DNA of 53,857 nucleotides from Treponema sp. GTDB taxonomy: Bacteria > Spirochaetota > Spirochaetia > Treponematales > Breznakiellaceae. Below are positions 1-53,857 of this stretch, in pieces. The translations under genes and the position numbers were made by a program. The DNA lies in the NCBI GenBank assembly GCA_009786455.1, contig WQTD01000006.1, forward strand, positions 9,607 to 63,463, given 5' to 3'. Numbering within the stretch: the stretch's first letter is position 1; every line of letters begins with the position of its first letter. The notes under the pieces are model-generated. The model was not told the DNA's origin. It was given only the letters and a program-made list of their open reading frames with translations, and did not search any database.

Positions 1-327
1 ATTAATAGTGATTAATGCGCCTTTTTCTATATCTATAGAGAGTGATTTTATTGCATTTATCACAATATCGCCGATTTTTTCAGGGTTAAGAATATCGATT
101 CTTGTTTGTATTATACTTGGTTTTTTTCCATGAGTAATGGATAAAATATAACCAAAATCAAGATCGTTTGTCATTATTGTAAAGTCATTTATTTTCGCAT
201 AATTTATTATTTCTGAATCGATAGCATCCGCAGAACCAATAGATGACCAGTGTACCGCTTCTATTTCATTTTTAATGAAAAATTCAACCCACTTCGGTGA
301 TAAGTTCATGTCAACCAGGATTTTCAT
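1..327 (-). CDS. DUF5615 PIN-like nuclease, partial (C-terminus off the left edge)
   Basis: The gene starts at an ATG at 327 and runs off the window, leaving 109 visible residues. It shows the acidic layout of the DUF5615 branch of PIN-like proteins: Asp6 in KILVDMNLSP, an ADAIDSEI segment at residues 33-40, and TNDLDFGY at residues 53-60, matching the family's terminal DxDF signature. Its start overlaps the end of the upstream DUF433 gene by four bases (ATGA), so the two are probably translationally coupled. DUF433-DUF5615 pairs are widespread and usually read as toxin-antitoxin-like modules, with this protein as the putative RNase toxin. The fold call is firm. The toxic RNase activity is inferred from the family and gene order. 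Confidence 0.85.
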   Translation of the reverse strand, partial: MKILVDMNLSPKWVEFFIKNEIEAVHWSSIGSADAIDSEIINYAKINDFTIMTNDLDFGYILSITHGKKPSIIQTRIDILNPEKIGDIVINAIKSLSIDIEKGALITIN

Positions 328-560
328 GCTTCTGCGAGAGCAACCTCGCGCCATTGCGATAAAGCGGCAGCGTACCGTAATGCCTGCATGATATCGTCCT
401 GTTCAAGATAAGGATAATCAGAAAGAATATTATCAATACTAACCCCTGCGCCGATTTGTCCGACAATCATGCCAACTGTTACCCGCATATTACGAATACA
501 GGGTTTACCTCCCATGACAGCGGGATTTTGGGTTATTCGATCAAATGTTTCATCATACAT
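324..560 (-). CDS. DUF433 family antitoxin-like protein
   Basis: This small protein carries the DUF433 signature RIT-NP-V-GGKPCIR, then a GMIVGQIGAG helix and a DYPYLEQDDI-QALRYAA tail, the winged-helix-like core of the family. I chose the ATG at 560 (78 residues). The earlier in-frame ATG at 590 would add ten atypical residues and lies between the -35 and -10 boxes of the probable promoter, so it would not be transcribed. No Shine-Dalgarno precedes either start. The gene lies just upstream of, and overlaps by 4 bases, the DUF5615 gene, the usual order for a putative antitoxin and its toxin. Autoregulation is likely by analogy but no operator was recognised. Confidence 0.82.
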   Translation of the reverse strand: MYDETFDRITQNPAVMGGKPCIRNMRVTVGMIVGQIGAGVSIDNILSDYPYLEQDDIMQALRYAAALSQWREVALAEA

Positions 561-570
561 ATTTATCAAG

Positions 571-597
571 ATAATATTTTGTAACGTCATATGTCAA
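571..597 (-). promoter_or_regulatory. Probable sigma-70-type promoter of the DUF433/DUF5615 pair
   Basis: On the - strand, TTGACA (597-592) is followed after 15 bases by TATTAT (576-571). The spacing is short but both boxes are near consensus. The -10 box ends 10 bases before the ATG at 560, leaving almost no leader. Confidence 0.5.
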
Positions 598-662
598 GAT
601 TTTTTATCAATCCTCTGCGTCCTGGCGTGAGTCAATTCTTATCAACCGTTAACCATCAACCC

Positions 663-1451
663 TCACGGCGCTTGCACAGCAACTCGCACTCTTTCAATTG
701 ATGTCGCTTTACCGCCCTGTGCGAGTTTCAGGTACACTCCCTGCAGTTGAGGAGAGTCCCATGCGTCTTTTGTCCAGTCGGGGATGCCTGTGAGGTATTC
801 CTGAATGCGGGAATTAACATCGCAGCCGCCGACAGATTCCATCGATCCTGTTCTGCCTGCGTCGCTGATGAACGCAGTTCCGCCGGCTGAGATTTTTTCA
901 TCGGCGGTTTGAACTCTTGTGTGCGAACCTATTACAGCCGAGCAATGGCTATCGGCGGCGTAAAAGAGCGTCATTTTTTCCGCGGTTGCTTGCGCGTGAA
1001 AATCAACAATTATATAGGGAGTTTGTTTTCTTAGTTTTTCAAGGATTGGAGCAAGAGCGGTAAATGGGCTGTTGGCATTAATCCGCGAAAAACCATTTTG
1101 ACCCATCAACACAGTAACAGCTATTCTTTTATCTCCTGCCCTGAAAACCTTTGAGCCGATACCGGGAGAGCCGTGGTTAAGATTTTCCGGCCGCAGTATA
1201 AACGGCATTTTTTCAATATTTTCTGTAAGGTCCTTTTTGTAAAAACAACATTCGCCGAGAGTGATTGTGTCTGCACCGAGCTTCTGGATATAAGCGGCAT
1301 GACTGCGTCCAAGTCCGTTTCCTCCTGTTGCACCGTCTCCGCAGACAATAAGAAAATCCCATGGATGGCTGCTTTTTAATTCAGCAAGAGCTTTTTTTAA
1401 TGAATAGATTCCGGCTTTGCCGACCAGCTCCGCTACATAAAGCACTCTCAT
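663..1451 (-). CDS. YmdB-like metallophosphoesterase homologue with degenerate metal site
   Basis: At 262 residues this aligns end to end with the YmdB/TIGR00282 family (phosphodiesterases acting on cyclic nucleotides). Landmarks are an N-terminal VGKAG, GADTITLGE near residue 60, IVDFHAQATAEK, and GSHTRVQTADEK. Of the seven metal ligands in YmdB enzymes (Asp8, Glu39, Asn40, Asn67, His150, His175, His177), only the two equivalent to His150 and His175 remain. The others read Glu8, Asp39, Gly40, Glu67 and Arg, and the catalytic His68 is Cys. The fold should be kept, but phosphodiesterase activity is doubtful. The start overlaps the end of the TPR gene by four bases (ATGA), so the two form an operon. 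Confidence 0.85.
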   Translation of the reverse strand: MRVLYVAELVGKAGIYSLKKALAELKSSHPWDFLIVCGDGATGGNGLGRSHAAYIQKLGADTITLGECCFYKKDLTENIEKMPFILRPENLNHGSPGIGSKVFRAGDKRIAVTVLMGQNGFSRINANSPFTALAPILEKLRKQTPYIIVDFHAQATAEKMTLFYAADSHCSAVIGSHTRVQTADEKISAGGTAFISDAGRTGSMESVGGCDVNSRIQEYLTGIPDWTKDAWDSPQLQGVYLKLAQGGKATSIERVRVAVQAP

Positions 1452-1990
1452 TTAGGATATTCACCCTGATAATTTAAAGTATTCAGCCCGGAAAGCGCTT
1501 TCTCAAATTCAGCTGCCGCGCGGAAATCACCGAGCTCCCTGCATGTATCGCGCAGGTTATATAATGCGTCATAATATTGCGGGAACAGTTGAATCGATTT
1601 TTCAAAACAATTGCGGGCTTCATGGAAATTATTCATGTTAAAATATAAAACGCCGAGGTTGTTCCATGTTTTGGGATCAATATCACTTTTCGATATTGCT
1701 GACAGATAACATTCTTCGGCAAGTTTAAATTCATTTTTTTCATAATAGATTAAACCCATGGACTGCCAGGATTCCGCGATGTTTTCGTTTATGATCAGCG
1801 AATGCCGGAAGCTTTCAATAGCTTCATTGTATTCGCCTGTTTTTTGCTGAGCAATGCCCAAATTCAGCCAAAGAAGAGGATTCTCCGGTTCAATGCCAAT
1901 CGCTTTTTGAAAAAGGGGAATTGCTTCAAAAGGGCGGTTCGCTTCTGTTAATGCAATGCCTGAATTGTTTAATTTGGCTGCGGTATCCAT
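1448..1990 (-). CDS. TPR repeat protein
   Basis: This 180-residue protein consists almost wholly of tetratricopeptide repeats of about 34 residues. Repeats start near residues 10, 38, 72, 106 and 140, with W-LG-A and Y--ALYN signatures (LLWLNLGIAQQ, ESWQSMGLIYYE, KTWNNLGVLYFN). There is no signal peptide or membrane segment, so it is a cytoplasmic scaffold that binds partner proteins or peptides. It is the first gene of a two-gene operon with the YmdB-like gene, overlapping it by four bases. No Shine-Dalgarno precedes the ATG. A TTGACA-18-TAATAT promoter ends 9 bases before it, suggesting a leaderless message. The partner is unknown. Confidence 0.85.
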   Translation of the reverse strand: MDTAAKLNNSGIALTEANRPFEAIPLFQKAIGIEPENPLLWLNLGIAQQKTGEYNEAIESFRHSLIINENIAESWQSMGLIYYEKNEFKLAEECYLSAISKSDIDPKTWNNLGVLYFNMNNFHEARNCFEKSIQLFPQYYDALYNLRDTCRELGDFRAAAEFEKALSGLNTLNYQGEYPK

Positions 1991-1999
1991 TAATAATCA

Positions 2000-2029
2000 A
2001 TATTAGTATAATCTGAAATTACCTGTCAA
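2000..2029 (-). promoter_or_regulatory. Promoter of the TPR/YmdB-like operon
   Basis: TTGACA (2029-2024), an 18-base spacer and TAATAT (2005-2000) lie on the - strand. The ATG at 1990 is 9 bases beyond the -10 box and has no ribosome binding site. Confidence 0.6.
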
Positions 2030-2117
2030 ACAATTAAAATCATCTGTTTTACCTCTGTTATTTCATTCATGTATGGGTTATAATATCAATAATGATTCAT
2101 GAAATGGAAAGGCGAAA

Positions 2118-3623
2118 GTGAAAGACATTAGTGAATTTAACAGCGGAATGACCGAGTTTGAATTCTTTTCATTCCTGTACGAAAAAATAGTATCAAAAGA
2201 TATAATGACATTCTCAGCCCTTAAAGAGCATTTGGCGCCGGCATTAAAGGAGAAGTGGACGCATCCTGTTGTAATCAGGGCTTTTCAGCTTATGAAGCGC
2301 CAGAATTGGGGTTTTTTTTCCAACATTGGCCACAATACCCACAAGAGACTCTGGAAAGAAATGGTAATCGCAGACAAGGATTTTCCTGAAGCCGGCGATT
2401 TAAAGAAAACGCTTCAAATTTCAAACCTTTATGTTGCGATGCTTGATGTGCACGGTTATACAAAGTTCTGCATGGAATCAAGAAAAAATCTTTCAATGAT
2501 GCATACGCTGGACTGGGCTATTGAAAATGAAATAAAACGCATTTCAACACAATGCGGAGTAATCAGCCAGAGGGAACGCGGAGATGAAATGGTTGTTGTC
2601 GCCGCAAGCGCCACAGACGCTTTAATGGCAACCCTTTGCATTATTGATTATTTTTGTAAAACTGATGTTGTAAAAGATCCTACTATTCCCACAAAACGCA
2701 CCGGAAACGCGGAAACACTGCCGATTTTCAAGATAACAGGCGGTATAACGGGCGGAAATACGCAAAGCCCGCTGATCATTACGGAAAGAGGCAACCTTGC
2801 GGGTTTCCTTCTTAATTCAGGAGCCAGGCTTCAGACAAGGGCAAATGAGCTTTCTCCGAAAGAATCGAGGGTCATGATCGCAAAAACAGTCATGATGAAT
2901 TATGAAAAAGAAAATTCTTCAAACGCCTGTGTTCTTTCGCTGAAGGATTCAATTTATTTTTTTGACACAGGTCACATTGAATTCAAGGGAGTGATGATCC
3001 CGACATGCGAAGTTGTTTTTGAAAAAAATGAACGTTACAAGGAAAAATTCGCAGAGGAAATGAGCAAGCTTATGGCTTCCACCCGCGATAATCTCTGGGA
3101 ACAGCGGATATTTCAGGATTTAATTGAACTTCTTTCAAAGGTTGCGTATTCAATGCCCAGGTTTAACATAACGCCCGCAAAGCCGATTAACGGTATACAG
3201 GTTGTCATAAATGATTCTTACGTGCAAATTTGCCGCAGCGCGTACCGGGCGTATTGCGTAGATGAGGACTATTATACTGCGGTTGATCTTCTAAACAGGC
3301 TGATTGAAGTAAGCGAACAAATACCGTTATTTGACAGGCTTGTTCTTGATTATTTAAGAGGCGTTACTGTAAAATATTCGCTTCTTCTTTCATACTACGA
3401 AAAGCAAATTGACAAGGAAGTTGAAGAAAAAGCCTCTCAAGTTTTCCACGGCGATTATTATAAAGCCTGGCAGGCTGCAAAAAACGCCAAACAAATTTAT
3501 GAAAAACTTAAAACGATGGGACGCAAGAGCAAGGATTTAACCAAGAAAAAGAATCTCTGGCTTGGCATGCTTTCGCAGAACAAGGAACAGATGGAGTTCA
3601 CTCTATACTCCGGCAAGAAATAA
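2118..3623 (+). CDS. Class III nucleotidyl cyclase-like domain protein
   Basis: A GTG start follows a GGAAAGG ribosome binding site. After a helical N-terminus (residues 1-100), residues 104-245 read as a class III adenylate/guanylate cyclase homology domain. YVAMLDVHGYTKF supplies the first metal Asp (110), RERGDEMVVV the second (156), GGITGGNT matches the GIH-G strand, and LNSGARLQTRAN provides the Asn233/Arg237 pair that stabilises the transition state. The remaining ~250 residues are a helical region I do not recognise. No membrane or sensor domain is obvious, so it is probably cytoplasmic. Because both metal aspartates and the N---R motif are present, it could make cAMP or cGMP, but the substrate-selecting residues are not clear. 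It is convergent with the MFS gene, with 2 bases between the stops. Confidence 0.65.
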   Translation: MKDISEFNSGMTEFEFFSFLYEKIVSKDIMTFSALKEHLAPALKEKWTHPVVIRAFQLMKRQNWGFFSNIGHNTHKRLWKEMVIADKDFPEAGDLKKTLQISNLYVAMLDVHGYTKFCMESRKNLSMMHTLDWAIENEIKRISTQCGVISQRERGDEMVVVAASATDALMATLCIIDYFCKTDVVKDPTIPTKRTGNAETLPIFKITGGITGGNTQSPLIITERGNLAGFLLNSGARLQTRANELSPKESRVMIAKTVMMNYEKENSSNACVLSLKDSIYFFDTGHIEFKGVMIPTCEVVFEKNERYKEKFAEEMSKLMASTRDNLWEQRIFQDLIELLSKVAYSMPRFNITPAKPINGIQVVINDSYVQICRSAYRAYCVDEDYYTAVDLLNRLIEVSEQIPLFDRLVLDYLRGVTVKYSLLLSYYEKQIDKEVEEKASQVFHGDYYKAWQAAKNAKQIYEKLKTMGRKSKDLTKKKNLWLGMLSQNKEQMEFTLYSGKK

Positions 3624-3625
3624 AT

Positions 3626-4780
3626 TTAATTTCTCCCTTTCATGAAAATCATCAATAAAAGAGCGGCAACAAGGGAAAGACCCGCGCCGAAGAAGAAAGG
3701 AACTGCCGCGCCGAAATTTGTCCACAGTATTCCAGCAATGACACTTGCCGGAAGCAGCGCAATCCCCGCGACTGTAGAGTGAAGCCCCAGCATTGTTCCC
3801 TTTAAATCAGGCGGCGCGATCTCGGCGACAAAGGCGCGCTCTACGCCCGTTATCATTGCGGTGTAAACACCGTAGAGCGCAAACACCGCTATCATCGCCG
3901 GTTTTGACGCGGCAAGGGCAAAGCCGAAGTAACAAAGAGCGAAGGCAAAATAACCCGGCACAAGCAGATTTTTTCTGCCTATTTTATCAGATAATTTTCC
4001 GAAAGGCACTGATAAAAGAGCGGCAACCAGATGAAAAATCATAAAAAGTAAAATTACATTTAATTCGCTGAAACCGGTGTCGCTTGCCTTCAATATCATA
4101 AAAGCCTTTGATGAATTTCCCAATGTAAAAATAAAAACAACAAGAAGGTAAAATTTTAATTGATTATCAATTTTATTAATATTTTTCCAGAACGGTTCTT
4201 TTTCTTTTTCGATTCTTTCATGTTTTTTTTCATTGATAAAAATAAACATGACAAGTCCTAGCGCAGCGGGAATCATCGAAAGCGTAAACAGATGTTTGTA
4301 ATTGTAAACGCCGCCGGCTCCCCTCATTATTAAATAAATTATCAATATACCAAGAGCGGCGCCGCACATATCAAGCGCTTTGTGAATGCCGAAAGCTTTC
4401 CCCATGCTGTCTTTTCCCGCGCTTTCGGCGACAAGAACGTCACGGGGGGATGTGCGTATTCCCTTGCCAAGCCTGTCAATAACCCTCGCTCCGAGTATTC
4501 CAATCCATGAACCGGCGAACAAAAGCGCGAATTTATAAAAGAGTCCGGCTGCGTAACCCCAGAAGGCAAGCAGTTTCTTCTTTTGAAATCTGTCCGTTAA
4601 GTATCCGCTGTAGACTTTCAAAAGACTTGCAAGGCTTTCGGCTATCCCTTCAATAATGCCGACAAGAACATGAGTCGCGCTGAATGCGCCGACAAGATAT
4701 AGAGGAATTAACGGATAAACCATTTCTGTGCTTAAATCCGTAAAAAAACTGATTAGTCCAAGAAGAAAAATGTTTCGCAT
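3626..4780 (-). CDS. MFS family transporter
   Basis: This is a 384-residue polytopic membrane protein with about 12 hydrophobic segments. The loop between helices 2 and 3 carries a GYLTDRFQKKK motif, the MFS 'motif A', and the motif repeats in the second half as GKLSDKIGRKN. The DRLGKGIRTSPRD stretch after helix 4 is characteristic of a widespread group of uncharacterised MFS permeases. Members usually export drugs or metabolites, and the substrate cannot be read here. The start has no Shine-Dalgarno; a TTGAAA-17-TAATAT promoter ends 8 bases before the ATG. It is divergent from the exported protein gene at 4855. Confidence 0.85.
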   Translation of the reverse strand: MRNIFLLGLISFFTDLSTEMVYPLIPLYLVGAFSATHVLVGIIEGIAESLASLLKVYSGYLTDRFQKKKLLAFWGYAAGLFYKFALLFAGSWIGILGARVIDRLGKGIRTSPRDVLVAESAGKDSMGKAFGIHKALDMCGAALGILIIYLIMRGAGGVYNYKHLFTLSMIPAALGLVMFIFINEKKHERIEKEKEPFWKNINKIDNQLKFYLLVVFIFTLGNSSKAFMILKASDTGFSELNVILLFMIFHLVAALLSVPFGKLSDKIGRKNLLVPGYFAFALCYFGFALAASKPAMIAVFALYGVYTAMITGVERAFVAEIAPPDLKGTMLGLHSTVAGIALLPASVIAGILWTNFGAAVPFFFGAGLSLVAALLLMIFMKGRN

Positions 4781-4788
4781 CTCTACAG

Positions 4789-4817
4789 ATATTAGGTTTT
4801 TAACCTGAATTTTTCAA
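4789..4817 (-). promoter_or_regulatory. Promoter of the MFS transporter gene
   Basis: TTGAAA (4817-4812), a 17-base spacer and TAATAT (4794-4789) on the - strand. The ATG at 4780 lies 8 bases after the -10 box, leaving no room for a normal leader. Confidence 0.5.
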
Positions 4818-4854
4818 GATTTCATTAATCATTTTAAATTTCCGATAAAATATT

Positions 4855-5559
4855 ATGATGGAAAAGAGCGGATTTTTCCTGCTTTTATTTTTCTCTGTAT
4901 TATTTTTTTCCTCCGCTCAAAGCGAGCAGGGAAATCATCCCTATGTAATCCGCGGCGAAGTATTAGTCGATTTAGAGCCGATTTACGCCGGTCATGTTGA
5001 CAGTGAATACCCGCTTGATATGCGGACAGCCGGCAGGCGCGCTCTTGAAGAAGCTGCAATGTTTTATTCGGGGATGATTTACGGCTGGTCATTCAGTTAT
5101 ATTCCCGGAGAGAGGGTAAGGCAGATAGAAGAAAATTTTGAAATTTTTCCTATCGGAACAATTCAATTCGGCGATTCGGGATTGATGGTTACTGATACTG
5201 AAGTTACTGACATGCGCCTGAGAGTGTGGACAGATTATCACATGAGCGATATGCAGCAGCGCCGCTTTCAGATGTGGACCGCAGGAATGACAAGAAACGC
5301 TCAGGGGGTTGGATATTCGCCGCCTCAAATTGATGAATATCCCGGCTGGCTTATCCATAAAAAATCTGCGCTGGAAGACGCCGCAAGGTCAGCGCTGCGC
5401 GCAATGCTTCGCGGCAGCGAGAGAAACCGCCCGAAGGAAGTAACAGGTTTTATAAGCCTCTCTTCATTTCCCAGATTTTTTATTGACAGCGGACGCTGGG
5501 CTGCCTCCGCCCGTTTCAGGGTGCAGATCACCGAAGTTATTCCGTTCGTTTCGTTTTAA
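4855..5559 (+). CDS. Exported protein of unknown function
   Basis: I do not recognise a family. The protein is 234 residues with a clear cleavable signal peptide (Lys4, a Phe/Leu-rich core at residues 7-18, cleavage near SSAQS at about 22), so it is periplasmic or surface located. The mature part is aromatic-rich and has two possible repeats of an 'EEAA/EDAARSALRAML' helix. It ends in a hydrophobic strand (VIPFVSF), a terminal-Phe pattern that can be an outer-membrane or beta-structure signal. The ATG at 4855 has no Shine-Dalgarno but a TAAAAT box lies three bases upstream. Similar small exported proteins are common in treponemes. Confidence 0.65.
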   Translation: MMEKSGFFLLLFFSVLFFSSAQSEQGNHPYVIRGEVLVDLEPIYAGHVDSEYPLDMRTAGRRALEEAAMFYSGMIYGWSFSYIPGERVRQIEENFEIFPIGTIQFGDSGLMVTDTEVTDMRLRVWTDYHMSDMQQRRFQMWTAGMTRNAQGVGYSPPQIDEYPGWLIHKKSALEDAARSALRAMLRGSERNRPKEVTGFISLSSFPRFFIDSGRWAASARFRVQITEVIPFVSF

Positions 5560-5603
5560 TAAGTCTTGCGCCATCCCCTTTATTATGCGAAAATGATCGC
5601 AAT

Positions 5604-6539
5604 ATGGATAAAATATTAGATATATTACGAATAGGTATTTTTTATGATGGGTATTATTTTTACAAAGTCAGCAATTACTACAAATACGAACATGAAAAAA
5701 GATCAAGAATAAGCCTTAGCGGTCTTCATGATTTTATCAGAAACGAAATCGCGACCCTTACAAAAACCGATATACGCCAATGCCGCATAATTGACGCTCA
5801 TTATTTTAAAGGGAGATCCTCCGCAAAGGAACTTGGCGAAAAGGTGCAAAGCGAGCGCGTTTTTGAAGACATTCTCATGCGGGAAAATATTGTCAGTCAT
5901 TATCTGCCTCTTCGTTTCGGGGACAACAACACTGTTCAGGAAAAGGGAATTGATGTGTGGCTTGCGCTGGAAGCGTATGAGCTTGCAATTTATAAACACT
6001 TTGACATTCTTGTTCTTGTTGCAGGCGACGGAGATTATGTTCCCCTTGTCAGAAAACTTCATACAGTTGGTACGCAGGTTATGCTTATATGCTGGGATTT
6101 TTCGTATCATAATGAAAACGGGGACATAGTTGAAACAAAGACATCGCGCCAGCTTCAGGAAGAAGTGTTTTTTCCTGTTTTTATGCATCAGAAAATTGAA
6201 CAAAACGACAGCGATATAATAAAAGAGCTGTTTGTTACGGAAAAATATTATGAAAAAACTCCCCCTGTGAATTTTAAAGCAGATAACATAGCAGATAACG
6301 CGGAAGACAATGAAGAGTTTATATCATCAATTTTCAGCATTAATCCAAACGGTTTTGGCTTTATCAAGGACGAGGAACGCAACAATATCTTTTTTCACTA
6401 CAGCAGAGTAACAAACTGTGAATTCCATGAAATGAAATTCGGAATGAAGGTAAAATATACTGTCGAGGAAGACGAAGAGCGAAGCAAGAAAGACGGAGCT
6501 CCCCGTTACCGCGCCATCAAAGTTACGGTTATTGACTGA
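5604..6539 (+). CDS. NYN-domain RNase fused to a C-terminal cold shock domain
   Basis: Residues 8-165 form an NYN (LabA/DUF88, PIN-like) domain. RIGIFYDGYYFYK gives Asp15, KGIDVWLALEA gives Asp117, and VAGDGDYVPLVRKL gives Asp142 and Asp144, so the full acidic set for metal-dependent RNA cleavage is present. Residues about 238-311 are a cold shock/S1-like OB fold: the RNP1-like NGFGFIKDEE, an RNP2-like NNIFFHYSRV, then VKYTVEEDEE and a YRAIKVTVID end. A single-strand nucleic-acid binding domain joined to a putative endoribonuclease suggests an RNA decay or processing enzyme. The linker (residues 195-237) is acidic and low complexity. The protein is cytoplasmic with no signal peptide. The RNA target is unknown. 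Confidence 0.85.
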   Translation: MDKILDILRIGIFYDGYYFYKVSNYYKYEHEKRSRISLSGLHDFIRNEIATLTKTDIRQCRIIDAHYFKGRSSAKELGEKVQSERVFEDILMRENIVSHYLPLRFGDNNTVQEKGIDVWLALEAYELAIYKHFDILVLVAGDGDYVPLVRKLHTVGTQVMLICWDFSYHNENGDIVETKTSRQLQEEVFFPVFMHQKIEQNDSDIIKELFVTEKYYEKTPPVNFKADNIADNAEDNEEFISSIFSINPNGFGFIKDEERNNIFFHYSRVTNCEFHEMKFGMKVKYTVEEDEERSKKDGAPRYRAIKVTVID

Positions 6540-6567
6540 TTGGACTTGTTCGGTAGCTCTTTTGTTT

Positions 6568-7380
6568 CTATCCCAATTCTACAGAGCGGCGCCATGCGGC
6601 TTCTACCGCTTTTATGACAGCGCCGCGGAACGCACTGTCTTCCAGAACGGCAACTCCCGCTATTGTAGTTCCTCCGGGAGAAGTTACCATGTCTTTTAGT
6701 TCACCAGGATGTTTTTCCGTATTCTGAACCATAGCCGCAGAGCCAAGAACTGTCTGGGCGGCATAACGCAGGGCTTTGTCTCTCGGAAGTCCCGCTCTCA
6801 CGCCTCCGTCCGCCAGAGCTTCGATGAACATATAAACAAACGCAGGTCCCGATCCGGAAAGACCTGTTGCGGCGTCAAGATAACGTTCTTCAATTATATC
6901 GACAATGCCCGCTCCTCCAAGAATTTTTTCAAGCTCTGCGGTTTTATCCGCCGTAACTTCCGGTGAAAAAGCGACAGCAATCAATCCCTTGCCGATAAGA
7001 GCCGGCATATTGGGCATCATTCTCGCCACAGGAAGCATTGCGCTGACAGCCGTCTGTATTTTTTTTACCGGCCAGCCTGCCGCCATGGAAACGACAACAG
7101 GAGGAGAGCCGGAATCAATTCTTTGTTTAACGGTTTCTGCGATTTCAGACAGCACCTGCGGCAGAATCTGCGGTTTAACGGCGAGAAAAATAAAATCGCC
7201 TTTCTTTACAGCTTCTGTATTGGATTTGATTACCTGCGCTTTTAATGAATCCGCTGCTGAACGCGCTTTATCAATATCCGCGTCTGTAAAAAAAATTTCC
7301 GTATCAACAGCGGCGCTTGAAGCGCCTTTCATTAGCGCATAACCCATATTACCGCTTCCAATACTGACCAATACACTCAT
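6568..7380 (-). CDS. proC: Pyrroline-5-carboxylate reductase
   Basis: This enzyme reduces 1-pyrroline-5-carboxylate to L-proline with NAD(P)H in the cytoplasm. The 270 residues match the family length. There is an N-terminal Rossmann motif (GSGNMGYALMKG), the conserved MPNMPALIGKG, the substrate-binding GLSGSGPAFVYMFIEALADGG, and the C-terminal signature KDMVTSPGGTTIAGVAVLE. The ATG at 7380 is preceded by a good AAGGAGA ribosome binding site four to five bases upstream. It lies downstream of trpS on the same strand with a 47-base gap and may be cotranscribed. No other proline genes are in the window. Confidence 0.96.
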   Translation of the reverse strand: MSVLVSIGSGNMGYALMKGASSAAVDTEIFFTDADIDKARSAADSLKAQVIKSNTEAVKKGDFIFLAVKPQILPQVLSEIAETVKQRIDSGSPPVVVSMAAGWPVKKIQTAVSAMLPVARMMPNMPALIGKGLIAVAFSPEVTADKTAELEKILGGAGIVDIIEERYLDAATGLSGSGPAFVYMFIEALADGGVRAGLPRDKALRYAAQTVLGSAAMVQNTEKHPGELKDMVTSPGGTTIAGVAVLEDSAFRGAVIKAVEAAWRRSVELG

Positions 7381-7426
7381 GCCGATCTCCTTAATGAGTT
7401 TTAAAATCGATTAATTCCGAATAACT

Positions 7427-8422
7427 CTAATCTATTCCCGCGGCTTTGCGGAACCGTTTTACTGTGGCGGCGGCAATGGGACGCGCCTTTTGTGCTCCCT
7501 GCTCAAGTATTTTATCAAGAGCGGGAATATCCGCCATGATAGCGTCGTATTTTTCGCGCATTGGAGTGAGACGGCGGTTTACCGCCCCGAATAGCTCTTC
7601 TTTTGCTTCTCCCCAGCCCATTCCTCCGGCGCGGTAACGCTCTGCAAGTTTATCCTGCTCATTTCTTTCCGCAAACAATTTGTAAAGACCGAAAATCTGG
7701 CTTGTGTCAGGATCCTTAGGCTCTTCCACAGACTGGGAATTTGTTGTTATGCGCATAACTGTTTTTCGCAGGGTTTTTTCCGGCGCGAAAAGCGGGATGA
7801 CATTGTTGTAACTCTTGCTCATCTTTCGCCCGTCAAGTCCCGGCACTACAGCGACGTTTTCCTGTATGCCGGCCTGGGGAATTTTTAAAACCTGTTGTTT
7901 GTAATTTGCATTTACAGACTGCGCGATATCCTGCGCCATTTCAATATGCTGCATTTGATCAAGTCCGACAGGTACAATATCAGAATCAAAAATTATAATA
8001 TCGGCGGCCATTAAAATCGGGTATGTAAAAAGCCCCATATTGATTCCGGCATCCATATCGTCGCCTTTTTCAATATTTTTATGGGATGCGTCCTTGTAGG
8101 CGTGAGCGCGATTCATAAGTCCCTTTGATGTGAATGCCATGATCATTGTTGTCAGCTCAAAAACTTCCTGTATGGAACTTTGTCTGTAGAAAATGACTTT
8201 TTCCGGATCAAGACCGGATGCAAGCCAGCCTGCGGCTACATGTCTTATGGCGGAAGCAAGCTCTTTTGGATCTTTTACCGAGTTAAGCGCGTGATAATCG
8301 GCGATAAAATAACGCGCATCATATTCTTTGGCAAGTTCGAGCGCGGGTTTAATCGCTCCGAAATAATTGCCGATGTGCAGATCGCCTGTCGGTTTTATGC
8401 CTGTCAGTGATATTTTCTTCAT
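7427..8422 (-). CDS. trpS: Tryptophanyl-tRNA synthetase
   Basis: A class I aminoacyl-tRNA synthetase of 331 residues that charges tRNA-Trp. The HIGH motif appears as LHIGN (His16), the KMSKS loop as GRKMSKSYNN (residues 200-204), and the tryptophan pocket region as GLDQMQHIEMAQDIA. I start the gene at the ATG at 8422: an in-frame ATG at 8446 would add eight non-homologous residues and sits between the promoter boxes. A TTTACA-17-TACATT promoter ends six bases before the chosen ATG and there is no Shine-Dalgarno, so the mRNA is probably leaderless. No T-box or trp attenuator was seen upstream. Confidence 0.96.
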   Translation of the reverse strand: MKKISLTGIKPTGDLHIGNYFGAIKPALELAKEYDARYFIADYHALNSVKDPKELASAIRHVAAGWLASGLDPEKVIFYRQSSIQEVFELTTMIMAFTSKGLMNRAHAYKDASHKNIEKGDDMDAGINMGLFTYPILMAADIIIFDSDIVPVGLDQMQHIEMAQDIAQSVNANYKQQVLKIPQAGIQENVAVVPGLDGRKMSKSYNNVIPLFAPEKTLRKTVMRITTNSQSVEEPKDPDTSQIFGLYKLFAERNEQDKLAERYRAGGMGWGEAKEELFGAVNRRLTPMREKYDAIMADIPALDKILEQGAQKARPIAAATVKRFRKAAGID

Positions 8423-8428
8423 AAAGAC

Positions 8429-8457
8429 AATGTATCGGCTTATCAAAATTGTGTAAA
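8429..8457 (-). promoter_or_regulatory. trpS promoter
   Basis: TTTACA (8457-8452), 17-base spacer, TACATT (8434-8429) on the - strand. It lies six bases from the trpS ATG and helps decide that start. Confidence 0.5.
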
Positions 8458-8548
8458 GTAAGTTAATCTGCGCTTAAAAAACAGCGTTTATACGATGCCT
8501 AAAATTATTTCTATACTCACATATTAACATTTATTGTAATATTAATCA

Positions 8549-8914
8549 GTGAAGATAAAAATCCCTGATATGATAATAATACTTGCTGTTTCAGGATTCA
8601 CTTTTTTTTCCGCGTATACAGCGTTTTTCAATAAGCAAAGTTCGTCTCAGGTTTTGATAAAAGGGCAGAACAGCCAGTGGATTTTTCCTGTTGATGCCGG
8701 GGAAACTGTCGCCGTCTCGGGACCTTTGGGCGATACGATTGTCCGCATACAGGACAACAGGACATGGGTGGAATCTTCACCGTGTAAAAATCAAAACTGC
8801 GTCGCTTCAGGTTTTATTAAGAGACAGGGACAATGGGCGGCATGCCTGCCGAATAATGTCCTTCTTGTCATAAACGGAACAAAGGATGATGATGTCGATA
8901 CTGTCGCATGGTAA
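8549..8914 (+). CDS. NusG domain II-containing protein
   Basis: This 121-residue protein with a GTG start has one N-terminal membrane anchor (residues 8-26) and then a small beta domain matching the NusG domain II family. It contains VRIQDNRTWVESSPCKNQNC, where CKNQNC is the usual cysteine pair, followed by an AACLPN and a VLLVING strand. Despite the name, such proteins are not transcription factors; they are membrane-anchored extracytoplasmic proteins found beside Gx transporters and flavin-related genes. It is the first gene of a tight cluster: the next gene overlaps its last 23-29 bases. The function is not established. A role with flavin or quinone handling is inferred from its neighbours. 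Confidence 0.8.
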   Translation: MKIKIPDMIIILAVSGFTFFSAYTAFFNKQSSSQVLIKGQNSQWIFPVDAGETVAVSGPLGDTIVRIQDNRTWVESSPCKNQNCVASGFIKRQGQWAACLPNNVLLVINGTKDDDVDTVAW

Positions 8915-9470
8915 TGACGATTACATTGCGCGTAACAGTAATGCCGTTGCAGGCAATAACATTGCTCTGCTTGCGGCTTTTTGTTTTTTTCTTTCTGCTG
9001 TTGAATACATGATCCCGAAACCCCTGCCGTTTTTAAGACTCGGACTTGCCAATCTTCCGCTGATGCTGGCGCTGGATATTTTTTATTTCCGTAATTTTTT
9101 GATTTTGGTCTTCTTGAAAATAATCGGGCAGGCGCTGATAACGGGAACTCTTTTTTCCTATGTTTTTTTATTTTCCCTGGCAGGAACCCTGTTTTCTGCG
9201 CTGTTTATGCGGTTTTTACGCAGAACATTTAAACAAAAAATTTCTTTTTTGGGAATAGGAACAGCAGGCGCTTTTTTTTATAACGCGGCTCAGCTTTTAA
9301 TTGCCTGGTTTTTTATTTTTGATGAAAACGTGCGTTACATTGCGCCTGTTTTTTTGGCAGCGGGGCTTGTTACAGGTATTGTCTTTGGAATTTTCTGCGA
9401 AATGTTTTCCAGGAGATCGAAGTGGTATCAAAATATTTTAAAAGAGAGCGGGAAAAATGGAAAGAAGTAA
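8886..9470 (+). CDS. Gx transporter family protein (ECF S-component-like; 'heptaprenyl diphosphate synthase component I' family)
   Basis: A polytopic membrane protein of about 190 residues with five to six hydrophobic segments. The segment PKPLPFLRLGLANLPLMLAL is the hallmark of the Hpre_diP_synt_I/Gx transporter family, which belongs to the superfamily of ECF vitamin-transport S components, despite its enzyme-like database name. Three consecutive ATGs (8886, 8889, 8892) follow AAAGG; the third, at 8892, has the best spacing. The gene overlaps the NusG-domain gene upstream and the EcfT-like gene downstream, so the three are one transcription and translation unit. The cargo is unknown. Flavin or a flavin precursor is plausible because apbE lies nearby. 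Confidence 0.82.
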   Translation: MMMSILSHGNDDYIARNSNAVAGNNIALLAAFCFFLSAVEYMIPKPLPFLRLGLANLPLMLALDIFYFRNFLILVFLKIIGQALITGTLFSYVFLFSLAGTLFSALFMRFLRRTFKQKISFLGIGTAGAFFYNAAQLLIAWFFIFDENVRYIAPVFLAAGLVTGIVFGIFCEMFSRRSKWYQNILKESGKNGKK

Positions 9471-10053
9471 AATTTACGAGGATTTTTTCAGCGCAAAATC
9501 CCTTTTTATTACGGGCTTTCTGATCATGCCGGCTTTGCTTTTCAATCCCATTACAAAACACAGGGTAATTTTATTCATATTTTTTTTCCTTTTGGCATGG
9601 CTTTCCGGGAAAAAACCAAATATTCTTTTGACATTATCGGTAATAACAGGGATTATCTTTTTCAATCTGCTCATACCCTATGGACGCGTTCTTTTTTCCA
9701 TCGGTCCTTTTAAAATAACATCGGGCGCGCTGGAAGCGGGAATACACAGGGCGGCGACCTTTGAGGCGCTTGTAATGCTGTCAAAAGTTTTTATCAGACA
9801 GGACCTTAAACTGCCCGGCGCTTTCGGCAAACTGCTGGGGGATTCGCTTTTTATTTTTTCTGCGCTGACAAGCAGGAAATATCACATAACAGGCAAAAAC
9901 CTTATATGTGAAATTGACAATTTGATGCTCGAATTAAGCGGGAAAGAAATTTGCGTTCCTTCTTTACAGGAGCGAAAAACAAAACCGGCAGGGCATTTAA
10001 TTCTTGCAGTTGTTGTTTTAATATCATGGCTTGTTTTATCATTAAACGGTTAA
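9457..10053 (+). CDS. Putative EcfT-like membrane protein
   Basis: This 198-residue protein has four to five hydrophobic segments in its first 90 residues and one at the very C-terminus. The middle carries a KITSGALEAGIHRAATFEAL segment that recalls the 'GL-AG---A-R' helix of EcfT/CbiQ energy-coupling transmembrane proteins. The similarity is remote and no ATPase genes are present here. It overlaps the Gx transporter gene by 14 bases, and a paired S component and EcfT-like protein make an ECF-type importer a reasonable reading. It could instead be an unrelated treponemal membrane protein. The start at 9457 follows an AGCGGGAAAA stretch. Confidence 0.55.
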   Translation: MERSKIYEDFFSAKSLFITGFLIMPALLFNPITKHRVILFIFFFLLAWLSGKKPNILLTLSVITGIIFFNLLIPYGRVLFSIGPFKITSGALEAGIHRAATFEALVMLSKVFIRQDLKLPGAFGKLLGDSLFIFSALTSRKYHITGKNLICEIDNLMLELSGKEICVPSLQERKTKPAGHLILAVVVLISWLVLSLNG

Positions 10054-10059
10054 TATAAT
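10031..10059 (+). promoter_or_regulatory. Promoter of the alkaline phosphatase-superfamily gene
   Basis: TTGTTT (10031-10036), 17 bases, TATAAT (10054-10059). The perfect -10 box ends seven bases before the ATG at 10067, giving a leaderless or nearly leaderless message. Confidence 0.5.
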
Positions 10060-10066
10060 TAAAATT

Positions 10067-11218
10067 ATGCTGATTATAAGTTACGATGCAATCGGAGACA
10101 GTGAGTTTGAAAAATTATCAGGTTATCCCGTATTTGCTTCTTTTTTAAAACAATCCGCTGTGTTCCGCGATGTAAGTACTGTTTTTTTAAGCAATACATA
10201 TCCTGTTCATACTTCTGTCGTTACTGGAGCACTGCCTGAAGTACACGGCGTTACGTCAAATACTGCCGCTTTTCCTTCTGCCGATCCCCTCTGGAACTGC
10301 AATGAAGAAATAATAAAAGCAAAAACAATCTGGCAGCTTGCGTCAGAAAAAGGTTTGAAAACCGCCGCTGTTTTATGGCCTGTAACAGCCTTTTCTAAAA
10401 CAATAAATTATAATGTTCCGGAAGTAAGGGCAAGACCGGGAAAAAACCAGGTGCTGACAAGTCTGAAGGCAGGAAGCGCGTTTTTGCAGCTTAAACTGTT
10501 TTTACGCCACCGCGCTTTACTGAATGGAATCAAACAGCCTAATCTTGATAATTTTTCCGCTGCCTGTATGGCTGATATTCTTCGTGAAAAAAAGCCGGAT
10601 ATTTGTCTTGTTCATTTAACCGCTTATGACGCTATTTGTCATGACAGCGGGCCCCGAAGCGAAGCGCTGGAAACGGCTTACCTTGCAATGGATAAAAACC
10701 TTGAGATCCTCCTTGACGCCTACAGCGACGGTGATATCATTCTTTTTTCAGATCACAGTCAGGTTAATGTACATACAGTTCTTGATCCGAATGCTGAGCT
10801 TGTAAAAGCAGGATTGATGAATAAAAACGGCGGCGTGTATTTTCCCGGCGAAAGCGGCTGTTTTTTTGAATTATGCGGAGGAGCGGCGTTTTTTCACGCA
10901 GGGAAGCTGAACGCGGATCAAATAGGTGAGGTTAAATTAAATACAGGGCGAGGCGAAGGGTTTTGCAGGTTTTTAACTCCCGCCGAAATGCGTGAATCGG
11001 GGCTTGGAGGAGCGGCTTTCGGTTTTTGCGCAAAAGAAGGTTTTTGTTATGAATTTTCCGGGACAGAAAAAAAAGGAAATCACGGCTATCCTCTTGACAT
11101 GTCCTGCTATACAGTTTTTTACATGGTAAAGGGATGCGGGCTTGAGTCCGGAAAAGTAACGAAAGGCGGAAGTCTCCTTGATATAGCTCCCCTTGTAATC
11201 AGGCATTTAGGACTTTAA
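10067..11218 (+). CDS. Alkaline phosphatase superfamily protein (type I phosphodiesterase/nucleotide pyrophosphatase-like)
   Basis: This 383-residue protein matches the NPP-type phosphodiesterase family. Asp6 in LIISYDAIGDSE is the first metal ligand. Thr in LSNTYPVHTSVVTG is the predicted nucleophile. VHLTAYDAICHDSG supplies the second-metal Asp and His, ILFSDHSQ the Asp-His pair, and GNHGYP the final His. All positions needed for two-zinc catalysis are visible, so it should hydrolyse a phosphodiester or pyrophosphate. No signal peptide is seen, which is unusual for the superfamily and implies cytoplasmic action, perhaps on nucleotides or FAD. The natural substrate is unknown. It is convergent with apbE, with the two stops overlapping by four bases. 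Confidence 0.82.
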   Translation: MLIISYDAIGDSEFEKLSGYPVFASFLKQSAVFRDVSTVFLSNTYPVHTSVVTGALPEVHGVTSNTAAFPSADPLWNCNEEIIKAKTIWQLASEKGLKTAAVLWPVTAFSKTINYNVPEVRARPGKNQVLTSLKAGSAFLQLKLFLRHRALLNGIKQPNLDNFSAACMADILREKKPDICLVHLTAYDAICHDSGPRSEALETAYLAMDKNLEILLDAYSDGDIILFSDHSQVNVHTVLDPNAELVKAGLMNKNGGVYFPGESGCFFELCGGAAFFHAGKLNADQIGEVKLNTGRGEGFCRFLTPAEMRESGLGGAAFGFCAKEGFCYEFSGTEKKGNHGYPLDMSCYTVFYMVKGCGLESGKVTKGGSLLDIAPLVIRHLGL

Positions 11219-12285
11219 TCAGCAAGTATAAAAGATTTATCAGTTAATGTAAAATTGACTCCTGCCGTTACGCGCACAGTGCTGTCGTCAAATACAAATA
11301 CCGCTTCAGTTTCAGGAAGGGACTCGGCGAGCGTCCTTCCTTTTTCGTATCCCGATACAAAGACTGCCGTCGATAAAGCGTCCGCGTCCATTGAAACAGG
11401 CGTTATAACCGTTACAGAAACAAGACCGTTTTCGGCAGGATACCCGCATGAAGGATCAAAGAGATGATGATATTTTTTTCCGTCTTTTTCGAAATAACGT
11501 TCATAAACGCCGGATGTTACCACACTTTGATTACGCCGATTTGATATGTTTAAAATTCCGATGTATTCGCCGCGATTTGTATTCGGTTTTTGAACGCCCA
11601 CTCTCCACGGGCTTCTGTCTTTTTTTTCTCCGTGTAAAATAATATTTCCGCCAAGATCAATTATCGCGCCTTTAACACCCGCGTTTTTAATAATTAACGT
11701 CGCTTCATCGGCGGCATACCCCTTTGCGATTCCTCCCAAATCAAGAGCCATACCGTTGTTTTTTAGGAAAACGCTTTTTTCCTGCGCGTTCATCTCGATA
11801 TCCTGCCAATTTATGAGAAGCAGCGCTTCTTCAATCTCTTTCCGGGACGGAAGGCGCGGATTATCGCCTGTTATTCCCCAAAGAGACACAAGAGGTCCAA
11901 CGGAAGGATCGAAGGCGCCGTCTGAAATTTGCGCGTAATGGATTGCGCTTTCAATAACCTTGAAAACATCTTCATGAACATTTACAGGAGAAATTCCCGC
12001 GGCGGCGTTTATCCTGCTGATATCGGAAGTTTCTATATTCACGCTCATAAGGTTTTCCATTTCGCGGATTCTGTTAAATATTTTATTGTAAGTATTGCTG
12101 TCCGCTTTATCAAAAAGCGTAACAGTGCAGACAGTTCCCATAGCGAACTCTGAACGGAAAGCCTCAGTTTGCGTACAGGAAGAAAAAACGACAAAAAATA
12201 TCACACAGAGGAAAATAGTTAATTTAAATTCTCCGTGCCGCCGTGCCGCTGTGCGTTGAATTTTCGTGGAATTGTTAAAGTCCAA
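11215..12285 (-). CDS. apbE: FAD:protein FMN transferase (lipoprotein)
   Basis: ApbE attaches FMN from FAD through a phosphoester bond to a Ser/Thr of exported target proteins. Family marks include EFAMGTVCTVTLF, DGAFDPSVGPLVSLWG, ALDLGGIAKGYAADEA, IIDLGGNI, VVTSGVYERYF, HHLFDPSCGYP and MDADALSTAVFVSG. A signal peptide with lipobox FSSC makes it a membrane lipoprotein on the outer side of the inner membrane. The only in-frame start before the signal peptide is a TTG at 12285. The first 20 codons include an odd GC-rich octamer repeat (12233-12256). The gene overlaps the anti-sigma gene, so it is probably under ECF-sigma control. No FMN-binding target domain is visible in the window. Confidence 0.93.
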   Translation of the reverse strand: MDFNNSTKIQRTAARRHGEFKLTIFLCVIFFVVFSSCTQTEAFRSEFAMGTVCTVTLFDKADSNTYNKIFNRIREMENLMSVNIETSDISRINAAAGISPVNVHEDVFKVIESAIHYAQISDGAFDPSVGPLVSLWGITGDNPRLPSRKEIEEALLLINWQDIEMNAQEKSVFLKNNGMALDLGGIAKGYAADEATLIIKNAGVKGAIIDLGGNIILHGEKKDRSPWRVGVQKPNTNRGEYIGILNISNRRNQSVVTSGVYERYFEKDGKKYHHLFDPSCGYPAENGLVSVTVITPVSMDADALSTAVFVSGYEKGRTLAESLPETEAVFVFDDSTVRVTAGVNFTLTDKSFILAD

Positions 12286-12754
12286 AGCGCTCTGAGAGTT
12301 CTTTTAAGTGGCTGCCGATAAAAAACACGCAGTATGTTGTCAGAATAATGCCGATTGTGATTCCCGCCGGAAGCAAAAAGGAAATACCTGTTTCATTTGC
12401 TATCTTTTTAAAATCAAACCCGAAAAAGGCGGTTCCCAGCGAAACAAGGATTATTAAACCTGTTATAACCCAGCCTCTTGTTGAAAGACCTCCCGGGACG
12501 GCTGTAATTTCCATATCTTCTTCGGCTGCGATTTTCATCATTATGGAATCTTCAAGATCGGGTGATAAATAAAATAACTCTCTTCGTAAAATATTTCTTG
12601 CTTCTTCAAGGCGTTTAACCTCACCTGCGCAGTTTTCGCAGAAAAAGGTATGTATCCAAACCTGTATTTGATCGAATAACGGCATGGAATCCTGCGGGTC
12701 ATGTTTGTTTCCCGAATATTCATAAATTAAATCCATTGTCTTTAAACAATTCAT
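12275..12754 (-). CDS. Anti-sigma factor (zinc-finger and two membrane segments)
   Basis: The N-terminal half contains HTFFCENCAGEVKRL, the H-x3-C-x2-C core of zinc-binding anti-sigma (ZAS) domains. Two hydrophobic helices follow (GWVITGLIILVSLGTAFFGF and FLLPAGITIGIILTTYCVFF), so the sigma-binding domain faces the cytoplasm from the inner membrane. I choose the ATG at 12754 because an AGGAG ribosome binding site lies six bases upstream. An ATG at 12775 is also in frame and would overlap the sigma gene. It sits directly after the ECF sigma gene, the normal position for its regulator, and its stop overlaps the apbE start. The periplasmic part is very short, so the sensed signal is unclear. Confidence 0.8.
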   Translation of the reverse strand: MNCLKTMDLIYEYSGNKHDPQDSMPLFDQIQVWIHTFFCENCAGEVKRLEEARNILRRELFYLSPDLEDSIMMKIAAEEDMEITAVPGGLSTRGWVITGLIILVSLGTAFFGFDFKKIANETGISFLLPAGITIGIILTTYCVFFIGSHLKELSERFGL

Positions 12755-12767
12755 CATGAACTCCTGT

Positions 12768-13349
12768 TTATTCATCCGACAATATTTTAAGTTTGTCTCT
12801 TAACAATGTCTTCGCCCTGAATACATGAGATTTAACAGTGTTAACCGGTATGCCGGTAATTGTTTCAATCTCCTGATACGAACGGTCAAAAAAGAAAAAT
12901 AAATCAACGCAAATACCATAACGCTGAGGCAGTTCCTTTACTGCCGCGTTAACAGCGTCTCTAGCCGTTTTCCGAAGCATAAGCCGCTCCGGAGTTTCTC
13001 CGTTGCAGATCAGCTTGTTCATGTCTTCTTCGGCAAGGCTGTGGTATTCCTTCCTCCTGTTCACTTCGTTAATCGCTGTGTTATACGCAATTCTGTACAG
13101 CCATGTTGAAAAACGGCTTCTTCCTTCAAAACCGCCCAGGTTACGGTATGTTTTTAAAAAAACATCCTGCGTAAAATCGGAAGCGTCCTCGCTGTTGCTG
13201 AAAAAACTCAATCCCATTGCATAAACCGCTTTTTCATGCCGCCTGACAAGCAGCCTGAAAAGATCCTTTTGCCCTGTAATAATCTGACCTACGATAATTT
13301 CATCGTTAAGATCAGACTCTATTTTTACTTCCTCCCCGGCGTCAGCCAT
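12768..13349 (-). CDS. ECF-type RNA polymerase sigma factor
   Basis: This 193-residue protein has the two-domain ECF layout. Region 2 covers DFTQDVFLKTYRNL and SRFSTWLYRIAYNTAINEVNRR (residues about 60-105). Region 4 covers LPQRYGICVDLFFFFDRSYQEIETITGIPVNTVKSHVFRA (about 140-185) with its helix-turn-helix. Regions 1.1, 1.2 and 3 are absent, as in ECF factors. It overlaps the upstream small membrane gene by eight bases and is followed by its anti-sigma factor and apbE, all on the - strand. Autoregulation from a promoter upstream of 13683 is likely, but I could not identify an ECF consensus by eye. Confidence 0.93.
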   Translation of the reverse strand: MADAGEEVKIESDLNDEIIVGQIITGQKDLFRLLVRRHEKAVYAMGLSFFSNSEDASDFTQDVFLKTYRNLGGFEGRSRFSTWLYRIAYNTAINEVNRRKEYHSLAEEDMNKLICNGETPERLMLRKTARDAVNAAVKELPQRYGICVDLFFFFDRSYQEIETITGIPVNTVKSHVFRAKTLLRDKLKILSDE

Positions 13350-13683
13350 TTCGTTTTTCGCTGCGCTTTATCAAATAATACGTAATAAATCCGATACCCA
13401 TCGACAACGGTATAATCCCGCCCAAAAGACCGTAGGAAGCTCCTTCAATAATTGAAAGTAAAACTGTTAATGCTGTGCCTACAGTGCTTAACAGTAAACC
13501 TGACAGCAGGCTGAAAGGAAGCAGGTTAAACTCCTGTTTTTTATACTGCCCTGCCTGAATTAAGAGCGTTTTCTGCCTGTGATTCCACAAAAGGTAGAAA
13601 AAAATGACTGTGCAGCCCATTACAATTCCAACAATGGGAATTATCGCAATTATAACCTGGGCAGCTGATGATATTCCTTCCAT
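13342..13683 (-). CDS. Small membrane protein preceding the ECF sigma factor
   Basis: A protein of 113 residues with three hydrophobic segments: IIAIIPIVGIVMGCTVIFFY, LSGLLLSTVGTALTVLLS and GGIIPLSMGIGFITYYLI. The layout (N-terminal helix, Trp-Asn-His loop, two C-terminal helices) resembles the DUF6249 type of small bacterial membrane proteins often found beside ECF sigma genes. The start at 13683 is set by an AGGAG seven bases upstream; the in-frame ATG at 13722 has no such site. Its stop overlaps the sigma start by eight bases, so it is the first gene of the sigma operon. It may contribute to sensing, but this is inference from position. Confidence 0.65.
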   Translation of the reverse strand: MEGISSAAQVIIAIIPIVGIVMGCTVIFFYLLWNHRQKTLLIQAGQYKKQEFNLLPFSLLSGLLLSTVGTALTVLLSIIEGASYGLLGGIIPLSMGIGFITYYLIKRSEKRNG

Positions 13684-13768
13684 TTTCAAACTCCTGAGTG
13701 TATTGTATGCCTTTACTTTCACTCAGTCTATATTTGGACACCATGAAATTTCCAGCGGTTGCGGACGA

Positions 13769-14293
13769 TTATAAACCCGCATCCAGTATCATCATGTCGC
13801 TGAAGTAAAGAGCTTCGATATTGCCTAGACGCAGGGCATTGTTATAAAGCAGGAGAATTTCGGATTTGGCTTTTTCTTCATCAATTTGATTTACGCGTAC
13901 GGCAGGAAGCGATGAAAAATAATTTGATGCGATTGATTTTAAGTCGTCTGTTTTTGCGGCAAGTTCTTCAGTGAAGGCTGTATCATTGTGATAATACGGG
14001 AACGCGATTGACAGGATTAATGTTGATTGATTTGAAAGCGGGATTCTCAAGCGTCCCAACCCTGAGAAAACGCGGATATCCTCGTTATATGCCTGCACTG
14101 TCTGACCGGTGTCTGATGTTTTACCGAGCTGTAAAAGCGGCTTTGCGTCATCAGAACGCGCTATGCCAAAGATGGTGCCTATTACCAGCAGCAAAATTAA
14201 TGCGCCTGTTATGGAGAGCAGGGTAATATGGAGAATTCGTACGAATTTCGGATTTAATGTAATTGGAAATTTCACGTGTTCATGGTAGCGCAA
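13769..14293 (-). CDS. FliL-like single-pass membrane protein
   Basis: The protein is about 174 residues, with one transmembrane helix (residues 22-46, HITLLSITGALILLLVIGTI) and a periplasmic domain. The domain looks like the FliL/stomatin-related fold: a LILSIAFPYYHND strand, a helix with 'ELAAKTDDLKSIASNYF', and the ending LRLGNIEALYFSDMMILD. That ending matches FliL's C-terminal 'G-V--VYFTDFVIQ'. FliL proteins sit around the flagellar stator. This copy is isolated from flagellar genes, so it may be a paralogue with another envelope role. The start is uncertain: TTG at 14293 or GTG at 14275, neither with a ribosome binding site. Confidence 0.55.
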   Translation of the reverse strand: MRYHEHVKFPITLNPKFVRILHITLLSITGALILLLVIGTIFGIARSDDAKPLLQLGKTSDTGQTVQAYNEDIRVFSGLGRLRIPLSNQSTLILSIAFPYYHNDTAFTEELAAKTDDLKSIASNYFSSLPAVRVNQIDEEKAKSEILLLYNNALRLGNIEALYFSDMMILDAGL

Positions 14294-14406
14294 ATCGGGA
14301 AAAATGTCAGCATTCGGGCAGAATCGTAACTAATTGAACATTGTGTGCCTATTATCAATGGAATTTTTTATGTTGATTCATTTATGTATTGTAATATCAA
14401 AAAACC

Positions 14407-14754
14407 TCACTTAATTACGTTATTTTCCTGTTCTTTCAGCACTTTAATTATTTTGATAACAAGACGCTGGTTTTCGGGGCTAAGTTTTTCGGCTGCTTCG
14501 ACTATTTGCCGAATTTCAAGCGGCAGCGGCGTTTTTTTTTTACAAGGTTTCCCTTCATTGCCAGTTACCAAATATTCAACAGAAACCCCCAGAGCTTGGG
14601 CGATTTTTACAGCTGTTTCTGCATTAGGAAGGGCATTATGGGTATTTAAGTAATTATCCAGCGTATGTTTTTTTATCCCTGTTTTTAAAGATAATTCCTT
14701 AACCATAATCCCCGAATAAATTAATTCAGATTTAAAATTTTCCTTAAATCCCAT
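14407..14754 (-). CDS. XRE-family (cI/Cro-like) transcriptional regulator
   Basis: The 115-residue protein has an N-terminal helix-turn-helix of the HTH_3 type (residues about 10-65: ELIYSGIMVKELSLKTGIKK, then HTLDNYLNTHN and AVKIAQALGVSVEYLVTG). A C-terminal helical tail ends in a basic, amphipathic 'LSPENQRLVIKIIKVLKEQ' segment that could dimerise. The ATG at 14754 is preferred over the TTG one codon upstream. It is divergent from the broken LPP20-like gene across a 128-base AT-rich region holding a perfect 14-bp palindrome and related AGAATA half-sites, a likely operator. Such regulators often control mobile or accessory loci. Confidence 0.85.
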   Translation of the reverse strand: MGFKENFKSELIYSGIMVKELSLKTGIKKHTLDNYLNTHNALPNAETAVKIAQALGVSVEYLVTGNEGKPCKKKTPLPLEIRQIVEAAEKLSPENQRLVIKIIKVLKEQENNVIK

Positions 14755-14818
14755 CAAATTTCAGACTAATTAAAAAAGAATAATAAGTTGTTGACAATAT
14801 TCTTATTCAATGTTAAAT

Positions 14819-14850
14819 ATTTATATTATTCTGAAAAGAATAATATAAAT
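14819..14850. promoter_or_regulatory. Perfect 14-bp inverted repeat, putative operator
   Basis: ATTTATATTATTCT (14819-14832) is followed after GAAA by its exact complement (14837-14850). The core half-site TATTCT/AGAATA also occurs at 14777-14782 (AGAATA) and 14798-14803 (TATTCT), around a TTGACA at 14791-14796. It lies between the XRE regulator and the divergent gene at 14883, so it is a probable binding site for that regulator. It could also form an RNA hairpin in the downstream leader. Confidence 0.6.
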
Positions 14851-14882
14851 AAAATATGTAAAATTACATAATTAAGGGTTTT

Positions 14883-16019
14883 ATGCGAATTTGGTTTTTG
14901 TTATATTTTATGCTTTTTATGATTAATTTCATATTTTCTCAATCTTTAAATGAGGCTCAAACAGCTGCTAATGACGCTGCCAGAAGATTGGAAGAAGCTT
15001 TTGAAGGTAAATATGGCTTATCAGGGTATTCCCAAAACAACGCCTCCATACAGGTAACCAGAGGAGGAAGGCAGCCTGCCTGGGTTACAGATCCATATTC
15101 GGCTTATTCAAGAAATCATTACATAGCGGCAGTTGGTTTTGCTTCAACCCGCACGGAAGCGGAAAAAAAGGCTTTTGCCGCTCTTGTCTCGTATTTTGGT
15201 CAATCGATAAAGGCGGATATGGAAATTGCTGTTATTTATTCAGAGGCAGTTTCAAATGACGTTGTTATTTTTTCGGAGAATACTCGCGTACGCGATACAA
15301 TCGTAACCGCTGCTTCTCTTGATACGCTTATTGGAGCTGAAATCGGCAGTATCTGGGACGATGGACGCGGAACAATAAATGTCCTTGCTTATATGGAGAA
15401 ATCAAAAACTGTTTCCATTTATACGGATTTAACAATAATCAATAACAGTAACATAGAGCTTCTTACTTCCGTGAGTACGTCTGAAAAAAATTCATTTAAC
15501 GGATATGCCCGTTATAAACTTGCCGCTTTGATTGCCGGTGTTAACGCTGATTATGCAAATATAGTATCGCTTTCCGGCGGCTCAACAGCATCATTGAATT
15601 TAATCAGCGCTGATAAATTAAATCTGGAAATACAACAAATCATACGCGGTATTTCAGTAGGTTTTAATGTTTCCGGAGATAACAATAACCGCGTCAGAGA
15701 CACTTTTGCTAAGGTTTTAAATAATAAAGGATTACGGACACAGGGCAGCAACACTCCGTATGTTCTGGACATTGATATAAATATGGCAGAAGCAGTTTTT
15801 CCCAATAACGCATTTAAATTCTGCCGTTTTACGATTAATGCAAATTTGATTTAAAGAGAGACCGGTTCTGTTGTCCTTCCGTTCAGCATTACTGACAGGG
15901 AAGGACATACAACATACGAAGAAGCTAAAAACAGATCATATCTAAAGATGGAAAGAATTATTTCCGAGAGTTATCCGAAATTGTTCAGCGAATATCTTGC
16001 GGCTTTAGTGCCGTGGTAA
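14883..16019 (+). pseudogene. LPP20-like exported protein, interrupted by one in-frame TAA stop
   Basis: The reading frame has a signal peptide (residues 1-19, cleavage after IFSQS) and an LPP20-like module near residues 60-120 (GGRQPAWVTDPYSAY, HYIAAVGFASTRTEAEKKAF). After 323 codons a TAA stands at 15852-15854. The same frame then continues without a stop for 54 codons to a TAA at 16017-16019. That tail reads like normal protein (ETGSVVLPFSITDREGHTTY, then KMERIISESYPKLFSEYL), typical of the conserved end of these treponemal proteins. A single substitution has therefore truncated the gene, or the read has an error. Without the tail the last domain would lack its final strands and helix. The same domain type recurs in the gene at 17303. 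Confidence 0.8.
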
Positions 16020-16071
16020 TCAATACAAAACTGTTTTCGTATGAGAACAGAAATTTTTTCAGGAGTTTAAA

Positions 16072-16656
16072 ATGAAAAAGACTCTTTTTATAACAATCTG
16101 TTTAGTGACAGCTTTGATAATGTCATGCGCTTCCAGTAAATCAAGCGTAAACACATCGACGCGTCAGATGAACAGCCGAATACCTCAATCCATAAGAGAT
16201 ACAGCGACGAATGTTCCTGAGGACGCTCTTATCGGTATCGGAACAGCGCGTATGGCTTCATTAAGCCAGTCACGCACGATTTCCGCTACAAGAGCGCGCG
16301 CTGAACTTTCACGCCAGATGGATACAATCGTACGCGATATGGTACGCGATTATACAGCGGGCAGTGAAGTGGATCATTCAGCTTCTCTTTCATTTCAGGA
16401 AAATATTACCATAACGCTTTCACAGTCAAGACTTCAGGGTTCTTCGATTGTTGCTGAAGATGAAGATAAAGACGGAAATTACTGGACAGCTATTATGCTC
16501 AGTAAAAGCAGTGTTGTTAATGAAATAAATCAGGCGGTATCCACAGCTAAATTACGGGTTCCTGCAATGGCTTCCTTCGACGCAGAAAGAAGAATGAATG
16601 ATGCTTTTGATAAATTTTTGAATAATAACCAGCTTGGTTATTCGGATAAGGATTAA
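16072..16656 (+). CDS. Lipoprotein, LPP20-like family (tandem copy 1)
   Basis: A 194-residue protein with a lipoprotein signal (LIMSC lipobox, Cys at about residue 19), so it should be lipid-anchored in the envelope. The mature part is a treponemal LPP20-type module: VPEDALIGIGTARMASLSQS, TRARAELSRQMDTIVRDMV, then SFQENITITLSQSRLQGSSI. An AGGAG ribosome binding site lies six bases before the ATG. The next gene is a close paralogue of identical length, showing tandem duplication. No biochemical function is known; LPP20 domains occur in surface lipoproteins. A small hairpin (CTGTT/AACAG) lies in the leader just upstream. Confidence 0.75.
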   Translation: MKKTLFITICLVTALIMSCASSKSSVNTSTRQMNSRIPQSIRDTATNVPEDALIGIGTARMASLSQSRTISATRARAELSRQMDTIVRDMVRDYTAGSEVDHSASLSFQENITITLSQSRLQGSSIVAEDEDKDGNYWTAIMLSKSSVVNEINQAVSTAKLRVPAMASFDAERRMNDAFDKFLNNNQLGYSDKD

Positions 16657-16661
16657 ATATC

Positions 16662-17246
16662 ATGAAATTTGGTTTAGTTGTTTTATTGGCTTTATTTATA
16701 TCCTTTTCAGTTTATGGAGGCGGAAAAAAAGAAGCGGCAGCGCCTGCTGCCCAGCAGCGCCAGGTAGACAGCAGAGTTCCTCAATTTGTAAGGGATGCAA
16801 TAAGGAATGTGCCGGAAGATGCTTTAATTGGAATTGGTACGGCAAGATCGGCGTCTCTTAGTCAATCACGGACAGTTGCCGGAACAAGAGCCCGCGCTGA
16901 AATTTCCCGCCAGTTGGATACATTTATCAAAGATATGATCCGTGATTATACAGCAGGCAGCGAAGTGGATCATTCAGCGGCTCTTTCATTTCAGGAAAAT
17001 ATTACTGTAGCAATCTCTCAGTCAAGACTTAGAGGCGCTTCTATTGCAAACGAAGATCTTGATGAAAAAGACAACTACTGGGTAGTGGTTATGATGAGTC
17101 TGAACGGAGCTGTCAATGAAATAAATCAGGCTGTATCTGCAGCAAAACTGGTTGTTCCTGCTTTTGCATCATTTGACGCGGAAGAGCGTATGAATGAAGC
17201 GTTTATGAAATACTCCTGGTCTGAGATAGGATTTGCAGGTGATTAA
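16662..17246 (+). CDS. Exported LPP20-like protein (tandem copy 2, no lipobox cysteine)
   Basis: The mature region is very similar to the preceding gene: the GSEVDHSA segment is identical, and VPEDALIGIGTAR, SFQENIT and VNEINQAVS are shared. The two are tandem duplicates of 194 residues each. The signal peptide has diverged. This copy ends ISFSVYGGGKKEAAAP with no cysteine, so it is probably secreted into the periplasm or medium rather than lipidated. The spacing to the first copy is five bases. An AAGGA ribosome binding site overlaps the upstream stop, and a strong hairpin terminator follows the gene at 17257. Divergence in localisation after duplication is the notable point. Confidence 0.72.
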   Translation: MKFGLVVLLALFISFSVYGGGKKEAAAPAAQQRQVDSRVPQFVRDAIRNVPEDALIGIGTARSASLSQSRTVAGTRARAEISRQLDTFIKDMIRDYTAGSEVDHSAALSFQENITVAISQSRLRGASIANEDLDEKDNYWVVVMMSLNGAVNEINQAVSAAKLVVPAFASFDAEERMNEAFMKYSWSEIGFAGD

Positions 17247-17256
17247 CTTGCATCTT

Positions 17257-17289
17257 AAGACAGGATAAAAATTGATTTTATCCTGTCTT
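17257..17289 (+). terminator. Intrinsic transcription terminator
   Basis: AAGACAGGATAAAA (17257-17270) pairs perfectly with 17276-17289 across a five-base ATTGA loop. The 14-bp stem is followed only by a short T-rich tail, so it may act less as a sharp terminator and more as an mRNA 3' end. It separates the tandem lipoproteins from the gene at 17303. Confidence 0.65.
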
Positions 17290-17302
17290 TCTTAACAATT
17301 AT

Positions 17303-18061
17303 ATGAAAACTTTAACTGTTTTAACATTAATTTTTATCTTTTCAGGTTCAGCCGCCTGCATGGAATTTTCCATGCAGGAACAATATAATACCGACCGCTG
17401 GTTTATGCTGCCTTCAGACAACAAACTGATTGTCATAGGCATATCAAACCCAATGATTAAAAGACAGGATGAAATTATATCAGCCAAAGAAGACGCCGCA
17501 AGGAAAATAGCAATGTTTTTCGGCGTACACGGAACAGTTGAAGTAACAAACAGTATCGGTTCTAATATTCTTGATTATTCGCACGAATCAAATATTAGTT
17601 TGTCTTATGATTCTGATTATGAAAGTTTTATAGATAAATTAAAATATGATCCCAAGGATATATTAATAACAGCCGAAGCTGTTTTTATCAGGTTTTGGTT
17701 TGATGCGGATATTGACGGAATTAATTATACTGCTGATACCGGCGTAAACCGTCCGGCATGGACCAGAAATCAGGATTTACCGGATATTCCCGGTTACGTG
17801 ACGTCAGTAGGATTTGCGCGTAATCAGCGCAGGCTGAAAGATACAATTTTCAAATCAACTGAAGATGCCATTACAAGAATGATAGCTGATCTTCACACCG
17901 TTATTAATACAAAAGAAATTTCAATTGCAGGAAAAAATTCATCCAGTTACATTCATACCAAGAGCGAAGGTAATATAAATAATTTTCATGTTATTGAGTT
18001 ATGGATAGATCCAGATACACGTTTTGTCTATACGCTTGCGGTTGCGAGAAAGGGAATTTAA
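17303..18061 (+). CDS. Exported LPP20-like protein
   Basis: The 252-residue protein has a signal peptide (MKTLTVLTLIFIFSGSAAC). The cysteine at 19 has only a weak lipobox context, so lipidation is uncertain. Two related modules are visible: residues about 36-120 (NKLIVIGISNPMIKRQDEII, EDAARKIAMFFGVHG) and about 150-235 (RPAWTRNQDLP, GYVTSVGFARNQRRLKDTIF, TEDAITRMIADL). Both follow the 'W/P---Y---VGFA----EA---A' pattern seen in the broken gene at 14883. It begins a run of three tightly linked genes, with the M48 protease starting on the base after its stop codon. A shared role in envelope protein assembly or turnover is inferred from this coupling. Confidence 0.65.
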   Translation: MKTLTVLTLIFIFSGSAACMEFSMQEQYNTDRWFMLPSDNKLIVIGISNPMIKRQDEIISAKEDAARKIAMFFGVHGTVEVTNSIGSNILDYSHESNISLSYDSDYESFIDKLKYDPKDILITAEAVFIRFWFDADIDGINYTADTGVNRPAWTRNQDLPDIPGYVTSVGFARNQRRLKDTIFKSTEDAITRMIADLHTVINTKEISIAGKNSSSYIHTKSEGNINNFHVIELWIDPDTRFVYTLAVARKGI

Positions 18062-18925
18062 ATGCGTAAAATATATTTTTTCTTTGGAATCTTGTTTTTC
18101 TCGCAGACTATTTTTCTTTCCGGGCAGTCTTTTGGACAAATTGAAAGTTATTTTTCCGAAATGGACAGAATTTTTAATGAAATGGAATATACTCCTTCAC
18201 CGGAGGAAGAGTATTATCTTGGAAGAGCTGTAGCGGCGAATATTCTGGCGTCTTATAAATTGTATACAGAAAAACCTGAACAACAGATATATTTAAATAT
18301 GATCTACCAAACTTTAGTTATAAATTCATCTTATCCGTTTTTGTATAACGGTTATTTTGTAATGATTCTTGATAATCCTGAATTTAACGCTTTTGCGACT
18401 CCGGGCGGTCATGTTTTTTTAACAAGAGGGCTTGTAGAAGCCGCTCCTTCAGAAGACGCGCTGGCAGGAATTATAGCTCATGAACTAGCGCATATTATGC
18501 TCAGGCACGGTATAAAAATCATTAATGATATGAAAATAACAACAGAAATTGATTTAACGACTCAAATGGCGGCATCTTTTTCAGGAAATAAAAACAAACA
18601 AATTTCTGTTTTCAGAGATTCTGTAAATGATGTATTTTTCAGCATAACAAAGAGCGGGTATTCAATACCCCAGGAATATGAAGCGGATAATAAAGCCGCC
18701 GAACTTATGGTCATGGCAGGTTATAATCCGGGTGAATTTTTAGAAATGTTAAAAATACTGCAAAGGATTCAAAAAAATAAAAATGGAGGATTTAATGATA
18801 CGCATCCTTCACCGGCGCAGCGTATAGCAAATTTAGAGAAGCAAATACACAGGTATAAAGAAACTATCGTTAATAACAACAGAAAAGAGCGTTTTAACAA
18901 TGTTATGGGATATGATCATGAATAA
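18062..18925 (+). CDS. M48 family metalloprotease (exported)
   Basis: This is a zinc endopeptidase of the M48 (HtpX/LoiP/BepA-like) family. An N-terminal signal peptide (residues 1-22) precedes the catalytic domain. The zinc motif is HELAH at residues 140-144, and the third ligand is Glu205 in QEYEADNKAAELM. The upstream NAFATPGGHVFLTRGLVEA and downstream THPSPAQRIANLEK are also family features. At 287 residues it lacks the C-terminal TPRs of BepA, so it is closer to LoiP/YfgC-type short periplasmic proteases involved in outer-membrane quality control. Its ATG follows the previous stop codon with no gap, and its end overlaps the next gene by eight bases, so the three are one operon. Confidence 0.9.
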   Translation: MRKIYFFFGILFFSQTIFLSGQSFGQIESYFSEMDRIFNEMEYTPSPEEEYYLGRAVAANILASYKLYTEKPEQQIYLNMIYQTLVINSSYPFLYNGYFVMILDNPEFNAFATPGGHVFLTRGLVEAAPSEDALAGIIAHELAHIMLRHGIKIINDMKITTEIDLTTQMAASFSGNKNKQISVFRDSVNDVFFSITKSGYSIPQEYEADNKAAELMVMAGYNPGEFLEMLKILQRIQKNKNGGFNDTHPSPAQRIANLEKQIHRYKETIVNNNRKERFNNVMGYDHE

Positions 18926-21137
18926 AAAAATTTTAATTTTTTTCATAATAGTTTTTCTGACGTTCTCTTTATTGGGTTGCAAAAGTACAGGAAAAAGTCG
19001 AAATGATACAACACCGCAGGTTCTAAAGACCCCAACAGGGGATGATATCAACAAAATGGAACTTACTATTGTAGCTCCAAATGCAAGAGGACTTAATGAA
19101 AATGAAAATTATCTTCCTACGCTGGTACAAGGAGAATTTGTCAGCAATTTTACAGGTTATTCTGTAATTTCTGTGCGGGATCGTGAACGTCTTGATGATC
19201 AATACGCTGAACTTTTATCCGGTTATTATGATGATAGCGCTGATGAAAGTCTTGGGCGGTTAATTCCAACAAGTCATTTAATGGGAGGTAATATTACAAA
19301 GACTGCTACAGGATACGCCCTTCAAATGTTTATAACCAGAAAATCAGATAAAATGACAATAGCTTCTTATTCAGGAACATTCACTTTTGTTGAACTTGAT
19401 AATCTTACAGGAGTACGGCGTGCCTCACTGGCTTTATTTGAGAGATTGGGCGTACCAGTTACCTCACAGACAAGAAATGAACTTTCCAAAGCAGCAACGG
19501 ATAACCATGTCAATGCACAAACAACTCTTGCAAGAGGTATTACAGCCGAAAGACAAGGAACAGTAGAAGCTCTTAACTATTATAATCAGGCAGCTATTTA
19601 TGATCCTACTTTACTGGAAGCTGCAAATCGTCTATCAAGATTGAACACAAATGTTTCAAGCGGGAATCTTGGTGAAGCAATACGTAACGATATTGCAGAC
19701 CGTAGGAATTGGGTTGCGCTTCTTACTGAAACAGAACAATATTTTGACAGTTTTCACCGCTCGCAATCAATGCCTTATACATTATTCTATCTTAATGACA
19801 TAAAGCGGGGAACAACAAACTATCAGAACGAAACAGTAACACTTAGTACAGAAACATATCTATACAGCAGTGGAGTTTGGTCGCTTTCCATCGAACGCAC
19901 TTTACAGGCTATATATGACGGTTTAAGAGCTACAGGAAAAGCAAGTACTTGGGAGCTGAGTAATTGGCCTCAGCGCGGTGTTACCAATTTAAATGCCTTT
20001 GCAGAAAAACGCGATAATTTTTCTGTTGTATTTGAACTTGTGAACAGCCAGAATAAAGTAATCGGCAGGCAAACCTTGCAAGCAGGAGGTTCCTGGAGTT
20101 TGAACTGGAGCGGCCGACCAAGTGTTAATCTTTCCTCGGCAGACAGGAGAACTATAAATTTCCAGAATGTAGACGTAAAAGAAATAACTGATAACTTGAC
20201 TATACGTATTGCAACTGTAAATGGAATTGACGGAGAAACTGCCGCAAGGAGCGGGGTTTTACAGATACGCCCTATTACAAAAGCAGAAGTTGACAGGAAT
20301 GATAGATTCAGATATTCAAAAGGCGAGATACAAGGTTTTGCAAATTATACTACCAATGCAGGAAGAACTGATATTCCGAGTGTTATATGGGGTGATCCCG
20401 TCCTTTCAATCAGGCAGGAAGCATTCAAAAATACCGGAGTAACAATTTTAACCCTTCCAAACAGCATTACTGTAATTAATGAGAAATTATTAAGTAATAC
20501 CGGATTAACCGGCGTAATCATTCCTAACAGCGTTACTGTAATTGGTAATAATGCATTTAGTAATAACTCATTAACAAATGTTTCCATTCCCAATAGTGTT
20601 GTATCAATTGGCGATGAAGCATTCAGTAATAACCCAATTAACAATTTAAATATAGGTAATAATGTTACTTCTATCGGTGCCAGAGCATTTCAAAACAATA
20701 ACTTAACCAGTGTAACTTTACCGGAAAGCGTTACTGTTATTGGAGAAGCAGCCTTTCAAAAACACAGTACTTCTGAAGTACCAGGAGTAATAAAAAATAT
20801 TAATATAGGTGCTAATGTTATTTTACCATCGAATACATTCCGTATTTCCTGGAGATACTATAATGAAGGAAATCTTTATGAAGGTGAAAGAAACGGTACA
20901 TTTAATCAATTTTATACTACCAATAACAAAAAAGCCGGTACATATAATTTAATTTCTAGTGCTAATTTTATTGCTAGCGACAATTCAATCTGGTTTTATG
21001 GAGATAACGAAACAGCGAAGAAAAAAAATACAATTAATAAAACAATTTTTTGGGCTTCAAGTATAACCGCAATGGCAGCCTTTTTCGGAGTATTATATTT
21101 ACTTCGGGATAAACCTGTTGAAGGTCCGGTTTATTAA
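18918..21137 (+). CDS. Lipoprotein with CsgG/LpoB-like N-domain and BspA-type leucine-rich repeats
   Basis: Starting at the ATG at 18918 (739 residues), the protein has a lipoprotein signal (FSLLGC). An N-terminal domain follows that resembles CsgG/LpoB-like modules of treponemes: LTIVAPNARG, LPTLVQGEFVSNFTGYSVIS, VRDRERLDDQYAELL, then LMGGNITKTATGYALQMFI. Residues about 195-250 look like TPR helices, and 260-470 are an unrecognised beta region. About five BspA/TpLRR repeats (NNSLTNVSIPNSVVSIGDEA type) span DNA 20410-20760. A final transmembrane helix near the C-terminus (TIFWASSITAMAAFFGVLYL) is unusual for an outer lipoprotein and suggests two anchors. It overlaps the M48 protease gene by eight bases. 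LRRs of this type bind host or partner proteins. Confidence 0.75.
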   Translation: MNKKILIFFIIVFLTFSLLGCKSTGKSRNDTTPQVLKTPTGDDINKMELTIVAPNARGLNENENYLPTLVQGEFVSNFTGYSVISVRDRERLDDQYAELLSGYYDDSADESLGRLIPTSHLMGGNITKTATGYALQMFITRKSDKMTIASYSGTFTFVELDNLTGVRRASLALFERLGVPVTSQTRNELSKAATDNHVNAQTTLARGITAERQGTVEALNYYNQAAIYDPTLLEAANRLSRLNTNVSSGNLGEAIRNDIADRRNWVALLTETEQYFDSFHRSQSMPYTLFYLNDIKRGTTNYQNETVTLSTETYLYSSGVWSLSIERTLQAIYDGLRATGKASTWELSNWPQRGVTNLNAFAEKRDNFSVVFELVNSQNKVIGRQTLQAGGSWSLNWSGRPSVNLSSADRRTINFQNVDVKEITDNLTIRIATVNGIDGETAARSGVLQIRPITKAEVDRNDRFRYSKGEIQGFANYTTNAGRTDIPSVIWGDPVLSIRQEAFKNTGVTILTLPNSITVINEKLLSNTGLTGVIIPNSVTVIGNNAFSNNSLTNVSIPNSVVSIGDEAFSNNPINNLNIGNNVTSIGARAFQNNNLTSVTLPESVTVIGEAAFQKHSTSEVPGVIKNINIGANVILPSNTFRISWRYYNEGNLYEGERNGTFNQFYTTNNKKAGTYNLISSANFIASDNSIWFYGDNETAKKKNTINKTIFWASSITAMAAFFGVLYLLRDKPVEGPVY

Positions 21138-21190
21138 TATGAAAATTTCGTCGTTGGCGAAAATTGCAATATTTTTTTTGGAGATTTTTT

Positions 21191-21628
21191 ATGAAAGATA
21201 GAAAAACATTTTTGATTTTTCTGATTTGTATTTTTAGTTTGGGATTAATAGTCTCTTGCGATAATTCGGAAGATCAAATATTTATTGTTGAAGGCGATGA
21301 CAGCGCTAACACAACCGGTAATAAAAAAGGAATAATTGTCTTTTCAAATAATTCCAGTTATAACGAAGACGCTATCGTAACAGTCGATCTTGTCAGATTT
21401 TTCAGTTTTGACGGCAGTGATAGTGAAACAATAATTATTACATGTAAAGTGACCGCTGGTAAGACCATTACATATAAAGAAATACCGCTTAATTATACAT
21501 ATTTTATAAAAGTAACTGATTCAACAGGGAAAAAATATAATTCTGGCAAAGGGAAAGCTGCTCAGGGAAATGTATACAGATTCTCTTATGACGGAGGTTA
21601 TATATCAAGTCCTTGGTGGTGGAATTAG
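21191..21628 (+). CDS. Small lipoprotein of unknown function
   Basis: The start at 21191 is set by GGAG seven bases upstream; an in-frame ATG at 21164 lacks a ribosome binding site. The 145-residue product has a lipobox (GLIVSC, Cys at residue 24), an acidic linker (EDQIFIVEGDDS) and a small beta domain. That domain has alternating hydrophobic strands (KGIIVFSNNS, AIVTVDLVRFFSF, ETIIITCKVTAGKTITYKE, YTYFIKVTDSTGKKYNSG), like a one-domain immunoglobulin or transthyretin-type fold. It ends in SSPWWWN. It follows the LRR lipoprotein on the same strand and is the last gene before the cassette array. I cannot assign a family. Confidence 0.65.
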   Translation: MKDRKTFLIFLICIFSLGLIVSCDNSEDQIFIVEGDDSANTTGNKKGIIVFSNNSSYNEDAIVTVDLVRFFSFDGSDSETIIITCKVTAGKTITYKEIPLNYTYFIKVTDSTGKKYNSGKGKAAQGNVYRFSYDGGYISSPWWWN

Positions 21629-21783
21629 AATTTTTATAAGAAAAATTAATTAGGGGGAAATAAAAGGTAAAGTAAAAAGATTAATTTCTAATGATTATCC
21701 TTTTGTATTGGAAATGGTGAGGTGTTTTGTAATGGGTGTTGTGTCATGTAAAATACGTTAAGTGCCATATATCCTAAGATATG

Positions 21784-21812
21784 TTGACATTAAAAAAAGA
21801 ATAGAGTAAAAT
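21784..21812 (+). promoter_or_regulatory. Promoter inside cassette 1
   Basis: TTGACA (21784-21789), exactly 17 bases, TAAAAT (21807-21812). It lies 27 bases after the start of the R' site at 21757, within the same cassette. A strong AAGGAGG ribosome binding site (21830-21836) then precedes the ATG at 21841. Confidence 0.7.
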
Positions 21813-21840
21813 AAATATAGTTATTTGTTAAGGAGGTTAT

Positions 21841-23715
21841 ATGAAAAAAGGTATAATTTTAACGATTTTATTAGTGAGTGTACTTTCAATAAGTTTTCCC
21901 CAGACTGGTGACACTTACTCAGTTAGTAATGTATCTACATGGATAGAAGCTGTAAATGGTGTAAGGAGTGGAGGTAATAATAGAGAGTACACGATTATTG
22001 TTACTGCTAATGTTTCTGTACCACCGAGCTCTGAGAATACATTTGGTTCTGTTACTGGCATAAAAATAAACATGGAAGGTAATGGTAGTCTTTCCCCATC
22101 TAACAACGGTGTATTACTGATAATTGGTACAGACCAAACAATTGTAGCTAAAAATGTTTCATTACGAGGTCGTTCTAATAATGGTTCCTTTTCAGTAGTT
22201 AGAGTTATGAATGGAAGTATGTTCCAAATGGAAGGCAATGCTTCTATAACAGGTAATAGCATAGACGGTGTCGGCGGTGGTGTTTTGGTTGAGGGGGGTA
22301 CTTTCATTATGAAGGATGATGCCTCGGTATCGAGCAATGTTACTAACAACGGCAATGGTGGCGGAGTGCATGTTAGCAGTGGGACTTTAATCATGCAAGA
22401 CAACGCCACAGTGTCGAGAAATACTGCTACCGGCTATTATTCTGGAGGTCAGTGGCGGAGAGCTGGTGGTGGACAAGGTGGCGGTGTGTATAGTAATGGT
22501 ACATTTACTATGCATGGGAATGCCTCAGTGTCAGGTAATACCGTTACTATTAATAGTAGAAGTGATGGTTGGGGTACTGCTAGATGCAACGGTGGCGGCG
22601 TATTCAATCAAGGTACTTTCAATATGCATGATAATTCTACAGTTACAGGAAATACAAGCAGCGCAATAGATGGTTATGGAGGAGGTGGTGGAATATATAA
22701 CGGAGGAACCCTCACTATGCAAAATAGTGCTACGGTAACTAATAATAAAAGTATTTCCAACAATAGTGGTTACTTTGGTGGTGCTGGAGGAGGAGGTGTG
22801 TATAATGATGGAGGCACTTTCACTATAAAAGAAAGTGCCTCAGTATTTGAAAATAATGCTAGTTTTAATGGAGGTGGGATATATAACAGAGGTATATTAA
22901 ATATGAGAAATAATGCCTCAGTTTCTAATAATACTTGTGGTATCGATAATTCTGGAGGTGGTGGCGTGTTTGTTTACAGTGGTACTTTTACCATGTATGA
23001 AAGTACTTTAGTATCAGGCAATATCGCTAATTTGGGTGGTGGAGTATATATAAATGGTGATTCTTTATACAGAAATAGAGGAACCTTCATCATGCAGGAC
23101 AATGCTATAATTTCTGGTAACATTGCCAACATTAGTGGTGGTGGGGTGTATATAAATAGTAGCGAAAACTTTATTGGTACTTTCAATATGCAGGGAAGTG
23201 CAATAATATCAAATAATAATGCTACATATTACGGAGGCGGTGTTTTTAGCAACGGGACTTTCGCAAAAAGTGGCGGAATCATCTATGGTGATGATGCAGA
23301 GCAAACCCAAATAAATACTGTTATTAGTAAATTTGGTCATGCTATTTATGAACCAAAGAATGGTGGTTGGAGAAATGCTAGTGCTGGATCAACAATGAAT
23401 ACCGATTCATACGGATTCTGGCTTAATGATGGCGATATTGTTAGATTTCTTTTTTCGGAAACTGTTTCTGAAAGTACATGGAGAAGATCAAACTTTAACA
23501 ACACTCTAACTCTTACACATAACATGATAAAATCCAGTAGCAGTAATAATCTTTGGGTTCTTCAGAGCATTTCTGGCAACGCATACACATTCAGGCGAAG
23601 TAATGCAACAAATATGCTTACAATTACTATCAGATTTGAAAATAATAATCTTGTAATTAGCGGTGATAGTGGTAGTGGTCAAGACAATTGGAATGGCACT
23701 TGGGCTAGACGATAA
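21841..23715 (+). CDS. Secreted beta-helix repeat protein (polymorphic outer membrane protein-like repeats)
   Basis: The 624-residue protein has a signal peptide (residues 1-20, cleavage near SFPQT). It contains eleven copies of a GGG(V/I)-containing repeat between residues about 125 and 490. Each has the form GGGVY-NGTFTM--NASVSGNT, of 25-40 residues, which is the chlamydial Pmp-like/pectate-lyase style of right-handed parallel beta-helix. The C-terminal 110 residues form an antiparallel beta domain resembling lipocalin-like modules (SYGFWLNDGDIVRFLF ... GTWARR). No autotransporter beta-barrel or LPXTG sorting signal follows, so it is secreted or peripheral. It has a very strong ribosome binding site and its own promoter, and forms cassette 1 of the array. 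A role in adhesion is inferred from repeat type only. Confidence 0.8.
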   Translation: MKKGIILTILLVSVLSISFPQTGDTYSVSNVSTWIEAVNGVRSGGNNREYTIIVTANVSVPPSSENTFGSVTGIKINMEGNGSLSPSNNGVLLIIGTDQTIVAKNVSLRGRSNNGSFSVVRVMNGSMFQMEGNASITGNSIDGVGGGVLVEGGTFIMKDDASVSSNVTNNGNGGGVHVSSGTLIMQDNATVSRNTATGYYSGGQWRRAGGGQGGGVYSNGTFTMHGNASVSGNTVTINSRSDGWGTARCNGGGVFNQGTFNMHDNSTVTGNTSSAIDGYGGGGGIYNGGTLTMQNSATVTNNKSISNNSGYFGGAGGGGVYNDGGTFTIKESASVFENNASFNGGGIYNRGILNMRNNASVSNNTCGIDNSGGGGVFVYSGTFTMYESTLVSGNIANLGGGVYINGDSLYRNRGTFIMQDNAIISGNIANISGGGVYINSSENFIGTFNMQGSAIISNNNATYYGGGVFSNGTFAKSGGIIYGDDAEQTQINTVISKFGHAIYEPKNGGWRNASAGSTMNTDSYGFWLNDGDIVRFLFSETVSESTWRRSNFNNTLTLTHNMIKSSSSNNLWVLQSISGNAYTFRRSNATNMLTITIRFENNNLVISGDSGSGQDNWNGTWARR

Positions 23716-23740
23716 AAATATAGAGTACGGACAAACGGCA

Positions 23741-23790
23741 TATAACAAACAATAACTGCTACGCCGCCTGTTCGGCGGCTTGGGTTAAAT
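23741..23790 (+). mobile_element. Truncated attC-like recombination site
   Basis: The site begins TATAACAAAC and runs through AATAACTGC to a GCCGCC/GGCGGC hairpin (23763-23779), ending in an R'-type GTTAAAT (23784-23790). Its first ~40 bases follow the left half of the complete attC at 24551 (TAACAAA, TAACT, CGCC...CGGCGGCT-GG), but the long right half is missing. It sits between the first two cassettes. Confidence 0.55.
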
Positions 23791-23822
23791 AGAGTGTTTT
23801 GCGCAATAATATTGTTTTGTAA

Positions 23823-23853
23823 TTGACAAGATTAGATAAATATACTGTATAGT
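23823..23853 (+). promoter_or_regulatory. Promoter inside cassette 2
   Basis: TTGACA (23823-23828) and TATAGT (23848-23853) are separated by 19 bases, with a TG just before the -10 box. The promoter starts 39 bases after the R' site at 23784, as in the neighbouring cassettes. Confidence 0.45.
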
Positions 23854-23899
23854 ATGGAAAAATAATAGTCAAACGGACTTTAAACGTAAAGGGATATGT

Positions 23900-24538
23900 A
23901 TGTTAGACTTTGTAAAAAGATCTTTTCGGAATGGTATTGAAGTAATTCTTTGGATTAATCTTATTTTATCTACAATCATTGGAGGATTTGCTGGTTATTA
24001 TATTGGCCAATTGATTAATTATCGGAATGCTGGTGGATATACCTTTTTAGGAGTTTTAATTGGTTTAATCATTGGGCTTTTAATGGACATTGTTGGTGGA
24101 GGATTTATTGTAACAATAATTTGTATTGAAAGAAATATAAAAATGCAAAATCAATTACAAAAAAAATTATTAATACATTTTGGAATATCTGAAAAAATTA
24201 TTGATAATATTATTGAAACTGATGAGTCAAGAGAAAAAACAGAAGAAGTAAATAATACCATATCTGTTGATGAAAAATTGTTGAATAATAAAATAAAAAT
24301 AAAAAGAATTAAAAATGATTCTGGTTCCGCCATACCAATTGAAATAATTATTGATGGAAAAAACCCATTAGAGTTATTACATGATGATGAAAAAATACTT
24401 GATATAGTAAATGGAAATCATTTAATAGTAGCATGTTATTATGGAGATGAAGTAAAAGCTGAATTTGTAATAAATAATGATTCAAAAATAATAAATATTT
24501 TTACTTCTCCAAAATTGAATATAAAAATGAATAAATGA
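23900..24538 (+). CDS. Membrane protein of unknown function (cassette 2)
   Basis: I do not recognise this 212-residue protein. The first 90 residues hold two hydrophobic segments rich in glycine (LILSTIIGGFAGYYIGQLI and FLGVLIGLIIGLLMDIVGGG), making a membrane hairpin. A polar, Lys/Asp/Asn-rich linker follows (residues 95-140). The C-terminal 70 residues form a predicted all-beta domain (PIEIIIDGKNPLELLHDDEK, GNHLIVACYYGDEVKAEFVI) like the small carrier-type domains that follow 'IDG' strands. The gene is very AT-rich compared with the housekeeping genes on either side of the island. It lies alone between two attC-like sites with its own promoter, as expected for an integron cassette. Confidence 0.6.
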   Translation: MLDFVKRSFRNGIEVILWINLILSTIIGGFAGYYIGQLINYRNAGGYTFLGVLIGLIIGLLMDIVGGGFIVTIICIERNIKMQNQLQKKLLIHFGISEKIIDNIIETDESREKTEEVNNTISVDEKLLNNKIKIKRIKNDSGSAIPIEIIIDGKNPLELLHDDEKILDIVNGNHLIVACYYGDEVKAEFVINNDSKIINIFTSPKLNIKMNK

Positions 24539-24550
24539 AAAAATTACTTA

Positions 24551-24723
24551 GCTTAACAAAAGGTAACTTCTTCGTCGCCTTTCGGCGGCTCGGCTTCCGT
24601 AAAACACCGTTCGGGCTTAGCCATCTGCGATGTTTTGTTCCAGTACATTTTTGCTGTTGCTGAAATTACTTCGTAATTCCTTAATTGCAACAGCAAATAC
24701 GTCAGTTACCTAGAACGTTAAGT
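24551..24723 (+). mobile_element. Complete attC recombination site of an integron cassette
   Basis: The 173-base site has both simple sites of a classical attC: R'' GCTTAAC (24551-24557) and R' GTTAAGT (24717-24723), sharing a 6-bp complementary core (CTTAAC/GTTAAG). Just inside, AGGTAAC (24561-24567) pairs with GTTACCT (24705-24711), the L''/L' boxes. The centre folds further (GCTGTTGC/GCAACAGC and AATTAC/GTAATT arms). This two-ended imperfect palindrome with conserved ends and a variable middle is how integron integrases recognise cassettes as folded single strands. The sequence resembles T. denticola attC sites from memory, which I could not check. Confidence 0.82.
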
Positions 24724-24751
24724 GCAATTATATTGAAATTTAATAAAATAC

Positions 24752-24780
24752 TTGACTTAAAAATTGTAAAAAAGCATAAT
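24752..24780 (+). promoter_or_regulatory. Promoter inside cassette 3
   Basis: TTGACT (24752-24757), exactly 17 bases, CATAAT (24775-24780). It lies 35 bases after the R' site at 24717. GGAGG (24806-24810) then serves the ATG at 24819. Confidence 0.65.
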
Positions 24781-24818
24781 AAAATAAAGTGGAATGAATA
24801 TTATTGGAGGTAATTAAA

Positions 24819-25580
24819 ATGATAATTATTCAAATTTTTGGTTGGATCTTATTTGTGGTGTTTCCTGTAATCTTTTTTATTATATTAAAAACAGGAAAAC
24901 TGAGAAGTTCGGATAAAATAGAAAAAGTAAAATCAATTGCTTGTTTTGTTTTGATGGGCATCTTTGCTTTAGGAGTAATATCAAGCCTTTTATCGCTTTT
25001 AATGCAGCTTTTCTGGTTCAGGCTTCCTACTTTTTTATGGCAGTTTTTATCTTTGTGGGGTTTACGTCCTGATATTGTCTATACAAAATTTTCGCTTTTT
25101 GGTTGGTTCCATCCATTTAACGATAATTTATTTAATCTCCTTTTTTCAGGTGGCATGATTTTCGTTTATGTCGCAATGTCAGGTTTATTAAGAAAAGGAG
25201 GGAATTATTTTTTAATGAATGAAAATCAAGTCGTGTCAAAAGTTGATTCCCCTAATAATCTTGACAACTCAAATAAAATTGAATCAAAATATTATGGAGG
25301 AGTTTTACCTATTTTCCTATTTTGTATTTGGGCTCCTTTTCTTTTGGTATTTTCACTTGGTTTAGCAACTCCATTTATTATATGTACAGTAATAAGATGG
25401 ATTTGCAATAATTCCAACATTGATGGAAAAAAGTACGGATTCAAAGGAACAGCAATGGGTTTATTTGGTCGTTGGATATTATGGTATATTCTAACTATTA
25501 TAACTATTGGTATTTATGGTTTTTGGTCAACAAGAAACCAGATCAGGTGGGTTGTTGAGAATATAGAAATGATTGATTAA
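24819..25580 (+). CDS. Multi-pass membrane protein with C-terminal DUF898-like domain
   Basis: The start at 24819 follows GGAGG by eight bases; a TTG at 24804 in frame is less likely. The 253-residue protein has three to four N-terminal transmembrane helices with a loop between. A C-terminal domain of two to three helices ends KGTAMGLFGRWILWYILTII, then TIGIYGFWSTRNQIRWVVEN. That tail matches the DUF898 (YjgN-like) pattern 'F-G---ELF----L--ITLGIY-PW---R-----N'. DUF898 proteins are uncharacterised inner-membrane proteins. It is the first of two genes in cassette 3, followed after 61 bases by a TM2-domain gene. The gene is strongly AT-rich. The role is unknown. Confidence 0.7.
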   Translation: MIIIQIFGWILFVVFPVIFFIILKTGKLRSSDKIEKVKSIACFVLMGIFALGVISSLLSLLMQLFWFRLPTFLWQFLSLWGLRPDIVYTKFSLFGWFHPFNDNLFNLLFSGGMIFVYVAMSGLLRKGGNYFLMNENQVVSKVDSPNNLDNSNKIESKYYGGVLPIFLFCIWAPFLLVFSLGLATPFIICTVIRWICNNSNIDGKKYGFKGTAMGLFGRWILWYILTIITIGIYGFWSTRNQIRWVVENIEMID

Positions 25581-25641
25581 CAATTTATTACAATAGTTGG
25601 TTTTTTGATTATTCTAAATGTTAAATCAGAGTGGGATATTT

Positions 25642-25863
25642 ATGGAAAGACGTATTGACAAACATATTTTTATAATCATTGGAACCTTTTTCTTTGGTTA
25701 TTTTGGTGTAGATAGATTTTTAAGAGGTCAAATTGGATTTGGTATTTTAAAAATTCTAATTGATTGGCTTGCTATTTGGGCAATAATTGATTTAATAATT
25801 GCATTAACAAAGTACGGTCAACATAAGGAAGAATTTGTGTTTGTTGATGGGAAATGGGCATAA
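25642..25863 (+). CDS. TM2 domain-containing protein
   Basis: The 73-residue protein is essentially a TM2 domain: two transmembrane helices (FIIIGTFFFGYFGVDRFLRG and GFGILKILIDWLAIWAIIDL) joined by the short turn containing the family DRF motif (GVDRFLRGQ). It ends with a Lys-Tyr-Gly loop and FVFVDGKWA. I chose the ATG at 25642; the ATG at 25618 would add eight residues. TM2 proteins are common small inner-membrane proteins of unknown function. It is the second gene of cassette 3, which is uncommon because most integron cassettes carry a single gene. Confidence 0.8.
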   Translation: MERRIDKHIFIIIGTFFFGYFGVDRFLRGQIGFGILKILIDWLAIWAIIDLIIALTKYGQHKEEFVFVDGKWA

Positions 25864-25896
25864 TATTTCTTAAAAATATAAAAGCAAAAAACCAGC

Positions 25897-25912
25897 ACTT
25901 AACAAACAAATA
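25897..25912 (+). mobile_element. Partial attC (R'' half) at the end of cassette 3
   Basis: ACTTAAC (25897-25903) matches RYYYAAC exactly and continues AACAAAC, the same left-end sequence as in the sites at 23741 and 24551. Nothing resembling the rest of an attC follows, as a ribosome binding site (AAGGAG) and the next gene begin within 15-25 bases. It marks the likely right edge of the array. Confidence 0.5.
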
Positions 25913-25926
25913 TTTAAGGAGTTTAT

Positions 25927-26427
25927 ATGAAAAACAAGAAAGTGATTTTGGGAACTATCTTAATGGTAATATTTATTCTAATGTTATTACCATATACGGG
26001 ATGCACTGGTAATAAAAAAGACGGATCTTCGAGTGGTAAGGCAGTTTTCAGCCAGAAAGCTGACCCCGAAGATGATTTTACAGCAGAACCAATTGATGGA
26101 GGGAAGGGAGTAGCGATTACAGGATATGTGGGCTCAAAATGGGAAATCAATATTCCTTCAACAATACGGAATTTACCTGTTACACATATTGGAAGTGGAG
26201 CATTTAAAAATTTGATCAGTGTAATCATACCGAACAGTGTTACCCATATTAGGGATAAGGCATTTGCCGGAAACCAACTGACCAGCGTAACCATACCAAA
26301 CAGTGTTACCCACATTGGGGATAGTGCATTTGCCGGAAACCAACTGACCAGTGTAACCATCCCGAACAGCGTTATACATATCGAGAGAGGGGCATTTGAT
26401 TTATATACCAAAATAATAAGGCAGTAA
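25927..26427 (+). CDS. BspA-type leucine-rich repeat lipoprotein
   Basis: The 166-residue protein has a hydrophobic signal and a lipobox-like LPYTGC (Cys at about residue 25). A linker and a small domain follow ([33 protein letters not shown]), the typical N-cap of BspA-like proteins. Then come just over three LRR_5/TpLRR repeats of 22 residues ([21 protein letters not shown] type). The protein stops shortly after the third repeat, so it is a minimal member. An AAGGAG ribosome binding site precedes the ATG. BspA-type proteins of oral and gut treponemes bind host or bacterial surfaces; a surface-exposed adhesive role is inferred from that family. Confidence 0.8.
26233..26400 (+). repeat. 66-bp near-identical tandem repeats coding for leucine-rich repeats
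   Basis: Units begin at 26233, 26299 and 26365, each 66 bp (22 codons), with units 1 and 2 nearly identical in DNA. The low synonymous divergence suggests recent unit duplication, so repeat number may vary between strains. Confidence 0.75.
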
Positions 26428-26561
26428 ATATTTAAAATGAATATTTTTTATATTAAAAAAATGGCAATCTTACACAATCTACCGTTCGTGGAAGCTTGTT
26501 GTTTAATTAAAATTGGATTGTAAAAGCGTCCATAAATATAAAAAATTATGAGGAGACTAAA

Positions 26562-27389
26562 GTGAACAAAAAGTTAATGAGAATGACCGTACTGATTATA
26601 TTTCTATTAACGATACAATTTATCTACGGGCAGAATATTGAGATGGTATTTATATCCGGCGGCGTTTTTACAATGGGAAGTCCCGGAAATGAGGTAAATC
26701 GCAATAGTGATGAATTCCAGCGACAGATAACATTAGGACCTTTTTTTATTGGGAAATATACTGTAACACAGGCTGAATATGAAAGAATAATGGGAAAAAG
26801 CCCAAGCCGTTTTAAAAAGGAAGGAGACAATTTACCCGTAGAAAATGTCACATGGTTTGACGCTATAGAGTTCTGTAATAAACTTAGCGAGCTTGAAAAG
26901 TTAACGCCTGTATATGCAATAACAGGAACAGGTAATGAGAGGACAGTTTCATGGAATCGAAATGCAAATGGATTTCGTTTACCTACTGAAGCGGAGTGGG
27001 AATACTCATGCCGCGCGGGAACAAATACAGCATTTAATACAGGAAATAATGTTGGAACTTATGAGGCAAATTATGACGGTAAATCCCCGTACAATAATAA
27101 TGCCGCCGGAGCTTATATACGAAAGACAGTGCCTGTAGGAAGTTATCAAGCCAATGAGTGGGGTTTATATGACATGCACGGAAATGTTTGGGAGTGGTGC
27201 TGGGACTGGTATGGCAATTACGCAGCAGGAGCTCAGACAAATCCCATAGGACCGGCTTCAGGAACATACCGTGTATTGCGCGGAGGATCATGGTTTGACG
27301 GCGGAAGAAATCTCCGGTCAGCGGCGCGGTTCAATTATTACCCCGGCAACAGAAATTATTTTTTTAGTTTTCGCATTGCCAGATCATGA
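26562..27389 (+). CDS. Formylglycine-generating-enzyme-fold (SUMF1/FGE-sulfatase domain) exported protein
   Basis: A GTG start follows GAGGAG by five bases. A signal peptide (residues 1-24, ending IYGQN) is followed by one FGE-sulfatase domain. EMVFISGGVFTMGSPGNEVN, FFIGKYTVTQAEYERIMGK, PVENVTWFDAIEFCNKLSEL, FRLPTEAEWEYSCRAG, GLYDMHGNVWEWCWDWYG and YRVLRGGSWFDGGRNL are all standard. The two copper-binding cysteines of true formylglycine-generating enzymes, which follow the RGGS motif, are missing (SWFDGGRNLRS). It should therefore not oxidise sulfatase cysteines. Such domains often act as carbohydrate or ligand binders; spirochaetes carry many copies. It stands alone with no sulfatase nearby. 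Confidence 0.88.
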   Translation: MNKKLMRMTVLIIFLLTIQFIYGQNIEMVFISGGVFTMGSPGNEVNRNSDEFQRQITLGPFFIGKYTVTQAEYERIMGKSPSRFKKEGDNLPVENVTWFDAIEFCNKLSELEKLTPVYAITGTGNERTVSWNRNANGFRLPTEAEWEYSCRAGTNTAFNTGNNVGTYEANYDGKSPYNNNAAGAYIRKTVPVGSYQANEWGLYDMHGNVWEWCWDWYGNYAAGAQTNPIGPASGTYRVLRGGSWFDGGRNLRSAARFNYYPGNRNYFFSFRIARS

Positions 27390-27447
27390 GTTTTACTGTA
27401 CCAAAGTAAAATGATTATAAAGTTACAAATAACAGGAGAAAAAGGAA

Positions 27448-28806
27448 ATGAAAATTTCTGAAAAAATAAATGAAATGGGTGAATCTGTAAAATCAAAAAC
27501 AAATCAATTTGTTTTTGATTCAAAAGCAGGGGATTTTTTAAAAGCTATGAAAAATCGAATGGGTATAGGTTCGCCGGAACGAAATGCTACAGATACTTAC
27601 GAGCGTGAATTGGCTATTGTTCCCGATTGTATCAGCGCTAACGAGAATGAGATAGCGGTTAAGCAGTATAACATCGCCGTTATGCGAAACCTGCTGAAAT
27701 TCGAACGCGCGGAAGGACGCATGCAGGTTACGAATAAACGAATTATTTTCCGCGCTGCAGGCCGTTCAGTCGGCGGCAGAACCACATTACAGCATGAGTT
27801 TGCCGTTAATGAAATTGCGGGAATTGAAGCGAGAAATAATTATAAATTCAGCTTTATGTATTTTATATTTGCATTGTTAATTATTGGTTTGGCTTTTTTT
27901 ATTATTTGTTTTTGGCCGTTTACCGGAATATTATCTCCAATAGACTCGCAATCCGTTCGTATTTCTGGTATTTTATATCCTAAACATGTGGAAAAAGCAT
28001 ATTCAGAAGAAAGAGCAGCAATTTCCAGAACAAGGCAAGCCGGAACAAATATTACTGAAGCTGCGGAAAGAATAAAACAAGCGTATGAAAAAGAAGAAGC
28101 AGCAGGTCTAAACGTAAGAAATGGCATTGAAAAAACAAGAAGAGTTCTATATGACTATGATTGGTATGACAGGCCGCTATACAGGAATGAAACATACCGG
28201 GACAGAACACCGGCAGGTTTAATGGAAGCTCAAAATGCATTGGATTCTGCTATAGACGCAAGAGAGTATGCAGAAGCAGAAGAACAAAGATTTATCGCGG
28301 AACTGGAAATCGCTAAAGAAAATGAAGCAAACACGATTAGAAATAGGGAAGATATTGTTGCAAGATGGAGAGCATTAATGACCATATTTGGTTTTGTGTT
28401 AGGTATCATATGTTTAATTCCATTTTTTATATTTTATAAAAAATTCGGTCTTAAACTTTTTTTTCTTAACTTTAGTATTTTTGGGTTTTCTTTGGCATTG
28501 GCAGCGTCAGGAAGCAGGTTTTTTCTTATACTTTTTTATATTTCATGTATTACAGCAATTATTTGTATCTTCCTGTATTGCTTCAGACCAAATCTGATAA
28601 TCAGTATAAAAAACAAAGGCGGAGAAAAAGCTGCAGTTGATATTCGCAGAGATACATTGTTCACAAAAAACAGAGAAATAGGGACAGGATTTATGGAAGT
28701 ATTTCCTACAGAAGAAACCGAAGGCGCAATTCGTGAAATCGGCGCAATGATCGGAGATATTCAAAAACTGGGTGATTTAGGTCTGGGGAAATGGGCAAAA
28801 AAGTAA
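27448..28806 (+). CDS. Membrane protein with bacterial PH-like domain and coiled coil
   Basis: The 452-residue protein has no recognised full-length family. Residues about 70-130 resemble a bacterial PH/GRAM-like domain (LLKFERAEGRMQVTNKRIIF, LQHEFAVNEIAGIEARNNYK). A transmembrane helix follows (about 133-155). Residues about 165-300 are charged, Glu/Arg/Ala-rich and strongly predicted to be coiled coil, interrupted by an aromatic YDYDWYDRPLYR stretch. Three further transmembrane helices (about 308-385) precede a cytoplasmic C-terminal segment. The N-terminal PH-like and C-terminal parts are probably cytoplasmic, with the coiled coil outside. It is the last gene of the accessory island, with an AGGAG-type ribosome binding site and convergent to uvrC. 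The function is unknown. Confidence 0.55.
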   Translation: MKISEKINEMGESVKSKTNQFVFDSKAGDFLKAMKNRMGIGSPERNATDTYERELAIVPDCISANENEIAVKQYNIAVMRNLLKFERAEGRMQVTNKRIIFRAAGRSVGGRTTLQHEFAVNEIAGIEARNNYKFSFMYFIFALLIIGLAFFIICFWPFTGILSPIDSQSVRISGILYPKHVEKAYSEERAAISRTRQAGTNITEAAERIKQAYEKEEAAGLNVRNGIEKTRRVLYDYDWYDRPLYRNETYRDRTPAGLMEAQNALDSAIDAREYAEAEEQRFIAELEIAKENEANTIRNREDIVARWRALMTIFGFVLGIICLIPFFIFYKKFGLKLFFLNFSIFGFSLALAASGSRFFLILFYISCITAIICIFLYCFRPNLIISIKNKGGEKAAVDIRRDTLFTKNREIGTGFMEVFPTEETEGAIREIGAMIGDIQKLGDLGLGKWAKK

Positions 28807-28856
28807 TATTCGGTGTTATACCTACGCCGCTTCTTTAATTCTGTTCTAACTGCTTT

Positions 28857-30788
28857 TTAATTAATGTAATTATGTTTCCCCCTCTCCTCCAGCGCGAGTT
28901 TTACGCAGGCGCGCACTGCGCGGGCGGCGTCTTCGGTAATTCCGCAGCGCTCCGCCATTTCTGACACACCGGCAGCGGCGATGTTTTCCATGTTTTCGTA
29001 TGCCTTCATAATGGTAAGCGCGCGTTTTGGTCCGATGCCTTCTACAGATTCCAGTATTGGAAAGAACAGGTCTTTGGAACGCAGCTTCTGGTTTAAACCG
29101 GTAGCAAAACGGTGGCACTCATCGCGGACATGCTGCAGGACTTTTAAAGCTTCCGACTGACGCGAAAGAACAATGGGTTTTCCCGCTTCAGGCAGCCATA
29201 TCTCTTCTTCGCGCTTTGCAAGACCGGCAAGTCCGCAGTCAGTGCCGAGATCGTCCAACACTCCTTTTGCGGCGTTGACCTGTCCAATTCCGCCGTCAAC
29301 CAAAATCAAATCGGGAAGATCCGTTCCTTCGCGGATTAAACGGGAATAACGGCGTTTAACGGCTTCGCGCATGGCGGCAAAATCGTCAACTTTTCCGATT
29401 ACACTTTTCAATTTAAAATACCGGTAATTTTTTTTATCCGGAATTCCGTTTTTAAAAGAGATCAAGGAAGCGACAGGATGTTTTCCGTCAAGGTGAGAGA
29501 TGTCAAAACCTTCAATGCGCTCAGGTCTTGCGTCAAGGTTTAGAACTTTCGCAAGTTCATCAAGAGCGGGTCCTGCTCCTCTTTCCTTCAGACGTTTACG
29601 GATGTCCTCAGCGGCATTTTGATGCGTCATCGCAAGAATTGCCGTGTGGTGTTTTTCAGCCGGCGTTAAAAGTTCGGGGGTATAATTAAATTTTTCCCTA
29701 AACCAATTTGAAAGTATTTTCTGAATTTCCTCACAGAGGTGCGAAGGTAATAAATCCTTATTATATTCTGCCTCTGTGCTCTCTGTGTCTGGGCATTCCG
29801 AAGGAATGCCATGTCTCCGTCCAATTATATTTTGAATAAAAATTTTTAACGGAGGAGGTCTTGCAGAATCATAATATGAAGTGATAAAGACTTCCAAGGA
29901 TTCTCTTTCATCGGATGCTGACCTTGTACGGTAAAGATCCCTTCCTGTCATTTTTCCGCCGCGCATGGAAAAAACCGTAAATGTTGCAAGCACTCCTTCC
30001 GCAGCCCAGGCAATGTAATCCCTGTCTTCAGGATTAAGATCTTCAACAAAACTTTCTTCGCCTGCAAGGTTTTCTATCGCTTTGATCGTGTTGCGCAGTT
30101 CTGCCGCTTTTTCAAATTGAAGCTCTCTTGCTTTTTCATGCATTCGGGAAGTCAGGTCAATTATTAAACTGTCTGTCTCTCCTGATAAAAGTTTTATAAC
30201 CCTCTGCACATGAAGATTGTAATTTTCAATATTGATTTTTCCGCAGCACGGAGCCAAACATCGGTTTATGTGATAGTACATGCACGGACCGTTCTTTTTT
30301 AGTCTCTTGCATTTTCGCAAGGGGAAGATTTTATCAATTAATTCCATCATTGTATTTACAGCCTGAACATTGGGGAAAGGCCCGAAATAAAGGCTGTTGT
30401 CCTGTATGATCCGGCGGGTCCGGAAAATACGGGGGAAATCTTCATGCGTTACGCGAACAACCGGGTATGATTTCCCGTCTTTAAGATTGATGTTATATTT
30501 TGGGGAGTGCTGTTTTATCAGGGTGTTTTCAAGAAGAAGAGCTTCGTACTCGCTTGATACAATAATGTTCTCAATGCTGTTTACGCGCTTCATCAAAGTA
30601 GCGGTTTTAATGTCTTTTTCTCCGGAAAAATAGGATTTCAGCCTGTTTTTCAGGGATTTTGCCTTGCCTACATAGATTATTAGCCCTTCTTCATCCTTCA
30701 TTATGTAGACACCAGGCTCTGACGGAGCGTCCATGACGGAAGCTTTCAGGTTTTCAATTGATTTTTCTGAATTTATTTTGTTTTCCAT
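28857..30788 (-). CDS. uvrC: Excinuclease ABC subunit C
   Basis: UvrC makes both incisions around DNA lesions in nucleotide excision repair, acting with UvrA and UvrB. The 643 residues include the N-terminal GIY-YIG nuclease (SEPGVYIMKDEEGLIIYVGK AKSLKNRLKSYF), a UVR motif (SRMHEKARELQFEKAAELRN), the RNase-H-like C-terminal nuclease (GFDISHLDGKHPVASLISF, LILVDGGIGQVNAAK) and helix-hairpin-helix repeats (ILESVEGIGPKRALTIMKAY). All domains are present. Inside the coding region, 29771-29812 carries an unusual insert with a perfect 8-bp palindrome and a CACAGAG-type repeat, which adds a short polar segment after the residue IGRRH. Confidence 0.96.
   Translation of the reverse strand: MENKINSEKSIENLKASVMDAPSEPGVYIMKDEEGLIIYVGKAKSLKNRLKSYFSGEKDIKTATLMKRVNSIENIIVSSEYEALLLENTLIKQHSPKYNINLKDGKSYPVVRVTHEDFPRIFRTRRIIQDNSLYFGPFPNVQAVNTMMELIDKIFPLRKCKRLKKNGPCMYYHINRCLAPCCGKINIENYNLHVQRVIKLLSGETDSLIIDLTSRMHEKARELQFEKAAELRNTIKAIENLAGEESFVEDLNPEDRDYIAWAAEGVLATFTVFSMRGGKMTGRDLYRTRSASDERESLEVFITSYYDSARPPPLKIFIQNIIGRRHGIPSECPDTESTEAEYNKDLLPSHLCEEIQKILSNWFREKFNYTPELLTPAEKHHTAILAMTHQNAAEDIRKRLKERGAGPALDELAKVLNLDARPERIEGFDISHLDGKHPVASLISFKNGIPDKKNYRYFKLKSVIGKVDDFAAMREAVKRRYSRLIREGTDLPDLILVDGGIGQVNAAKGVLDDLGTDCGLAGLAKREEEIWLPEAGKPIVLSRQSEALKVLQHVRDECHRFATGLNQKLRSKDLFFPILESVEGIGPKRALTIMKAYENMENIAAAGVSEMAERCGITEDAARAVRACVKLALEERGKHNYIN
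29792..29810 (-). repeat. Palindromic insert inside uvrC
   Basis: GGCATTCC and GGAATGCC form a perfect 8-bp inverted repeat around GAA (+ strand), next to a CTCTGTGCTCTCTGTGTCTG run (29773-29792). Both are translated in frame as HGIPSECPDTESTEA. The segment lies in a variable linker between the UVR and RNase-H-like parts and looks like an inserted mini-repeat. Confidence 0.55.
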
Positions 30789-30820
30789 ATCATTTTTTGC
30801 CGATATTATAGAGGAAAACC

Positions 30821-32434
30821 ATGAAAAGAAGTTTAATTTTCATATTCACATTATATATCTTTATATTTGTTTCAGTCAGCGTTTTTGCTTTTGATAAAGA
30901 GAAGACCATTATATTGGGAGGCAGTTCAGGCTGGAAGAGCGCATTGAATCTTTCCGAAATCACTGAAGCGGCGTCTTTAAGGCAAAATTCTGTTTTAGTC
31001 CTTTCTTCAGCGCCTGTCAGCGGATATTCGGCGGCAAAAGGGGTTATGGGGAATTTTTCCGCTTTAAATGAACCTGTGCTTGACATGTCAATTTCTTTTG
31101 ATGAAAAAAGCGCAGGCTTATATAAAGACATTACCGGCAATTACAGAGTTACAGCTTCACCGGAAACAGAAGCCGCTGACAGACGTTATTCAAGATCGGG
31201 AGCAGGAGCCGCGCTTTTTAACGGCGGCGGTCTTGTTAAAATTGAACCTAACAGCAGAAGAGCGCTCTTTGCTCCGGGAAATTACATCGGCGATTTTACC
31301 GTTGAGTTCTGGCTGTATCCCTTAAATCTTGAAAACGGCGAAGTGATTTTATCATGGAACGATACGAGGAATTTAAACGGAAAATATTTACCTCAAAAAA
31401 TTGATTGTATCGCTGAAAAAAACAGGCTCAAGTGGTCATTTATCAATTTCTTCTCCAATGTCAATATTGAATTTACCGGTAATTATCCTGTGGTTCCGAA
31501 AACATGGACACATCATCTTGTTCGTTATGACGCTGTTACAGGGATGATCGAATATATTGTAAACGGAACGATCGAATCGATTGTTTATACAGGCGGTCGT
31601 GAAAAAAGCGGATCGTCTTATCCTGTTACAGGTTCCGCGGGAGTTTTCCTCCTCTGTGAACGTTTTACGGGTTTAATTGATGAATTTAAAGTACACAGCG
31701 TTTTTGCAGGCCGCTCCGCAATACAAAAATTCCCTTCAGCCGGCAGACTACAGACCGGGTTAATTGATTTGGGATATAACCAAAGCGTCATAAAAAAGAT
31801 TGATGCAAGCGGCGGCAAAACAAACGGGGTAAACAGCGAATACCGTGAAAACGGAAGATTCCGTTTTTCTGACGACGCGGAAATGAGTTTTTTTGTCAGG
31901 TCTGCCGATAATCCCTATCTTATTGATACAAGACCGTGGCAGGGTTTTACGCCGGGCGCAGGAATTTCCGGCATTCAGGGACGTTATGTGCAAATAGCGG
32001 CGGATTTTTATCCTTCTGCGGACGGCGAGACAAGCCCGTATCTTGAGCAGCTTCGTCTGGTTTACGCGCCCAAAGAACCTCCAATGCCGCCCAGAAATTT
32101 AACGGCAGTGGCGGTTGACGGCGGCGTGCTGCTTCGCTGGAAGTCAAGCCCAAGCGTCGAAACGTCGGGATATCTTGTTTATTACAGCCCTGTAAGGGGA
32201 GAACTTTTCGGGAACGAGGCTATACATGGCGCTTCGCCTATCGACGCCGGAAACACAAACAGTTTGTTTATAGACGGATTAAAAAACGGAACTCTTTATT
32301 ATTTCAGGGTTGCTTCCTATGACAGGACGGCGGCGGATGATAGTATTAGTGATTTTTCCGCTGAAGTAACGGCAAGACCCCTTGCCGGATTGCTGTTATC
32401 GGGTATTCAGGATTACAATATCTCTGAATACTAG
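30821..32434 (+). CDS. Exported protein with LamG/concanavalin-like and fibronectin type III domains
   Basis: The 537-residue protein starts after a GAGGAAAA ribosome binding site and has a signal peptide (residues 1-24, ending VFAFD). Residues about 90-300 form a LamG/concanavalin A-like lectin fold (ALFAPGNYIGDFTVEFWLYP, TWTHHLVRYDAVTGMIEYIV, FTGLIDEFKV), a pattern of surface proteins that bind glycans. Residues about 425-520 are a fibronectin type III domain (PPRNLTAVAVDGGVLLRWKS, KNGTLYYFRVASYDR). No membrane anchor or C-terminal sorting signal is seen, so it is periplasmic or secreted. The stop overlaps the larger open frame leading into the HDOD gene. It is a plausible sugar-binding or flagellar-sheath protein. 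The ligand is unknown. Confidence 0.7.
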   Translation: MKRSLIFIFTLYIFIFVSVSVFAFDKEKTIILGGSSGWKSALNLSEITEAASLRQNSVLVLSSAPVSGYSAAKGVMGNFSALNEPVLDMSISFDEKSAGLYKDITGNYRVTASPETEAADRRYSRSGAGAALFNGGGLVKIEPNSRRALFAPGNYIGDFTVEFWLYPLNLENGEVILSWNDTRNLNGKYLPQKIDCIAEKNRLKWSFINFFSNVNIEFTGNYPVVPKTWTHHLVRYDAVTGMIEYIVNGTIESIVYTGGREKSGSSYPVTGSAGVFLLCERFTGLIDEFKVHSVFAGRSAIQKFPSAGRLQTGLIDLGYNQSVIKKIDASGGKTNGVNSEYRENGRFRFSDDAEMSFFVRSADNPYLIDTRPWQGFTPGAGISGIQGRYVQIAADFYPSADGETSPYLEQLRLVYAPKEPPMPPRNLTAVAVDGGVLLRWKSSPSVETSGYLVYYSPVRGELFGNEAIHGASPIDAGNTNSLFIDGLKNGTLYYFRVASYDRTAADDSISDFSAEVTARPLAGLLLSGIQDYNISEY

Positions 32435-32465
32435 CATTCCCGAACAAGGACTGGAACTCTCCGTT

Positions 32466-33329
32466 ATGAAACAGAATGAATACAGCAATAAAATAGAATC
32501 GTTTATTAATGAAATACCAAGTCTTCCTGTATCCGCCGGAAAAGTCATGGAAGTGTGCAATAACCGCAATGTCAATCCATCTGATCTTAATAAAGTAATT
32601 GAGCTTGATCCTGTTTTAACAGGAAAGCTCCTGAAACTGATAAACTCGGCTTATTACGGACTTGGAACGCATGTTACTTCCCTTATTAAAGCAATTACCA
32701 TGCTTGGAATAAATACCGTTAAAAATCTCGCTTTATCAACTGCGATTCTGGGAACTTTGCCGAAGAACAGGATTCTTGACGGGCTTAACATGGAAGGGTA
32801 TTGGCGTCATTGCCTTAGCGTCGGCGTAACGTCAAAACTGATGGCTGAAATGCAGGGAGTTGATCGCAAATATCATCAGGAATATTTTACGGCAGGTCTG
32901 TTACACGACATCGGGAAGATAGCGCTGAACGCAGTATTGTCAGAGGATTATATGCTTACAGTCGCCTCTGCGGATCGCGAGCATAAACAAATCTATACTC
33001 TGGAAAATGACAGCCTGGGAATAAACCACTGCGATGCCGGCATCATGATTTCCAACGCGTGGAAACTTGACAGCCCTGTATCCGATGTGATTCTCTGGCA
33101 TCACTCAGTGAAAGAATATTACGGAGAATTTCTTCATATATTGTATAATGTTGCCGTCGCCGATTATTTTTCCATCATTTATGAAATTGGTTTTGCCGGC
33201 AGCAGGTATCCTGTAAAACCGGAAAAAAATGTTTGGGAAGCTATCGGCGTCAATGATAATTCCTTTGAAGAAATAAAAGACAAGGTTTTTCTGGAAATAG
33301 AAAAAGCAAAAATATTTTTGAAAATTTAA
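32466..33329 (+). CDS. HDOD-domain signalling protein
   Basis: Starting at the ATG at 32466, the 287-residue protein matches the HDOD family. SLPVSAGKVMEVCNN and the DPVLTGKLLKLINSAYYGLG core are followed by TMLGINTVKNLALSTAI and GLLHDIGKIALN, a His-Asp pair in the HD position. Residues 195 onward (NHCDAGIMISNAWKLDSPVSD, ILWHHS) complete the domain. HDOD proteins are regulatory modules near HD-GYP and chemotaxis systems, usually without phosphodiesterase activity of their own; the HD pair here may be structural. No GYP motif or other output domain is present. No Shine-Dalgarno is seen. Only the last few codons of the preceding gene separate the two reading frames. Confidence 0.85.
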   Translation: MKQNEYSNKIESFINEIPSLPVSAGKVMEVCNNRNVNPSDLNKVIELDPVLTGKLLKLINSAYYGLGTHVTSLIKAITMLGINTVKNLALSTAILGTLPKNRILDGLNMEGYWRHCLSVGVTSKLMAEMQGVDRKYHQEYFTAGLLHDIGKIALNAVLSEDYMLTVASADREHKQIYTLENDSLGINHCDAGIMISNAWKLDSPVSDVILWHHSVKEYYGEFLHILYNVAVADYFSIIYEIGFAGSRYPVKPEKNVWEAIGVNDNSFEEIKDKVFLEIEKAKIFLKI

Positions 33330-33460
33330 CTGTAGTCTCTCCGCAGAGCCGGTTACTTTACGGACAGTTTTTGCATTTTCTCGCCTGACGGTTATGAAAA
33401 AACGAATTAAAGAAACTTATAATTTTTATAATTCTGTACGGTTTCTTTTCCTGAAAGGTC

Positions 33461-33490
33461 TTGTTACTTTTCATTTCCCTGTTATATAAT
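33461..33490 (+). promoter_or_regulatory. Promoter of the MBL-fold hydrolase gene
   Basis: TTGTTA (33461-33466), 18 bases, TATAAT (33485-33490). The ATG at 33496 is five bases beyond the perfect -10 box. The rest of the preceding 166-base gap holds nothing recognisable. Confidence 0.5.
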
Positions 33491-33495
33491 ATTTC

Positions 33496-34404
33496 ATGCT
33501 TTCGGTGCGTTTCTGGGGGGTGCGCGGTTCAATTCCGTGTCCGGGAAAAGATACAGTTATTTACGGCGGAAATACCGCCTGTCTTGAAATAAGAGCGGAC
33601 GAAAGACTGCTGATAATTGATCTGGGCACAGGTATACGTCCGTTAGGTGACTGGCTCAAGGATAATGACTTAAAAAAATACGGAAAAATCAAAGCGGATA
33701 TATTTGTGACCCATACCCATTGGGATCATATTCTTGGATTTCCCATGTTCACTCCTGTTTATATTCCGGGAACGGAATTGCGCATAACAGGTCCTGTGTC
33801 TTTTGAGAATGAAAGTCTTGAATCCATTATAGAAGCCCAGCTTTCATACAGATACTGGCCTGTCCGCGCCGATGAACTTGCCTCGTGCATTGAATACAGA
33901 CAAATCAAGGAAACGACCGTCGATCTTGGCGGCGGTCTTGCCGTTACAGGTAAGTATGTCAATCATCCTGTTTTATGCATGGGTTACCGTTTTGATTACC
34001 AGGGGAAATCAATCACCGCTGTTATCGATCATGAACCTTTTTATAATCTCTTTAATTTAAAACCTGATGATCCCGGTTATGACAAAAACGCAGTCAGGGA
34101 AGGTGAAATCGCCGCTGCAGAAGAAAATGAAAAAATTGATAATTTTATAAAGGGTACAGATATTTTAATTCATGACGCTCAATATACGGAAGAAGAATAT
34201 ACCCGCCACATCGGCTGGGGGCACGCTTCTTTTGATCATGCAATTGAAACTAAAAACCGCTGTTCTGCCAAAAAACTTGTGTTCTTTCATCACGATCCGA
34301 TTCACACAGACAGCCAATTGGAACAACTGGAAAATATATATTCACAGTCCGGTAAACTGACTGATATTATAATGGCGAAAGAAGGTCTTATTTTAAAGGC
34401 ATAA
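33496..34404 (+). CDS. MBL-fold metallohydrolase (PhnP/RNase Z-like)
   Basis: This 302-residue protein is in the metallo-beta-lactamase superfamily. The metal motif THTHWDHILGF (HxHxDH) is present, with LIIDLGTGIRPL before it and a second His in KYVNHPVLCMGYRF, then AVIDHEP, and a closing LVFFHHDPIHTD. The starting VRFWGVRGSIPCPG is typical of the 'cyclic nucleotide phosphodiesterase/PhnP-like' group of the superfamily, many of which act on RNA ends or cyclic phosphates. The exact substrate cannot be read. It is cytoplasmic with no signal peptide. The message begins within a few bases of the ATG and no ribosome binding site exists. Confidence 0.88.
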   Translation: MLSVRFWGVRGSIPCPGKDTVIYGGNTACLEIRADERLLIIDLGTGIRPLGDWLKDNDLKKYGKIKADIFVTHTHWDHILGFPMFTPVYIPGTELRITGPVSFENESLESIIEAQLSYRYWPVRADELASCIEYRQIKETTVDLGGGLAVTGKYVNHPVLCMGYRFDYQGKSITAVIDHEPFYNLFNLKPDDPGYDKNAVREGEIAAAEENEKIDNFIKGTDILIHDAQYTEEEYTRHIGWGHASFDHAIETKNRCSAKKLVFFHHDPIHTDSQLEQLENIYSQSGKLTDIIMAKEGLILKA

Positions 34405-34469
34405 TGTCCTGTTAAATACCAATGAAACTCATTTTGCCGGGTTGGTAACCGGCTGGACAGGGGGAAGTC

Positions 34470-35537
34470 ATGGATATTGATACTGTTAAGGCAAGATCGT
34501 TTTGTGAAAAATTGTTTCAGGCATATGGTTTTACTGATGAAGAGAGCAAAATAATTACGGATGTCCTCATAAAAGCGGATCTATACGGGATTGAATCTCA
34601 CGGCATTCACAGGCTTGTCCGTTATCACGATGAAATTAAATCCTGTCAGGTTGATGTGAACGCAAAGATGGATATTGTTCATGGATCTCCAATTACCGCC
34701 TGTCTTGACGGGAATAAGGCAATGGGGCAGCTTGTCGGCAGACAGGCAATGAAGGTAGCGATTCAAAAAGCCGGCAGTGTCGGCTGCGGAATGGTGTCCG
34801 TTCGTAATTCAAATCATTTTGGTATAGCCGGGTATTACTCGGAAATGGCAGCCGCTGAAGACTTCATAGGGATCGCAATGACAAATACCGAAGCGATTTG
34901 CGTTCCCACTTTCGGCTCCGAGGCGATGACAGGTACAAACGCGATAGCTCTTGCCATGCCTGCCGATCCCTGCACTTTTTCCTACGATGCGGCAACAACT
35001 GTTGTCCCCCGCGGAAAACTGGAAGTTTACAGTAAAAATAACAAACCGCTTCCGGATTTATGGGCTCTTGATAAAAACGGCAGACCCTGTACAGACGCCG
35101 CTGCGGTTATTAACAATATTATTCACAAAGCCGGAGGAGGAATCGCTCCTCTCGGCGGCACCGGTATTTTACACGGCGGGCATAAGGGATACGGTCTCTC
35201 CGTTATTGTCGATATGTTCTGCGCAGTAATGTCAGGCGGGCTTACGTCAAATTATGTGAACAGACAGCCGGAGCATACCGGCATCTGTCATTTTTTTATG
35301 GCGATTGATTACGGAGCTTTCGGCGATAAAACCGCCATCCGGGCAGGCATGTCAAAATTCCTCCAGGAACTGCGGGACAGCAAAAAAGCCGAAGGGCAGA
35401 GCCGCATCTACACGCACGGAGAAAGAGAAGCGGAGCTGATGGCGCAGCGTGAAAAAGGTCAGATACCCGTAAATGAAAAAACACTCGAAGAAATGAAAGA
35501 CATCGCCGGCGAACTTGGAGTTGAGTTTAATCTTTAA
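34470..35537 (+). CDS. Malate/L-lactate dehydrogenase family oxidoreductase (Ldh2/YlbC type)
   Basis: The 355 residues match the Ldh_2 family (the malate/sulfolactate/ureidoglycolate dehydrogenase fold). There is an N-terminal helical start, an active-site [43 protein letters not shown], the NAIALAMP segment and a C-terminal [22 protein letters not shown]. Reactions are NAD(P)-dependent oxidations of 2-hydroxy acids. Substrate specificity (L-malate, L-lactate, ureidoglycolate or sulfolactate) cannot be judged from sequence alone. A good ribosome binding site (AGGGGGAA) precedes the ATG. It converges on metK, and the two coding ends overlap by four bases. Confidence 0.92.
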
Positions 35538-36718
35538 CCTATTTCTTTTTTTAATTCCTCGGCTTTATCGGTTTTTTCCCAGGGAAATTCTGATCTGCCG
35601 AAATGGCCGTATGAAGCGGTTTTCAGGTAAATAGGCTTTTGCAGATCCAAGGTCTTTATAATCCCGGCAGGACTTAAATCGAAAACCTTGTTCACTGCTT
35701 TTTCAATCTGCTCTTCGCTGACCTTTGAGGTTCCGAAAGTGTCTACCAAAATTGATACGGGGAAAGGCACTCCGATTGCATAGGCAAGCTGTATTTCGCA
35801 CCTTTCGGCGAGTTTAGCCGCTATGATATTTTTGGCGACATAACGCGCCGCATAAGCTGCCGATCTGTCAACCTTGGTCGGGTCTTTTCCGGAAAACGCT
35901 CCGCCGCCATGTCTGCCCATGCCGCCGTAGGTGTCCACGATAATTTTGCGCCCTGTTAGTCCTGTGTCGCCGAACGGACCGCCGACTACAAAGCGGCCTG
36001 TCGGGTTTATGTAGTATTTGGTTTTTTTATCCAGCATACCTGTCGGTTCCAGTACAGGGTTAATGATTTTTTCAATTATGGATGTTTCAATTTCCTTGTA
36101 AGTTATGTCAGGATCATGCTGATGAGAGACGACAACAGTGTCGATGCGAATTGGCTTGCCGTCTTCATATTCAACAGTTACCTGACTCTTGGAATCGGGG
36201 CGCAGCCATTTTAAAGTTTTATTTTTTCTTAATTTAGAAGCCTGAATCAGGACTTTATGCGCCAGCATAATCGGCATCGGCATAAGTTCTTTTGTTTCAT
36301 TGCACGCGTAGCCGAACATCATTCCCTGATCGCCTGCTCCCTGCTGACCTTTAAATTTTTTCAGTCCTGTGCCTGAAACACCCTGTGAAATATCGGGAGA
36401 CTGGCTGTGTATCATATCAAGCACAGCCATGGAATTGCAGTCCAGTCCGTAGGCAGGATCGGTATATCCTATCTCCCGCGCCATCTCTCTTACCAGACTA
36501 TGGAAATCCACAAATGTTTTTGTGGTTATTTCTCCGCCTATCAGCACAAGAGAAGTGGATGCGAATGTTTCGCACGCGACCCTGCTTTGCGGGTCATCTT
36601 TAATGCATGCGTCCAGAATCGCGTCGGATACCTGATCGCAGAGTTTATCGGGATGACCTTCGCCAACCGATTCTGATGTGAAAAAATACCGTCCTTTTGC
36701 TTTGTCTGTGTTTTTCAT
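35534..36718 (-). CDS. metK: S-adenosylmethionine synthetase
   Basis: MetK makes S-adenosylmethionine from methionine and ATP. At 394 residues it has the normal length and all signatures: [20 protein letters not shown] at the ATP site, the [20 protein letters not shown] loop, [20 protein letters not shown], and [21 protein letters not shown] clear AAAGGATGG ribosome binding site precedes the ATG at 36718. It follows the LysM lipoprotein gene on the same strand by 42 bases. The short upstream gap contains no SAM riboswitch. The protein is cytoplasmic and essential. Confidence 0.97.
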
Positions 36719-36760
36719 AATCCATCCTTTTTTTATTTATATTTTGGAAACATACGTCCA

Positions 36761-37477
36761 TTATTTCGCGTGGTTTCGAATATTTACAGCGGCTTTGTGC
36801 CGTTCTCGCTGATCCTCAATATCCGCAATTCGCGGGAAGAAACTGTTTATGGCTCTTCTGGCTGTTGAATCGTTCATGTTTACCCTGAGCGCCGGAATGA
36901 TAAACTGCTGCCGGGGCAGAATTTTATCGGGATCAATGACCACCTCGTTTACCATCATAATAAGAGGGTACAGAGAACCATCAAGATAAATCCGCCTTGC
37001 GATATATGACAGTGTGTCCCCCTCTACTACTATATAAAAAGTTGATCCGTCCAGAATTATATCACTTGAGTAACGCCCGGTTAATCCGGTCGGAGTGCCG
37101 AATGTATCTGTCACATAAGCAGATGCCGCATTATTACCCGCTCCGTAAGCGTTTGCTGCATTATTGCCCGCTCCGTAAGCGCCTGCCGCATTTACGCCTG
37201 ACCCGTAAGCGTTTGTTGCATTAGCGCTTGATCCATAAACGCCTGTTCCATATGCGGCAGTAGCTGAAGTATCAGTCATTGTCGTTGTTGTTTGCGTGCC
37301 GCCCGGCGATGCGGCGGACGGGGTTGCTGTTGATATTGCCGGTAATTGCGTATTTACACCTGAAGATGTCTGCGGAGTTGCGGCGACTGAAGCGGCTGGC
37401 TTGGGATTGCTTTTACAGGATACTGACAGAGAGACAATTAACACTATAACAATGTATATAATTGTTTTTCTCATCAT
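36761..37477 (-). CDS. LysM-domain lipoprotein with decapeptide repeats
   Basis: The 238-residue protein has a lipoprotein signal (SLSVSCKSNPK, Cys at about residue 20). A long low-complexity linker (residues about 30-135) is rich in Ala/Thr/Gly/Asn and contains five 10-residue repeats of the form AYGAGNNAAN. A C-terminal LysM domain (FYIVVEGDTLSYIARRIYLD ... LPRQQFIIPALRVN) binds peptidoglycan, followed by a helical tail (RIADIEDQRERHKAAVNIRN). The gene at 48664 is a paralogue with the same LysM-plus-tail architecture but no linker. AGGAG lies four bases upstream of the ATG. It is a periplasmic, cell-wall-binding protein. The repeats may span a gap in the envelope. Confidence 0.85.
   Translation of the reverse strand: MMRKTIIYIVIVLIVSLSVSCKSNPKPAASVAATPQTSSGVNTQLPAISTATPSAASPGGTQTTTTMTDTSATAAYGTGVYGSSANATNAYGSGVNAAGAYGAGNNAANAYGAGNNAASAYVTDTFGTPTGLTGRYSSDIILDGSTFYIVVEGDTLSYIARRIYLDGSLYPLIMMVNEVVIDPDKILPRQQFIIPALRVNMNDSTARRAINSFFPRIADIEDQRERHKAAVNIRNHAK
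37111..37260 (-). repeat. Five tandem 30-bp units encoding the decapeptide repeats
   Basis: Units fall on exact 30-base steps (37111, 37141, 37171, 37201, 37231), with the middle three nearly identical. They preserve the reading frame of the LysM lipoprotein, so copy number can change without frameshift. Confidence 0.7.
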
Positions 37478-37555
37478 ATTTCTCCTGAACGCGGATCGTT
37501 CATTGTATCATGTTAATCAAGTCAGATAAAGGCATTTAAGTTATAAATATAATAG

Positions 37556-37584
37556 TTTACCGTTTTTAAAATTGGCACTATAAT
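37556..37584 (+). promoter_or_regulatory. Promoter of malQ
   Basis: TTTACC (37556-37561), 17 bases, TATAAT (37579-37584), perfect at -10. It lies in the gap between the divergent LysM gene and malQ. Confidence 0.5.
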
Positions 37585-37616
37585 GGCTGTATCTGTAGTA
37601 TGAGGAGGGGGTGGAT

Positions 37617-39638
37617 ATGCAAAAACCGGCAACTGATAAACGGTTGATTGGAGTGGTAATTCCGGTTGGAGCCCTTCGGAGCAGCAGCGGGATGGGAGTG
37701 GGGGAATTTCCCGATCTTGTAAATTTTGCACAGGTTTGCAAGAAAATGAAGCTGGGGCTTATACAGATTCTGCCTGTTAATGATACAGGGTCAGAAAGTT
37801 CACCGTATTTCAGCCTCACAGCGTTTGGTCTTCATCCGCTGTATCTAAGAATCGAAGACCTTGATGAGTTCATGACAGCGGACGCGTCCATAAAGAAACG
37901 TATAAAGGATGCAAGGGAAAAATTTGACAAGAATGTCCGTTTTTCGCATTATCTTGTACTCAAGGAAAAACTGGAAATCACCCAGGAGATTTTTAATTCA
38001 CATAAAACCGAAATAATTAAAAGCGCGGAAAGCGGCAAACTATCAAAATGGATAAAAAATAATCAGTGGGTCAGGCAATACGCGGTATACCGGAGGTTAA
38101 AAGAAGCGAACGGCGGAAAATCATGGAAGGAGTGGGAGGCTTTTAATTCTGTAATTGCTTCCGATATTGACGCTTTATGGAACAACAAAAAACTCCTTGA
38201 TCAGCACATTTTCTGGGTTTGGCTGCAGGAAGCGCTGGATGCCCAGTTTTCCAAAGCCGCAGAGGAGATCGCAAAAGCCGGTATCATCCTTGAAGGCGAT
38301 CTTCCCATTTTAATGAATGACGACAGCTGCGATGTGTGGGCTAATCCCGATATTTTCATCCAGGACCTGTCCGCCGGCGCACCGCCTGATATGTACAGTC
38401 CTGATGGTCAGAATTGGGGTTTCCCCATTTATAACTGGGAAGCTCAGGAAAAAAACAATTATTTATGGTGGCGGGAAAGACTGCGGACAGCGGAAAAATA
38501 TTACAGCGCTTATCGTATTGATCACGTTTTGGGTTTTTTCAGGATTTGGGCGAGTTCCCGCCGCGATTATTCATCAACTTTGGGACATTTTGTTCCATAC
38601 ACGCCGGTTACTTTAGGTGATTTAAAAAAACTCGGATTTGATAAAGGTAAAATTCGCTGGTCATCGCGTCCCCATATTCCTACGGGAGAAGTATATGACG
38701 CGCTTCGCAGTAACTGGAAAAGCGCTTTTACCGAAGAAGAAATCTCGGCGGCTGCAGAAAAAATATTTTCCAAAATACTTGTCAGAATAGAAAATGAAGA
38801 ACTGTGGCTTTTTAACAGGAAGATCAAGGGAGAGAAAGATATTGAAAAAGCGGGAATACATCCTGCAAGCCTTGGTTATCTGTATAAAAAATGGAAGGAC
38901 AGGCTTTTTTTGGAATATGAAAAGGGAAAGTTTTTTCCTGTCTGGTATTACAGGGATTCATGGGCGTACAGAACGTTATCTGACGGGGAAAAAAGCAGTC
39001 TTGAGGAGCTGTTTGCAAAACGCAGCAAAAAATCAGAAAAAATATGGGCACAACAAGGATTGAAACTTCTTTCTGTCCTGGCTGAATCTTCTGATATGCT
39101 TCCGTGTGCAGAGGATCTCGGTGCAGTTCCCGCCTGTGTTCCAAAGGTGCTTTCCAAATTGAAAATCCTCGGGCTGCGTGTAATACGCTGGTTCCGTCAC
39201 TGGGACAGGGAAGGGCAGCCCTATATTCCGTTTGATGAATACCCGCAGTTGAGTGTCTGTACTCCGGCAGTACATGACAGCTCTACAGTTCGCCAGTGGT
39301 GGGAGAGTGAAGCTGATCAGAGACAGTTCTCAGGATTTATCGGAGTTCCTTCGCTGCCTTCAAAATATAATCCCGGCAGTGCGAAAATTATTCTTTCCAA
39401 AGCCGCTTCGGCACGTTCGCGTTTCCGCGTTTTCCAGATACAGGATCTTCTGCATCTTTCAAACAAGTGGTATACAAAAGATCCGGCGCAGGAAAGGATA
39501 AACGTACCGGGCTCTGTAAATGATTTCAACTGGACATACAGACTCCCTGCGGAGATTGATGAGATTGCCAAAGATAAGGATTTGATAACAGCAGTCAGGG
39601 AATTGAGCAGGATAAGTCCCGTCAGGAAAAAACGTTAA
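37617..39638 (+). CDS. malQ: 4-alpha-glucanotransferase (amylomaltase)
   Basis: MalQ is a GH77 disproportionating enzyme for maltodextrins and glycogen or starch breakdown products. The start at 37617 follows GAGGAGG by nine bases; a GTG two codons earlier is possible. The 673 residues contain the family marks: RSSSGMGVGEFPDLVNFAQV, LPVNDTGSESSPYFSLTAFG, LPILMNDDSCDVWANPDIF, the nucleophile segment YRIDHVLGFFRIW, the acid/base PCAEDLGAVP, and the transition-state HDSSTVRQWWE. The length fits the longer bacterial form. It has its own promoter. No other glycogen genes are nearby. Confidence 0.95.
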   Translation: MQKPATDKRLIGVVIPVGALRSSSGMGVGEFPDLVNFAQVCKKMKLGLIQILPVNDTGSESSPYFSLTAFGLHPLYLRIEDLDEFMTADASIKKRIKDAREKFDKNVRFSHYLVLKEKLEITQEIFNSHKTEIIKSAESGKLSKWIKNNQWVRQYAVYRRLKEANGGKSWKEWEAFNSVIASDIDALWNNKKLLDQHIFWVWLQEALDAQFSKAAEEIAKAGIILEGDLPILMNDDSCDVWANPDIFIQDLSAGAPPDMYSPDGQNWGFPIYNWEAQEKNNYLWWRERLRTAEKYYSAYRIDHVLGFFRIWASSRRDYSSTLGHFVPYTPVTLGDLKKLGFDKGKIRWSSRPHIPTGEVYDALRSNWKSAFTEEEISAAAEKIFSKILVRIENEELWLFNRKIKGEKDIEKAGIHPASLGYLYKKWKDRLFLEYEKGKFFPVWYYRDSWAYRTLSDGEKSSLEELFAKRSKKSEKIWAQQGLKLLSVLAESSDMLPCAEDLGAVPACVPKVLSKLKILGLRVIRWFRHWDREGQPYIPFDEYPQLSVCTPAVHDSSTVRQWWESEADQRQFSGFIGVPSLPSKYNPGSAKIILSKAASARSRFRVFQIQDLLHLSNKWYTKDPAQERINVPGSVNDFNWTYRLPAEIDEIAKDKDLITAVRELSRISPVRKKR

Positions 39639-39703
39639 ATAAAATTTTATCCGGTGGTTTTCCAACTAATCAAATTTTTGTATAATCAGTGAGCGGAGGG
39701 GAA

Positions 39704-41470
39704 ATGTCGGATCAATATGTTTACAATTACGATGAAAATATTAAAGTTCTGCCTGTATGGGCGGAGGAGCTTGCTGATAAATATCGTTCCAAAACGTCAA
39801 ATTTATATATTTTACACGGAAATATAAGGGACTTCCTTCCGCATGAAAGAAAAGAAGGGGAGTTTACATTTAAAAGGATACAGGATTATATATCCGAGAT
39901 TTTATTCGGCAGGGAAAAAATTATCGCATATTATGATCGTTCCAGGGGTATCACATTTTGCGAGCCGCATATGGAGCAAAATTATCTTGCAGCCGCTCCC
40001 AATCTGGCGGTAAGCTCCGATATTGATAAAAGCGATTTTCTTTCAAGCGATCCGGAAAAAAGTTTCCCATACCTGGAAAAATATTTTTTATCGCAGATAT
40101 CGGAAGAAAAAAGAATAAAGGGACGCAAGGTTTTAATAATTGATTTCGCCGAAAGCATAGTTCCCGCCGGCGAGCTAACCCGTCTTTCCGATACCAATAC
40201 TTTCTGCACGGTGACATTCGCAAGATGGGCAACCGATCCAATTTTCAGTTACGGGGATATTTCCATAATTCTGCTGACTGAAAATCTCGCGGATATTTCT
40301 TCACGGCTTACAGGCTCCCCCTGGACAGTGAAAATAAATGTTCCGTTTCCGGATACAAAAATCAGGGAAACTTATTTGTATTCCAGGGAAAAAGCCGGGA
40401 AACTGCTTTTGGAACACGGGCTTACTCCCGAAAGGCTCGCTCCCATTACATCGGGTCTTAATCTTATGAATTTGAATCTTCTTGCTTCCGACAGTTTTTA
40501 CAATAAAAAACCAATATCACTTGAATCAATGAGACAAAAGAAAAAGGAAATTATCGAAAACGGCGCCGCGGGGCTTTTGGAATTTATGGAAACTTCCTAC
40601 GATCTTTCGCATGTTTCGGGGCATGATTTTGTAAAAAAGCGTTTTAAAAACGCGGCAAAGGCAATCAAGAAAGGCAGGCAGGATGTTCTGCCGATGGGTT
40701 ATTTAATTGCAGGTCCTGTAGGAACCGGTAAAAGTTTTATGGTTAACGCTTTTGCCGGTGAAATCGGAATTCCCATGGTAAAATTCCGTAACTTCCGCAC
40801 AAAGTGGCAAGGAGAAACAGAGTCGAATCTAGAACGGGTCTTAAATCTTCTTGTGGCGATGTCTCCTGTCGGAGTAATGATTGATGAAGCTGACGCTTTT
40901 CTCGGCGATCGCAATAATCAGGGCGACTCCGGCACCAGTAACAGGGTATTTGCGCAGATTGCTTCGTTTATGGGAAACACCGAGTACCGCGGGAAGATCA
41001 TCTGGTTTTTGATTACATGCCGCCCCGATTTGATACCGATTGACCTTAAACGACAGGGACGCGCCGAAGAGCATCTTGCTCTTTTTTATCCTGAGACAAA
41101 AAAGGACAGGGAAGATCTTTTTAATACGCTTGTCCGCAAGCTTGATTTGGATATCCGTAATTTTTCAATTTCGGATCTCTTTAAAAAATACGATCACGAG
41201 TATTCCGGCGCGGATTTGGAAGCCGTCCTTGTGCGGGCAAAGCTTCTTGCGGCGATGGCTGACCGTATTTTTATAAAACGCGAAGACATGGAAGAAGCGA
41301 TGAGCGATTTTATTCCGTCAGCGAATACGCATGAAGTGGAATTGCAAAACCTTGTCGCAGTTCTTGAATGCACTTCCAAGGAAATGATCCCTTCGCGTTT
41401 CCAGAAGCTGCCCCGCAGTAAAATAATAAGCGAAATTCAGGAATTAAAGGCTCTTTTGGGAGAGCGGTAG
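39704..41470 (+). CDS. AAA+ ATPase (Ycf46-like)
   Basis: Translated from the ATG at 39704 (588 residues; GTG at 39689 is the longer option), it has a C-terminal AAA+ module. Walker A is GPVGTGKSF (about residue 336), Walker B is GVMIDEADAF (about 390), sensor 1 is IIWFLITCRPDLIP, the arginine finger region is LKRQGRAEEHL, and the small helical domain holds YDHEYSGADLEAVLVRAKLL. The N-terminal 280 residues look like a second, degenerate AAA domain (NLYILHGNIRDFLPH; RKVLIIDFAESIVP; TVTFARWATDP) lacking Walker motifs, typical of Ycf46-like proteins. The substrate or partner is unknown. The start follows GGAGGGG. Its end overlaps the convergent TIGR02757 gene by 27 bases. Confidence 0.85.
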   Translation: MSDQYVYNYDENIKVLPVWAEELADKYRSKTSNLYILHGNIRDFLPHERKEGEFTFKRIQDYISEILFGREKIIAYYDRSRGITFCEPHMEQNYLAAAPNLAVSSDIDKSDFLSSDPEKSFPYLEKYFLSQISEEKRIKGRKVLIIDFAESIVPAGELTRLSDTNTFCTVTFARWATDPIFSYGDISIILLTENLADISSRLTGSPWTVKINVPFPDTKIRETYLYSREKAGKLLLEHGLTPERLAPITSGLNLMNLNLLASDSFYNKKPISLESMRQKKKEIIENGAAGLLEFMETSYDLSHVSGHDFVKKRFKNAAKAIKKGRQDVLPMGYLIAGPVGTGKSFMVNAFAGEIGIPMVKFRNFRTKWQGETESNLERVLNLLVAMSPVGVMIDEADAFLGDRNNQGDSGTSNRVFAQIASFMGNTEYRGKIIWFLITCRPDLIPIDLKRQGRAEEHLALFYPETKKDREDLFNTLVRKLDLDIRNFSISDLFKKYDHEYSGADLEAVLVRAKLLAAMADRIFIKREDMEEAMSDFIPSANTHEVELQNLVAVLECTSKEMIPSRFQKLPRSKIISEIQELKALLGER

Positions 41471-42202
41471 ACCCATACCAAATAACGCGAAATCGTATTT
41501 TACCGGGTCTTCAGGGCAGAGCTCCCTTAATTTTTCTGTCAACTCAATAACCGCTTTTTTGTCATTGGACTTACGCGTTAAAAGACCGAGGGATCTCGCT
41601 GTACGCGCGACATGAACATCAAGAGGAATAAAAAGAGCCGAAGGTTTTATGCTTTTCCAAAGCCCAAGATCAACGGGTCCTCCGCGCACAAGCCAGCGAA
41701 GAGCGAGATTGAATCTCTTGCATGCAGAGCCGTTTTTACCTTCTGTTCCGGGATTGGAAATATGTTTGGAATATCTGCCGCTGTTCGCCTTCGCCATTTC
41801 TTCGCGGAAGAGGGCGATGCTGTCCCACAGACAGGGACGGGAAGCGAACAATTTTTCAAGGTTTCCGTATTTCGCATAACAATGGCTAAATCCCCGGCAG
41901 AAGTATTTTAAATCGTTCTCAAAAAAAGTGCGGTGGATGTTGCCTTTCTCCAGGTTTCTGTAGCCGCCCGATTTCACATAACGCCAGGGGCTTTCTCCCG
42001 TTAGCGCGAACATTTTTTCGGCAGAGCGCAGTATCATATCGCGCCTGCCCCATGCAATGACCGCGGACAGGAAAGCGGCAATCTCAATATCTTCGCGTTT
42101 TTTAAAGCGGCGCGGAAACTGAACAGGATCAAATGCGATAAAATCCGGTGTACAGGTTTTTTTATACCATAAATCAAGATCGCGAATAATTTGGAGCTTC
42201 AT
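41444..42202 (-). CDS. TIGR02757 (DUF2400) family protein
   Basis: At 252 residues, this matches the TIGR02757 family of uncharacterised bacterial proteins with a helix-rich fold related to helix-hairpin-helix DNA glycosylases. Landmarks are EIAAFLSAVIAWGRRDMILR, HRTFFENDLKYFCRGFSHCY, RFNLALRWLVRGGPVDLGLW, and LFIPLDVHVARTARSLGLL. It overlaps the 3' end of guaB by 29 bases and so is translationally linked to it, but there is no known functional link. The C-terminus overlaps the convergent AAA+ gene. No catalytic role can be claimed. Confidence 0.9.
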   Translation of the reverse strand: MKLQIIRDLDLWYKKTCTPDFIAFDPVQFPRRFKKREDIEIAAFLSAVIAWGRRDMILRSAEKMFALTGESPWRYVKSGGYRNLEKGNIHRTFFENDLKYFCRGFSHCYAKYGNLEKLFASRPCLWDSIALFREEMAKANSGRYSKHISNPGTEGKNGSACKRFNLALRWLVRGGPVDLGLWKSIKPSALFIPLDVHVARTARSLGLLTRKSNDKKAVIELTEKLRELCPEDPVKYDFALFGMGLPLSQKSL

Positions 42203-43610
42203 GGGTTATTGTTATGTCGTGCGGATGGCTTTCTCGAAGACCGGCTGCTGTTATCTTTACATATTTTTTATAATTTTTCAGTTCCTCAATACTGGAGCAG
42301 CCGCAATATCCCATTCCTTTGCGTAAGCCTGCAATAAGCTGGCTCATGTAGGTTCGAAGTTCACCCTTGTACGGAACGCGACCTTCTATTCCTTCAGGAA
42401 CAGGTTCTTCATCCTTGCTTATCTGATAGCGATCTCCGGCGCCGTCCGCGAGGGCTCCCATGCTGCCCATTCCGCGGTATTCCTTGTAAATTCTGCCGTC
42501 GTAGATAATTTCGCTTCCAGGCGATTCGCTGAGACCGGCGAAAAGATTGCCGATCATGACAACGTCGGCTCCCGCTCCGATGGCTTTTGTAATATCTCCT
42601 GAAAATTTTATTCCGCCGTCGGCAATAAGCGGGATTTTCGCTTTTAACGCCTCTTCAGCGCAGTCAAGAACCGCGGTAAATTGCGGCACTCCGATTCCGG
42701 CGACGATGCGAGTAGTACAGATTGATCCCGGTCCGATACCGACTTTTACAGCGTCGGCTCCGGCGTCAATAATTCTTTTTGTCCCTTCTTTTGTTGCGAC
42801 ATTTCCACCTATTACAGGAATTGTATAATTTTTTTTGATATTGCGTATTGTATCCATCACATTTTCTGAATCTCCGTGCGCCGTATCAATAACGACAAAA
42901 TCAACCTTTGCGTTTGCAAGAAGGGGAAGACGTATTTCATAATCCTGCGGGGAAATCGCAGCTCCTACAATAAGTCTGCCGGTTTTATCTGTCGCGGCAT
43001 TGGGGAATTTTTTATGTTTTTCCATGTCAGTAACAGTTATAAGCCCTGTAAGCCTGCCCTCATTATCTACAACAGGAAGTTTTTCAATCCGGTGAATATC
43101 AAATTTTTCCCTGGCTTTTTCTTCGGTAGGCTCTCCCTGAACAAAGAAAAGTTTTTTTGCCATCACTTCCGTTACCGGAAGAGAATCATCGCGGCAAAAA
43201 CGAAGATCGCGGTTTGTTATGATTCCTTTTAATTTACCTTCGCTGTCAATAACAGGGAAGCCGGAAACTCCATGTTTATTAACAAGCTCCCTCACATCCC
43301 TGACGCAGGCGTCCTGCTGGATTGTTACAGGCGAATCGATTATCCAGTTAAGATAACGCTTGACATTGGCGACCTGACGCGCTTGTTCTTCCGGTTTTAA
43401 ATTGCGGTGAATAACTCCGGTCCCGCCTTCAAGCGCGATTGCGATAGCCATTCTTTCCTCAGTGACAGTATCCATCGCCGCGGAAATAACAGGAACATTT
43501 AAATTGATTTTTCCGCACAGAACGGTTTTAACTTTGCAGTCTTTCGGCAGAATTTCCGAATGTCCCGGAAGCAGCAGGACATCGTCATAAGACAGCCCTT
43601 CAGTAAACAT
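42174..43610 (-). CDS. guaB: IMP dehydrogenase
   Basis: GuaB oxidises IMP to XMP with NAD+, the committed step of guanine nucleotide synthesis. The 478 residues contain the N-terminal DDVLLLPG, two CBS domains in the middle (residues about 95-205: VRELVNKHGVSGFPVIDSEG and VMAKKLFFVQGEPTEEKARE) and the catalytic loop GPGSICTTRIV with its active-site cysteine. GGIKFSGDITKAIGAGADVV, the mobile flap YRGMGSMGAL and the C-terminal AGLRKGMGYCG are also present. A strong GGGAGGAAA ribosome binding site is partly folded into a short hairpin. It is followed by the overlapping TIGR02757 gene. Confidence 0.97.
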   Translation of the reverse strand: MFTEGLSYDDVLLLPGHSEILPKDCKVKTVLCGKINLNVPVISAAMDTVTEERMAIAIALEGGTGVIHRNLKPEEQARQVANVKRYLNWIIDSPVTIQQDACVRDVRELVNKHGVSGFPVIDSEGKLKGIITNRDLRFCRDDSLPVTEVMAKKLFFVQGEPTEEKAREKFDIHRIEKLPVVDNEGRLTGLITVTDMEKHKKFPNAATDKTGRLIVGAAISPQDYEIRLPLLANAKVDFVVIDTAHGDSENVMDTIRNIKKNYTIPVIGGNVATKEGTKRIIDAGADAVKVGIGPGSICTTRIVAGIGVPQFTAVLDCAEEALKAKIPLIADGGIKFSGDITKAIGAGADVVMIGNLFAGLSESPGSEIIYDGRIYKEYRGMGSMGALADGAGDRYQISKDEEPVPEGIEGRVPYKGELRTYMSQLIAGLRKGMGYCGCSSIEELKNYKKYVKITAAGLRESHPHDITITHEAPNYSRS

Positions 43611-43617
43611 GGCTTTC

Positions 43618-43631
43618 CTCCCTTGCGGGAG
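43618..43631 (-). promoter_or_regulatory. Hairpin overlapping the guaB ribosome binding site
   Basis: On the - strand CTCCC and GGGAG pair across a GCAA tetraloop (a GNRA loop). The 3' arm is part of the GGGAGGAAA Shine-Dalgarno, just upstream of the guaB ATG. The stem is only 5 bp, but it could modulate initiation. Confidence 0.4.
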
Positions 43632-43809
43632 TAATTTTAATATTATTACAGGTTTCCATATCGGATAATGGCATTTTAATTATTTTATGTCAATAGAACT
43701 TTTTTAATAAACTGAAGTTATAAAAAACCGTATATGGAAAAATTTATTTTTGCGTACCTTACTTGCCAATTAACTTTATATAAGACAAAATGTAAATGCG
43801 GAGGGTAAT

Positions 43810-44130
43810 ATGAGCAGTCTTACAATAACAAACGATAATTTTGAGTCTGAGGTTTTACAATCAACGCTGCCGGTGCTTCTTGATTTTTGGGCGCCGTGGT
43901 GCGGTCCATGTAAAATGATAGGACCTTTAATGGATAAAATAGCGGACGAATACTCAGGGAGGATTAAAGTCGGCAAAATTAATGTTGATAATGAAGGCGA
44001 TCTTGCGCAGCGGCACGGGGTTGCCTCAATTCCTGCGCTTTTTGTTTACAATAACGGAGAGGTAGCAGCGCAGAAAAACGGCGCTGCTCCCAAACATGAA
44101 ATAGAGGGTCTTTTTAAAAACCTGCTGTAA
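43810..44130 (+). CDS. trxA: Thioredoxin
   Basis: This 106-residue thioredoxin has the WCGPC active site at residues 30-34 (VLLDFWAPWCGPCKMIGPLM) and the cis-proline segment VASIPALFVYNNG. Start and length match classical TrxA. It reduces disulfides in cytoplasmic proteins, recharged by thioredoxin reductase (not in the window). A GGAGGGTAAT ribosome binding site precedes the ATG. It is divergent from guaB, with a 199-base gap that holds the hairpin described there and a TATATAA box. It converges with the lamin-tail-like gene, with one base between their ends. Confidence 0.96.
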   Translation: MSSLTITNDNFESEVLQSTLPVLLDFWAPWCGPCKMIGPLMDKIADEYSGRIKVGKINVDNEGDLAQRHGVASIPALFVYNNGEVAAQKNGAAPKHEIEGLFKNLL

Positions 44131-44131
44131 A

Positions 44132-45172
44132 TCAGTTTTTTGGCGTATAACGTTCCGTGTTGTTTTTCTTTCCCGGCGTGTCTCCGCTTGTGTTTACTAT
44201 GTACCAGTTTGCCGCCGTATTGGTGTTCTCGGCTGTTTCATCGCGGCAGGCTGTGCGCGTAGCTGTTATTCCCGCAGTGCTAATCGCGTCGGCGGGACGG
44301 CAGACCCCTCCGTCTGCCGCTGTCCATGCACCCTTCTGGTGAAGAAATTCAGCAGTCTGCGCAAGATAATCCTTTGTCCACCATGAAGCCGGAGCTTCTG
44401 AATGCATTACCGCGGCTAGAACATTGTCATCCTGATCCAGAACATAAACATAACCTGCTATTTTATTTATCAGTTTATCAACTCCGGGAAACCAGAAATC
44501 CCGTCCTTCAGGCGATGAAGGGTAGCCCCCTGATTCTGCAAGATTCGAAGTGTACTCGTCCTTACAGGCTTCTTCCATTTTCCGTAAATGCAGAACGATA
44601 TATTCTCCGGAACCTGTTTCCACAGGAGCGAATTCGTACATTTCTGGTTTCTGGCTGCTTCCGGCGAAAAATACGCGCATTGCGCCCAAATTGCCCGCCG
44701 TCTTCGTTTTAAATTCAATGAACTCAACCCTGATTCTGCTGTTGGAATTTGAATAATCGGCGCGCAGTTCGTTAATCACAAGCTGCGGCATGCGGTCATT
44801 TCTGGAACGAAAAGGAACCAGAACATTGACGGTGTTTTTGCCTGAATCTTCAGCTAACAGATCGGCGGTAAGCAGGGTTCCCGGCTGCGGGCTTTCATCA
44901 AGCCTGACTTTTACGGTACTTCCGTCTTCCACCGATAAAACCTTCAATGCAGGCTCGAAGTTAAGCGATGTAACTTTGACTGGCTGGGAAAACTCGAATT
45001 CAACCTCGTCATTTGATACTGCCCTGCAGCCGAGAAAAACAGGCGCCTGGGAACTGCCTCCCAGCATGAGTGCCGCAGCCGCGCTGTCCGGCGTAGAGCA
45101 GGAACCAAGCGCGGCACATGCGCATATACACAGTGTTATGCATGCGCCCTGTAAAAAAATGAACTTTTTCAT
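44132..45172 (-). CDS. Lipoprotein with lamin-tail-like domain
   Basis: The start at 45172 is fixed by GGAGGT four bases upstream; in-frame starts further 5' lack a site. The 346-residue product has a lipobox (ACAALGSC). Residues about 45-130 look like an N-terminal beta domain (APVFLGCRAVSNDEVEFEFS ... PVKVTSLNF), and residues about 140-260 fit a lamin-tail domain (PQLVINELRADYSNSN, VEFIEFKTKTAGNLGAMRVF, GSGEYIVLHLRKMEEA). The last third is unassigned but ends with a typical ATRTACRDETAENTNTAANW segment seen in lamin-tail-containing exported proteins. It is envelope-anchored; the role is unknown. Confidence 0.65.
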   Translation of the reverse strand: MKKFIFLQGACITLCICACAALGSCSTPDSAAAALMLGGSSQAPVFLGCRAVSNDEVEFEFSQPVKVTSLNFEPALKVLSVEDGSTVKVRLDESPQPGTLLTADLLAEDSGKNTVNVLVPFRSRNDRMPQLVINELRADYSNSNSRIRVEFIEFKTKTAGNLGAMRVFFAGSSQKPEMYEFAPVETGSGEYIVLHLRKMEEACKDEYTSNLAESGGYPSSPEGRDFWFPGVDKLINKIAGYVYVLDQDDNVLAAVMHSEAPASWWTKDYLAQTAEFLHQKGAWTAADGGVCRPADAISTAGITATRTACRDETAENTNTAANWYIVNTSGDTPGKKNNTERYTPKN

Positions 45173-45360
45173 AATTACCTCCGCCTGTATATGGGTGCGG
45201 ATATGCTGTTTTGCTTTACAAAAAATGAAAAAATTCTGTACTGACGGTATCCGCTTTCCTAGTGAGTGACTGCCGCATTTCGAAACGCGCAAAGGCTCCG
45301 TATAGACAATCATTGTTAAAAATGATAAGTTGACAATGCAAAATATTTTTAGAGGTTATT

Positions 45361-46908
45361 ATGGCAAAAAAGGATAAAAATGCGCAGAATCAGGAAAAAG
45401 AGTCTTTTTCATCAGAAATATACAGGAAATTCAAGCAGAGTCCGGGGCTTTATATCGGGTCAGTGGTTATTCTTGTCCTTGTGACGATTACTTTTATCGG
45501 AGGAGATTTCATTTCAGGCGGGGGTTTTAGTAACCGTGCGGGAGATTATACGTTTGGATACTACAATAAGGAACCTATTTCCTGGGTACCGGGGAATTTT
45601 TTCCAGCAGACCTATGATCAAATAACAAGATATTATCAGTCTCAGGGCGTAGACACCAGCGGTTTCAGCGTTGAGGCTCAGATCTGGAGGCAGGCATACG
45701 AGACGACTGTAGTGCATACCGCTATCCTTCAAATGATGAAAAGGTCGAAATATTCCGTTCCTGTAAAAACGGTTGACCGGCAGGTCGCTCAGCTTCCCCA
45801 GTTTCTGGAAAACGGCCGGTTTTCATCAACCTTATACAATCAGATGTCTGAGTCATCGCGGCTTGCATTGTGGCGGCAGATGCAGGAAGAGATAACAAAA
45901 TCAAATTATTACGGCGATTTTGTTTTCGGGCTTTTGACGCCTTCGGCGGAAGCAGAGTTTATAGCCGATATGTCTTCTGTTATGCGAACATTTGAAATGG
46001 TTTCTTTTTCTGTTGACGCGTTTCCCGACGCCGAATACCTTTCCTATGCGCAGAGAAATCCCGGATTTTTCAGGACAATTCATCTTTCAAGGATCACTGT
46101 TTCTTCCAGCGAGAGGGATGCGAATAATATTTTAAATTCGATAAAAAGCGGTGCTACCACATTTGAAGACGCTGCAAGGGCCCAGTCACAGGACGGTTTT
46201 GCCGACAGGGGCGGTGATATGGGCAGCCGTTATGTGTTTGAGCTTGACAATGAAATTCCCAATTTTGCCGATCGTGAAACAATATTAAATCTTCGCAGGG
46301 GTGAGTACAGCGATATTATTTTTGCAGGCGACAGATGGATGTTTTTCAGGGTAGAAGATGAGATAAAATCCGCTGATTTTGATGATTTTTCCACCATGGA
46401 GAGAGTGAGATCGTATGTAAGAAATTATAACAGAGGACTGATGGAAGACTGGTCTATCGCACGGGCGGAAGAATTTACAACCGCTGCCGGCAGTGACGGT
46501 TTTGATGAAGCTGTCCTTTTGTTCAATCTGCAAAAGCACGCCTTCGGTCCTGTTCCTGTCAACTTTGGCGGAGTTGAACTTTTTACCGGTATTCAGACAT
46601 ACGGCATTCCCGGTTTGTCTTCAACTGATGTTCAGAATTTATCCAACAATGAAAATTTCTGGAGGATTGCTTTTTCAACCCGGCTAAACACCCCTTCGCA
46701 GCCGTTTGTCCAGGGAAACAATGTACTTGTGCTGTATCCTGTTGATCAGACATATGCTGATGAGACCATGAAGCAGGGAGTGTCATCAATGTATTCATCC
46801 TACTGGGTAAATTATGTTTCTGAACAGACGCTTCAATACTATTTCATTAATAATTCCAGAATGGATGATCGTTTTTGGGATACCTTTTTCCGGTATTTCT
46901 CGCCGTAA
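45361..46908 (+). CDS. PpiD/SurA-like peptidyl-prolyl isomerase, membrane-anchored periplasmic chaperone
   Basis: The 515-residue protein has a short cytoplasmic N-terminus, one membrane helix (residues 29-50, GLYIGSVVILVLVTITFIGG) and then a SurA_N_3-type chaperone region (about 60-230). Next is a parvulin domain (about 235-330): FRTIHLSRITVSSSERDANN, SQDGFADRGGDMGSRYVFEL and LRRGEYSDIIFAGDRWMFFR. The layout matches PpiD, an inner-membrane folding factor for outer-membrane and periplasmic proteins. The C-terminal ~185 residues form an extra domain. It is followed by the DUF115 gene after a one-base gap, so the two are probably cotranscribed. An AGAGG ribosome binding site precedes the ATG. 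Confidence 0.82.
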   Translation: MAKKDKNAQNQEKESFSSEIYRKFKQSPGLYIGSVVILVLVTITFIGGDFISGGGFSNRAGDYTFGYYNKEPISWVPGNFFQQTYDQITRYYQSQGVDTSGFSVEAQIWRQAYETTVVHTAILQMMKRSKYSVPVKTVDRQVAQLPQFLENGRFSSTLYNQMSESSRLALWRQMQEEITKSNYYGDFVFGLLTPSAEAEFIADMSSVMRTFEMVSFSVDAFPDAEYLSYAQRNPGFFRTIHLSRITVSSSERDANNILNSIKSGATTFEDAARAQSQDGFADRGGDMGSRYVFELDNEIPNFADRETILNLRRGEYSDIIFAGDRWMFFRVEDEIKSADFDDFSTMERVRSYVRNYNRGLMEDWSIARAEEFTTAAGSDGFDEAVLLFNLQKHAFGPVPVNFGGVELFTGIQTYGIPGLSSTDVQNLSNNENFWRIAFSTRLNTPSQPFVQGNNVLVLYPVDQTYADETMKQGVSSMYSSYWVNYVSEQTLQYYFINNSRMDDRFWDTFFRYFSP

Positions 46909-46909
46909 T

Positions 46910-48550
46910 ATGGAACAGCCGTTTGTCAGAAACGGGATAACTCTTCTTTCGCCGCACGATCCTGTGCGCCGCTGTGAAAAAACTGCGGACGCAGTTGCAA
47001 TAAAAGACAGAACGCTTTATTTCTGCCCTTCGCCGCTTTACGGCTGGGGTGTTGCCAGATTTTTATCGCTTCTTGAAAAGGAAGCTCCCGGTTCGGGGGT
47101 TTTGTGCATTGAAGCCGATCCTGAGCTTTATGAACTTTCGTTAAAAAATATTGAAGCCTGCGTAACCGGAAACAGTAAGTTTCGCATAACGAATATAACG
47201 CAGGCGGAAGAACTCCTCGCTTTTGTAAATGATAACTGGGGGGCAAGGATTTTCCGGCGTGTCGAAATTATAAGGTTTACAGGCGGCTGGCGGTTATCTG
47301 CGGATTTATACGATTCGTTATGCGAAACGCTGCGCAATGGGATTGCATCTGACTGGAGCAATGTTCTGACTTTAACAAAGCTCGGGCGTTTGTATATACG
47401 AAACGCTTTCCGCAATCTGGACCTGATTCATCAGTATAATTCCATAACGGAAATTTCATTTGGCGATTCTCCTGTGCTTGTTATGGGAGCGGGACCGTCT
47501 CTGGACGAAACTCTGGATGCGCTGGCTGAATGTTTTGCGGACACTCTTGGAGATCCAGGCAAGAGGGCGTTCAGGATTGTCTGCGTTGATACCTGTCTTG
47601 GCGTGTTAAAGGAAAGGGATATTAAACCCGACATTGCCGTTATTCTTGAAAGCCAGCACTGGAATTTAAATGATTTTATCGGATGCAAAGGCTGGGAAGT
47701 TTCTGCGGCGGCAGATCTTTCTGCGCTTCCGCAGTCAACACGCGTTCTCGGCGGGCAGGGATTTCTGTTTATGACACCATGGACTAATCTCAGGGTATTT
47801 AAAAGACTCAGGGAAAAAAAACTTCTTCCCGCAGGTATAGAGCCGCTTGGCTCTGTCGGATTAACAGCGGTGGAAATTGCAAGGAGAGCGGGCAGCGGGA
47901 AAATAATTATAAGCGGTCTTGATTTTTCATATACAGCGGACAAGTACCATACCCGCGGAACTCCCGGGCACCGCGCCGCGCTGAACACGCAGTCGCGTTT
48001 TAAAAGGATTGTAAATAAAGCGGCTTTCGGCGATTACAGTTTTGCCGCTGTTTCAAAATCCGGCATTTCTGTTAAAAGCGATCCTGTTATGCGCCATTAC
48101 CGCGATCTTTTTGAGCAGGAGTTCGGCGGAACGGAGCGGATTTTTGACATTGAGGGAAGCGGACTTCCGCTGGGCGCGAGGACGCTTTCGATTGAAGAAG
48201 CGGTTAATGTTCTGTCGCAGGAGCAAAGAGTTTCCGGGAATTTTCAAAAAAGGAAATATAAAGGTGCGGAGGAAAAAAAACAGGAATTAAATTTTTTTAC
48301 CGGGAATGAAATGGAGATGCTGGAAGAATTAAAAGATATTCTGACAGGCGGAAAAGCGGCTGATAAAAGACGGCTTGGATTCATTATAGATGAATGTGAT
48401 TATCTTTGGGCGCATTTCCCCGATTTTGCCGGCGGGCTTAATGCCGATATAGATAACCTTTCTTTCTTAAAACGCCTGCGCGCTGAACTTGACCCCATGA
48501 TTGATCTTTTGTCTGCAAAGCAACCGGCTTTGAGGACAGACTCTGGCTAG
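46910..48550 (+). CDS. DUF115 (Maf/6-HMP-diphosphokinase MptE-like) protein
   Basis: Starting at the ATG one base after the PpiD-like stop (546 residues), it carries the DUF115 core. FGDSPVLVMGAGPSLDETLD, RIVCVDTCLGVLKERDIKPD, IAVILESQHWN and TVEIARRAGSGKIIISGLDF include the GAGPSL phosphate-binding-like loop shared with 6-hydroxymethylpterin diphosphokinase-like proteins. In flagellated bacteria this family includes Maf proteins that glycosylate flagellin. The N-terminal 170 residues are family-specific. For a spirochaete, glycosylation of flagellar filament protein is a reasonable but unproven reading. A longer start at 46814 exists, but the overlap makes it unlikely. Confidence 0.78.
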   Translation: MEQPFVRNGITLLSPHDPVRRCEKTADAVAIKDRTLYFCPSPLYGWGVARFLSLLEKEAPGSGVLCIEADPELYELSLKNIEACVTGNSKFRITNITQAEELLAFVNDNWGARIFRRVEIIRFTGGWRLSADLYDSLCETLRNGIASDWSNVLTLTKLGRLYIRNAFRNLDLIHQYNSITEISFGDSPVLVMGAGPSLDETLDALAECFADTLGDPGKRAFRIVCVDTCLGVLKERDIKPDIAVILESQHWNLNDFIGCKGWEVSAAADLSALPQSTRVLGGQGFLFMTPWTNLRVFKRLREKKLLPAGIEPLGSVGLTAVEIARRAGSGKIIISGLDFSYTADKYHTRGTPGHRAALNTQSRFKRIVNKAAFGDYSFAAVSKSGISVKSDPVMRHYRDLFEQEFGGTERIFDIEGSGLPLGARTLSIEEAVNVLSQEQRVSGNFQKRKYKGAEEKKQELNFFTGNEMEMLEELKDILTGGKAADKRRLGFIIDECDYLWAHFPDFAGGLNADIDNLSFLKRLRAELDPMIDLLSAKQPALRTDSG

Positions 48551-48583
48551 TATAAAATAGTTTAAGAAAAGCAAAATTTAAGA

Positions 48584-48613
48584 TTGACAAAACAAAAAAA
48601 TTTAAAGCATAAT
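48584..48613 (+). promoter_or_regulatory. Probable promoter of the small LysM lipoprotein gene
   Basis: TTGACA (48584-48589) and CATAAT (48608-48613) are 18 bases apart, about 50 bases before the ATG, with an AAAGGAGAA ribosome binding site. Confidence 0.55.
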
Positions 48614-48663
48614 TGATATTATAAAATGTGCTGGGAATGCACTAAATTTAAAGGAGAAAATTT

Positions 48664-49104
48664 ATGAGAAAAGCGGTATCGATTCTGGTGTTAGTCGCGG
48701 CAGTCAGTCTTCTGATGGTTTCGTCCTGCAAATCAACGCCAAAACAGGTTACTGATGAAACTTTCAGGGCTATGTACCAACTGTGGTACAGCGGTCTCAT
48801 TCTTGAGGGAGCGCAGAAGTACACAGTAAAATCAGGCGACAGAATGGTGGATATTTCCAGAAGCTTCTACGGTGATCCGTATTTTTATCCCGTAATCATG
48901 CTGGCCTCCAGAGATGTTGTTGTCGATCCATATAAGATAGAACCAGGTATGGAGCTGGTAGTTCCCGATCTTCAGAGGAATCTTAACAGCGTTACGGCAA
49001 AAGCAAGCATCAAGGGTGTTATTAACGACTGCGCAAGAATCGAAGACCAGCGCGGATATCCGGATACAGCGGCAGGTTTAAGAGAACACGCCGGCAGGAT
49101 ATAA
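48664..49104 (+). CDS. LysM-domain lipoprotein
   Basis: A 146-residue lipoprotein (lipobox VSSC, Cys at about 22) with one LysM domain (KYTVKSGDRMVDISRSFYGD ... PGMELVVPDLQRNLN) and a short helical tail (CARIEDQRGYPDTAAGLREH). It is a paralogue of the protein at 36761-37477, with the same SCKS-PK start, LysM spacing and RIEDQR tail, but lacks the repeat linker. LysM binds N-acetylglucosamine-containing glycan chains of peptidoglycan. It is single-gene, with its own promoter, a strong ribosome binding site and a terminator directly after the gene. Confidence 0.88.
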   Translation: MRKAVSILVLVAAVSLLMVSSCKSTPKQVTDETFRAMYQLWYSGLILEGAQKYTVKSGDRMVDISRSFYGDPYFYPVIMLASRDVVVDPYKIEPGMELVVPDLQRNLNSVTAKASIKGVINDCARIEDQRGYPDTAAGLREHAGRI

Positions 49105-49124
49105 TACTTGTAGTAATTCAAAAG

Positions 49125-49165
49125 CGGTTTATACGGATATTAACTGTATAAACCGTTTTTTTTTT
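49125..49165 (+). terminator. Strong intrinsic terminator
   Basis: CGGTTTATAC (49125-49134) pairs with GTATAAACCG (49146-49155) and is followed by ten Ts (49156-49165). It ends the LysM gene. The right arm and T-run also encode the last residues of the opposing oxidoreductase, so the stem can act in both directions. Confidence 0.85.
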
Positions 49166-50150
49166 CACAAGGATACTTAAAATCCCATTGAGCGCGGATT
49201 TTATCCATGGTGCGCATAATAGTCAAAGATTCGTCCCATGTCATGCAGGGACTTTCAGTTTTCCCTTCTTTTAAACAATCCATCACTTCCTGCGCTTCAT
49301 AATTATAACCGTTGGAAATAAACTCAGGGGTATCTATCAATTTAGTTCCATTATCCTGATACAGTACCGCGTTCCGCGCCCAAATAAAATTGGGGATGTG
49401 TATTCTCCCCCTTGATCCGTAAATCCATGTGTCGTTTTCCATTTGCGTACGGGTAGCGCAGGAGGCAATTCCGGTTTTTTGACCGCTGTATGAGAGTATT
49501 ATTGCATCCTGATCATCAGAGCCGGTTTCTCCGAAGTAAAGATGTGATTTAATATCAAGGGGTTTTTCTCCACCGAAGACCATTGATATCATTGAAAGCG
49601 GATAAATGCCGGCGTCCAGCAGAGAGCCGCCTCCGAGGTCAAGATCGAAGAGTCTGCCTTTCGGATCAAATGGCGCGTTAAAGCCAAAATTTGCCTGAAC
49701 CATTTTTATATCGCCGATTAAATTTTCACCTAACCATTGGCGGACTTTTTTAACAGGTGGAGTAAAACGGGTCCACATCGCTTCCATGAACAATGCGTTG
49801 TTTTCCTTGGCGGCGCATATCATCTGCTCAAGTTCGCCTGCGTTTATAGCGCATGGTTTTTCGCATAATACCGCTTTCTTTGCCTTCAGCGCACTGATTG
49901 CAAGATCTTTGTGGGTTGTATGCGGAGTTCCGATATATACAGCGTCAATACCGCTGTCTTCCAGCATCAGGTTAAAATCGTCATAGGCTTTTTCGATACC
50001 GTAGTGCGAGGCAAAGTTCTGCGCGTTTTGGCGGCTGCGCGACACAATGGCAGCCGGATTCCCTCCTGCCGCAACAAGACCGTGAATGAATTTATTCGCT
50101 ATGCCGCCGGTTCCTGCAAGAGCCCAGTTAATTTTTTCTTTTGCGAACAT
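49140..50150 (-). CDS. Gfo/Idh/MocA-family oxidoreductase
   Basis: The 336-residue protein has the N-terminal Rossmann domain (WALAGTGGIANKFIHGLVAA, IVSRSRQNAQNFA), the conserved EKP motif (AVLCEKPCAINAGELEQMI) and a C-terminal alpha/beta substrate domain (FDLDLGGGSLLDAGIYPLSM). This NAD(P)-dependent family oxidises or reduces sugars, inositols and related polyols; the precise substrate cannot be judged. The ATG at 50150 has no clear ribosome binding site. The coding end lies inside the terminator hairpin. It follows the bacteriohemerythrin gene on the same strand by 12 bases and may be cotranscribed with it. Confidence 0.92.
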   Translation of the reverse strand: MFAKEKINWALAGTGGIANKFIHGLVAAGGNPAAIVSRSRQNAQNFASHYGIEKAYDDFNLMLEDSGIDAVYIGTPHTTHKDLAISALKAKKAVLCEKPCAINAGELEQMICAAKENNALFMEAMWTRFTPPVKKVRQWLGENLIGDIKMVQANFGFNAPFDPKGRLFDLDLGGGSLLDAGIYPLSMISMVFGGEKPLDIKSHLYFGETGSDDQDAIILSYSGQKTGIASCATRTQMENDTWIYGSRGRIHIPNFIWARNAVLYQDNGTKLIDTPEFISNGYNYEAQEVMDCLKEGKTESPCMTWDESLTIMRTMDKIRAQWDFKYPCEKKNGLYS

Positions 50151-50162
50151 GGACTGACGATA

Positions 50163-50573
50163 TTATACCGCCGTTTTTGAGTTTACAAAAGATGCCATTT
50201 TAATATCATCGACTCTTATGTGGCTTATAAGCCAGTCTCCGATAACAGCGGTTACATTTACAATAAGGTCTTCACATGGACCTTTTTCATAAAGCTGCTC
50301 CGTCAATTCTGCGACTGTTACTTTAAAATCTTCATGGCATTGTTTGTGCGCCTTATAACCGGGGTAATCATATTTTTCCATAAGATCTTCTTCAGTCGTA
50401 AAATGCATAACCGTGTAGTCTGTTAGAAATCCCAGAGTTTTAAACAATTCCTGCGAACCAGTTCCCTCTTTGAACGCCTTTGCAATATCATTTAATGCAA
50501 TAAATAGCTGTTTATGCTGCTTGTCAATTTTTTCATGTCCTGTTTCAAGGACAGAATTCCATAAATATGCCAT
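50163..50573 (-). CDS. Bacteriohemerythrin
   Basis: This 136-residue four-helix protein binds O2 at a non-heme di-iron centre. All seven ligands are visible: His20, His57 and Glu61 (MHFTTEEDLM), His76, His80, His118 and Asp122 (SHIRVDDIK). Length and spacing match single-domain bacteriohemerythrins. A strong AAGGAGGATAT ribosome binding site precedes the ATG. In a mostly anaerobic spirochaete it probably stores, carries or senses trace O2, or protects other proteins from it. It is cytoplasmic. Confidence 0.96.
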   Translation of the reverse strand: MAYLWNSVLETGHEKIDKQHKQLFIALNDIAKAFKEGTGSQELFKTLGFLTDYTVMHFTTEEDLMEKYDYPGYKAHKQCHEDFKVTVAELTEQLYEKGPCEDLIVNVTAVIGDWLISHIRVDDIKMASFVNSKTAV

Positions 50574-50713
50574 ATATCCTCCTTAACAAAAGAAATATTG
50601 GGCTAGTCAGACAAATGAAGTCATCAAACAACCCTATTATAAATGATTATAATTATTCTGTCATCATTTTTGAAACGCGTGTGAAACGCTTATATTATTT
50701 TTTATGGGATTTT

Positions 50714-52516
50714 CTATTCATCTTTTGTTTTCAGCACCGCTAAAAACGCGCTTTGCGGAAGTTCCACGTCTCCGACCATTTTCATGCGCTTTTTTCCTTC
50801 TTTTTGTTTTTCAAGGAGTTTACGTTTGCGTGTAATGTCGCCGCCGTAGCATTTTGCAAGTACGTCCTTGCGCAGGGCATTCACTGTTTCACGCGCTATT
50901 ATCTGGCTGCCTATCGCTCCCTGTATGGGAATTTTAAACTGCTGGCGCGGTATTTCGTCGCGGAGGCGTTCGCACACTTTCCGCGCACGATCATAGGCAC
51001 TGTCCTTGAACACAAGCTGCGAAAGCGCGTCCACCGCTTTTCCGTTAAGCAGAATGTCAAGTTTTGCAAGCTGTGTCGGTTTATAGCCGGAAATATCGTA
51101 ATCAAATGACGCATAACCCCTTGATATGCTTTTCAGCCTGTCATAAAAATCGAATAACACTTCGGATAACGGCATATCGTAAATCATCTCGACGCGTTTT
51201 TCATCAAGGTATGTCATGTTGGTCTGTACACCTCTTTTTTCCATGCAAAGCGTCATTATGTTGCCAAGATAATCTGAAGGAGTGATGACTGAAGCGCGGA
51301 TATACGGTTCCTGCGCACTTTCAATGCGTCCTTCATCGGGATAATCAACAGGATTGTCAATCATTTTTTCTTCGCCGCCGATTCGCACCATGTATTTGAC
51401 CGATGGCGCTGTAAAGATTACGGATTGATTGAACTCGCGTTCCAGACGTTCCTGGATTACTTCAAGGTGCAACAGACCGAGAAAACCGCAGCGAAAACCA
51501 AAACCCAGCGCGGCTGAGGAATCTTTTTCATAAATAAGGGAAGCGTCGTTTAATTTCAATTTTTCCATGCTGGTACGGAGTTCTTCGTAATCATTTGAAT
51601 CGACAGGGTATATTGACGAAAAAACAACAGGCTTTACTTCACGAAAGCCTGGCAGCGCGGAAGCGCAGGGGTTGTCTGCTCCTGTTACAGTGTCGCCGAC
51701 GTGCACGTCGCTTACGGTTTTTATCCCTGCGATAATATAGCCGACGTCTCCTGCGTTAAGTTCGCCTGTTTCAGATAAAACAAGCTTGAAAACCCCGGCA
51801 GTTTCAACTTCGTAAATACTGTTATTTGACATAAAGGAAATTTTCATTCCTTTTTTTATTTTTCCGTCAAAAAGACGCAGATGAACGATAACACCCCTGT
51901 AGGAATCGTAGTGGCAGTCGAAAATAAGTGCGCGTAACGGCAAGGAAGAATCTCCTGACGGAGAGGGAATGCGTTCTATAATTGCTTCAAAAAGATCGTC
52001 AATTCCCGTACCCTGTCTTGCCGAAACCAAAAGGGCGCTGTCAGCGTCAAGTCCAAGATCCCTGTCTATCTGTTTTTTAACGCGCGGCACGTCAGCAGCC
52101 TGCATATCGATTTTATTTATCACAGGCACAATTTCAAGGTTGTGCTCCAGCGCAAGATACATGTTTGAAAGCGTCTGCGCCTGCACTCCCTGGGTAGCGT
52201 CAACGAGAAGCAAAGCTCCTTCGCAGGAGTTTATGGCGCGGCTTACTTCATAACTGAAATCGACATGCCCTGGAGTATCAACAAAATTAAGTTTATATTC
52301 TTTCCCGTCAGAGGCAGTATACGGAATGGTAACTGCCTGGCTTTTAATCGTAATCCCGCGTTCCCTCTCGATGTCCATATTGTCAAGGATTTGATCCTTG
52401 AAAAAGCGGTCATCAATCAGCTTTGCTTTCTGAATTAAACGGTCTGCGAGAGTGGATTTGCCGTGATCAATATGGGCTATAATGCAAAAATTCCGTATTA
52501 ATTGTGTATCTGACAT
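50714..52516 (-). CDS. lepA: Elongation factor 4 (LepA)
   Basis: LepA is a ribosome-associated GTPase. With the ATG at 52516 the protein has 600 residues, the family length; a longer in-frame start at 52741 adds 75 non-homologous residues and includes the promoter. G1 is AHIDHGKSTLADRL, the switch region is ERERGITIKSQAVTI, G3 is VDTPGHVDFSYEVSRA, and G4 is NKIDM. The C-terminal specific region is RKRKLLEKQKEGKKRMK-GDVELPQSAF. A TTGAGA-17-TATAGT promoter ends seven bases before the ATG, with no Shine-Dalgarno, implying a leaderless message. It is divergent from the hydratase gene. Confidence 0.97.
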   Translation of the reverse strand: MSDTQLIRNFCIIAHIDHGKSTLADRLIQKAKLIDDRFFKDQILDNMDIERERGITIKSQAVTIPYTASDGKEYKLNFVDTPGHVDFSYEVSRAINSCEGALLLVDATQGVQAQTLSNMYLALEHNLEIVPVINKIDMQAADVPRVKKQIDRDLGLDADSALLVSARQGTGIDDLFEAIIERIPSPSGDSSLPLRALIFDCHYDSYRGVIVHLRLFDGKIKKGMKISFMSNNSIYEVETAGVFKLVLSETGELNAGDVGYIIAGIKTVSDVHVGDTVTGADNPCASALPGFREVKPVVFSSIYPVDSNDYEELRTSMEKLKLNDASLIYEKDSSAALGFGFRCGFLGLLHLEVIQERLEREFNQSVIFTAPSVKYMVRIGGEEKMIDNPVDYPDEGRIESAQEPYIRASVITPSDYLGNIMTLCMEKRGVQTNMTYLDEKRVEMIYDMPLSEVLFDFYDRLKSISRGYASFDYDISGYKPTQLAKLDILLNGKAVDALSQLVFKDSAYDRARKVCERLRDEIPRQQFKIPIQGAIGSQIIARETVNALRKDVLAKCYGGDITRKRKLLEKQKEGKKRMKMVGDVELPQSAFLAVLKTKDE

Positions 52517-52523
52517 TGTACCA

Positions 52524-52552
52524 ACTATAAAGATAATATGGTAAAATCTCAA
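52524..52552 (-). promoter_or_regulatory. lepA promoter
   Basis: TTGAGA (52552-52547), exactly 17 bases, TATAGT (52529-52524) on the - strand. Seven bases separate it from the lepA ATG. On the + strand the same region holds a TATAAA box for the divergent hydratase. Confidence 0.6.
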
Positions 52553-52564
52553 TAGGAGACATAT

Positions 52565-53857
52565 ATGATCGACTTGTTTGATGGAGGGGTTTACCTTATA
52601 AACGGAAAGGACATTATCAGCGATGACTGGGATGCGCAGGCGAAATTGTCGCAGCGCGGATTGTCCGTTTCTAAAGAGCAGGCGAAAAAAGGAACGATTT
52701 CCTGCGGTATTCTCGCCGCGCATAACAGTGGAGGCGGGCAAAACCTTAACTTAAAATTTGATTCTCTTACTTCACATGATATTACTTATGTAGGAATTAT
52801 TCAGACAGCGCGTGCAAGCGGTATGGAAAAATTTCCCATGCCCTATGTGCTGACAAACTGCCACAACAGTCTTTGCGCTGTCGGCGGAACGATAAATCAG
52901 GATGATCATGTTTTCGCGCTTTCCGCCGCACGGAAATACGGAGGCGTGTATGTGCCGCCGCATATGGCTGTTATTCACAGCTTTAACCGTGAAATGATGG
53001 CAGGCTGCGGGAAAATGATTCTCGGCTCTGACAGCCATACACGCTACGGCGCACTTGGAACAATGGCTGTCGGAGAAGGCGGGGGAGAGCTTGCCAAGCA
53101 GCTTGTCGGCAAAACCTACGACATGGCTTATCCTCAGGTAGTGGGTGTTTTTCTTGAAGGAGAACCTGCGGCGGGAGTCGGTCCGCAGGATGTTTCACTT
53201 GCAATTATTAAAGAGGTTTTTAAAAGCGGTTATGTGAAAAACAAGGTAATGGAATTTATCGGAGATGGCGTTTCAAAGCTGAGCGTGGATTTCCGCAATG
53301 GAATTGACGTAATGACAACAGAAACCACATGCTGGTCTTCGATATGGAAAACCGACGATCAGGTAGGGGCGTATCTTGCCGATCACGGCAGGGAAGGCGA
53401 TTATAAAGAACTTAAACCGTCAGAGATCGTTTATTATGACGGATTTATTAAAATTGATTTATCAAAAATTAGTCCATGTATAGCTCTTCCTTTTCATCCG
53501 AGCAATGTGTATACAATTGATGAATTAAACAAAAACGCAAATGACATTTTTGCGAAGATAGAAGAAGAAAACAAAGAAACAAATCTAAAATTAAAAATAA
53601 AATACCGCGACGGTGGAGTATGGGCTGATCAGGCGATTATCGCCGGCTGTTCGGGAGGCATATTCCAAAACATCATGGCGGCGTGCGATATAATGAAGGG
53701 AGCTTCGACGGGAAACAGTAATTTTTCGATGAGTGTTTACCCTGAAAGCCAGCCGACTTATCTTGAGCTTGTAAAAAACGGAGCGGTTGAAACATTTATG
53801 AAAGCCGGCGTTCTTGTACGGGAAGCTTTCTGCGGTCCGTGCTTCGGAGCGGGAGAC
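52565..53857 (+). CDS. Aconitase-family hydratase (YbhJ-like), partial (3' end off the right edge)
   Basis: An open frame of 431 codons starts at an ATG after AGGAGA and has no stop before the window ends. Family marks are [52 protein letters not shown], and AGCSGG and CGPCFGAGD. The last two are Fe-S cysteine segments of the aconitase superfamily, in which the cluster is bound by one Cys and a Cys-x2-Cys pair. The order and spacing resemble E. coli YbhJ, a family of uncharacterised hydratases, more than classical aconitase A/B. Expected activity is hydration or dehydration of a hydroxy acid, substrate unknown. It is divergent from lepA. Confidence 0.85.

Follow-up and report, generated by a model that had tools for sequence, protein, structure and literature searches.

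Genes and recombination sites at the locus

The window, that is, the whole stretch of 53,857 nucleotides that was analysed, lies on a 90,676-base contig of a Treponema sp. assembly. It holds a row of genes and integron-type sites in which all the named genes lie on the plus strand, as the first-pass annotation had stated:

21717..21765, plus strand: putative attI-like site heading the array, with R' box GTTAAGTGC at 21757-21765; best attI-like score on the contig
21841..23715, plus strand: cassette 1 gene, 624 amino acids, repetitive and right-handed-beta-helix-like by eye; no Pfam match at E 0.001
23738..23787, plus strand: left half of the cassette 1 attC (R'' GCATATAAC at 23738-23746, L'' and first stem), the right half lost or decayed; nhmmer E 4e-11
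23900..24538, plus strand: cassette 2 gene, 212 amino acids, membrane protein by eye; no Pfam match at E 0.001
24549..24725, plus strand: complete attC of cassette 2, with R'' 24549-24557, L'' 24561-24568, L' 24704-24711 and R' 24717-24725
24804..25580, plus strand: cassette 3 gene, 258 amino acids (alternative start ATG at 24820); weak DUF898 match, below cut-off
25618..25863, plus strand: second ORF of cassette 3, TM2-domain protein of 81 amino acids (PF05154, 32.5 bits)
25895..25907, plus strand: R'' box GCACTTAAC (25895-25903) and AAAC spacer, remnant of the cassette 3 attC
25927..27389, plus strand: BspA-type LRR lipoprotein at 25927-26427 and, at 26562-27389, a protein with an FGE-sulfatase domain; both perhaps further cassettes in the past

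This layout is likely the decayed remnant of an integron cassette array in which three cassettes follow an attI-like site, with one attC complete, one reduced to a half and one to an R'' stub, a judgement made jointly with the reading, developed below, that related arrays are served by a recombinase lacking the I2 insertion. The first-pass annotation had described gene units bounded by integron-type sites and lacking an integrase. The array has proved real, although two of its sites (21757 and 23784) had to be re-read, and no integrase was found on the array's own 90.7-kb contig (C6), which received none of nine Phage_integrase matches and only tblastn matches of E 1.8 or worse.

The complete attC placed at 24551-24723 stood in every box: R'' GCTTAAC at 24551-24557, L'' AGGTAACT at 24561-24568, L' AGTTACCT at 24704-24711 and R' GTTAAGT at 24717-24723. 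Extended to 24549-24725, it was the sole site on the contig found by an R''/L''/L'/R' detector, which found none in 5 shuffles, and its single strand folds with a z-score of -3.2. A covariance model scored it at 153 bits, which is not an independent score since the site is among the 30 from which the model was built. With this attC alone as query, blastn gave matches in 24 of 38 other genomes of the genus; an Rfam search of the window gave zero matches. The motif GTTANRYGMMAT alone was rejected as proof of a site: the R' motif occurs 13 times on the contig and about once in each order-2 shuffle.

The R'' half reported at 25897 was upheld and grew to a full box, GCACTTAAC at 25895-25903, an exact 9/9 reverse complement of GTTAAGTGC at 24717-24725, followed on its 3' side by the AAAC spacer common in the attC family. 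The R boxes of cassette 3 agree at 6/6 positions; those of cassette 1 agree at 4/6, the level of chance. A partial attC does lie after cassette 1, which the covariance model weakly extends to 23738-23892 (32 bits), but GTTAAAT at 23784, formerly taken as its R', aligns with internal attC sequence of the family and is ruled out in that role. Likewise, GTTAAGT at 21757 is not an attC right end (-5.6 bits against 31.3 for 24717) but an attI-like site, the best on the contig at 12.8 bits with a runner-up at 4.6. The R box contributes part of that score; without it, the upstream sequence gives 1.6 bits, which still lies in the top 0.16% of 3,124 GTT positions on the contig. The profile used was made from 16 sites, whose members score from -6.7 to 34.8.

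The two genes at 25927..27389 may be former cassettes. Their relatives were found on three attC-bearing contigs (L097, L213 and L234), and no attC remnant was found around the genes themselves. For cassettes 2 and 3, a presence and absence comparison of the kind suggested in the first pass favoured mobility, with protein relatives patchily distributed in 7 and 19 of 195 family genomes, respectively, the window's own included. Among 20 loci with such relatives, a strong attC lay beside the gene in 2 (L278 and L291), a weak one in 2 (L275, 29 bits; L288, 31 bits and on the opposite strand) and none in 16. A relative of the cassette 2 protein sits between two attC in L291, which belongs to another genome, and one of the cassette 3 protein between attC matches of 95 and 21 bits in L278, with another beside the weak match in L275. 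Synteny offered a thin test: relatives of the neighboring gene at 27448 occur in 4 of 39 genomes of the genus (one of them marginal, and counting the window's own), and no shared gene order was seen in the loci compared. The window's copy of the array is probably static, or mobile only in trans.

Cassette ends and attC sites across the family

Of 195 genomes from the window's family, 163 have sites of the window type, mostly about 145-175 bp long and without an L'' bulge. The L'' and L' boxes covary: in 66 sites with 18 distinct L' words, they agree at 5.53 of 6 positions within a site and at 3.96 across sites. The bulge was strictly the best pairing in 3 of 70 family attC, compared with 44 of 44 canonical ones, and the extrahelical L'' base counted among the marks of an integron is thus missing from nearly all.

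The R boxes follow a different pattern. When the R' at the start of a cassette was compared with the R'' at its end, 28 of 36 pairs agreed at 6/6 positions, seven at 5/6 and one at 0/6, a sum reached by none of 20,000 permutations. Within a single site the mean agreement was 3.82 against a random 3.58. Cassette ends that match, combined with boxes near chance within a site, are the mark of circulating cassettes, and the same test on canonical cassettes gave 4/4 in 36 of 40 and 3/4 in the other 4. Relatives of the window carry arrays of cassettes with a 3' attC, and the longest ORF runs in the direction of the site in 31 of 35 cassettes. In one genome of 4,059,867 bases, a duplicated cassette is 99-100% identical over about 1,400 bp, a stretch that begins at the GTT and closes with the cassette's own attC, beyond which the copies are dissimilar. 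A generic attC detector picked up sites in 5 of 6 treponeme loci; the figure was 3 of 25 for IntI loci and 4 of 56 for other I2-less loci. Because most IntI loci escape it, its zeros are uninformative for I2-less relatives in other phyla. The family attC model, run on 80 named loci of I2-less relatives, matched in L120 only.

A linked recombinase without the I2 insertion

The enzyme linked to these sites belongs to the tyrosine recombinases but lacks the I2 insertion specific to IntI. The linker in the I2 region measures 19 amino acids in the protein from contig C58 of the window's own bin and 18-23 across its clade, as against 50-51 in 25 IntI, and the catalytic residues R, K, H, R, H and Y are retained. 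The best PDB match of the C58 protein is an IntI (PDB 2A3V, 'IntI4'), in two pieces that flank the insertion and share the catalytic residues. It nevertheless scores 210 bits against the IntI model TIGR02249, below the cut-off of 265, and falls in a clade separate from IntI. It is similarly below the cut-off (206 against 220 bits) for the XerA-like model NF040815, 'site-specific tyrosine recombinase/integron integrase', from which it differs by adjoining attI and attC arrays and by an N-terminal extension of about 110 amino acids without a Pfam family. Pfam searches of the extension in 30 members gave nothing convincing; it may resemble HARP domains.

In phylogenetic trees the I2-less clade (100/99) is distinct from IntI (100/100), and its nesting inside IntI is unsupported. 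A single clade of the two was not rejected (p-AU 0.85, the tree held to that grouping being 28.7 log units better than a quick free tree), so that loss of I2, its primary absence and an independent origin are all compatible with the data. I2-less relatives occur in many phyla. In the window's bin, separate XerC- and XerD-like genes on contig C13 lie outside the clade, and the I2-less recombinase is not their ortholog. Contig C18 carries a second integrase of the I2-less type and shares 4,116 bases at 100% identity with a contig of another genome (G161). The bin may therefore be mixed, and C58 and the window need not come from one cell.

An attC on the same strand lies within 5 kb downstream in 19 of 44 recombinase loci. 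Among the other 25, the contig ends less than 1 kb downstream in 12; in the remaining 13 it does not, and 3 of these have a nearby attC on the opposite strand. The 44 loci omit L081 (outside the clade), L120 (another lineage) and L201 (the second half of the gene in L200), and they include five linked loci (G141, G139, G187, G023 and G004) picked after attC had been seen on their contigs; some genus loci had likewise already shown attC. Between the recombinase and the first attC, an attI word complementary to the first R'' occurs exactly in 15 of the 19 linked loci, C58 included, with one mismatch in 3 and not at all in 1. An attI thus adjoins the recombinase, as it does the integrase in integrons. 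In 322 trials, words from foreign loci were exact 1.9% of the time, and none (0 of 19) was found on the opposite strand. Words with one mismatch were rejected as evidence, since foreign words give them in 19% of trials. In several attC-bearing genomes of the genus, most of them incomplete, the I2-less recombinase was not found. In the family, 5 of 195 genomes had an IntI above the cut-off; the genus had none among 39, and the order had 80 among the 390 sampled. Under strict filters, four of the five IntI-bearing family genomes had no match to window-type attC, the fifth was not among the matches, and their integrase loci gave 0.

Readings of the system and its relation to known integrons

The arrays of this type in the genus and family probably form an integron-like system served by the I2-less recombinase, with the window as its decayed remains. 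That the likeness to attC reflects chance or another kind of stem-loop repeat is scarcely credible. R-box-like motifs alone are indeed frequent on the contig, as noted above, but the full site is absent from the shuffles, and family-wide homology, covariation, linkage and the duplicated cassette all speak against this explanation, as does, strongly, the 6/6 matching at the ends of 28 of 36 cassettes. A canonical, I2-bearing IntI could instead have built the arrays, in trans or before being lost, leaving the I2-less recombinase as a bystander or with another job. Such IntI are common in the order and present in five genomes of the family, and I2 is reported as necessary for cassette capture (PMC7790495). 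This history is nonetheless improbable, given that window-type attC went unmatched in those five genomes and at their integrase loci, that attI adjoins the I2-less gene in 15 of the 19 loci where a first attC is present (among them L120, on a Spirochaetota contig of another lineage), that the L'' bulge used by IntI is mostly absent from the family's sites, and that arrays are shuffled across genera without IntI.

It is possible, if doubtful, that the window's cassettes came without a platform and entered an ordinary GTT in the genome rather than attI. Cassette insertion at genomic sites (attG) is known, no integrase or remnant of one was found on the window's contig, and the assembly does not put the array near an integrase. 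This explanation has to contend with the sequence left of 21757, which together with the R box is the most attI-like among the contig's GTT sites and is in the top 0.16% by its upstream part alone.

For the integron-like system, the following mechanism can be proposed. The I2-less tyrosine recombinase, encoded next to attI, would serve arrays of this type in the genus and family; cassettes would form circles and integrate by crossover at the GTT of the R' box, either in attI or in an attC, each bringing its own attC at the 3' end. The attC keep hairpin stems with covarying L boxes and lack the extra L'' base, the reported docking point of I2. Therefore, the enzyme most likely takes a route without I2, recognising a folded or cruciform site via the R and L boxes, unequal spacers and a conserved inner CGTC. 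The accepted rule excludes the recombinase from IntI, although the system seems to behave like an integron. The sequences themselves show the sites and their linkage to the recombinase, attI, the cassette boundaries, the shuffling of cassettes and the lack of both I2 and the L'' bulge; the I2-less enzyme as catalyst, and the hairpin as its substrate, are inferred.

Genomes of family f3, one of which we take to be T. denticola, have full-length IntI model matches and attC of 63-68 bp with an L'' bulge. The first-pass comparison with T. denticola therefore does not carry over, as the window's family differs in both respects. The chromosomal integron of T. denticola and its relatives (Wu et al. 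2013, PMC3607928) does share attC arrays, an attI, matched cassette ends and a recombinase transcribed toward the array (the reverse type), but its full-length IntI and short bulged attC contrast with the recombinase lacking I2 and the longer, mostly bulge-free attC of the window's family. The window's array also resembles a CALIN in having attC sites on a contig without an integrase. A CALIN is a cluster of two or more attC sites with no integron integrase nearby; the window has a single complete attC alongside a half site and an R'' stub, and its array is headed by an attI-like site.

On balance, we favour the view that termite-gut and related spirochaetes possess integrons of a second kind, in which the integrase either never acquired I2 or can work without it and the hairpins of attC have no extrahelical base. 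These would represent either the long-missing stage of integron evolution before I2, or cassette capture invented independently from a XerA-like recombinase. In PMC7790495, I2 is described as docking extrahelical bases, with its deletion abolishing IntI1 function, and I2 and single-strand recombination as exclusive to integron integrases, intermediates being lacking. A system spread across the family that has attI, attC hairpins and shuffled cassettes but neither I2 nor the L'' base makes the I2 requirement as stated there directly testable. No report of an I2-less integron was found in a literature search covering mostly titles and abstract openings of papers. If functional, the system would be a widespread means of gene exchange: of the 195 genomes searched in the family, 163 have its sites.

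Searches for canonical IntI would overlook such a system. Two genomes (G139 and G141) that are presumably T. azotonutricium and T. primitia carry attC together with the I2-less recombinase. Both species have been reported without an integron (PMC3607928), which this oversight may explain.

The array in the window and its sites

The array in the window is probably the remnant of an integron type that has neither I2, the insertion defining IntI (TIGR02249), nor the base that I2 docks. The window, C6:9607-63463, comes from a genome bin of 2.35 Mb in 85 contigs, 86% complete.

Features of the array, left to right (window positions)
21757-21765, plus strand: attI-like site (R'), left end of the array
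21841-23715, plus strand: cassette 1 gene, right of the attI-like site
23738-23787, plus strand: half attC after the cassette 1 gene
23900-24538, plus strand: cassette 2 gene, between half and complete attC
24549-24725, plus strand: complete attC after the cassette 2 gene
24804-25580 and 25618-25863, plus strand: cassette 3 genes, after the complete attC
25895-25907, plus strand: R'' stub and spacer, right end of the array

The complete attC proposed by the first-pass annotation at 24551-24723 is genuine, spanning 24549-24725, and the R'' half placed at 25897 is present as the stub, which is exactly complementary to the first bases of its own cassette. The R' at 21757 exists but is now read as attI-like, and the partial attC said to end at 23784 is a half attC with a different span (23738-23787). 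Cassette 1 is less certain than the rest of the array because its R boxes agree at only 4 of 6 positions, the chance level. The array was also said to lack an integrase, and none was found on the window's contig, C6: it holds none of the genome's nine Phage_integrase matches, and the best tblastn match to it of the recombinase from contig C58 has an E of 1.8.

Relatives of the cassette proteins are patchy, occurring in 7 (cassette 2) and 19 (cassette 3) of the 195 family genomes, own included. Among 20 scanned loci holding such relatives, strong attC flank the gene on both sides or one in L291 and L278, weak attC occur in L275 and L288, and attC are absent in 16. Since LRR and FGE-domain genes resembling those at 25927, 26562 and 18900 occur on relatives' attC-bearing contigs, the array may once have extended further; no site remnants supporting this were found around these genes in the window. 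Plus-strand genes running through 14883-28806 (LPP20-like, M48-like by eye, BspA LRR, FGE-domain) could represent a more extensive fossil array. On the contig, GTTANRYGMMAT, the extended R' word, occurs at about ten times its order-2 shuffle frequency, its copies lying mostly outside the array (including 13080, 32900, 33788, 41880, 41982 and 48086).

Spread, structure and movement of the attC family

A DNA search with the complete attC returned matching sites in 25 of the 39 genus genomes (own included). The matches include own contig C58, on which sites flank a tyrosine recombinase gene on both sides. A covariance model built from a 30-site alignment extends the family to 163 of 195 family genomes and 47 of 56 genera, counts that are floors given strict filters and at most 14 candidates scored per genome. 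At E ≤0.001 the own genome has six sites: three on C58, two on C6 and one on C46.

L'' and L' covary in these sites, and an inner CGTC next to L' is conserved in 51 of the 60 with a clear L pair. Unlike the canonical sites of the order, in which an extra L'' base gives the best pairing in 44/44, the family is mostly without a bulge: 55 of 70 sites pair equally well without one, the extra L'' base is best in 3, an L' bulge in 9, and the other 3 are ties between arms. Scanning L273, a T. denticola-type array of family f3, with the model yields four matches, all weak (10-15 bits, E 0.04 to 0.9; 3506-3572, 5100-5166, 5765-5831 and 11309-11371, minus), all on the opposite strand and two on canonical attC, as if site polarity were mirrored; no conclusion is drawn from them.

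Comparing the boxes at the two ends of each cassette at six variable positions gives, in 36 neighbouring pairs, agreement at 6/6 in 28, 5/6 in 7 and 0/6 in one, where a box was probably misassigned. None of 20,000 permutations attains the observed sum, and two boxes within one attC agree at a mean of 3.82 positions versus 3.58 for random pairing. The canonical control (n=40) gave 4/4 in 36 and 3/4 in 4. In genome G141 one cassette occurs twice, about 1,400 bases at 99-100% identity from GTT to its own attC end, and the sequence differs past the crossover point. Because cassette ends agree and this duplicate spans GTT to attC end, the attC moves together with the gene on its left, with the crossover in R', as in known integrons.

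A recombinase without I2

The recombinase beside these arrays is represented on C58.

L017:1755-2957, minus strand: C58 recombinase, 401 aa

Its TIGR02249 match is split (4-177 and 233-314), the intervening part being absent, and its catalytic residues are conserved. In a 135-sequence alignment, the linker that holds I2 measures 18-23 aa in the treponeme clade versus 50-51 aa in 25 IntI. The two form separate, fully supported clades, and the trees support no single placement of the two among I2-less XerA-like proteins. IntI above the model cut-off occurs in 0 of 39 genus genomes, 5 of 195 family genomes and 80 of 390 sampled from the order; the latter include family f3, which contains a genome that, from its length (2,843,201), is presumably that of T. 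denticola. The C58 protein has an N-terminal extension of 110 aa; among 30 members compared with Pfam, none gave a convincing family for it. Two sister families likewise contain I2-less integrase-like matches (L269 on G206:C158, L270 on G232:C297, and other f4/f5 genomes), and the attC model found no site on the L269 and L270 contigs.

The own bin carries a second, cut integrase copy on contig C18. That contig (L018:1-4116) matches C179 (L082:1779-5894) of G161, another species bin of the genus, at 100% identity along 4,116 bases, a stretch including clpB and the I2-less integrase. The clpB-integrase pair on C58 is another one, with 64% of residues shared between the own bin's two integrase copies. 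One of the two bins therefore contains a contig from elsewhere, which makes the assignment of C58 to the window's cell uncertain. The family-wide case is independent of that assignment.

Layout and classification

Recombinase loci, chosen partly with guidance from attC matches, number 44. A same-strand attC lies within 5 kb downstream in 19 (686 to 3,885 bases away); the contig stops less than 1 kb past the gene in 12, as repeats would cause; and 13 have no such attC, 3 of these having one nearby on the other strand. The complement of the first R'', sought as an attI word between recombinase and first attC in 19 loci that have a first attC, was exact in 15, had one mismatch in 3 and was not found in L215. 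Words from other loci were exact in 1.9% of 322 trials and had one mismatch in 19%, so the 15 exact words are evidence and the 3 mismatched ones are not. The opposite strand gave 0/19 exact. Seventeen of the 18 words lie 46 to 544 bases past the stop; the exception, in L074, is at 1,165. Their surroundings are loosely conserved. The same recombinase-attI-attC arrangement occurs in L120, a Spirochaetota contig whose recombinase falls outside the treponeme clade; L120:9779-11809 (MAG Seed_metabat.82) carries a single attC of 102 bp, with an I2-less integrase and, at +100, an attI-like word.

Sections of PMC7790495 report I2, on which the extra base docks, to be necessary for cassette capture, and sections of PMC9668308 describe the additional domain as common also to archaeal IntI. 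If I2 is required of every integron integrase, the system is not an integron; judged by its layout and traces of movement, it would work like one. Wu et al. 2013 (PMC3607928) report T. azotonutricium and T. primitia to be without integrons. Going by length (3,855,671 and 4,059,867), genomes G139 and G141 are presumably those of T. azotonutricium and T. primitia. These sizes, together with PMC13067680, suggest that the bacterial family is Breznakiellaceae. The system of attC and I2-less recombinase is carried by both G139 and G141.
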